From positions 1 through 34,526 of IMG/VR virus record IMGVR_UViG_3300025070_002472: a stretch of 34,526 nucleotides of DNA; one strand, 5' to 3'. A model generated the notes under the pieces. That model saw only the letters and a program-made list of their open reading frames with translations, had not been told where the DNA came from and did no database searches. The first letter of the stretch is position 1. Every line of letters begins with the position of its first letter. This document shows positions 1 to 34,526 of the stretch, one piece after another. The position numbers and the translations under genes were made by a program. The stretch comes from a virus.

Positions 1-453
1 AATAGTAGGCATTGTTGTGTGTCCGTCATCATCTGTGTTGTCAAACGCTTCTTGTATCTTATCTCTAAACAGAACACCTGTGAACCATTTACGATATGAT
101 GATATACTTAAGATGTCATCGTTACACACATCACATTGTGATATACGTTCACCTGCCATAAGTTTCTTACGAATGTCTTTCATATACGGTGAGTTCCAAT
201 GTTCTTCTAAACTAACAGGATTAAAATCGTCTGCTAATGTTTTAGATTCTTTTATCTCGCCATACTTCTCATCGTTAGTAGCATCAATATACTGTTTTTG
301 AAATGAGTGTTCTTCTCTACTGGCGCAACACATTCTTCTCTCACCTTGTGGAGATATGTAAGTGTGCGACCACGGAGCCATACAGAAAGTCTTGTTCTCA
401 CTTTCTTCAGCACAACTGCCGTCTCTATTCCAAATTGGTACTATTTTTTTCAT
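1..453 (-). CDS. Radical SAM protein, N-terminal part (cut by window edge)
   Basis: The reading frame is open from an ATG at 453 to the left edge, giving 151 residues; the rest lies outside the window. The start overlaps the stop of the upstream gene as ATGA, so translation is probably coupled. Visible cysteines are C24 in FCMAPW, C42/C43 in RRMCCAS, and C107/C110 in QCDVC. This is the N-terminal SPASM/twitch-like block of phage radical SAM proteins, where it precedes the CX3CX2C core. The core itself would lie beyond the edge and cannot be seen. The block is more divergent than in the three full-length relatives: 17 residues rather than 18 separate the first two cysteines, and 64 rather than 41 precede the CxxC. 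Such enzymes bind one [4Fe-4S] cluster that cleaves S-adenosylmethionine plus an auxiliary cluster. The substrate is unknown. Confidence 0.72.
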   Translation of the reverse strand, partial: MKKIVPIWNRDGSCAEESENKTFCMAPWSHTYISPQGERRMCCASREEHSFQKQYIDATNDEKYGEIKESKTLADDFNPVSLEEHWNSPYMKDIRKKLMAGERISQCDVCNDDILSISSYRKWFTGVLFRDKIQEAFDNTDDDGHTTMPTI

Positions 454-1691
454 GGCAGTAATGTGGGATATTCCTTAAAAGGTGAAATTGTTGTTATGTC
501 GCAATTCCATGCATGGTTTCTATTTCTTAAAATTTTATCTTCGATACCTAATATCTTCGTTTGTAACTCTTCGAGAGGGATTTCACTTATTCTTTTTATT
601 TCATTAAAATATGCACTCAGTCTCTCATCTATATCTATTATTGTGTCGAAAGAATAATCAAATATTTCATCATACAATTCGAATCCAAGATTTTTTAATA
701 TAGCATAATAACTTTGACAGTTAAAAAATAATGATACTTTTCCAACAAGATATGGTTTCCATGTTTTTTCAGTAAAAAACTGATATTTTTCCGGAACAGT
801 TTCAACTCCAATATCAATTAGACTATTATTTAAATAATAAGAATGGCTTATTCTATCTTGATTTAGTCCTATTTCTAAATCTTCTAATGACATATCGAGT
901 TCTTTTGTTTGCTCAAAATCAAATATTGCAGTGTTAATACCATCTGTCTTTGAAATCATATTATTCCAGTTGTCTGACAAAACAGTTCCTTCTGGGTGGC
1001 GTTTTAACCAACTCCAATGGCACTTCTCAATAATATTTGTTTCATGTAACCAAGTTAGAAGTTTTATCCTAATCAAATTTGGAACTCCGTTTAGACATAC
1101 AAAATGTTTTAAAAAATGTCCAGTTGGAATGTCTCTGTAAAATTGGCACATGTAGTAATTTGTTATTTTATTACTATCTTGTGCATATATTAGTCTTTTT
1201 CTTGTTCTTGATAGCAGTCCAAAAGGGAATCCGTAAAATTTTACATTTCCGATTGTAACAGGAATTTCGCCACAATATCTTTTAACGTTAGATTCAACAC
1301 CAAGGTCGCCATTAATAAATACACATTCAATATCTTCATTTGGAGTTGGGTCGTCATCTGGATTAATTTCTACATAAAATCCCGTTTCTATAACATTAGA
1401 AAGAACTCTCTCTTGACCCATCTTTAAATATGGTTCAGTCGTGAACGTAATATAAATCTTATCTGGTAGACCATGGTTGTTATCAAATCGGTCTTTTATA
1501 AAATCAGATAACATTGACACATTATTTCTTCCGAAGCCAAAATCTAAGGAACACATTATAATATTCTTATCAGGACGTAAATCTGCTATTAAGGCAATAT
1601 TATTATTATATGCTTCTTGATTCTCTCGTAGCAAATAATTAGCATAGTCTTCATCAGTTTTAATTTCTATAATTTTAGTTGTGTCTATCAT
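450..1691 (-). CDS. Protein of unknown function with a GT10-like motif
   Basis: This 413-residue protein has no confident family assignment. Near residues 308-330 it carries FFTEKTWKPYLVGKVSLFF, followed by an LGFEL...DEIFDYSFD stretch. The TEK...KP pattern recalls the nucleotide-sugar-binding motif of alpha-1,3-fucosyltransferases (GT10), and similar TEKTWKP segments occur, to my recollection, in uncharacterised marine phage and bacterial proteins next to glycosyltransferases. No signal peptide or membrane segment is apparent. It starts 11 bases after the stop of the radical SAM gene upstream and ends in an ATGA overlap with the partial radical SAM gene, so it belongs to the same operon. A sugar-transfer role is inferred from one short motif and its neighbours. 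An unrelated fold is possible. Confidence 0.6.
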   Translation of the reverse strand: MIDTTKIIEIKTDEDYANYLLRENQEAYNNNIALIADLRPDKNIIMCSLDFGFGRNNVSMLSDFIKDRFDNNHGLPDKIYITFTTEPYLKMGQERVLSNVIETGFYVEINPDDDPTPNEDIECVFINGDLGVESNVKRYCGEIPVTIGNVKFYGFPFGLLSRTRKRLIYAQDSNKITNYYMCQFYRDIPTGHFLKHFVCLNGVPNLIRIKLLTWLHETNIIEKCHWSWLKRHPEGTVLSDNWNNMISKTDGINTAIFDFEQTKELDMSLEDLEIGLNQDRISHSYYLNNSLIDIGVETVPEKYQFFTEKTWKPYLVGKVSLFFNCQSYYAILKNLGFELYDEIFDYSFDTIIDIDERLSAYFNEIKRISEIPLEELQTKILGIEDKILRNRNHAWNCDITTISPFKEYPTLLP

Positions 1692-1702
1692 TTTCTAGCG
1701 TA

Positions 1703-3193
1703 CTACTTCAATACATCATCAGTCTGGTCAATATAAGTTTCAGTTGTCTTCGGGTCTATCGCAGTATCAGATACCTCTAACTGTAATTCTTTACTTAATA
1801 TTTTCTCTGCTGTAGGAATTTCACTAGACAATGAATTGAACCAGTCTGCTAACGGCCCTGGAAATGTCTCTGTGAAACTTTTACCTCTACGAATATCGTA
1901 TTGTGCAAAGAATGCCTTAAAATCATTATATAGTTTTGCTTTATCTGCCGTGTTTCTATGAGGAGTCTTAATGATATCAAGATAGTCAATTAATCGTTGT
2001 ACACTAGCCATCTCACCATCGTGTAACATTTTTTGTGGGCGTTCAGACTTATACCATGCCTCTAACTTATCTTTGTAAATAGTTTTGATATCATCTGGTA
2101 ATATTGCATTACTCTGAAATGAAGGAAATCGTAGAATATTCAGCGATAGCGTTGGGGCTCGTTGTCCATATTGTTCTCGTAGGTCTAACATTTCATCTAA
2201 AAATTCAACAATGGAATCTAGGCACAAGGAGTTTATAGTCATCATCATATGCAGTTTCGTTATATTCGCTTCGTTCAATACACGATGAATATTTGACATC
2301 CATTCATCGTAATTAAGTCCGTCTCTAATATATTCTGCTTGTTTGCCTGTAGATTCCATGCTCGTATAAATTTCAAGATTAGGCACATGCCATGATTGTT
2401 CAATCAGTTTGTTCAACACCTTTGGAGTTTCAGGACACATATTTGAATTGATGGCAAATCTCATATCTTTTCCTCGACCTGGATTATTTTTAAACCAATC
2501 AAATAATTTCCAAGTACCAGGATGCATAATAGGTTCACCACCCGTTATGCGTATCTCTTCTAAACTATCTGCAAGGTCACTTTCCCACCATCTCCAAAAT
2601 GCTTTAATGTATGGATTATCTTCTGGAGCAATAGCGCCAACCCAAGGGGCTGAATTAATAAAATGTCCTACTGCGTCAGATTGAATATTCTGATATGGAC
2701 CATACGTATTGATATCTTTTGCCCAGGCAGTACTGAATGCGGGATTACAATATGAACATTTAAAATTACACGCTCTATCAAAAGATATTTCAAGTGTCTT
2801 TAGATTAACATTTTCTTCCCATGGCAAATCAACTGATTTCTGAATATCTTCATCTTTATAGATTTCAGTCTTAAACACACGGTCAGATATATTATCTTTG
2901 CCCATGTCTTCAACTTTCCAACAGTATTCACACTCTGCTGGACGTTCGCCCTCTTGCATCATCTTACGCATTTTCTTCTTATGTGGCGTATTATGAATTG
3001 CTGATGGATTGTCGTCTAATAATTCTACCGGAATAGGATGTCCTGGTGGGTGATGACAACTTGTAGTTTGTCCATGTCCTAACCAGATAGTAGCATTGTA
3101 CCACTTGGCGGCGCAATATGACTTACTAACTGGGTCAATAATTCGTTTTTTGTATTCGTGGAGTGTTTCAAACTCCCAGTATTTTCTACCCAT
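1703..3193 (-). CDS. Radical SAM protein with N-terminal auxiliary-cluster cysteines (copy 3)
   Basis: From the ATG at 3193 the protein is 496 residues. I prefer this start to an upstream in-frame TTG (3220) or ATG (3208): GAGGA lies eight bases before it, and it overlaps the upstream stop as ATGGGTAG. C27, C46, C88 and C91 form the N-terminal four-cysteine block. CNFKCSYC (C142, C146, C149) is the CX3CX2C site that holds the SAM-cleaving [4Fe-4S] cluster, and GGEP near 218 is the usual SAM-contacting motif. The C-terminal part contains QYDIRRG followed by an F..TFPGPLADWF segment shared with the two upstream relatives. It is closest to the 478-residue gene just upstream and looks like a tandem duplicate of it. 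Likely a cytosolic enzyme acting on an unknown substrate, possibly a peptide or sugar. Confidence 0.88.
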   Translation of the reverse strand: MGRKYWEFETLHEYKKRIIDPVSKSYCAAKWYNATIWLGHGQTTSCHHPPGHPIPVELLDDNPSAIHNTPHKKKMRKMMQEGERPAECEYCWKVEDMGKDNISDRVFKTEIYKDEDIQKSVDLPWEENVNLKTLEISFDRACNFKCSYCNPAFSTAWAKDINTYGPYQNIQSDAVGHFINSAPWVGAIAPEDNPYIKAFWRWWESDLADSLEEIRITGGEPIMHPGTWKLFDWFKNNPGRGKDMRFAINSNMCPETPKVLNKLIEQSWHVPNLEIYTSMESTGKQAEYIRDGLNYDEWMSNIHRVLNEANITKLHMMMTINSLCLDSIVEFLDEMLDLREQYGQRAPTLSLNILRFPSFQSNAILPDDIKTIYKDKLEAWYKSERPQKMLHDGEMASVQRLIDYLDIIKTPHRNTADKAKLYNDFKAFFAQYDIRRGKSFTETFPGPLADWFNSLSSEIPTAEKILSKELQLEVSDTAIDPKTTETYIDQTDDVLK

Positions 3194-4622
3194 GTTTGTT
3201 GTCCTCATTATATTTTTCAATAGTAGCAGGGTCTGGTCCTATTTCTGCCACTGTTGACTGTTGTATTTCAAGTGAATCAAACCACTCTACCATCATAGGG
3301 TCGAATGTTGACCTGAAATCGAATCCTCTGCGTTTGTCATATTGTGTATAGAATGTTTTAAAATCGTTATATTGTTTTTTTAGTTCTTCAGGATTGTGAT
3401 ATCGTGTCTTGCATCGTGTTAAGTGATGCAATAAGTTTCCAACATGAAGATGTTCTACATCTATTAGTAAATGTTTATTCTTTTCATACCATGTTTCTAA
3501 TTTGTCATGGTAATGAGTTAACATATACTCAGGCAAAATATCTGGACTTTGAAATGTTGGAAAGTCCAACCTATTCAATGACATTACAGGCGCACGTTCT
3601 CCGTATATCTTACGTAGTGCTAACATATCATCCATAAAGTCTGTTATTCCATCTAAACACAAAGAATTTATAGTCATCATAACATGAAATTCACGAACTT
3701 TAGGATTATCTAATAACCTAGAGATATTGCTCAACCATGTATCATACTTCATTCCATCACGAATATAATCTGCCTGTTTTCCGACTGCTTCACAACTAGT
3801 ATATATTTTAAAATTAGGAACATATTGTGTAATTTCTAATAACTTATCAAATGTTTTTTCTTTCTCTGGAACTAAGTTACTATTGATTGAAAATATCATA
3901 TCACGGCCTTTAGTGGGATTATTTTTAAACCAATCAAATAATTTCCACACTCCGGGATGCATAATAGGTTCTCCGCCCGTCACTCGTATTTCATATAGGG
4001 TATCTACTAGACCGCCTGGCTCTTCCCACCACTTCCAAAATGCTTGTATATATGGATTGTCTTTATCATCTTTTGCTACTTTTTCTGCCCATGGTGCGGT
4101 ACCAACAAAGTGTCCTCTAGTATCTGACTGAATATTCTTATATGGTCCGTTGTCATTAATATCTTTTACCCATGCAGTTGAGAAGGCAGGATTACAATAT
4201 GAACATTTAAAATTACAGGCTCTGTCAAATGATATTTCTAATGTATGTAATGCTGAGTCATTGTCCCAAGCCTGAGTTGGTATTTTTGCTATGTCTTTCT
4301 CTTCTGACATTTGCGTTTTTTGTACTCGCACTGATACTACATCCTTGCCAGAATCTTCCATTTTCCAACAAACTGCACACTCGGCCGGGCGTTCACCGTT
4401 AAGCATTAACTTACGCATTGCTTTTTTGTGCTTAGTGTTGTGAATCGCAGTATGATTATGTTTTACTTCTTCTAATGGAATATCATGCATTGGTGGCTGA
4501 TGACAACTAGTAGTCTGTCCGTGACCTAACCAGATAGTTGCATTGTGCCATTTCGCCGCACAGAACGAAGGACTAATCGGGTCAATGACTCGCTTTTTAT
4601 ATTCTTTAAATGTTTCGTCCAT
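3186..4622 (-). CDS. Radical SAM protein with N-terminal auxiliary-cluster cysteines (copy 2)
   Basis: From the ATG at 4622 the protein is 478 residues. An earlier in-frame ATG at 4652 would overlap the upstream gene by 47 bases. The chosen start has AGGAG four bases before it and overlaps by 17. The N-terminal cysteines are C21, C40, C82 and C85. The radical SAM site is CNFKCSYC (C136, C140, C143), with GGEP at 216-219. The C-terminal stretch contains QYDKRRG and STFDPMMVEWF. Long runs match the downstream copy, for example NATIWLGHGQTTSC, so the pair arose by duplication, yet they differ throughout and are not an assembly repeat. The enzyme class is clear; the substrate is not. Its ribosome site lies inside the end of the preceding gene, so it is probably translated together with it. 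Confidence 0.88.
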   Translation of the reverse strand: MDETFKEYKKRVIDPISPSFCAAKWHNATIWLGHGQTTSCHQPPMHDIPLEEVKHNHTAIHNTKHKKAMRKLMLNGERPAECAVCWKMEDSGKDVVSVRVQKTQMSEEKDIAKIPTQAWDNDSALHTLEISFDRACNFKCSYCNPAFSTAWVKDINDNGPYKNIQSDTRGHFVGTAPWAEKVAKDDKDNPYIQAFWKWWEEPGGLVDTLYEIRVTGGEPIMHPGVWKLFDWFKNNPTKGRDMIFSINSNLVPEKEKTFDKLLEITQYVPNFKIYTSCEAVGKQADYIRDGMKYDTWLSNISRLLDNPKVREFHVMMTINSLCLDGITDFMDDMLALRKIYGERAPVMSLNRLDFPTFQSPDILPEYMLTHYHDKLETWYEKNKHLLIDVEHLHVGNLLHHLTRCKTRYHNPEELKKQYNDFKTFYTQYDKRRGFDFRSTFDPMMVEWFDSLEIQQSTVAEIGPDPATIEKYNEDNKHG

Positions 4623-6180
4623 GTTGCTCCTGATATTCTTCTTTTGCTTCATTCCAGAAATCAGTCATCTCTGGAAATGTGGCTAAGAAATTTAAGTTTC
4701 TACGTTTATCATACTGTGTAAAATATTCATAGAAGCGAATTAAGTTGGTGCTTAATTCTTCTTCACTCATATTTAGTCCTTCTTTAGCCCATGCTAAATC
4801 TCTTTCTAATTTTAATACCTCATAATTCTTAAAGCCTGTATACTTGCGACCATATAAATCATTCTCTAAAACATTCTCTTTCATAAAATCGATGTTCTCT
4901 TGTATAGTGTCTAACATATCTTCATCTGCTAATTGTAAAGTCATCCAATCTGGATATCTTAGATATGGAGTATCAAACCAAATTCGTTGTCTTTTCTTTC
5001 GAACAAATTTTGGATGTTTAAATCCTTTTCTATCTGGTGGTTGAATAACTGTATCTTCTTGGTTTTCGTAACCGAATTCTTCACGCAGGTCTAATATCAT
5101 TTGTAAGAATCCACGTAGATTAGGAATACTTAACAAGTTAAATGTATTGATGAATGATATTTCAGTACCAGCAGTTTCACTTAGAACTCGTCTACAGTTT
5201 TGATACATTTTCTCAAAATCAAGACCGTCACGCATGTATTCTGCTTGTTTGCCTACTCCATCTACACTTACGTATAAACTAAAATGTTTACATGCTGGTG
5301 CAACGTACCAGTTATTACCACTGTCTGGATTAAACTTTTCTGTGTCTTCCCATACACGAACTTCTTCTATTGCTTTTAACTTGTCTAAGAACTTCTCAAA
5401 CAATGCATCTTGTGGTGGGCACATATTAGAAGTTATACTTAAATCTAGCGTTGCGTTTGGATTCTCGTTTACATAATCTAACACTTTGAATGTATTGTTG
5501 TCCATCAGTGGCTCACCGCCAGTCATACGAAAAACTTTCAAATCTTGGTACACATTAGGAAACCATTTCCAAAATGCTTCTACATATGGATTATCTTTAC
5601 GTGCAACTTCAAGAGGCATAAGTCCAGTTTTACGTAGATAGTCTATGTCATTATGTCCTGTTCCGTTTGAGAAACGAAATCCACCATGTTCTTTTACATC
5701 ATCTTCCCATGCAGTAGACAAGTGGGGTGAGCAATAACTACATTTAAAGTTACATGCTTGATTAAAATTGACTTCGACATATCGTGGAGTAATGTCGTGG
5801 TCCCAAGGATTGTTTACAACTTCATCCCATGCATCTTTTACCCACCACTCACTTGAGCGATAGTGTCTATCGCTTAATCTACCACCCTCTGGTGGATTCG
5901 GAGCATCTTCTACATTCCAACAGTACTGACATCCTTCAGGACGAGTGCCCTCTTTCATTTGTTTTCGTTCTTGTAATTTGAACTGTGTATTATGTAATGC
6001 GTTTGGATTCGCTTTTAGTTCATCTAATGGAATCGCATGTGTTGGCGGATGATAACAACTATGCGTTCTTCCTTGCGGCAAGTGTAGACTTACTTGAAGC
6101 CATTTCGCCATGCACATAGACGGCGACAATGCATTTAAATTGTCCCGAGTGACAACTGCATCATCGTCATAATTTGACAT
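4606..6180 (-). CDS. Radical SAM protein with N-terminal auxiliary-cluster cysteines (copy 1)
   Basis: This 524-residue protein begins at an ATG that shares one base with the preceding stop (TAATG), with GGGA a few bases upstream. C23, C42, C84 and C87 have exactly the spacing seen in the two downstream relatives. CNFKCSYC (C143, C147, C150) is the radical SAM site and GGEP lies at 221-224. It is longer than its relatives because the middle carries extra sequence, including a basic segment around DRKGFKHPKFVRKKRQR, before the shared QYDKRRNLNF / ATFPEMTDFW ending. It is the most divergent of the three and may act on a different substrate or partner. It sits directly behind a glycosyltransferase-like gene in one transcription unit. 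Confidence 0.88.
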   Translation of the reverse strand: MSNYDDDAVVTRDNLNALSPSMCMAKWLQVSLHLPQGRTHSCYHPPTHAIPLDELKANPNALHNTQFKLQERKQMKEGTRPEGCQYCWNVEDAPNPPEGGRLSDRHYRSSEWWVKDAWDEVVNNPWDHDITPRYVEVNFNQACNFKCSYCSPHLSTAWEDDVKEHGGFRFSNGTGHNDIDYLRKTGLMPLEVARKDNPYVEAFWKWFPNVYQDLKVFRMTGGEPLMDNNTFKVLDYVNENPNATLDLSITSNMCPPQDALFEKFLDKLKAIEEVRVWEDTEKFNPDSGNNWYVAPACKHFSLYVSVDGVGKQAEYMRDGLDFEKMYQNCRRVLSETAGTEISFINTFNLLSIPNLRGFLQMILDLREEFGYENQEDTVIQPPDRKGFKHPKFVRKKRQRIWFDTPYLRYPDWMTLQLADEDMLDTIQENIDFMKENVLENDLYGRKYTGFKNYEVLKLERDLAWAKEGLNMSEEELSTNLIRFYEYFTQYDKRRNLNFLATFPEMTDFWNEAKEEYQEQHGRNI

Positions 6181-7163
6181 TATCTATCCCAACCAGTTTG
6201 CTTTTCTGTTGCAGTTGGATTATTAACTCTAGGTGGATTTGTGTAAACTCTCTTAAAGAACCTACCTAATTCTGGTGTTGGGTCTGCGATTTCCATTCCC
6301 ATCTTTTCAGTAAGAATGTCACCGATACGTAAACACTCATCATATAGTTTATCGTAGTCCCATTCTACTCCAGTTTTAGAACATTTCTCTTCGCCACCAG
6401 CAACAGTAGGAAGAATTTCTTCTTCAAAATAAGATTTGAACCAATCAAACGATGAAATGTTTTCCAATAAGTAATCTTCTACAAAATTAATATCATAGCA
6501 TCCTAGTCTTGCGCCGAAGCAAGCCCAAATGCCGTTCTCTACATCAGCACCAACATTACACCATGTTACTAATCTTTCGTAGTTTTTTGGCCATATTCTC
6601 TTTTTAAAATCTTCAATAGGCACAGTCTTGCCTTCATCTAAAGACATCTTAACACCTTCACGATATCCTGCACGAAATGCCTGAAATGGTGAGCCTGCGT
6701 TGTATACTTCTGAATGAATGTCATTCATTTGAATATAATTCAAATCCCAACAGAAGTCTACTTTCTTTGTTTCATCTTCTGCATTCTCGTGTGTTTTCAT
6801 TTCTAACACCAAGTCTACTGGCCAACATTTGATACCACCATTACCGTATACTAATCCATTAATCATGTTCTTAGCACTCCAACTAATAATAGAGTTTGCT
6901 AAGTCTGTGTTTTCTGTGAAACTTATCTCTAAATCAAAAAACTTTTCATCAACGATGTTGTCACCATCGATAGTAATAAATCTGTCAGTTTCACTTTGTC
7001 TTGCACATTCTTTGTGTGCATTGTCAAATCCTTTTACTCCATCTACTCTTTTAGCAAATGGAAACTTCATCATCAGGTTCGCCCAATGTTCTTCTTTTGC
7101 TGGTTCATCATAACTGATATAGAATACATCTAAATCGCCTATGACAACTTTTGATTCTTTCAT
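6180..7163 (-). CDS. Glycosyltransferase-like protein (GT-A type, DGD motif)
   Basis: From the ATG at 7163 the protein is 327 residues. The longer frame opening at 7175 would need a GTG start. The 7163 ATG overlaps the upstream stop as ATGA and has GGAGA six bases before it. The N-terminal part contains VFYISYDEP, a KRVDGVKG turn, and then RFITIDGDNIVD (DGD at 66-68). This is the layout of GT-A glycosyltransferases, where an acidic DxD holds the metal and the nucleotide sugar. The family is one I recall from T4-like marine phages with no defined substrate. No membrane segment is seen. It lies between an orphan gene and the radical SAM genes, which suggests one pathway. The GT-A assignment rests on the motif and on layout. 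Confidence 0.72.
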   Translation of the reverse strand: MKESKVVIGDLDVFYISYDEPAKEEHWANLMMKFPFAKRVDGVKGFDNAHKECARQSETDRFITIDGDNIVDEKFFDLEISFTENTDLANSIISWSAKNMINGLVYGNGGIKCWPVDLVLEMKTHENAEDETKKVDFCWDLNYIQMNDIHSEVYNAGSPFQAFRAGYREGVKMSLDEGKTVPIEDFKKRIWPKNYERLVTWCNVGADVENGIWACFGARLGCYDINFVEDYLLENISSFDWFKSYFEEEILPTVAGGEEKCSKTGVEWDYDKLYDECLRIGDILTEKMGMEIADPTPELGRFFKRVYTNPPRVNNPTATEKQTGWDR

Positions 7164-7732
7164 ACTTTTCTCCACGAATACTTGTCAAAATACTTCTGTG
7201 TATAGACACTTATACTGTATTTATTAAATGCTAACTTAACATGTTTTCCAGTGGATAATAGTTCAGAAAATGGTACTTCTACTGTTTTTATTAGAAATTC
7301 TGGTCTATCTTTGTGTGTGATAAAGAACACATGGTCTGTTTTGCCAGCAACACTAACCAATTGATTTGCATCAATTTCAATACTTTCTTTCAATTTGTCG
7401 TTTGCTTCGAATATCAATTCGTCATCATTGAGTGAAAGTAGTATATCAGCATCTTCTGTTGTTAATATCTTATGTAGTTGATTGTCTTTGTTTCTTCGTT
7501 TAATGTCAACTTTTGATTTTATAATCTCATATATGAGTGGATTCTTTGTTCTTTTGACTATGTAATCTGAAAATTTGTAACTGCCATTAAGAAAAGGCTC
7601 AATCTCTTTAATCTCAAACCATGCAAATAAATCTTTCGTGTCTTGGATTTGATTCGTTATCTGTGTAATCTTATTGAACCCATCGAAATAAACAGCACGA
7701 CATGTTTTTGTTTTTTCTATAACACTTATCAT
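7160..7732 (-). CDS. Hypothetical protein, 190 aa
   Basis: I do not recognise this protein. It is 190 residues, soluble-looking, mixed in charge, with a single cysteine (C11) and no signal peptide or membrane helix. It starts with ATG in an ATGA overlap with the glycosyltransferase gene upstream, has GAGGA nine bases before the start, and ends in another ATGA overlap. It is therefore firmly inside the operon and probably produced in step with the enzymes on both sides. A helper or binding partner for the adjacent glycosyltransferases is one possibility, but nothing in the sequence shows it. Confidence 0.72.
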   Translation of the reverse strand: MISVIEKTKTCRAVYFDGFNKITQITNQIQDTKDLFAWFEIKEIEPFLNGSYKFSDYIVKRTKNPLIYEIIKSKVDIKRRNKDNQLHKILTTEDADILLSLNDDELIFEANDKLKESIEIDANQLVSVAGKTDHVFFITHKDRPEFLIKTVEVPFSELLSTGKHVKLAFNKYSISVYTQKYFDKYSWRKV

Positions 7733-8586
7733 AGTACTGCATCCTCGAGTTGTTTAATCTTATTCTCGTCCATCCAATTCTTCTCTACATAATGTACAGG
7801 CAATGTTTGAGTGAAATTACCAATCTTTACTTGTAAATCATCTCCCAACTCACTTGTTATACTTTTAGTCCAGTTACTCTCTATCATAGTTACTGGTACA
7901 TTCTGTACCATACTTTTCATATGAACAAAAGTAGGAACATCTTTAATATCGTAATCACATGTTTCTGCTTCAATATCTAATAGTTGAATTGCTAATGCGT
8001 ATGCCACGTCGGCACTCATCCAATTCTGTCCAACACCAGAAAGAAACTTATCAAAGTATACATTCCAATGAGTCATAATTAACTCAACCATTCTAAAGAA
8101 TTCAAAAGTTAATTCTGATTTATTGAAGTACGTGAAGTTGCTATACACATTTGGTAGATTTAATTGAGTGAACTTCTTTCGATAGTAGTCACTTGTTACA
8201 TCTTCATTGCGAAATGTTTTAACATTCGTGCAACACCAAACATCTTTCTTAACAAGATACTCCCACCAATAGTCTACACTCTCAGTGAATATCATATCAC
8301 TATCAAGTATGATAGTTTCATCATAAGGAGTCATATGTGGATATTTCCACTTATTGTGTATCTTCCACTTGTCTCCTTTAGCATCATCATTCCAAGGAAT
8401 ATCAACTATAGCATCAAATACTTTCTTATGTTTATCAGTTATTAGTTTCTTTGTTTCTTCATCTACACATACACATAGATTGCTATTCTCTTGTGTTGCT
8501 TTTAAACTGAGAGCGAGAGCATATGACATTTCTAAGTAATCAATGTCTTCACTATTCTGGGCAATAGTTATATATCCTTTGCTCAT
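7729..8586 (-). CDS. Glycosyltransferase-like protein (GT-A type, DSD motif), copy 2
   Basis: This 285-residue protein opens with MSKGYITIAQNSEDIDYLEM, almost the same opening as the upstream neighbour. ETIILDSDMIF places a DSD motif at 95-97, in the position expected for the metal and nucleotide-sugar site of a GT-A enzyme. The later SADVAYALAIQ and VPTFVHMKSM segments are typical, as I recall, of a glycosyltransferase family found repeatedly in T4-like marine phages. The start overlaps the previous stop as ATGA, with GGAG upstream. Acceptor and donor sugars are unknown. It most likely works in the host cytoplasm on a virion or surface component. Confidence 0.78.
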   Translation of the reverse strand: MSKGYITIAQNSEDIDYLEMSYALALSLKATQENSNLCVCVDEETKKLITDKHKKVFDAIVDIPWNDDAKGDKWKIHNKWKYPHMTPYDETIILDSDMIFTESVDYWWEYLVKKDVWCCTNVKTFRNEDVTSDYYRKKFTQLNLPNVYSNFTYFNKSELTFEFFRMVELIMTHWNVYFDKFLSGVGQNWMSADVAYALAIQLLDIEAETCDYDIKDVPTFVHMKSMVQNVPVTMIESNWTKSITSELGDDLQVKIGNFTQTLPVHYVEKNWMDENKIKQLEDAVL

Positions 8587-9452
8587 ACTTTCTCTCCGTT
8601 TGTCAATAGGTCATCAATACATCTTGCTATTGCTTTCTTATTCATAATATGCACGTCTATGTTTTTAAACCTTGATAGTATATGGTTTGTAATTCTTTCA
8701 GCATCAGCACAATACATAATAATATCATTATGTGAGTTGACTCTGTAAATATCATCAAGGTCAAAACTATTATTCAGATAATCAAATGGCAATGATGGCA
8801 CATCAAACGCAACACTACCGTTCAATATATGTAGTGCCATAGAAAATGCAAAATCATTTCTATATAGATTGCCACTACAATTATATAGGTAATAATAATA
8901 CTTGTAATTATATTTTATATGACTTATAAGAGTGAATAGATTTTCGGCAAAATCAGATTTCTTAAAATAAAAAACTGTTGCCCAATACATTGGAATACTA
9001 AAGTTATCCAGATATTCTATGTTCCCTTTATGACGTCCCGAAACATCTCTGTATTTACAGTTAATCATCACATCGTTTTCACTATCCCATACTTGGTCTA
9101 GCACATCATTCATTATGAAATAATCACTATCTATCACAAGTGTTTCATCGTAAGGAGACAACTCATATACCTCACTTCTGCCCATGTTCTTAAATGATGC
9201 ATACTCAGTTATATGTGTGGTATCTTTAAACAATCGTATGTTTTCTGGTTGAAACTCATCACTAACAATTACTTTATCAAAGTACTCGTTAATTAGTGTT
9301 TCGTTCGATTTTAAAGTCTCGGTATTAGTTATTAGACATATCTCGTCAAACAATGAAAGATTCTTTCTGGCATAACCAGCACAAGCACAAGCCTGTTTAG
9401 CATAGTCAACGTACTCATTGTTCTGAGCAAATATTATAATACCTTTACTCAT
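8583..9452 (-). CDS. Glycosyltransferase-like protein (GT-A type, DSD motif), copy 1
   Basis: This 289-residue paralogue of the next gene has the opening MSKGIIIFAQNNEYVDYAK, then ETLVIDSDYFI with DSD at 108-110. The region around NDFAFSMALHIL lines up with SADVAYALAIQ in the paralogue. It lacks much of the paralogue's C-terminal sequence similarity, so the acceptor may differ. It starts one base after the stop of the 127-residue gene and overlaps the next gene as ATGA. The cysteine pair in QACACAG and the aromatic run YKYYYYLYN are unusual but I assign them no role. Donor sugar unknown. Confidence 0.76.
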   Translation of the reverse strand: MSKGIIIFAQNNEYVDYAKQACACAGYARKNLSLFDEICLITNTETLKSNETLINEYFDKVIVSDEFQPENIRLFKDTTHITEYASFKNMGRSEVYELSPYDETLVIDSDYFIMNDVLDQVWDSENDVMINCKYRDVSGRHKGNIEYLDNFSIPMYWATVFYFKKSDFAENLFTLISHIKYNYKYYYYLYNCSGNLYRNDFAFSMALHILNGSVAFDVPSLPFDYLNNSFDLDDIYRVNSHNDIIMYCADAERITNHILSRFKNIDVHIMNKKAIARCIDDLLTNGEKV

Positions 9453-9453
9453 A

Positions 9454-9837
9454 TTAAATTTCTAATACTTTTTCTATTTTACGGGAACTTCTTAATTTTT
9501 GATATTCGTTATAATAGTCATTCACTACTTCGAAGTATAAACTCGATGTTTCGTCAAGGAATTTTTCAGTGTCTTCAATACGAACAGGTATATCGTTCTT
9601 ATCAAGTAGAGTTATCTCTGTTTTACCACTTGAAACAACGAAGTTCATAAAAGATATAAGTGATTGGTCAACTATGAATGAGCCACCAGCCGTGCTATAA
9701 CTTAGCAAGTTCTGTGTTTTGACTTTTAGATTGTTTTTGTTTAGATTGAAAGTCTTCATTGTATTAGAAAAGTCTAGTGCTTTTTCTAATCTCTCTAAGT
9801 CTTTCTCTGATGATACACCTTTAATGCTCTCGGCCAT
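9454..9837 (-). CDS. Hypothetical protein, 127 aa, first gene of accessory operon
   Basis: This small protein has no cysteine, no signal peptide and no membrane helix. It appears helical at both ends, with a central segment containing STAGGSFIVDQSLISF and a charged C-terminal helix (YYNEYQKLRSSRKI). I have a faint memory of similar conserved small proteins in T4-like cyanophages, but cannot attach a function. The ATG is preceded by AGGAG at eight bases. It is the first gene behind the promoter at 9863-9891 and is followed after one base by the first glycosyltransferase. It could belong to the virion set rather than to the glycan pathway. Confidence 0.7.
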   Translation of the reverse strand: MAESIKGVSSEKDLERLEKALDFSNTMKTFNLNKNNLKVKTQNLLSYSTAGGSFIVDQSLISFMNFVVSSGKTEITLLDKNDIPVRIEDTEKFLDETSSLYFEVVNDYYNEYQKLRSSRKIEKVLEI

Positions 9838-9844
9838 AAATTAT

Positions 9845-9850
9845 TCTCCT
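9845..9850 (-). promoter_or_regulatory. Ribosome binding site of the accessory operon
   Basis: On the minus strand the sequence reads AGGAGA, with AGGAG ending eight bases before the ATG at 9837. It is among the best matches to the anti-Shine-Dalgarno sequence in the window and supports this start. Confidence 0.65.
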
Positions 9851-9851
9851 G

Positions 9852-9865
9852 TATTAGTACTAATA
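9852..9865. repeat. 14-base perfect palindrome at the operon promoter
   Basis: TATTAGTACTAATA is its own reverse complement. It overlaps the downstream end of the -10 box and covers the expected transcription start of the accessory operon. A repressor or other dimeric regulator could bind here. The core AGTACT recurs at a similar place in the clpP promoter. Confidence 0.55.
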
Positions 9866-9891
9866 ATACAGTAAAATCGACCAAAAGTCAA
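9863..9891 (-). promoter_or_regulatory. Sigma70-type promoter of the accessory operon
   Basis: Minus strand: TTGACT (-35, 9891-9886), a spacer of exactly 17 bases, then TATTAT (-10, 9868-9863). Each box is one base from consensus. It lies in the 57-base gap between a fibre-type gene and the 127-aa gene. This is the host-polymerase type used for early or middle genes, unlike the late-type sites in front of the structural genes. Read-through from the structural genes remains possible, since no convincing terminator separates them. Confidence 0.65.
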
Positions 9892-9894
9892 CAC

Positions 9895-10863
9895 TTAAAG
9901 TTGAGAAATATGGGAATAAGTTGGGGATGAGAGCGTTACGCCATTTGGTGAATCAACTGGTCTAAGTTCATCTAATGTAACTGTTAATGTCCCTGCTACA
10001 TAGTCTGTTCCTGTCCAGTTGCCAGAATATGGAGGAGTAGTCCAAGTGCCATTGTCAGAGACATGAGCATCATCAAATGATATTTTAATATCTATTGCAT
10101 TTGAACCTGACAGTTTTGCATATATGTTTATTTGGTTTCCAGCATAATCACCTGTTCCGCCTTTTGTGTAAACAAGTTGATATGTGCCAGTTAACATATT
10201 AAATCCATAGCCTGGAGTGCCTAGACTTGCTGAACTTTCTGTAGAAGAATGAGACAATTTAATCGTTTGAATCGCGGCTAACATTGTTTCCCAGTCAACA
10301 CTTTGGGCATGTGCCGCATCAACGCCAGTCAATGTTGCATCAAATCTAAGTTCTCCACCAGAATTAAAGAAGTGTCTGCGATTATCTTCGTCTGTAAAGG
10401 TAACTTTTGCTTCATAAAATACTTGATTTGCACTAGTCCAAATAGGAGTACCGGGACTACCTGCTGGGTCTACGTATGCTTTTGATGAAGATATTTGATT
10501 TGGAGTTGCAGTCATGTATGCTACATCACTGTTTAGTTTGTTTCCTACTATGTTTGCTATATCTGTAGTTATAGTGGGAAGAATTGAATCTAGTTGATGT
10601 GAGGATGGCCAACTAGCATGACTTGTGCTAGTTGGCGAGTTTAGTACTGTACCTTGATGTCTGCCAGCATAGAGCATTGAGGTCAAAAGTTCATCCCACA
10701 ATGATGTTGTTACTTCTTCTAATGCTTTAGTAACAACGAGATGACTTTGACCATATCCCGAATCTGATGCGCCGATACCGACTATATCATTGATATCGTC
10801 TGCAAATGAGTTAAAATCTGCGACATGTAATTTCCATCTATTTAGATAATAACTCTGTGGCAT
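9895..10863 (-). CDS. Putative tail-fibre or virion surface protein (paralogue B)
   Basis: This 322-residue protein is rich in Ser, Thr, Gly and Asn, with many short beta-prone runs. GYGQSH lies near the N-terminus, HFFNSGGELRF in the middle, and DDAHV followed by a WTGTDYVAGTLTVT segment near the end. The upstream 305-residue protein has the same landmarks in the same order (GYNQSH, AWFAAGGELRV, ADAHV, WTGADNVPGTSTVT), so they are paralogues. The F..GGE(L/I)R pattern is one I associate with fibre or other surface proteins of T4-like marine phages. Position after gp7 matches the T4 slots of baseplate outer and fibre genes (8-12), but I cannot assign a T4 homologue. The ribosome site is weak. 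Confidence 0.68.
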   Translation of the reverse strand: MPQSYYLNRWKLHVADFNSFADDINDIVGIGASDSGYGQSHLVVTKALEEVTTSLWDELLTSMLYAGRHQGTVLNSPTSTSHASWPSSHQLDSILPTITTDIANIVGNKLNSDVAYMTATPNQISSSKAYVDPAGSPGTPIWTSANQVFYEAKVTFTDEDNRRHFFNSGGELRFDATLTGVDAAHAQSVDWETMLAAIQTIKLSHSSTESSASLGTPGYGFNMLTGTYQLVYTKGGTGDYAGNQINIYAKLSGSNAIDIKISFDDAHVSDNGTWTTPPYSGNWTGTDYVAGTLTVTLDELRPVDSPNGVTLSSPTYSHISQL

Positions 10864-10885
10864 TTACATCGTCCCACAACTTAGT

Positions 10886-11803
10886 TTACAGAGAATCAGT
10901 AACAGTAGACGTTGGATTCGAAGCCATAACTGAGCCAGACGCATTTGTTAATTTTTTCGATGCAATAGTAACTGTCGATGTTCCCGGTACATTGTCAGCA
11001 CCAGTCCATGACCATGCACCACCATAACCAGAACCACTGCCTGAACGGGCAACGTGAGCATCTGCTAATTCTATTTTAACTAATATGTCTGCGCCACTGT
11101 TTTCTGTTTTGGCTGAAACTTGAATATAGTTCGCACTATAATCTGAATCATCTGCTATTTCTTTCTTATGTACAACATAAGAAGTTGTGATATCACTGTG
11201 TTTATATCTTGAACGTGTATCAACTGAACTTGAATCTTCTGGTCTTACTGAGTAAGTAAAAGTACCTAGTTCACCAGTAAGTTGTTCCCAAGAAGTGCCC
11301 TGTTGGTTGCCACTTGAGTCACTATGTGATGCTGTAACTCTAAGTTCGCCACCCGCGGCGAACCAAGCATTCAAGTTAGCCACTGAACCAAATTCGAATT
11401 TAACAATTTGAGTTCTAGTTCCGTTCCAGTTTGATGCTGTTTCTTGTGTTTCATTCTGTACACTTGTGTCCCAGTCTGTGTAAGACCAAGGAGAATCAAA
11501 ACGTGTTTCGATGTCAGTGATGAATTGTGCCGCTACAGAACCATAATGGTCCCAGTCGATTGTTGTTCCTGCATCAACTGCCGTAAATGGGTTTGTAATA
11601 TTATAATAATTTGCTATCTTTGCCGCGGCAGCGAATAGTGAATCATGGTATGCATCGTCAACCGTGTCACCAGTTGTAGGATTTGCCGCGATAGTATGTG
11701 ACTGGTTATATCCACCATGTACACCCGTGCCGTTTAAGATAGTATTCATAGCACTTCGTAGACTTGATAAGTCTGAGTTTGATATTTGTGAGCCTGAAGC
11801 CAT
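10886..11803 (-). CDS. Putative tail-fibre or virion surface protein (paralogue A)
   Basis: This 305-residue protein is low in charge and rich in Ser, Thr and Gly. GYNQSH lies near residue 40, AWFAAGGELRV in the middle, and ADAHV plus a glycine-rich segment (GSGSGYGGAW) towards the end. It is clearly related to the 322-residue protein downstream. The ATG at 11803 has AGGAG seven bases before it. It lies 17 bases behind the 219-residue structural gene and 22 bases before its paralogue, so the three probably form one late transcript. A role in the distal tail or in receptor contact is inferred from composition and position. Confidence 0.68.
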   Translation of the reverse strand: MASGSQISNSDLSSLRSAMNTILNGTGVHGGYNQSHTIAANPTTGDTVDDAYHDSLFAAAAKIANYYNITNPFTAVDAGTTIDWDHYGSVAAQFITDIETRFDSPWSYTDWDTSVQNETQETASNWNGTRTQIVKFEFGSVANLNAWFAAGGELRVTASHSDSSGNQQGTSWEQLTGELGTFTYSVRPEDSSSVDTRSRYKHSDITTSYVVHKKEIADDSDYSANYIQVSAKTENSGADILVKIELADAHVARSGSGSGYGGAWSWTGADNVPGTSTVTIASKKLTNASGSVMASNPTSTVTDSL

Positions 11804-11820
11804 TGTTATACTCCTAAAAT

Positions 11821-12480
11821 TTAACTAATTTGTATTGTAACTGTATAGTCAATTACAATAGTTCTATTTGCTGCCAGCAACACGGGATGGAATGTTACGT
11901 GGGTTAGCATTAAGGTTTTTGTTTTATCTAAGGCACCACTATCGGTAACCCCAGCCATCAAACCAATTTCATCAAAAGTAAACGCTTCGACTTGTGCTGA
12001 ACTAGCCGAACTGTCACTTGATGGAATCGATTCTCCTACAGCCGTGGCATAATCTGCATGAGTTAAATTCACGCTAAATTTTACTTTGGATGTATTGTTT
12101 GGTACTATTACTCCAGCCCCCATGTCCTCTCCTGGATAATACACGGTATTTGTAGTCAACTGTTCATACTTTGGTACATACAGTGATGAATTACTGGCCG
12201 TTATGGCTAGTTGGTCATATGTTGGGTACACTCTAGGAGAACGATAAGAAAGCGTAGTAGTCGAGGTACTACCACCACTGCCGAACTGCATCCAATTAAT
12301 TGATGGCGCATTGCCTGCCGAATTTACACTCGTTGCCTTGCCTGCCATAGCCGAAGCCATAACATATGCCATGTTCCCTGGATGAATTGCGTTTTTCTTT
12401 TGTACAAGTACGTCACCACTCTCTTTATCATAGATTTTAAGTGTGCCGACTACTTGTGATTTTACTGTATCTTTAAACAT
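11821..12480 (-). CDS. Putative virion structural protein (fibre or baseplate periphery)
   Basis: This 219-residue protein begins MFKDTVKSQVVGTLKIYDKE, then has an IHPGNMAYVMASAMAG helix-like stretch, a Ser/Thr-rich middle, and a beta-rich end (RTIVIDYTVTIQIS). AFTFDEIGLM is a motif I associate with tail-fibre-assembly or collar-type proteins in several myophages. GGAAGG lies just before the ATG. Two late-promoter-like octamers lie 30-53 bases upstream, making this the first gene of its own late unit downstream of gp7. It could be an adaptor that joins the two fibre-like proteins to the baseplate, but that is conjecture. Confidence 0.65.
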   Translation of the reverse strand: MFKDTVKSQVVGTLKIYDKESGDVLVQKKNAIHPGNMAYVMASAMAGKATSVNSAGNAPSINWMQFGSGGSTSTTTLSYRSPRVYPTYDQLAITASNSSLYVPKYEQLTTNTVYYPGEDMGAGVIVPNNTSKVKFSVNLTHADYATAVGESIPSSDSSASSAQVEAFTFDEIGLMAGVTDSGALDKTKTLMLTHVTFHPVLLAANRTIVIDYTVTIQIS

Positions 12481-12509
12481 GTTCCTTCCGTCTCTTAGAT
12501 TGTTTCATA

Positions 12510-12517
12510 TATTTATC
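12510..12517 (-). promoter_or_regulatory. Late-promoter-like octamer (GATAAATA)
   Basis: Minus strand GATAAATA matches the T4 late -10 consensus TATAAATA at seven of eight positions and lies 30 bases before the 219-residue structural gene. The same variant occurs in front of gp25. With the perfect copy nearby it forms a tandem pair. Confidence 0.45.
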
Positions 12518-12525
12518 TACTATTG

Positions 12526-12533
12526 TATTTATA
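12526..12533 (-). promoter_or_regulatory. T4-type late promoter (TATAAATA)
   Basis: Minus strand TATAAATA is a perfect match to the late promoter read by the T4 gp55/gp33/gp45 system. It sits in the 88-base gap between gp7 and the 219-residue structural gene, about 46 bases before its start. No -35 element is required for this promoter class. The match is short and the region AT-rich; its position in front of structural genes supports it. Confidence 0.6.
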
Positions 12534-12568
12534 CAAACCATCTGTTTAGGTTATATAGTCACTCTATT

Positions 12569-15500
12569 TTACACTAAGTCTTGTAAAACCAACTGTAATG
12601 GAGTCTCAAGCACATATACTAAGTCGTTATTAGCAAATGAATGCCCTAGACCCGTATACAATACTCGGTCACTAATAGTAAGTGATGTACTTGCTTTCTT
12701 ATCATACATCATAAATTCTACGTTAGAAGTGCCTGCTTTCTGCACTGCTATTAATTTTTTATTATTTTTAGAGGCAGTATCAAACAACGATGCGTTATTT
12801 ACTACCAAAGTTGTGCCATTAAATGATGAGATTGTACCCGAAGATTTAACTCCGATATTGTAACCTCTACCATACATATCATACACATAAAATTCTGTTT
12901 TGTCAACTGTCTCTGAACCAATTCCACCAGTGATATCACCACTGTATGTCTGTAGTCTGACTATTGAACTCTCTAATGCTTTTGAGTTTACTAAGCCGGT
13001 GTCAAATCCGCCCTCTTCTGATGTTGGTGTGTATCTGTTTAGTAAGAACTGTCCCTGCTCATATTCTCCATCAGCAATGTCATTGAATGAATTAGTTTTT
13101 GCAGTACCAGTTCCGCTCCAACCTGCCGTACCTGTTCCTGTGCCTACGCCTGTTGCTGTAAATGTAGTACCAACATTACTATCACTTGCACCAATTAAAG
13201 TAAAGTCTGTCGTTCCTGGTGCTGATATATAATATGAATTTCCAACTATAAATGAACCAGCGTTAATTATTACGACACCATTATTTGTTGCTGTAAATGT
13301 AGTACCAACATTACTATCACTTGCACCAATTAAAGTAAAGTCTGTCGTTCCTGTTGTTACGATTGTATATTCTTTACCAGTTATAAATGAACCAGCATCT
13401 GTGACTGTTGTTGGAGTGGAAAGTGTTCCATATTTGCCAGCATCTAACGTAGTGTCTAAGTATCTACTGTTATTACCAAAGTCTAAACTAAGAGCCATTT
13501 TCTCATCAATTGTAGTAGTTGCTGTTATTGAATCAGTTGTAGTGTTTATTCTTTTGATTTCTCTTATCTTCGCATGATATGGCTTTGCTTCTCTAACATA
13601 CTCTACCACATCTTCTTCACTATCTCTTTGATAAACGGCATATTGTTTCATCTCTCGGTTATGTAAATCTAAATCAAAATAACTTGTTTTGAATAACCAA
13701 GAAGGATATGTTTTTTCTGTGTAAAGATATTTAATCATAGAAAAGAATATGTCATTAATAAATGAAGTATTTGGATAATCTCTGATTAAATTCATCAACT
13801 CGTGTACTTGAATTCCTATTGCATTACTATAATAAATATCATAACCTGTTTCTGGTAATGCTATCGAATCGAAAGATACATTCAACGTACTCTTAGTTCT
13901 GTGAACTAATTGCAGTTGTCCTTCATGCTCAAAGTAGTATTCATCGTGTGTTGGTAATTTTAATTTAAATGACTTTATACCATTCTCGTATTGTTCAATC
14001 ATATCAAACTCTCTAGTAGTCGATAGATATGAGAACGAATTAATCGTTTTGTAACTGTCATCTATATACCAATTGCCTAGTTTGAAAATAATATCATCAG
14101 TATCTATGTATTGAGTATACTTAGAATATACAGTCTGTAACATTTTGTTACTCATCATTGTGTTTATTACTGAAGCAAAGTTATTGCGAGTTTTTGTAGT
14201 ATTAGTAAACCAATTGTTCTTCGTTGCTTCTACTGAGTAAACTCTTAATACATCTCCCACTACCATTGTATGTTGCTTACTAATCTTTAAATTATTACCG
14301 TCAATACTTAGATAACTTGCTTTTACTGTTCCTGAGTTTGTAGTAACAACAATATTATCAGTTGATAGTCCACTCATAAAGTTGTTTCCGTGCCTGTCTT
14401 TTGGCGTTACAACTGCAAAGTTAACGTCAACTAATTCAGATGTCACTAGTTTAGTAACATAAGATTTCAATATAGTGACACCAGAGATAGAATTTGTTAA
14501 GTCATCTAAGAATCTGTTAGGTATAACAGACTTTGAGTCATCTAACAACATTTCCCAATCTGAGTGTTCCTTAACAAGACCTTTTTCTTGTTGATATTCT
14601 AATGATGCTGTAACAGTCTGGTTATCATATGTCTTCGCATTATTACTAATAACCACACTTGATGTGGAAACTGGCAAGAAACTGTTTTTCGGTCCACCAG
14701 AATCAATTAGCATTTTTAGTTCTGACGTGTCATCGTCTTCTGTCCAATAGAAATAATCAGTAACAAGTTTGCCAGCAATGTCATCGTAGTATTCTTTAGT
14801 ATTATACGTTGATGTAGTTGTTGGTAATGTTCTAGATTTTGTCCATTTCCTTACAATTACAGTTGAACTTGGAACTATTGCACCCCAATACTTTCTCACG
14901 TAATCAATGTTTAAGTTTCCGTTGGCATCACCATAATCATTATAACGATAGAAGCGTGCCAAGTCTGTGTCCCACCACATTTCGCCCAGTCTTTCATCTA
15001 ACCAAATATCATTACTTGTAGTCGTATCATATTTTGCTGGGTCTGTCCACATAACATAATCTAATTTAGACATGATAGTGCCAGGTAGTTTTAAATTAAG
15101 TGGGTCATATACTTGATGAATTGTAGATTGTTCTCCATCTTGAATTATTAATCTCTTTGTCAAATCTGTATCTATAACTTTTGTCTGTCTAGCATGGGCT
15201 GTGAATCCACCAACTGGGTCATAGTTTAAAACTGCCCAACCAGATGAATCATATTCATCTATCCACAACTTACTTGTACTGTTTAGTCCTAGACTAGTAT
15301 TGAATTCTGTAAGTGTAGCGCCGTTGACACCGATTGTGTGTCTTACTGATTTCCAAATCATTGCTTTGAAATTGGCACTTGATGTGACATTAGAATATAT
15401 CAACGATAGTCCTATTCTAGTCAACATTGCAGTGGAAGTTCCAGAGAATGACATCTGCACAGTATCGTTAGTGAATATCATTCTGCCATCACTTGATACA

Positions 15501-18500
15501 CCCACCGTAAGTTCAGATGCGGCAGAGATTTGACTTGCAAACTCTAGTGCTGTTGGACTTGATGATACTGTATTACTATATGTGCCTGCTGTGATGCCTA
15601 TATCGGCAAGAGGGTCACCAGAAATATTACTCGTGACTATACTCTTTTCTGTACTTGTTATTTTCACTTGTCTATCAGTCTTGACTGCGGAAACAGTTGC
15701 ACCCGAAAATACTTGAGTATTTAAGTCAGATACTATTGTGTCTGTGGCATCAATTGCAACTGTAGTAGTTGCATATCCCAGTCTACCCATAGCACCCGAT
15801 GTTACTTCAACTATATCTAAATTGTGATTTGTACTTGTAATTTTAATTGTGCCTGTAACAACTTCAGCAGTGACTCCTAAAATAGATAGTGCATTTATTT
15901 GTTGAACAACACTTGCTTGTGTTGGATTAGAATTAGAAAGATAAGTTCCTGCTGTTATTCCCAATTCAGATAATGCTGTTCCAGAAATAATCATTTGACT
16001 TCCTGAACTTGCTATAGTCATACGATTGTTTAAATCAATAGTGGCAGTAATATTAGTTATTGTGTCTAATTCGTCTGCTAATTGGTCTAGTTTTGAATTT
16101 GTATATGAGTTAGTAGTTGAAAGTCCTAAATCAGTCAATACACCGCCAGTCATAGTTAGTTGTGGAACTGATGTTGTCAAAACCAATTGATTTGATGTTT
16201 GTGATGCTATAACTTCAGTTGTTCCTGAGTTAATCGCAATTATAATTGCGGCTAAATCATCTCCATTTGTTAACGTAATTGTATCACCATTAATTGTTAG
16301 GGGCTTTGTTGATGTCATCACTGGTGATGTAACTGTACCTGTGACTAATAAATCCTGAACTGTCTTTGTAGTACCATCAATAACAACAGTGTTACCTGTC
16401 GTTAATGTCGAACTTCTTGTTGCTGTTGTGGTCTGTGATATACTATCAGTTGAACTATAATCAACAGTCAATGATGTGCCATCTATTGTTATTTGGTCAC
16501 CGTAAGTTGAACTAAATGCACCTGTTGTTTTTGCAACAGTTCCAGAGAATGTGACTGTTGTGTTTGTTCCATTTTCAACTAGACCAGAATCGTTATAAAC
16601 AACAAATCTTGCTTGTTCACCTTCAGATACAACTGGGTTTGCAACTGTTCCTAGTATTGTTATTCCAGTACTAGTAGTTCCCGACGGTGCATAAGTGAAC
16701 GTTGTGCCGTCAATTGAAATCGAATCGCCACTAGAAAATACTGGATTACTTACTGAACCTATTGCTTCTACACCAGAATCTTCATTCGTTGGCACGAATA
16801 CACTGTTAGTAGTTGTTGAATCTATCTCAACAATTAGAGGTTCGAAATCTTCTTCAAACACTATATACTCGTGTATGGTAGTTCCGTTTACTGTTTTCGT
16901 TCCGTTAGCGGATAGAAGATAATATCCACCTATTGTTGGACTTATTTCAGCGGCTGAAATTTTTAAATAAATTGGCTTATTAGTAAATTCTTCAGCAATC
17001 GCATTTGTAGTTCCAATATATAATTGGTTGTCTGATGTTTCTCCTACATAACTTATTTCTGCTACTTCACTTAGTCGTACAACATCCCAATCTCTATCCT
17101 CATCTGCTTGTACCCAAGATATATCTCCCTCATACAATGTTTTGTCTGTTAGATTAACTAGTGATTCGTGTGTTGGCGTGATATAGTTTACATCTGCTTC
17201 GTCTACATATCCTGTTGTTTTTAGTGCTATATTCTTTTTACCAGATACTTCTAAAAGTTGTTTAGTTGGGTCAGTATATTCTATTAGATATGGGTCTTTA
17301 ATCATATCAGATACGGTAATATCTTTTGCCATTGTAAATTTATTAGACTCGTGGCCGTAGTCGCTTAGTTTAACTGCCCAGACATCAGCATGTGTTATAT
17401 TCTCAAAGTTATTATTATTGTTAACAATTTTGTTAATACTAGAATTAGTTCCTTTATGAGATAAAAATCCTTTATAAAATTCTAATTGCGATTCTCTTTC
17501 AACACCATGATTTGTTAGATATGTTCTTGTTGTATATCCATAATGATTTGATTTTAATTTATTAATAATTGAAAGGCTTTGGTCAACAAGAGTATCTCTA
17601 TAATAGCGTGTTTCTTCAATCATTGTATCGAAGTTCGGTATCAATTGGTCATCTTTGACGATGTAACCATCTACTGCCATAGTTCCGTCCCAGCCGATAG
17701 TTCTATTACAGTCTACTTGCATTCTAAGATTTCTATTATGATTATGAGGGTCGTATATCACGTCTCCATAACTATCAGTTCGGTCAACAACAAATGCGTG
17801 TTCGATATCTCTGATATCCATTTTCATTCCATAGATAGGAACAGTGCTTTTAAATATTAATTTAGAACCATCTGTGCGAAACTCAAGTTCAGAATTTGGT
17901 ATAAGTCTGCCTGCTGAATCGATTACACGATAATAATTTTTAAATGTTTCAGTAGTTACACTTGCAACACCATAGGTTGAATCAAAACTACCACCCGTTA
18001 ATAGCGGAGTAAGAGTAATAAAGTCGCCTATTTCGTGTACTTCTGATTGCCATTCTAAGAATTTATATAACAGATTTTCCCAATCTATTACGTCACCAAA
18101 TTCACTTGTGTCTGTGAATTCCCATCCTACTAATTTAAGATAATGTTCATAACCCATTATCAAATGAGCAACATCATCTATTGATTCTAAAATGTCACCG
18201 TAGTTATAATTCTTTACTGTGTCATTTACTAATTCGTTATATCCAAGTGCTTGAACTTTATTAACTCTAGGCCATTCTGTTACTGGCTTCCAATCTTTAA
18301 TGTTATCATCAAATATTGAAGTAGATGTATGATTTGTAAGACAAACATACGGAGTATCGTTCCACAATATATATGAATCCATTCTGTAGTATTCACCAGG
18401 TTGCCACTGTTGTAGTGTAAGTTTGTCACCTGATGTTGAGAATGCTTTTTCTCCACTCGCTTTGTCCCATCCCATCGCATAAAATGTAGGATTTATTTCG

Positions 18501-21500
18501 TCATATCCGTGTACTCTAAAACCGAACTTATTGGTTTTTGGTTGTGAAATTAATGTCCAGCCACTATAGTCGAAGAATGTTCCACTAGGAGGAGATAATT
18601 CCTTTGTTGTCAATGATATGGCTTTTCTTTTATAATATTTGCCATCATTTAAATTCAGAACAATATCACCCTTTCCATAATTTGATAAATTTCCGAAAGA
18701 GTATGTTGGATGCTTGGCATCTAGTGATACTTTTTCCAATACAATAGCACTAAAGAATTCACTTCTATTTGGCACACCAGCATGAACAAACAAATCAAAG
18801 TTGTCTGCAGGCAAATCAGTAAATCTACTATTTGTTAGTGAGTTGTTTTCTGTTTGTAATGTAAAGTTATTAACAAAGCCACCTAGTTTTGAACCCAACT
18901 TAAATGAATAATTGTCTTTCTCTGCAACTACTAAGTCGGTATCAATACCATCGTTTTTATTTGAGTAATCGATGATATTTTTCATTTCAGTACGATAATC
19001 GTGCATAACTTGAAATGGTTTTGTTAGTAACATTAGCACAAATTCAGCAAATAGAAATTCACTACTACGAGTCCATGCAAGTTCAACTGGAGAATTATCT
19101 CCAAATTCCCATGCTTGGTCCATCAATGCAATCTCGGACGAATGAATTGACCCGCCAAAGAACAAATCTTCTGGTGTTTTTAGATTTCCTGAACCGTCAA
19201 CTGGATTAGGAATATTTAATGATTCTTGTGTTATAAGTTGATTCCACCAAGACGATGATGTGTAATTTGCTGTTCCGTACCATGTATCGAATCCCGCAGG
19301 CTTTTGTGAATATTTTAGTACTTTCCAAGGCTCTTGTAGTGGTCTATCTGTCCCGTACGTATATATTAATTGTCCTCTCCAATGACCGGCTGAGTTATTG
19401 TCTTTTGCTCTGTAATTCCAAGTCTTATAATCGGTTGCATCAAAATCATCATTATTTAAGTTGTCAATATTATTACGCATCATCCATTTCTTAAAGAATG
19501 GATACATAATATATTTCCTTTCAGCATTTGTATAATCATTAGAAGCACTATCGTATACTCCATAATTCATACTATCAACTTTAGAACTTGTATTATCTGC
19601 TAGGTTATTGAATATTAAAGTTTCAAATGCAAGTAGTATTGCATCGATTTTAGTTCCATATTTTGGAACTAATGAGCCATCATGACCTCTAATAAAGTCT
19701 ACTGAAGGACTATATCTTGAATCTGTAATTGATTCTGGTTTATATGCAGGAGCAATTCCTAATGCAGTTGCACTTGGCGGCACATAAGTTTCTTTTGTGC
19801 TACTATAATGTCTCACACTTATTACATCGCCAGTAGACCTTGCTGTTGTAAAGTTTATTTCTGTTGCACCAGAAGATAACGTATAATCTACATTTAATCT
19901 CTGAACAACATTATTTAAGATAACAGTTATGTCTTTGTCATTTAATATCGAGTTAGTAAATGTTGGCATAACTTGTTCAGTTGCACCATTAATAACAGAA
20001 ACATCAAGTGATTGGTAGTGGGCGTTTGCCTCACCAAAGTTCACCATTGCACTATCTCTAAAGATACTTACACTCTTATGTTTTCCAAGAGAAATAGTAG
20101 TAATTGCTTCTTCTAGTATCTCTAAATCTGTCTTAGTTTCACTTGAATCTGAGTCTATAATAGATTGAACTGTTGTGAGTAATTTGTTTTTGTAACCATT
20201 ATATGCGCCTGATAAAAATTCAGTTGCTTTGATTGGGTTATAATCTTCTCGTGTTAATGCAAAGTATGCCTCTTTAATATCTATTGAGTTTTTAATGAGA
20301 ACACTACCCTTGTCTGCGAATCGTAGTTTATCTGAGTTATTTCCTAATACTCTATAGTTGTTGGCAGCATTTGCACTTCCTGTTAATCCGAATGTAGTTT
20401 CAATTATACGAACACAGTGTTCATAAACAAGAGAATATACCATCTCTGTGTTATAATATGTTGTGTTGTCTATATTATACTCTAGTGCCGGATTAATTCT
20501 TTGAAACACAGTTTGTCCGTCAAAAACTACTGGAGCATCGGTGCAATAGTCTACATATATGTTTCCAGAAACTGCTTCAGTGAATGTTATTTTCTTTGTA
20601 GTACTATTATATACATGATTTCCTATTTGCTTATCACCATTTATATATAAGTCTATTTGAATCTGACCGTTTGAGTTCTTTGGTGATTGAAGTAGTTCTA
20701 TTTCTGAAACTGATATTTTGTCGCCTATCTCTTGTCTTAGATTTCGGTATTCAAATGTTGAAGGTATCATCAACTTTTTATAATCTGTATTGTATTTGTA
20801 CGTTGATGATTCATCTAAGTCAATATTAAATACAAATTCACTTTGATAGTCACCTGCTTTTAGTTTGGGTTTAAATCCTAATTCTGTGTCTGTTATGTAA
20901 TTATCACCAACTACATAGTGAAATATGTTTATATCTTTTACATATGTGTTATTTGAGTCATATGATTTGAATGTTGGTATTTCTCCGGCAGTATACACTG
21001 CGGCTGATGTAGTACTTAATTCAATATCTTTGTCAAATTCAATAATTGGTCTTAGTGCTTGTGATATTTTTGTAAAGTTTGCATCTGTAATTAATGCTTT
21101 GATATCATCGTAATGATACCAAGAGTTACTACCACTCCACCACGAACCTACACTGTTTTCTATTGTGACATAATGTTTATCGTCTGAGCCAGGTATTGAA
21201 GCGTCAAATCCAGGAGAGACCCAGTAATACATACTGTAGTTGACAAACTTGTCTATGTCTATTGGAAGAGAGACCGTGTTTAGAGTGCTATTAAATAATC
21301 GTCTGTGGTCGTTTGTTAATGCGCCTTTATTATAGGTCGCATTCAGTAAGTCATCATAGAATACACTATCACTTGCATCTCTGTTTGTGAATGTTGGTTC
21401 TAAACCGTAATTGTCTCGTGCGTATGCTGAAGATGGAAAAGAAAGATATATATCACTACTTTTAAATATTCCTTTTTCTTTTCTACCAACAAATGCTTTT

Positions 21501-21613
21501 GTTTTCTCCATCTCACCAGAAGAGAAGGCGCGGTCAAGTGTCGTGTCAAATATTGTTTCTAACTCGCTATTCTTCAGGTGCCCTGGTAAAAAGTCATAAA
21601 TCTTCTTTGCCAT
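12569..21613 (-). CDS. gp7: Giant baseplate wedge protein gp7-like
   Basis: At 3014 residues this is about three times T4 gp7 (1032). The N-terminal part (MAKKIYDFLPGHLKNSELE, then VGRKEKGIFKSSDIYLSFP and a GALTNDHRRLF segment) and the C-terminal part (YVREAKPYHAKIREI near 2660) resemble the baseplate wedge initiator of T4-like cyanophages as I recall it. The middle holds an inserted beta-rich region: IDGT-type repeats (about 1610-1770), five hook-IN-like modules (about 1767-2080), then short W-rich segments such as LWIDEYDSSGWAVLNY. Near 2740-2830 is a doubled DFTLIGASDSNVGTTFTAT unit. It lies directly behind gp6 with a two-base gap. In T4, gp7 sits at the base of the wedge and joins gp6, gp8 and gp10. 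The extra modules may take on roles of absent wedge or fibre proteins. Confidence 0.85.
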   Translation of the reverse strand: MAKKIYDFLPGHLKNSELETIFDTTLDRAFSSGEMEKTKAFVGRKEKGIFKSSDIYLSFPSSAYARDNYGLEPTFTNRDASDSVFYDDLLNATYNKGALTNDHRRLFNSTLNTVSLPIDIDKFVNYSMYYWVSPGFDASIPGSDDKHYVTIENSVGSWWSGSNSWYHYDDIKALITDANFTKISQALRPIIEFDKDIELSTTSAAVYTAGEIPTFKSYDSNNTYVKDINIFHYVVGDNYITDTELGFKPKLKAGDYQSEFVFNIDLDESSTYKYNTDYKKLMIPSTFEYRNLRQEIGDKISVSEIELLQSPKNSNGQIQIDLYINGDKQIGNHVYNSTTKKITFTEAVSGNIYVDYCTDAPVVFDGQTVFQRINPALEYNIDNTTYYNTEMVYSLVYEHCVRIIETTFGLTGSANAANNYRVLGNNSDKLRFADKGSVLIKNSIDIKEAYFALTREDYNPIKATEFLSGAYNGYKNKLLTTVQSIIDSDSSETKTDLEILEEAITTISLGKHKSVSIFRDSAMVNFGEANAHYQSLDVSVINGATEQVMPTFTNSILNDKDITVILNNVVQRLNVDYTLSSGATEINFTTARSTGDVISVRHYSSTKETYVPPSATALGIAPAYKPESITDSRYSPSVDFIRGHDGSLVPKYGTKIDAILLAFETLIFNNLADNTSSKVDSMNYGVYDSASNDYTNAERKYIMYPFFKKWMMRNNIDNLNNDDFDATDYKTWNYRAKDNNSAGHWRGQLIYTYGTDRPLQEPWKVLKYSQKPAGFDTWYGTANYTSSSWWNQLITQESLNIPNPVDGSGNLKTPEDLFFGGSIHSSEIALMDQAWEFGDNSPVELAWTRSSEFLFAEFVLMLLTKPFQVMHDYRTEMKNIIDYSNKNDGIDTDLVVAEKDNYSFKLGSKLGGFVNNFTLQTENNSLTNSRFTDLPADNFDLFVHAGVPNRSEFFSAIVLEKVSLDAKHPTYSFGNLSNYGKGDIVLNLNDGKYYKRKAISLTTKELSPPSGTFFDYSGWTLISQPKTNKFGFRVHGYDEINPTFYAMGWDKASGEKAFSTSGDKLTLQQWQPGEYYRMDSYILWNDTPYVCLTNHTSTSIFDDNIKDWKPVTEWPRVNKVQALGYNELVNDTVKNYNYGDILESIDDVAHLIMGYEHYLKLVGWEFTDTSEFGDVIDWENLLYKFLEWQSEVHEIGDFITLTPLLTGGSFDSTYGVASVTTETFKNYYRVIDSAGRLIPNSELEFRTDGSKLIFKSTVPIYGMKMDIRDIEHAFVVDRTDSYGDVIYDPHNHNRNLRMQVDCNRTIGWDGTMAVDGYIVKDDQLIPNFDTMIEETRYYRDTLVDQSLSIINKLKSNHYGYTTRTYLTNHGVERESQLEFYKGFLSHKGTNSSINKIVNNNNNFENITHADVWAVKLSDYGHESNKFTMAKDITVSDMIKDPYLIEYTDPTKQLLEVSGKKNIALKTTGYVDEADVNYITPTHESLVNLTDKTLYEGDISWVQADEDRDWDVVRLSEVAEISYVGETSDNQLYIGTTNAIAEEFTNKPIYLKISAAEISPTIGGYYLLSANGTKTVNGTTIHEYIVFEEDFEPLIVEIDSTTTNSVFVPTNEDSGVEAIGSVSNPVFSSGDSISIDGTTFTYAPSGTTSTGITILGTVANPVVSEGEQARFVVYNDSGLVENGTNTTVTFSGTVAKTTGAFSSTYGDQITIDGTSLTVDYSSTDSISQTTTATRSSTLTTGNTVVIDGTTKTVQDLLVTGTVTSPVMTSTKPLTINGDTITLTNGDDLAAIIIAINSGTTEVIASQTSNQLVLTTSVPQLTMTGGVLTDLGLSTTNSYTNSKLDQLADELDTITNITATIDLNNRMTIASSGSQMIISGTALSELGITAGTYLSNSNPTQASVVQQINALSILGVTAEVVTGTIKITSTNHNLDIVEVTSGAMGRLGYATTTVAIDATDTIVSDLNTQVFSGATVSAVKTDRQVKITSTEKSIVTSNISGDPLADIGITAGTYSNTVSSSPTALEFASQISAASELTVGVSSDGRMIFTNDTVQMSFSGTSTAMLTRIGLSLIYSNVTSSANFKAMIWKSVRHTIGVNGATLTEFNTSLGLNSTSKLWIDEYDSSGWAVLNYDPVGGFTAHARQTKVIDTDLTKRLIIQDGEQSTIHQVYDPLNLKLPGTIMSKLDYVMWTDPAKYDTTTSNDIWLDERLGEMWWDTDLARFYRYNDYGDANGNLNIDYVRKYWGAIVPSSTVIVRKWTKSRTLPTTTSTYNTKEYYDDIAGKLVTDYFYWTEDDDTSELKMLIDSGGPKNSFLPVSTSSVVISNNAKTYDNQTVTASLEYQQEKGLVKEHSDWEMLLDDSKSVIPNRFLDDLTNSISGVTILKSYVTKLVTSELVDVNFAVVTPKDRHGNNFMSGLSTDNIVVTTNSGTVKASYLSIDGNNLKISKQHTMVVGDVLRVYSVEATKNNWFTNTTKTRNNFASVINTMMSNKMLQTVYSKYTQYIDTDDIIFKLGNWYIDDSYKTINSFSYLSTTREFDMIEQYENGIKSFKLKLPTHDEYYFEHEGQLQLVHRTKSTLNVSFDSIALPETGYDIYYSNAIGIQVHELMNLIRDYPNTSFINDIFFSMIKYLYTEKTYPSWLFKTSYFDLDLHNREMKQYAVYQRDSEEDVVEYVREAKPYHAKIREIKRINTTTDSITATTTIDEKMALSLDFGNNSRYLDTTLDAGKYGTLSTPTTVTDAGSFITGKEYTIVTTGTTDFTLIGASDSNVGTTFTATNNGVVIINAGSFIVGNSYYISAPGTTDFTLIGASDSNVGTTFTATGVGTGTGTAGWSGTGTAKTNSFNDIADGEYEQGQFLLNRYTPTSEEGGFDTGLVNSKALESSIVRLQTYSGDITGGIGSETVDKTEFYVYDMYGRGYNIGVKSSGTISSFNGTTLVVNNASLFDTASKNNKKLIAVQKAGTSNVEFMMYDKKASTSLTISDRVLYTGLGHSFANNDLVYVLETPLQLVLQDLV
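13151..13353. repeat. Pair of 68-base identical direct repeats inside gp7
   Basis: Bases 13151-13218 and 13286-13353 are identical, 135 bases (45 codons) apart in the same frame. They encode the conserved core TTDFTLIGASDSNVGTTFTA of a 45-residue unit whose flanks (GSFI.G..Y.I) are similar but not identical. The unit resembles a short repeat that I recall from many marine phage structural proteins. Identity at silent positions points to recent duplication or gene conversion. Confidence 0.85.
15375..16315 (-). other. Five tandem hook-IN-like modules within gp7
   Basis: Residues about 1767-2080 of the gp7-like protein show a recurring pattern of roughly 60-65 residues: a short helix-like run, an I/V-T-A strand, an I.ST or L.TS strand, then a G..L..LGI(T)AGTY(S)N ending. 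Instances of the ending are VLTDLGLSTTNSY, ALSELGITAGTY, AMGRLGYATT, PLADIGITAGTYSN and MLTRIGLSLIYSN. The first module also has KPLTINGDTITL followed by IIIAINSGTTEVIASQ, the layout of the flagellar hook IN motif (Pfam PF07196) of FliD and FlgK-type proteins. Similarity was judged by eye. Confidence 0.5.
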
Positions 21614-21615
21614 GT

Positions 21616-24600
21616 TTATTTGCCTACTAATTCAGATTGTGCTAATTGTGTAATTATTTTTACATCGTTTGAGGTTGTTACTGCCATAAACACTTCGTTT
21701 AAGGCACATGAGATGCTTAATAAGTTTGTAAATTCATTTGAAGCATATTTTGGTGTAATTACTACACTTGATATATAATCTCCTAGTTCTTTATGTAAGT
21801 ATGCCGCAAGTTCTGAGAAGTAAAATGTAGCGCCAAAATCCCAGTTGTCAATTGAGAAGTACTCATTTACTTTTTTAGATACTTCTGTTTTTATTTCACT
21901 ATCAGTATAACCTACACCTAACTTTTTAATAACTTTGAATATTGCTTGATTCTCATTTTCAGCATATGAACCGAATAAGTATTTAAACTCTACTGGAATA
22001 TAAGCCACATGGTCAGCAATCGCCTTCTTTGGCTCAATTGTGTTCATTATTTTTGATAATTCAAAATTATTAGGAGGGACTGGTGTAGTAGTTGTAAAGT
22101 CGGTTGCTATCCATTTCTCAACATTTCTTACATAGTCAGAACTCAATACATACATGTCAACAATGTTACTCGTGCTAGGGTCTATTCGTTTATTTACATC
22201 TGCATAATGTTCCCATCTGAAACTTGAAAAGTTATCTTCAACGAAAGTTATTCCTTCTTTTACTGAGTAAGTAATTGTGTTATATACTATATCATTTCCA
22301 CCTGCACTCGTGTACGTAAACGTCGGATTCCAAAGACCACCGATACGTTTATACCATGTACTGTTTGTTGTGTTAAACCATAACGTTGCAGATGATGGGA
22401 CTGATGAATCTGGGTCTGTTGGTGATGAATCTTGTGCTGCCGCTATTGCGACTTTTGATGCTCTTTCGTATGATATATTGTCTTTTGTATAACTTTCTAA
22501 TATAATACTTTGGCTAGCAGTAATATCGAACACACTATACGGATGGTCATCAACATTTGAAGCAAGTAGTTTAACTTTTGTATTATCTTTATAGCCTGCG
22601 CCTGTTAAGTAATCATCATATACATATGATGCCATAGTCTTGTATGTTGCTACGGTTGTATTTGTTTGTGTTGCTAAATCAAATGATGCTTTGACTCTCA
22701 CTGAGTAATCTGCAATATCAGATAACGTTGCTGCCGAACCAATAAAAACGTCAATCAAATCACCAACGGTAACTGCATATGTCCAGAAAATAACTTTATA
22801 TGTAGTGCCCGAAGTGTTTGTAACTGTAATATGTTCATTATCAATAAATGCTCCAGTTTCAGTTCTAAGTAGTATATTACTGGTTGTAAGTGCTGTTGAA
22901 CTTGTTATTGAGAATTCTCCGTAAGCATATTGTTTGAAATCTATATCCGAGTCAAGTGTATTAATTTGGAATGCTGTTTGCCAAGGTAACACAAATGTAT
23001 ATTCGTCAAATCCCGCATGGTAAGTTACTACCATATCATTTTGTTCAGCACTGTCTGAGTTATCTCTGAAAACAAAATTGCTACTCGTTGAAGCCGCATT
23101 AAAATAACTTAAAGATTTTTTTCCTTTAAAGCCAAGAGAGGTAAGACTGCTAGAACTGATTGTTGTGAAAGAACTGTCTGCATTTGCTAAAGTTTTTATA
23201 TCTCCTGGTTCACCCTCGTAGTTTATAGTAACATTTGAAAGAGAAGTATTAGTTTCTGAAGATGCTGTAACTGGACTATCTAACCCTACAGTTGTGGATA
23301 ATCCTGTTATTGCTGATAGGTCATCAATTCTTAATTGAAGTTTGTCTATGCCGTTTCCTAACTCTGTAGCATCGCCAATGATTTTACCTGATGCTGACGT
23401 TGGCGCAATTATATTACTTGGTGCTAACGGATATTCAATACCATTTGGTGATATCAAAGAATGAGTGTATGTTGTTCCTGAAACTGCTGGATTACTGTTA
23501 GCAAACTCGTATGATTCTCTTGCTCCTGTGTATTGGAATATTGCATCAAAAGTTGCACCAGTTGTATTATATACTGCTGAGTTTGATATTGGCGCTTGTC
23601 CAATAGTCACAACATCGCCCACAGTAGAACCATATCCACTAGTAGTATTGCCACCAGTTGTTAGATAGTTTAGATATATTGTATCTCTCATTGATAAGTT
23701 AGTTTCATTATCAATTACGTCTGTTGTATTGCCGTAGAAGAACTTAACTTGGTCTCTACTTTCAAATGCTATCTTTTTGCCTGTGAATTCCGCCACATAT
23801 TCTGATTCATTATCTCTGATACCAGAACTGTAGTTGAACACTACATGACACTCTGATGGAGTTCCTGATATTGTATGTAACTGCCATTCCCATATATTTG
23901 TCTGCCCTGTCTTTAGTGCATATTTTATTGTAAATGTTTCTTCAGTTGAACTATTAATCTTAGTTTTTATTGATGTTACTTCTGCTTCTGTAAACTTAGT
24001 TCTTAGTCCTCTTATTACGTTTACAATAGTTCCGTTTTCTTTAATTGCTTTGCTTAGAGTATAAGTAGTTCCTGAGACTTCGATGACTTTTGCATATGTA
24101 GTTCCAGATAATGAAGATAATTCAAGAGTGTCGCCTTCATTTATAACTGTTGTCACTGATGATGCTGAAATCTTCATATGATTACTAGAATCATATGTAT
24201 AGTTTTTTGCAATAGAAACTAAAATACTACTATGTCCTTTATATTTGTGGAAAAAGGAATTTAAAAAACTTGGATGTTTTATTGCTTTAGTAAGTTCGTT
24301 TCTTATAAAGTTGTCACTGTTGCCTTGTAGTTTATTGTAACTTAATGGAATCTTTATTGTTTCATCTTCAACAAATAATGAGCCGTCTGAACCAGTGACA
24401 CTTAGATTTGAGTGATGTCCTAAAACATCGTCCATCTCGTAAAAACGAGAGTTACCTGCAAAAGAAGTATTAACTGCTTTGACTTTTCTAACAACATTAG
24501 TTCCAAGAGACAACGGATATACGTTATAATCTTGTGCATTTACCATTCTATCTTGTGAGTAGTAACTTCTTGGAGCAGTTCTACGTATACTTGCATAAGT

Positions 24601-25839
24601 TTCACCAGAATAGTTTTCACTGAAATCTCTAGTGCTTGTTAGTGTCAAAGTTATTCTATATGTTCTATTATCACTTCCTTTATATGGAATTGTTATGACT
24701 TCGTTTGTGATATCATCTGCATTTACAGTAAAGTTTTCATTGTCTACTGTTCTATACCATGTTCTGTATGCACCAGTTGCCGCATTACCAAACACACCAT
24801 CAGGATAATGTAGTTCAATTCTGTTATTCTCTATTGAGTTGACACTTACAATGTCTCCAGAGCCAGTTCGTAAAGCATTATAAATTGCAGTTTCACGTGT
24901 ATCATTGTCTACTTTTACTACACTTGAAACATATGCTCTTTGTGAATCTAGTTTTTGTACCCATACATCAGAGTTTGATATATTAATATCTGTAATCGAT
25001 TGTGTTCTGTTTGAAATTGTCGTAGTATAGTTTTCATCTTGAAACCCTAATTGTCCAGCACATGCATAAACAAAGAACCCTGTTCTATCACTAGCAGAGC
25101 CGAGATTATCATTACGATTTATAATTGTAAAATTATTGTTTAAATTTGGTTCGTCTTCAAAGATGGTCGAATCTGTATTGTTAATCCTTACACGAACTGC
25201 TTCAAACTGCCTAGATTTTCCACTTACATTAGAAAAAAATGGATAGTTTATATTTTTTGAATTTACGTCTTCATTAATCTCATACAAAGAATGTTCTATA
25301 TCTGCGATTGTTAATTTAGATGTGGGATTTTGAATTTTTGTAGTTCCAGAGAAAGAAGAATTTAAGATGCTGATAAAGTTTTCATACCAGTCTATGTTAT
25401 TACTGTCATTCCAATTAATAATTTTTCCAGCAAGACTGACACCTTCATTATCTAATACATCTTCGTTGGTTGTGACACTCGAAATCTTCATAAAGCCTTT
25501 TGCGTTAATTGGGCGTGTCTTATTATATCCTAAAGTTTTAGCCATCTGAAGAATACTTGCTCTACGTTCAGCAGTATCCATAAAGTTTTCTCTAGTGTTC
25601 ATGTCTAGTCTAAATGCTAAACTGTGTCCTAGATATGCAACTAAATCTAAAATTGCTATGAATTCTGAACTTGCTATGAAGTCATTAAATTTCTCAGGAT
25701 ACATCCTGGCTGTATAGTCTAGTAGGGCCGCTCTAATTGTGTCAAAGTCATATGCCTTAAGACTAACGTTAGTGAAAGCAGTGTAGACTGTTGTCCAACT
25801 CTCACTTGCGAATAAATTATCTGTACGTTCTTGGCTCAT
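21616..25839 (-). CDS. gp6: Baseplate wedge protein gp6-like
   Basis: At 1407 residues this is about twice T4 gp6 (660). The N-terminal 110 residues are diagnostic: FASESWTTVYTAF, FIASSEFIAILDLVAYLGHS and FRLDMNTRENFMDTAERRAS, the helical opening shared by gp6 and baseplate J-type wedge proteins. Towards the end, ADHVAYIPVEFKYLFGSY and a YTDSEIKTEVSKKVNEYFS segment with NWDFGATFYFSELAAYLH match the terminal domain of that family. The centre is Ser/Thr-rich beta material, including an ATLWFNTTNSTWYKRIGGLW segment of the kind repeated in phage adhesion and baseplate proteins. In T4 gp6 dimers form the inner ring that ties the wedges together. It follows gp25 after 13 bases with GAGAG before the ATG. 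Confidence 0.92.
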   Translation of the reverse strand: MSQERTDNLFASESWTTVYTAFTNVSLKAYDFDTIRAALLDYTARMYPEKFNDFIASSEFIAILDLVAYLGHSLAFRLDMNTRENFMDTAERRASILQMAKTLGYNKTRPINAKGFMKISSVTTNEDVLDNEGVSLAGKIINWNDSNNIDWYENFISILNSSFSGTTKIQNPTSKLTIADIEHSLYEINEDVNSKNINYPFFSNVSGKSRQFEAVRVRINNTDSTIFEDEPNLNNNFTIINRNDNLGSASDRTGFFVYACAGQLGFQDENYTTTISNRTQSITDINISNSDVWVQKLDSQRAYVSSVVKVDNDTRETAIYNALRTGSGDIVSVNSIENNRIELHYPDGVFGNAATGAYRTWYRTVDNENFTVNADDITNEVITIPYKGSDNRTYRITLTLTSTRDFSENYSGETYASIRRTAPRSYYSQDRMVNAQDYNVYPLSLGTNVVRKVKAVNTSFAGNSRFYEMDDVLGHHSNLSVTGSDGSLFVEDETIKIPLSYNKLQGNSDNFIRNELTKAIKHPSFLNSFFHKYKGHSSILVSIAKNYTYDSSNHMKISASSVTTVINEGDTLELSSLSGTTYAKVIEVSGTTYTLSKAIKENGTIVNVIRGLRTKFTEAEVTSIKTKINSSTEETFTIKYALKTGQTNIWEWQLHTISGTPSECHVVFNYSSGIRDNESEYVAEFTGKKIAFESRDQVKFFYGNTTDVIDNETNLSMRDTIYLNYLTTGGNTTSGYGSTVGDVVTIGQAPISNSAVYNTTGATFDAIFQYTGARESYEFANSNPAVSGTTYTHSLISPNGIEYPLAPSNIIAPTSASGKIIGDATELGNGIDKLQLRIDDLSAITGLSTTVGLDSPVTASSETNTSLSNVTINYEGEPGDIKTLANADSSFTTISSSSLTSLGFKGKKSLSYFNAASTSSNFVFRDNSDSAEQNDMVVTYHAGFDEYTFVLPWQTAFQINTLDSDIDFKQYAYGEFSITSSTALTTSNILLRTETGAFIDNEHITVTNTSGTTYKVIFWTYAVTVGDLIDVFIGSAATLSDIADYSVRVKASFDLATQTNTTVATYKTMASYVYDDYLTGAGYKDNTKVKLLASNVDDHPYSVFDITASQSIILESYTKDNISYERASKVAIAAAQDSSPTDPDSSVPSSATLWFNTTNSTWYKRIGGLWNPTFTYTSAGGNDIVYNTITYSVKEGITFVEDNFSSFRWEHYADVNKRIDPSTSNIVDMYVLSSDYVRNVEKWIATDFTTTTPVPPNNFELSKIMNTIEPKKAIADHVAYIPVEFKYLFGSYAENENQAIFKVIKKLGVGYTDSEIKTEVSKKVNEYFSIDNWDFGATFYFSELAAYLHKELGDYISSVVITPKYASNEFTNLLSISCALNEVFMAVTTSNDVKIITQLAQSELVGK

Positions 25840-25852
25840 AATATTCTCTCTT

Positions 25853-26209
25853 TTATTCTCTTGCTAAGTCTATACTCAACTCTACTGGTTCACCCGACGG
25901 CAATATCGTAAGTCGTAACATAGCATTTACTGTGTGGTCCGATTCAGTAATGTCAACGCTAACAAAACTACATCTCGGGTCATCATTTACAATGTCTGTC
26001 AAATCTTCTTCAATCAACTCAGTTGTTTCCTCAGTTAGTGGCTCGAATATCATTTCGTGTATAATTGACCCATAAGTAGGCAACATCACACGCTCACCTC
26101 TACGGGTCATGATATGATTCATAAGGTCTTCAATCACCAAGTCTTTATCTTGTAACTCGTGATTTATCGCATTTGTATTTTTGGTACTAAAACCTGTAAA
26201 TAATGGCAT
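25853..26209 (-). CDS. gp25: Baseplate wedge protein gp25
   Basis: At 118 residues this is near the T4 gp25 length (132). It shows the GPW/gp25 family layout: a helical N-terminal part, RRGERVMLPTYGS at about 37-48, IIHEMIFEPLTEET, and the conserved acidic-Pro-Arg core as DDPR (77-79, where most members have EPR), followed by two beta strands ending in VELSIDLARE. In contractile tails gp25 holds the base of the sheath and contacts gp6, next to which it lies here. A late-promoter-like octamer is 33-40 bases upstream, so it probably heads the gp25-gp6-gp7 unit. Confidence 0.93.
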   Translation of the reverse strand: MPLFTGFSTKNTNAINHELQDKDLVIEDLMNHIMTRRGERVMLPTYGSIIHEMIFEPLTEETTELIEEDLTDIVNDDPRCSFVSVDITESDHTVNAMLRLTILPSGEPVELSIDLARE

Positions 26210-26241
26210 AACTTTGTTTTCTCTGTAGTTTATTACACATG

Positions 26242-26249
26242 TATTTATC
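26242..26249 (-). promoter_or_regulatory. Late-promoter-like octamer before gp25 (GATAAATA)
   Basis: Minus strand GATAAATA, seven of eight to the T4 late consensus, lies 33 bases before the gp25 start in the 137-base divergent gap. An untranslated leader of roughly 25 bases would result. The same variant lies near 12510. Confidence 0.45.
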
Positions 26250-26274
26250 TCCAGTTAATATTCGTAGTTTTAGA

Positions 26275-26303
26275 TTGACAAATGGATGCAATTCTGTTAT
26301 TAT
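26275..26303 (+). promoter_or_regulatory. clpP: Sigma70-type promoter of clpP
   Basis: TTGACA (26275-26280, perfect -35) is followed after 17 bases by TATTAT (26298-26303, -10). Spacing and -10 box are identical to the accessory operon promoter. Transcription would begin near 26310, leaving a leader of about 37 bases. It points opposite to the late-type site for gp25 in the same gap. Confidence 0.7.
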
Positions 26304-26321
26304 AGTACTAAATAATACTAT
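26302..26321. repeat. Inverted repeat at the clpP transcription start
   Basis: ATAGTA (26302-26307) and TACTAT (26316-26321) are inverted copies with eight bases between. TAGTACTA at 26303-26310 is itself a palindrome. The element overlaps the end of the -10 box and the expected +1, a typical operator position. Confidence 0.4.
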
Positions 26322-26332
26322 TAATTATATCA

Positions 26333-26337
26333 AAGGA
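26333..26337 (+). promoter_or_regulatory. clpP: Ribosome binding site of clpP
   Basis: AAGGA lies nine bases before the ATG at 26347 and supports that start; it is the only plausible site in the leader. Confidence 0.6.
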
Positions 26338-26346
26338 TAACAATTC

Positions 26347-26937
26347 ATGCCAAATCTAGTACCAATGGTCGTTGACCAATCAACAAATGGAGAGCGTAGT
26401 TACGATATTTTCTCTCGTTTATTAAAAGAAAGAGTTATATTTCTAACTAGCGAAGTGAATGACTATCAGGCAGACTTGATTTGTGCCCAGTTATTATTCT
26501 TAGAAGCAGAAAATCAAGACAAAGATATACATTTTTACATCAATTCGCCGGGTGGTGCAGTGACTTCTGGCATGGCAATTTACGACACAATGCAGTTTAT
26601 TAAGTGTCCAGTAGCAACTACTGTGATGGGACAAGCATGTTCAATGGGTTCATTACTTGCTCAGGCGGGTGCTAAAGGAAAACGACACGTACTACCAAAC
26701 AGTCGCACTATGATTCATCAACCAAGTGGTGGTGCTGGTGGTCAAGCAACAGATATGAAGATTCAAGTTGATGAGATTATGAAAATGAAAGAGAGATTGA
26801 CTGGAATTTATGTAACTCATAATACCGCTGGTAAGACATTTGATGAATTGACTGCGGCTATGGAACGTGATAACTACTTGGATGCAGAAGAAACAGTAGC
26901 ATTTGGTCTAGCAGATAAAGTTATAGCAAATCGTTAA
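26347..26937 (+). CDS. clpP: ATP-dependent Clp protease proteolytic subunit
   Basis: This 196-residue protein has near the standard bacterial ClpP length without a long propeptide. The catalytic triad is complete: Ser99 in [10 protein letters not shown], His124 in MIHQPSGG, and Asp175 in [10 protein letters not shown]. The [15 protein letters not shown] oxyanion and substrate-binding loop is intact. ClpP forms a barrel that needs a host unfoldase (ClpX, ClpA or ClpC) to degrade proteins; none is encoded here. Phage copies could change host protein turnover or take part in virion maturation. It is the only plus-strand gene, with its own sigma70-type promoter. Its stop codon shares bases with the stop of the opposing lysozyme-like gene (TTAA), so no terminator separates them. 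Confidence 0.95.
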
Positions 26938-27566
26938 AATCCCGGAACAAAACTAAACAATTTAGCAGTTTTTATCTTTTGATTTGCTAATGTTTCGTTT
27001 ACTTTTCCGTTCTCTTTTATATTCTTTTGGATTTCGTCTGTTATTGAGTACCAGTCTTGTGCATTTATAAGTGCAATAATTGAACTGTTTTCTATAGTAC
27101 TAATGCCTTCATTAAAGAAATGATATAAGAGTGCATCATAATGTGGTTGTGATATTTTTACTGTAATAAACTTTTCTAATACATTACCAATATTTCTTAA
27201 TTGTTTCTCTAAGATAAAATCTGCCATTCCTTTTGTTATTTTATTAGTTGTGATATCTATTCGTGTAGATGCAACCGTAATATAACCGTAGTTCACTTCA
27301 GTGTCAGATATTTTATAATTATATCCAACTACATTATTTTCAACTGTGAGTGTGGGTTTATTATCTAATATAATTGCATTCTTACTCATTGTCGAGAATG
27401 TTAAATCTTTTACGTTTTCTAAATTTACTTTTACATGTGACAGTATGTATGTAGGTTTATCATTTTCATCATAACCTGTTCCCAAGAATGTACCATTCTC
27501 AGTTATAACATGCAATGGTAACTGAATGTAATTTAGTAATGAACCTTTTCGTTTATCGTATATCAT
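26934..27566 (-). CDS. Degenerate T4-lysozyme-like (GH24-like) protein
   Basis: In this 210-residue protein, residues 110-205 follow the GH24 C-terminal lobe: [14 protein letters not shown], then [16 protein letters not shown] (compare the usual ALVSF.FN.G), [12 protein letters not shown], and a helical end. The N-terminal lobe is hard to align, and the catalytic T.G.GH segment is not evident; only E76 near [10 protein letters not shown] might match the catalytic Glu. Residues 1-60 look beta-rich. It starts with TAATG behind the gp5-like spike gene. T4 gp5 carries such a lysozyme domain internally, whereas the spike here does not, so this may be the displaced domain, perhaps now structural. 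It could also be an unrelated helical protein. Confidence 0.6.
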
Positions 27567-28831
27567 TATTTTATTCCCGCTTTATCTTTGCCATCTTTAC
27601 TAGCGGAATCTATTGCAAATTGGCTTGTTGATAATTTTTTAGAATGAGGTCTAACAAAAGGTTCGTGTGTTGGCATTTCAGATACAATAGTATCTTTAAC
27701 TATTGTACATGTTAAATTTTGCATATCTGGATGTTCTGTAACTAGAATAAGTTCTGACTCTGGTGCAATTGGACCATTCAAGTGCAATTTGCCACCTTTT
27801 GTTGTTATAAAACCATTAATTCCAACATTCACATTAAGAGTCGATTCGGTCTGTAACATTGTATTTCCTTTACTTCGTAAATGTATTTCTTTATCTGAAT
27901 TAACTTTAGTATTTCCTTCGATGCTCTTAATATTAATATTTTCTTTTGCTTCAAGATTTATATTTTTGTCTGCTCTAACATTGAAGTCTTTCTCAGTTCT
28001 CATATTTAACGAGCCTTCTGCGTATACCATAACTTCGCCACTTGCCCCAATCTCTACCCATCCAGAACCAGAACTGTTAACAACGTAAATAAAATCATTT
28101 CCGCCATCTAATATAACTCCGGCACCCGAAGAAGTCGTTATTCTTATTTGCTCAGGATGAATTGTCCCATCATCACCGACACTTCCATCATCTATAGATA
28201 AAGAAGACCCACCTGATGATTTAATTCCCATAACTTTAGAATGCTGTGTTTCGCCATATGCGGCATCTCTACGAGGGGTTGTAGTTGTTGTTCCTCTTAG
28301 AGAATCAGTATATGTTCCTTGGTCAGCAACATTCTTATTTGTTGTACTGTTTGGTAATGTCGCATCATCCAGTTCTACGTCATCTTGGGTTTTGTGAACT
28401 TTCATTGTTGGTACATCAGCAAAAACACCTGTGCCGATTGCGGAACCTTCTTCAGGTTTTGCTTTTCCAGAAGCACCACCACTAACTATATCAACTACAT
28501 CAGTCGATGTTGCAAACCAAAATCCCTCGGTTGAACTGCCACTATCAGCAAAGAAGACGAGAAGTGTAATACCTGTTTTGTCTGGAACATTAAACAATGC
28601 ACCTGTTTGTGCGTGTCTAAAAAATCTTGGGTCTTCTCCATTTTCACCTAATGAAGGAATATATGCGGCGACTCTACCTTGGCCTGTTGGGTCAATAAAT
28701 TTTTCGCCCTTTGAATTTTCTGTTACAGTTATTGCTTTAAATATACCTTTACCTAATTTCTTAGTAATAGGAGATGCTTGGTTTGCCGCGGCAGACCTAA
28801 ACTGTCCAACTAATTTTCCTTCTTTTGCCAT
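27566..28831 (-). CDS. gp5: Baseplate hub spike protein, gp5-like
   Basis: At 421 residues this is shorter than T4 gp5 (575). Residues about 1-115 look like the N-terminal OB-fold (GRVAAYIPSLGENGEDPRFF, then GITLLVFFADS and a GFWFA strand). Residues about 115-225 are a low-complexity linker. Residues 230-345 form the spike: ITTSSGAGVILDGGNDFIYV, then about eight-residue periodic strands (SLNMRTEKDFNVRADKNINL), typical of the intertwined triple beta-helix of gp5 and VgrG. No lysozyme domain lies between OB-fold and helix, unlike T4. The C-terminal tail has several Pro/His and Lys-rich stretches. AAGGAAG precedes the ATG. It pierces the outer membrane at infection in related phages. Confidence 0.85.
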   Translation of the reverse strand: MAKEGKLVGQFRSAAANQASPITKKLGKGIFKAITVTENSKGEKFIDPTGQGRVAAYIPSLGENGEDPRFFRHAQTGALFNVPDKTGITLLVFFADSGSSTEGFWFATSTDVVDIVSGGASGKAKPEEGSAIGTGVFADVPTMKVHKTQDDVELDDATLPNSTTNKNVADQGTYTDSLRGTTTTTPRRDAAYGETQHSKVMGIKSSGGSSLSIDDGSVGDDGTIHPEQIRITTSSGAGVILDGGNDFIYVVNSSGSGWVEIGASGEVMVYAEGSLNMRTEKDFNVRADKNINLEAKENINIKSIEGNTKVNSDKEIHLRSKGNTMLQTESTLNVNVGINGFITTKGGKLHLNGPIAPESELILVTEHPDMQNLTCTIVKDTIVSEMPTHEPFVRPHSKKLSTSQFAIDSASKDGKDKAGIK

Positions 28832-28846
28832 AGTTAACTTCCTTTA

Positions 28847-31800
28847 TTACTTGTCAATATAAAATTTATCGGCTGATATAGTTATCACAAGAGTGCCATC
28901 TTTATCTCTAGGTAACTTGCCATCTATCATTTGACTTTTTTGTCCTGATTTAATATCTGGAAACAAGTCTGCAACCTTTCCTTTTAAAATATCATAATCA
29001 ATTAAATATGTTGGATTCATATCATTGTATGTAGTTGTATGTATGCCAAAATATGTACTAGGATTACTAATTGTTTGTGAAACTCCATTTGCATCTGTGT
29101 ATGTAATCGGTCCAATGTTACTAAAATCTTTAACTTTTATATCTCTTCCTGCATCATCAGTCACAGTAGTCATGTCTCCTGGCTGAGTTCTCATCAGTAT
29201 TTTATATATCTTTTTAGCCTCATGATATTGAGATATTTTTTCAGGATTAGCCATTGCATAATCCCAACCAACACCGGCGCCCTCTAGTTTGTCTTTTAGA
29301 CTTCCAGGTAATATAATATCCATAGTATCGGTGCCAGATTTTATCAAGATTGGTGCGTTTTCAACCGCAATCTGTTCAACTGGATTTTTTATCTGAACAA
29401 TGTCTGTATTGTTGCCATTTTTTATAGTCGCCACCTCAGTTACTTTTTCTGCTGGCAGAGAAAGGTCGGCAATTGCCACCTCTAATTCAAGTTCTTCTAG
29501 ATTTTTAACTTCTATATCTCGGTGAGATGAGTCAAAATAATAATCATCTAGTTTTGTATTAGATGCAGTTACATCTGCTGATAAGGTATTCAATTCGTGT
29601 TGAAGGTTACCAACCTTTACGGCTTCAGTTAAATCGCCACGATGTCCGTCTTCTGCCGCCGCAATTACTGTGCTAATCCCTGTTTCTAATCCTTGAATTT
29701 TGCGATAGTCGTTGTCCGATAGTTCATTTAGCGCCATAGTATTATTAATCTTAGATGCTACCGCAAATTTCATTGCAGTTTTGTCTTTATTTGTAATGAT
29801 TAAGTCTTCGTTTTTTAGTTCAGTTTCTATTAATTCAACTGCATTGGATTTCCATGCATCTTCTTCTGCTATGCCGGATTCACTATAGTAGTTTTCTTCA
29901 AGTGTTTTATTAATCTCTTCTTTTAATACTTCAACATCAATCATTTCATTATCAGTTAACTTGTCTGAAAGAATTGGAACACATTCCAGTTTTCTATTTT
30001 TAATATTCATTTTGTTCTTTGTGCCCTCAGGACAAGACTCTTTTACTATTTTGTTAACTTTTGATTCTTCGATTCTATTCAACTCATATTGGGCTTTCCA
30101 GGCATCATTCTCAATTTTGCTTAATTTCAGATATTTTGCAGTTCTACATGCACCAACACAACTAGAATCATTTTTTATTGCCTCGTATTCTGCTTCAAAA
30201 TCTTCTGACGTTTTAATAGACCCATCAGACTTTTGATATGGTTGTATTGTTATTGTGTTTAGTTCTGTTCCTTTTATTGTTTCAGAATTAAGGGGTTTTG
30301 ACTCCTCTAATATTCTATTATTTGCTACACCAGATTCAGTATAATAATTTTCTGCTGTGATACCTTTTGCTTGTTCATCTAAAATAATTTCTGGAGTTCT
30401 CTCAAATGTTGCTCTTTTTACTAGTTTCTGTATATCGTCTGGGTCATGGCCGGCAATGTTCAGTTCGCCACCTGCGGCGATTTGATAAACTGCAATTTCT
30501 TCGTCTGAAAACGTGACACCATCATTTGATATCCAATCATTTATTTGTGTATTCATTGCCGCTACTGCACTTGGTTTTCCTTGGTCTTCTATAGTTAATC
30601 CAAGAGATTCTAACCTCTTTTTATTACTGTCCTTAATAATATCACATGCAGTAAAAGGCAATTGGCCGCCTTTTCTTTGAGATTCACATGTTTTGTGCAA
30701 TGTTGGAAGTTGGTCTAAAGTTTCATTTGCCAAGGTATTTCTTACAATCGCATCAACAGTTGGATTAAAGTGTCCTACCATACTACTCTGTGCTGTTATA
30801 GTATCGTCGGTCGTATCAGCGTGTTCATCTACATACCGCGATGCATTCTTATTAAGCCTGTTTTTTGGCGCAGTAGTAATTGGTTCTTGTCCTGGTCCAG
30901 TTCTATTTCCATAAGAACTCATAGCCTCTTCCATTTCATCAATTCTTATTTCTTCGGCCTCTTGAGCCGCCCATGCCGCCTCTCTTTCTTCTTGTGTCAT
31001 TTCCTTGAATTTGTTGTATTCGTCTTCATCAAAGGTAGTGAAATTATTGATTTTTTCTGCTCTCTCTTCATCAGTATAACTGTCTATATTTTTTGTAATA
31101 GGGTCTCCATTAATATCGACATTACTAGCACCATCTAAGTCAACAGGTGGAATATCAGAAGATTTATATAGAGTTCCTTCTGGGTCAGATGGATGTCCTG
31201 GCGAATTTGTGTTCCCTTCAACTTCAACCATTCCAACTTTCTCACCAGCCTCAGATGTAAATTGTTCTGCTTCGGTCCATTTTACCATGCTTAAGTTTTG
31301 AGTGAACATACCATTCGTAAAATTACTCGTGATTGTTCTTACTGCGTATAAACTAAAGACAAGTGTTCTAGTCTTAATGTTTTCATTTTCGTCAACGCCC
31401 TTTGCGACACCCGATTTTAATACTAGATAAGGAAATCCATTAAGTTTTGAATGTATATTCCATTTCAAGTCACTGCCTTTATCACCAAAAACTTCTTTTT
31501 CTTTTGCTGGTGGTATATATCCTTCTAACCAAAAAGGGTCGCCCTTGATGGTCATATCTGCATATATCATGCTCAACTTACCACCCTTTGCTTCGTAATA
31601 TTTTTCTCTCGCTAACTCAATCTCTGTTTCATCTCCTTTACTTATAGCGACTTGTTTAGAATCTTCATCCATCCCCTGGATTAATCTTCTGAATGTGACT
31701 GGATTATTTGCTTGTGCTTTAAGTATAATTTCATAATCTGAATTGGATAGACGATTTATTAAATCTTCTCCAAGTTCTTCAGCAAGTATAAGATTTTTGC

Positions 31801-33682
31801 CGTCAGGATTTATATCTCGAATGTCAGTGAATACTTTGCTTCCTACATCTTGAAAGTTTAGGTTGTTCGTATTCAACTTAGAAGCAATAGCGTTTGAATA
31901 TTCGTCTTGTGCAAATTTTTCTTTTGTAAGTGCCACGCCTTCATATTTATTCGCTTTTTCTTGTGCTTCTTCAACTGCTTTTTCTTTTTTACTCAAATTT
32001 GATTTCATATGAGTAATATTCAACTCGCCAATCATTTCAGAGTTTGACTTACTCTTATTTTTTGCCGCGGCTGCAAAGCCTACTGGTCCAGGTTTGTCTG
32101 GCTCCTCATCTACTACAGAATAATCATTCATTAATTGTTCTAGTGATTTGTCACCAAAGGCACGCTCTATTGCCATAGGTGATAAACCACCTCGCTGGTT
32201 TGAGAGTTCCGTTATTATTTTATTTCTATAATCATCTTGTAAATTTGTTAATTCTTTTTTTAAACTATCTGCTCTTGTTTGATGTTTTAAATATTCTTCA
32301 TTTGATTTCTCAAAATTATTTTTCGCTTTGTCAACAAGTTCTTGATGATGTTCATCTAGTCTTATACTCTGATTTCCCTCTTTTTTAAAATGCTCATATG
32401 CCCAAATATCATCTGGTGTTGAAAATATTTTTGTTAGTTCTGCGTCTAATGAAATATTGAAATCTAATATTTGGTCATTTCTTCCAGTAAACAGATATTC
32501 GTATTTCTTGTTTACGTGTCCATTTGCAAACATGTCTTCGACCATTTTTTTACTATTTCTTATCTTGTTTAGTTGGTCTGGCATATTATGAACAACAACT
32601 TTTTCTTCATAGTCTATAAAAAATAAAACATCATATGCTTCTGTTCCTTTGACTGGATTATATCCATCTGGTTTAATCATCAAATGTGGAGTTATTTTTA
32701 GAACTTTTGTAAATCCTGGATTGTCTGCCGCAATTTCTTTTTTAATCAACGTAGATACATTACACAATTCTTCTACAATACTATAGATATGACTTCCAGG
32801 CAAAATTCCCTCAGAGGCCTTAGCCTGATTTTCACCTTTCGCAACCATGTTTTTGTTGACATTGAGTGAATGGTCTGGAGGCATGCTACCCTTATCCCAT
32901 CCTAAAGTTTTAACTCGCTCAGAGAACTGGTAACCATATGTGTGTTTCATAGATTCAAGAAGCGCCTGGTCGTTATCTTTAATAGACTCGTTTAATCTTG
33001 CAAAAAATTTGTTCAATGATACCTCTAAATTATTGGCTATTTCGTAATTGAATCCATGTTGGGTCTTCGCAACATCAGTGTCCATTACAACTTTATCGGC
33101 CGGAACTTGTCCACTAATGACCGTTGTTGTTCCTCTTGCATCAGTTGTAGTATTTAAGTTTTGATAATTTACGATTTTAAATGGTATAACCTTTGTTTGT
33201 GCAAGTTTCTTTTTTTTCGCATGTGTGCCGTGACCTACGAAATTTATTTTAATAAAATATTCAGCATCAGTAATAGAACTGAATCCACACAATGCAACCA
33301 CAGTTTGTAAACTGTTTGCTAGGCTTGTATTGCCAACTTGGGTAACAGTGAAACTTAACTTATCGGCTGTTCCGGCAATCTTACTATAATCTCCATTACC
33401 CACACCAACAGCCTCTACAGTCAAATCTGCCACTGTGAATTCGGTAGTAACACCAGTTTTTGCTATTGTTATGGCATTGTCCGTCGAACGTGGCCATCCG
33501 TCTGAGACGATTGTCTCCATATCAAATGCTTCTTGTTCTTGAAATGCTCTTGTTGTTTTACGGTCACATACAAACCACTCTAGGGTGTATGTGTAAGAAT
33601 CATAGACATCAAGAGGATTTTCTAAGAAGCCTTCATGCTTATCTACAACATCTTTTAACGTAGCCGAAATAGTATTGTCCAT
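28847..33682 (-). CDS. Large virion structural protein, putative baseplate hub component
   Basis: I know no firm homologue for this 1611-residue protein. The opening (ATLKDVVDKHEGFLENPLDV, then YTYTLEWFVCDRKTTRAF) leads into a beta-rich domain of about 350 residues. Residues about 447-497 look like a coiled coil (EEYLKHQTRADSLKKELTNL), with a second acidic helical stretch near 900-930. NYYTESGVANN (near 1110) and NYYSESGIAEE (near 1262) mark two related segments. Between and before them are paired cysteines (SSCVGAC, ESCPEG...LECVP) that may form disulfides or bind metal. It lies between gp53 and the spike, where a hub protein like T4 gp27 would fit, but is four times that size. It may also act as a tape-like or hub-filling protein. 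Confidence 0.72.
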   Translation of the reverse strand: MDNTISATLKDVVDKHEGFLENPLDVYDSYTYTLEWFVCDRKTTRAFQEQEAFDMETIVSDGWPRSTDNAITIAKTGVTTEFTVADLTVEAVGVGNGDYSKIAGTADKLSFTVTQVGNTSLANSLQTVVALCGFSSITDAEYFIKINFVGHGTHAKKKKLAQTKVIPFKIVNYQNLNTTTDARGTTTVISGQVPADKVVMDTDVAKTQHGFNYEIANNLEVSLNKFFARLNESIKDNDQALLESMKHTYGYQFSERVKTLGWDKGSMPPDHSLNVNKNMVAKGENQAKASEGILPGSHIYSIVEELCNVSTLIKKEIAADNPGFTKVLKITPHLMIKPDGYNPVKGTEAYDVLFFIDYEEKVVVHNMPDQLNKIRNSKKMVEDMFANGHVNKKYEYLFTGRNDQILDFNISLDAELTKIFSTPDDIWAYEHFKKEGNQSIRLDEHHQELVDKAKNNFEKSNEEYLKHQTRADSLKKELTNLQDDYRNKIITELSNQRGGLSPMAIERAFGDKSLEQLMNDYSVVDEEPDKPGPVGFAAAAKNKSKSNSEMIGELNITHMKSNLSKKEKAVEEAQEKANKYEGVALTKEKFAQDEYSNAIASKLNTNNLNFQDVGSKVFTDIRDINPDGKNLILAEELGEDLINRLSNSDYEIILKAQANNPVTFRRLIQGMDEDSKQVAISKGDETEIELAREKYYEAKGGKLSMIYADMTIKGDPFWLEGYIPPAKEKEVFGDKGSDLKWNIHSKLNGFPYLVLKSGVAKGVDENENIKTRTLVFSLYAVRTITSNFTNGMFTQNLSMVKWTEAEQFTSEAGEKVGMVEVEGNTNSPGHPSDPEGTLYKSSDIPPVDLDGASNVDINGDPITKNIDSYTDEERAEKINNFTTFDEDEYNKFKEMTQEEREAAWAAQEAEEIRIDEMEEAMSSYGNRTGPGQEPITTAPKNRLNKNASRYVDEHADTTDDTITAQSSMVGHFNPTVDAIVRNTLANETLDQLPTLHKTCESQRKGGQLPFTACDIIKDSNKKRLESLGLTIEDQGKPSAVAAMNTQINDWISNDGVTFSDEEIAVYQIAAGGELNIAGHDPDDIQKLVKRATFERTPEIILDEQAKGITAENYYTESGVANNRILEESKPLNSETIKGTELNTITIQPYQKSDGSIKTSEDFEAEYEAIKNDSSCVGACRTAKYLKLSKIENDAWKAQYELNRIEESKVNKIVKESCPEGTKNKMNIKNRKLECVPILSDKLTDNEMIDVEVLKEEINKTLEENYYSESGIAEEDAWKSNAVELIETELKNEDLIITNKDKTAMKFAVASKINNTMALNELSDNDYRKIQGLETGISTVIAAAEDGHRGDLTEAVKVGNLQHELNTLSADVTASNTKLDDYYFDSSHRDIEVKNLEELELEVAIADLSLPAEKVTEVATIKNGNNTDIVQIKNPVEQIAVENAPILIKSGTDTMDIILPGSLKDKLEGAGVGWDYAMANPEKISQYHEAKKIYKILMRTQPGDMTTVTDDAGRDIKVKDFSNIGPITYTDANGVSQTISNPSTYFGIHTTTYNDMNPTYLIDYDILKGKVADLFPDIKSGQKSQMIDGKLPRDKDGTLVITISADKFYIDK

Positions 33683-33686
33683 TATT

Positions 33687-33977
33687 TTACACCATATTTG
33701 CTATGTTATCTTTGCTTGGGATTCTAATCTCGATTCCTGCAGAAAAATTTCTAATAGGGTCAATTATAATATCTGGATTTCTAGTAGCAAATATCCACCA
33801 ATACTTGGCAGTTCCATACATCTCATAACTGCACAAATCTGGACGTTCGTCAAATTCTTGAGGTATCGTGTAATATTCATCAAATGGGTCTTTATAGATA
33901 AATCTCTTTTTCATTATATCTAGTACAGTATCGTCTATGATTCCTGTTCTATTCCATGGTGATTCTTCTTTATACAT
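33687..33977 (-). CDS. gp53: Baseplate wedge protein gp53-like
   Basis: At 96 residues this is about half of T4 gp53 (196). The core ERPDLCSYEMYGTAKYWW, followed by IFATRNPDIIIDPIRNF and IEIRIPS, is the LysM-like segment found in gp53 and many phage baseplate wedge proteins. The start (33977) overlaps the preceding stop by eight bases, with AAAGG upstream. In T4 gp53 is the last wedge protein to bind and lets six wedges close around the hub. Position beside a tail-tube-cap-like gene and the spike supports this. Confidence 0.82.
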   Translation of the reverse strand: MYKEESPWNRTGIIDDTVLDIMKKRFIYKDPFDEYYTIPQEFDERPDLCSYEMYGTAKYWWIFATRNPDIIIDPIRNFSAGIEIRIPSKDNIANMV

Positions 33978-34526
33978 AGCCTTTGTCCTTTAAATTGCCC
34001 GTAAGATAATCTTTAACACTAAAATTGTCTCTTATACTCTTAGGTGAGTAAGTAACAGATAAGGTCAATACAAACATATTTGTAACTGGCACTCTCATTA
34101 TTTTGAATTTGTCTGATGTTGGGTCTTGTATTTCTATATAATCTATATCTGAGTCTAAGTTCCACGTAAAGTCACGAACAACACAAGGCACATTTTCATA
34201 TATTCCGTGTGCGTTAAATCGCAATATCGGTGGTGGCATGCCAGGGTCTACATCATTCTTCCAAGACATCTTCATCGTACTTCTAATCCATGTTGCCGCT
34301 TTATATACATACAATGCTTCTTCTTCACTTCTTACAATCATTGGTGCTGTTATGTTGATTTCCATATTCATATGACTATCAAACGCACGTTGTTGAAAGT
34401 TACTATGTGTCAAGTCATAAGACGAATAGTTTGCACTATTGATTATAGAAGTAGTTGGAGTATACGGAAAATTAAGTCTTGTTTTTCTCAACTTCTTCTT
34501 TGCTTCTTTAGTGGTATATCTACTTT
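33970..34526 (-). CDS. Tail-tube-cap or baseplate protein, gp48-like (5' end cut)
   Basis: The frame is open to the right edge: codons upstream of the TTG at 34491 (a false start) read SRYTTKEAKKK with no stop, so about 185 C-terminal residues are visible. Landmarks are APMIVRSEEEALYVYKAA, GMPPPILRFNAHGIYENVP, VVRDFTWNLDSDIDYIE, and a terminal VTNMFVLTLSVTYSPKS segment. I associate this combination with the beta-rich C-terminal part of tail-tube-associated baseplate proteins; in T4-like cyanophages gp48 lies next to gp53. Assignment to gp48 rather than gp54 or another tube-end protein is uncertain. Confidence 0.5.
   Translation of the reverse strand, partial: SRYTTKEAKKKLRKTRLNFPYTPTTSIINSANYSSYDLTHSNFQQRAFDSHMNMEINITAPMIVRSEEEALYVYKAATWIRSTMKMSWKNDVDPGMPPPILRFNAHGIYENVPCVVRDFTWNLDSDIDYIEIQDPTSDKFKIMRVPVTNMFVLTLSVTYSPKSIRDNFSVKDYLTGNLKDKGYV

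Follow-up and report, generated by a model that had tools for sequence, protein, structure and literature searches.

A conserved operon of N-terminal-twitch radical SAM enzymes and glycosyltransferases in a marine jumbo phage, most likely the 5' part of a glycan-biosynthesis and tailoring locus

We examined a viral DNA stretch of 34,526 nucleotides (IMG/VR record IMGVR_UViG_3300025070_002472; hereafter the window), whose first 9,837 positions hold ten genes for radical SAM (rSAM) enzymes, glycosyltransferases and conserved orphans. Most likely, the window holds the conserved 5' portion of an extensive phage locus for glycan biosynthesis and tailoring. As for its role, we consider it about an even chance that the locus encodes an early-expressed glycan-building pathway that remodels the host surface, the product and acceptor both being putative.

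The ten open reading frames run consecutively on the minus strand from position 9837 to position 1, where the last gene, P1, is cut by the window edge. The ORF coordinates bear out the overlaps or gaps of at most 11 nt that had been described for this operon in the original prediction. Only two gaps are present, P10/P9 (1 nt) and P3/P2 (11 nt), and the mechanically called overlaps are 4 nt at P9/P8, P8/P7 and P2/P1, 16 nt at P7/P6, 1 nt at P6/P5, 47 nt at P5/P4 and 35 nt at P4/P3. The true starts of P4 and P3 probably lie a few codons later than called, because relatives favour overlaps of 4 nt at P5/P4 and 8 nt at P4/P3. The array is real and not a chance product of ORF calling, since the scores of its rSAM genes against their family model are strong, its order is repeated across dozens of marine viral contigs, and Ka/Ks is low (0.04-0.16 for P3-P10), corresponding to purifying selection.

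Four of the genes had been predicted to encode rSAM enzymes, and scores against NF033640 (N_Twi_rSAM, NCBIfam; N-terminal twitch) agree. The curated cut-off of this model, 170 bits for the full-length score, is passed by P3 (1703-3220, minus strand; 325.8 bits), P4 (3186-4652, minus; 294.8 bits) and P5 (4606-6180, minus; 302.6 bits), while P1 (1-453, minus) scores 101 bits as an edge-cut fragment. Its complete counterpart in a 46-kb sister contig from nearly the same phage (462 aa, L132:15157-16545) reaches 325 bits (G001). All four thus belong to one paralogous subfamily and are not unrelated enzymes. Seven cysteine columns, comprising CxxxCxxC and those of the N-terminal twitch, are 100% conserved in 93 diverse representatives. 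P3 and P5 each define a core paralogue group; P3 relatives occur in 79 viral loci, and P5 homologues form approximately a single clade in the rSAM tree. P4 shares 57% identity with P3 and falls inside the P3 clade, as a lineage-specific duplicate. The variable rSAMs of related phages are interleaved with cellular ones in the tree. Viperin-like antiviral function was rejected, as the best score of the window rSAMs against the viperin model NF038283 was 22.5 bits, far under the cut-off of 180. Among named rSAM enzymes of solved structure, the sactipeptide maturase SkfB gave the closest sequence match. Twitch/SPASM enzymes act more often on peptides. N-terminal-twitch rSAMs are abundant, yet the literature and databases searched yielded no function for any member of NF033640.

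The three GT-A-like glycosyltransferases of the original prediction fared differently. P8 (7729-8586, minus; 285 aa, with a DSD motif) and P9 (8583-9452, minus; 289 aa, phrog_1903), which share 25% identity, are confirmed as GT8-like by profile and predicted fold: a joint P8+P9 profile matched glycogenin (E=1.6e-6), and the AF2 model of P8 (pLDDT 92.9), the one of the pair whose fold was examined, gave Foldseek top matches that were all glycogenin (E=5e-7). Neither protein matched a Pfam GT family, so that they are GT8-like rather than Pfam GT8. P6 (6180-7175, minus; 331 aa) is strongly conserved, with invariant DxDN (residues 70-73) and YGNGG motifs. Its model (pLDDT 86.6) matched mostly GT-A enzymes, at E values of 2e-3 or above and TM-scores below 0.4, and P6 is thus a probable, weakly supported GT-A glycosyltransferase. 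The GT10 label given earlier to P2 (450-1691, minus; 413 aa) was not confirmed, as profile searches of Pfam and PDB gave no match and only an EKxWK/P-type motif recalls GT10. P2 belongs to a variable cassette, carries an FTEKTWKP motif common to about 20 divergent phage paralogues, and may be a glycosyltransferase. The two orphans are P7 (7160-7732, minus; 190 aa; 18 homologues aligned at 32-81% identity), for which profile searches gave neither a family nor a PDB match, and P10 (9454-9837, minus; 127 aa; 32-85% conserved in relatives), the first gene of the unit, which matched no family. No usable homologue of known structure was found for P7, P10 or P2. MutL matches of P10 (E=0.005) were disregarded, and so were weak Pfam matches of P2, P7, P9 and P10, which at E 0.013-0.18 lay under cut-off.

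The operon runs past ten genes, the window truncating a larger locus. In the sister contig, which extends beyond the window, a fifth rSAM gene comes next and is followed by deoxysugar genes: two for NDP-sugar epimerase/GDP-Man dehydratase-like proteins and one each for a DegT aminotransferase, a Methyltransf_13/14 sugar C-methyltransferase and a cupin. The window phage belongs to a marine lineage of jumbo phages related to RaK2 and GAP32. Related phages of 198-342 kb hold 15-21 NF033640-type matches each, up to ten of them adjacent, and their wider loci include genes for UDP-Glc/GDP-Man dehydrogenases, a TylF O-methyltransferase, mannose-P isomerase, a cytidylyltransferase, RmlD and sugar isomerases, together with a carbamoyltransferase in 10 of the 10 larger related phages tested. 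The locus revealed no flippase, polymerase or ligase. BLAST against 50,697 phage records returned nothing for P3, P6, P8, P10 or the 9.9-kb operon; the sole hits came from one variable rSAM, at 23-25% to Vibrio phages K566/K567 and to a marine virus known from a single cell.

We looked among relatives for these genes scattered singly. S1-P10-P9-P8 were adjacent in all relatives scored, P10 always lying after S1 and before P9; P6-P5 were adjacent in 43 of 46, and P5 was followed by P3 or P4 in 51 of 57. Divergent phages share a constant core of P10-P9-P8-P7-P6-P5-P3 plus P1, with coupling overlaps within it, and differ in the cassettes found between P3 and P1 and downstream of P1. The dedicated joint pathway proposed at the outset is supported by this adjacency and by the deoxysugar genes of the sister contig.

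A single promoter had been placed ahead of the operon, and the comparison with relatives supports it. The sigma70-type sequence TTGACT-N17-TATTAT (9863-9891, minus strand), in front of P10, is kept with a spacer of exactly 17 nt in 29 of 29 unique sequences upstream of P10, against a chance expectation of 0.015 by mononucleotide shuffling; the same comparison found none upstream of nine other genes. A late-type motif, TATAAATA (12526-12533, minus), lies in front of S3 in the structural run and takes the form [GT]ATAAATA in 28 of 28 relatives. In a 342-kb phage, terminase, tail tube and baseplate genes have the late motif in front of them. The early motif there stands ahead of genes for late-sigma factor, ligase and GTP-cyclohydrolase, with a baseplate-hub match as the one exception among 17 genes that have it. 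Plain read-through from the late structural genes into the P10 unit was dropped after this comparison. These motifs, from which the promoter class was assigned rather than from transcripts, suggest that the P10 unit is expressed in early or mid infection, and point more to the host cell, or to a precursor made early, as the target.

Under the reading that we favour, enzymes of the type found in the sister contig would make an NDP-activated branched or amino deoxysugar, and such unusual sugars would be moved to an acceptor by the glycosyltransferases. Each rSAM enzyme may carry out one 5'-deoxyadenosyl-radical step on a particular sugar or glycoconjugate, possibly an epimerisation, a dehydration or a change in a C-C or C-X bond. 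The conserved core would build a shared portion, and rapidly evolving cassettes, located between the core rSAMs and behind them, would diversify the product in the manner of O-antigen loci. Remodelling of the infected cell's surface glycan could then mask receptors or exclude superinfection.

Several points count against this reading: the usual preference of twitch/SPASM enzymes for peptides, the lack of a flippase, polymerase or ligase in the locus, the motif-based promoter class with its baseplate-hub exception, the Bdellovibrionota rSAM arrays that lack glycosyltransferase neighbours, and the placing of the deoxysugar genes in the sister contig outside the window. The location beside structural genes also speaks against it and is compatible with decoration of the virion, in which the glycosyltransferases and rSAMs would modify structural proteins (S1, S2, the 3014-aa S4, fibres) and change adsorption or stability. 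We hold this alternative to be rather unlikely, although several observations favour it. The block lies directly downstream of S4-S3-S2-S1 in every case, S1 (9895-10863, minus; 322 aa; a paralogue of S2), directly upstream of P10, accompanies P10-P6 even in a Bdellovibrionales contig, and S1 and S2 evolve faster than the operon enzymes (Ka/Ks 0.18-0.29). Against it, the unit is driven by its own early-type promoter and not by the S3 late motif, and the deoxysugar genes and cassette diversity resemble a surface polysaccharide locus. Host-surface remodelling fits better than late virion decoration alone because the promoter class is early-type.

The match to SkfB raises the alternative that the twitch rSAMs are maturases of a RiPP-like peptide or a protein, installing crosslinks, epimerisations or thioethers before glycosylation; peptides are common substrates of SPASM/twitch enzymes (PMC8326336, PMC5682303). 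We regard this as distinctly unlikely, given that the largest gap in the window operon, 11 nt, leaves no space for an unlisted precursor gene beside the maturases, that the family profile search reached no RiPP-maturase cut-off, and that 15-21 paralogues among NDP-sugar genes are atypical of RiPP clusters. A hotspot that gathers independently useful genes and duplicates, with no joint pathway, would account for the differing cassettes and for the interleaving of variable and cellular rSAMs, but is very improbable in view of the constant core. We give hardly any weight to the possibility that the rSAMs are unrelated cargo aiding host Fe-S or central metabolism. PMC5332604 does describe rSAM genes alongside A-type carrier genes, but the paralogues here are all of one subfamily, in fixed order relative to glycosyltransferase genes and among sugar genes.

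The nearest cellular homologues are concentrated in Bdellovibrionota, whose examined genomes each contain 7-33 matches, and P6 homologues are also present there. In one Bdellovibrionales MAG contig, S1-P10-P9-P8-P7-P6-rSAM follow one another as in the phages, possibly at a chimeric MAG end; a mis-binned phage contig was rejected, as bacterial housekeeping genes abound on it. Within its class, P10 occurs in 1 of 129 genomes and P6 in 9 of 129. In a Bacteriovoracaceae chromosome, an NDP-sugar pyrophosphorylase gene is situated about 5 kb from an rSAM array, and some Bdellovibrionota arrays have no adjacent glycosyltransferase genes. At least some of these phages probably infect Bdellovibrionota or organisms with the same glycan. 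This link offers possible hosts for host-less marine jumbo phages and points to the little-known phages of predatory bacteria. More speculatively, and in our estimate unlikely, tandem twitch-rSAM arrays might serve generally as an evolvable line of radical-chemistry tailoring for surface glycans, swapped between jumbo phages and the predatory Bdellovibrionota, with the phages rewriting the predator coat using predator-type enzymes. If so, the entire subfamily would have sugar or glycoconjugate substrates. A locus that keeps 5-21 intact rSAM paralogues with glycosyltransferases, deoxysugar genes and an early-type promoter offers a concrete candidate substrate class for N-terminal-twitch rSAMs.

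Such genes had been taken to be known only singly in T4-like marine phages, which published genomes contradict. Phage cassettes of rSAM and glycosyltransferase genes have already been reported, and the present locus varies that known theme. The T4-like marine virus TARA_ERS488813_N000010 carries 12 rSAM genes, interpreted as Fe-S metabolism (PMC5332604, Nishimura et al. 2017); as in the relatives of the window phage, rSAM genes are numerous within a single marine phage genome, but the account as excerpted gives no glycan-gene link, subfamily, promoter or cellular counterpart. The phages of cluster PGC_C are likewise jumbo and marine, and 76% are reported to encode lipopolysaccharide biosynthesis proteins, rSAM arrays not being mentioned in the excerpt (PMC9123017). 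At the level of families, P8 and P9 are similar to GT8 enzymes (glycogenin, LARGE) in profile, P8 fold and DxD-type motif, the resemblance being remote and under Pfam cut-offs. NF033640, itself a model only, occurs here in tandem arrays of up to ten in phages; a literature search turned up no previous account of phage twitch-rSAM arrays. The host recognition cluster of T4-like marine pelagimyophages, interpreted as modifying the host O-chain, is a hypervariable region beside tail genes with GT8 glycosyltransferases, rSAM cassettes and deoxysugar enzymes (PMC7029224). The window phage differs in belonging to a RaK2/GAP32-related jumbo lineage with a fixed glycosyltransferase/rSAM core, in an operon that has a dedicated, conserved sigma70-type promoter and counterparts in Bdellovibrionota, and in the 15-21 rSAM matches of one subfamily held by its largest related contigs.

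The operon comprises ten minus-strand genes, P10 (start 9837) through P1, truncated by the window edge at base 1; their joints are mostly overlaps, and the widest gap is 11 nt. The NCBIfam profile places P5, P4 and P3 as complete members in N_Twi_rSAM (NF033640), the N-terminal-twitch subfamily of radical SAM (rSAM) proteins, together with the partial P1. Seven cysteines and a GGE motif were invariant in 93/93 divergent rSAM representatives. P4 arose by duplication of P3, with which it shares 57% identity and in whose clade a tree placed it; the identity between P5 and P3 is only 31%. P8 and P9 have phrog_1903 in common. Their joint profile matched glycogenin (E=1.6e-6), as did the predicted model of P8 (pLDDT 92.9; glycogenin structures, E=5e-7), and both are therefore considered GT8-like. 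P6 is strongly conserved (70-93% in most viral relatives) with an invariant DxDN motif, and its model displayed a weak likeness mainly to GT-A glycosyltransferases. P2 carries an FTEKTWKP-type motif common to about 20 divergent phage proteins; profile searches with P2 gave no evidence for the GT10 label used in the original prediction. P7 and P10 are orphans, both conserved. Ka/Ks values across the operon genes measured were 0.04-0.16.

Scans of viral contigs located P3 relatives at 79 loci and P6 relatives at 54. Among the P3 set, adjacency was retained for S1-P10 (S1 being the structural-run gene upstream of P10) in 28/28, P10-P9 and P9-P8 each in 32/32, P7-P6 in 26/26 and P6-P5 in 43/46, with P3 (40/57) or P4 (11/57) directly after P5; presence of P3 or P6 was the criterion by which loci were selected, and phages that are related do not count as independent. 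Variable cassettes, with rSAMs unrelated to one another among their genes, fill the P3-P1 interval and the stretch past P1.

The locus is larger than the part inside the window. In a 46-kb sister contig (G001), 99.6-100% identical in all shared proteins, P1 has its full 462 aa, and after it come a fifth rSAM, an orphan spanning both fetched pieces, an NDP-sugar epimerase/dehydratase, one further protein and a DegT aminotransferase; the opposite strand encodes a second epimerase, a P2-like protein, a sugar C-methyltransferase and a cupin. The locus of a related 342-kb phage (G003) additionally contains UDP-glucose/GDP-mannose dehydrogenases, a carbamoyltransferase, a TylF methyltransferase, mannose-phosphate isomerase and a cytidylyltransferase, and other related phages add sugar isomerases. 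Carbamoyltransferase was present in 10/10 larger contigs tested. Contigs of 198-342 kb held 15-21 subfamily matches and others 5-20, with up to ten adjacent genes. Phage arrays also include B12-binding radical SAM enzymes resembling C- or P-methyltransferases (L150:12661-14796, L139:5974-7848), and a 938-aa protein of the 342-kb relative consists of tandem P6-like repeats (L136:15702-18518).

Upstream of P10, TTGAC[AT]-N17-TATTAT/TATAAT-like hexamers occurred in 29/29 unique sequences, which share ancestry, against 0.015 expected from mononucleotide shuffling. No such hexamer pair was found ahead of S1-S3, P9-P5 or P3, and [GT]ATAAATA lay upstream of S3 in 28/28 sequences. In G003, the genes behind [GT]ATAAATA encode terminase, tail tube, head-tail adaptor and baseplate proteins, and those behind the sigma70-type motif encode late-sigma factor, DNA ligase, GTP cyclohydrolase and regulators; a single baseplate-hub gene behind the latter motif is an exception. 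These gene classes suggest, from motifs only, that the operon is probably expressed early or middle.

The operon is a jointly conserved unit that has its own promoter class, GT8-like genes and enzymes that are intact, and the same phage also carries deoxysugar genes. We propose that the pathway would make NDP-sugars, transfer them and tailor them by radical chemistry on a glycan or glycoconjugate, which most likely belongs to the host surface. A candidate for the acceptor, or for an adhesin, is S1. In aminoglycoside-type pathways, TobZ/NodU-type carbamoylation co-occurs with rSAM steps, which we take as a lead only.

The window comes from IMG/VR and is a virus fragment; matches of its structural proteins are to baseplate wedge and virion proteins. 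For its baseplate protein, the closest relatives with a name belong to RaK2/GAP32/CBB-type jumbo phages (34-35% identity). A 3014-aa virion structural protein (12569-21613, phrog_10938) lies immediately ahead of the S3-S2-S1 run, and a ClpP-type head maturation protease (26347-26937) is encoded on the plus strand amid the minus-strand structural region. S1 and S2 (9895-11803) are paralogues (31% over 166 aa), evolve faster than the adjoining enzymes and gave no match in a family search.

A single genome scan with the phage-rSAM profile returned mainly Bdellovibrionota (best 58-68% identity). The 14 genomes examined, picked from scan matches and mostly Bdellovibrionota, had 4-33 rSAM matches each (7-33 in the Bdellovibrionota). 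Cellular arrays are chromosomal, one having eight genes near obgE/rpmA/rplU, with a gene for an NDP-sugar pyrophosphorylase at a distance of about 5 kb. On a Bacteriovoracaceae chromosome (L205:6106-18102), tandem twitch-rSAM genes are flanked by ribosomal/obgE genes on one side and an lgt-like gene on the other. P6-like genes, one subfamily rSAM and two other rSAMs recur as a module, seen in the phages as well as in several of the genomes examined. In a quick FastTree, limited by long branches, P5, P3 and P1 each formed near-single groups and the variable rSAMs interleaved with cellular ones. The housekeeping-rich Bdellovibrionales MAG contig JABGUH010000022 (L240:17061 to L241:9146) ends in rSAM, P6-like, rSAM, S1, P10, P9, P8, P7, P6, rSAM, rSAM, the phage order, which suggests that genes have passed between Bdellovibrionota and phages of this kind, possibly from phage to host. 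The block sits downstream of pheS-pheT. It is at the contig end, and P10 was found in none of the other 128 genomes from this class; the end of the MAG contig may be chimeric.

The phage collection searched contained no close relative among isolates. Vibrio phage K566 (OZ196521, L225) is a possible tractable model: it has six matches to radical SAM proteins, of which three, within 161-166 kb, carry that annotation. Earlier reports already describe rSAM cassettes with GT8 genes in marine T4-like phages (PMC7029224, PMC5332604), and one cluster of marine jumbo phages in which lipopolysaccharide genes are common (PMC9123017). What seems to be new is the single-subfamily scale, the fixed glycosyltransferase/rSAM core that has a sigma70-type promoter of its own, and the link to Bdellovibrionota.
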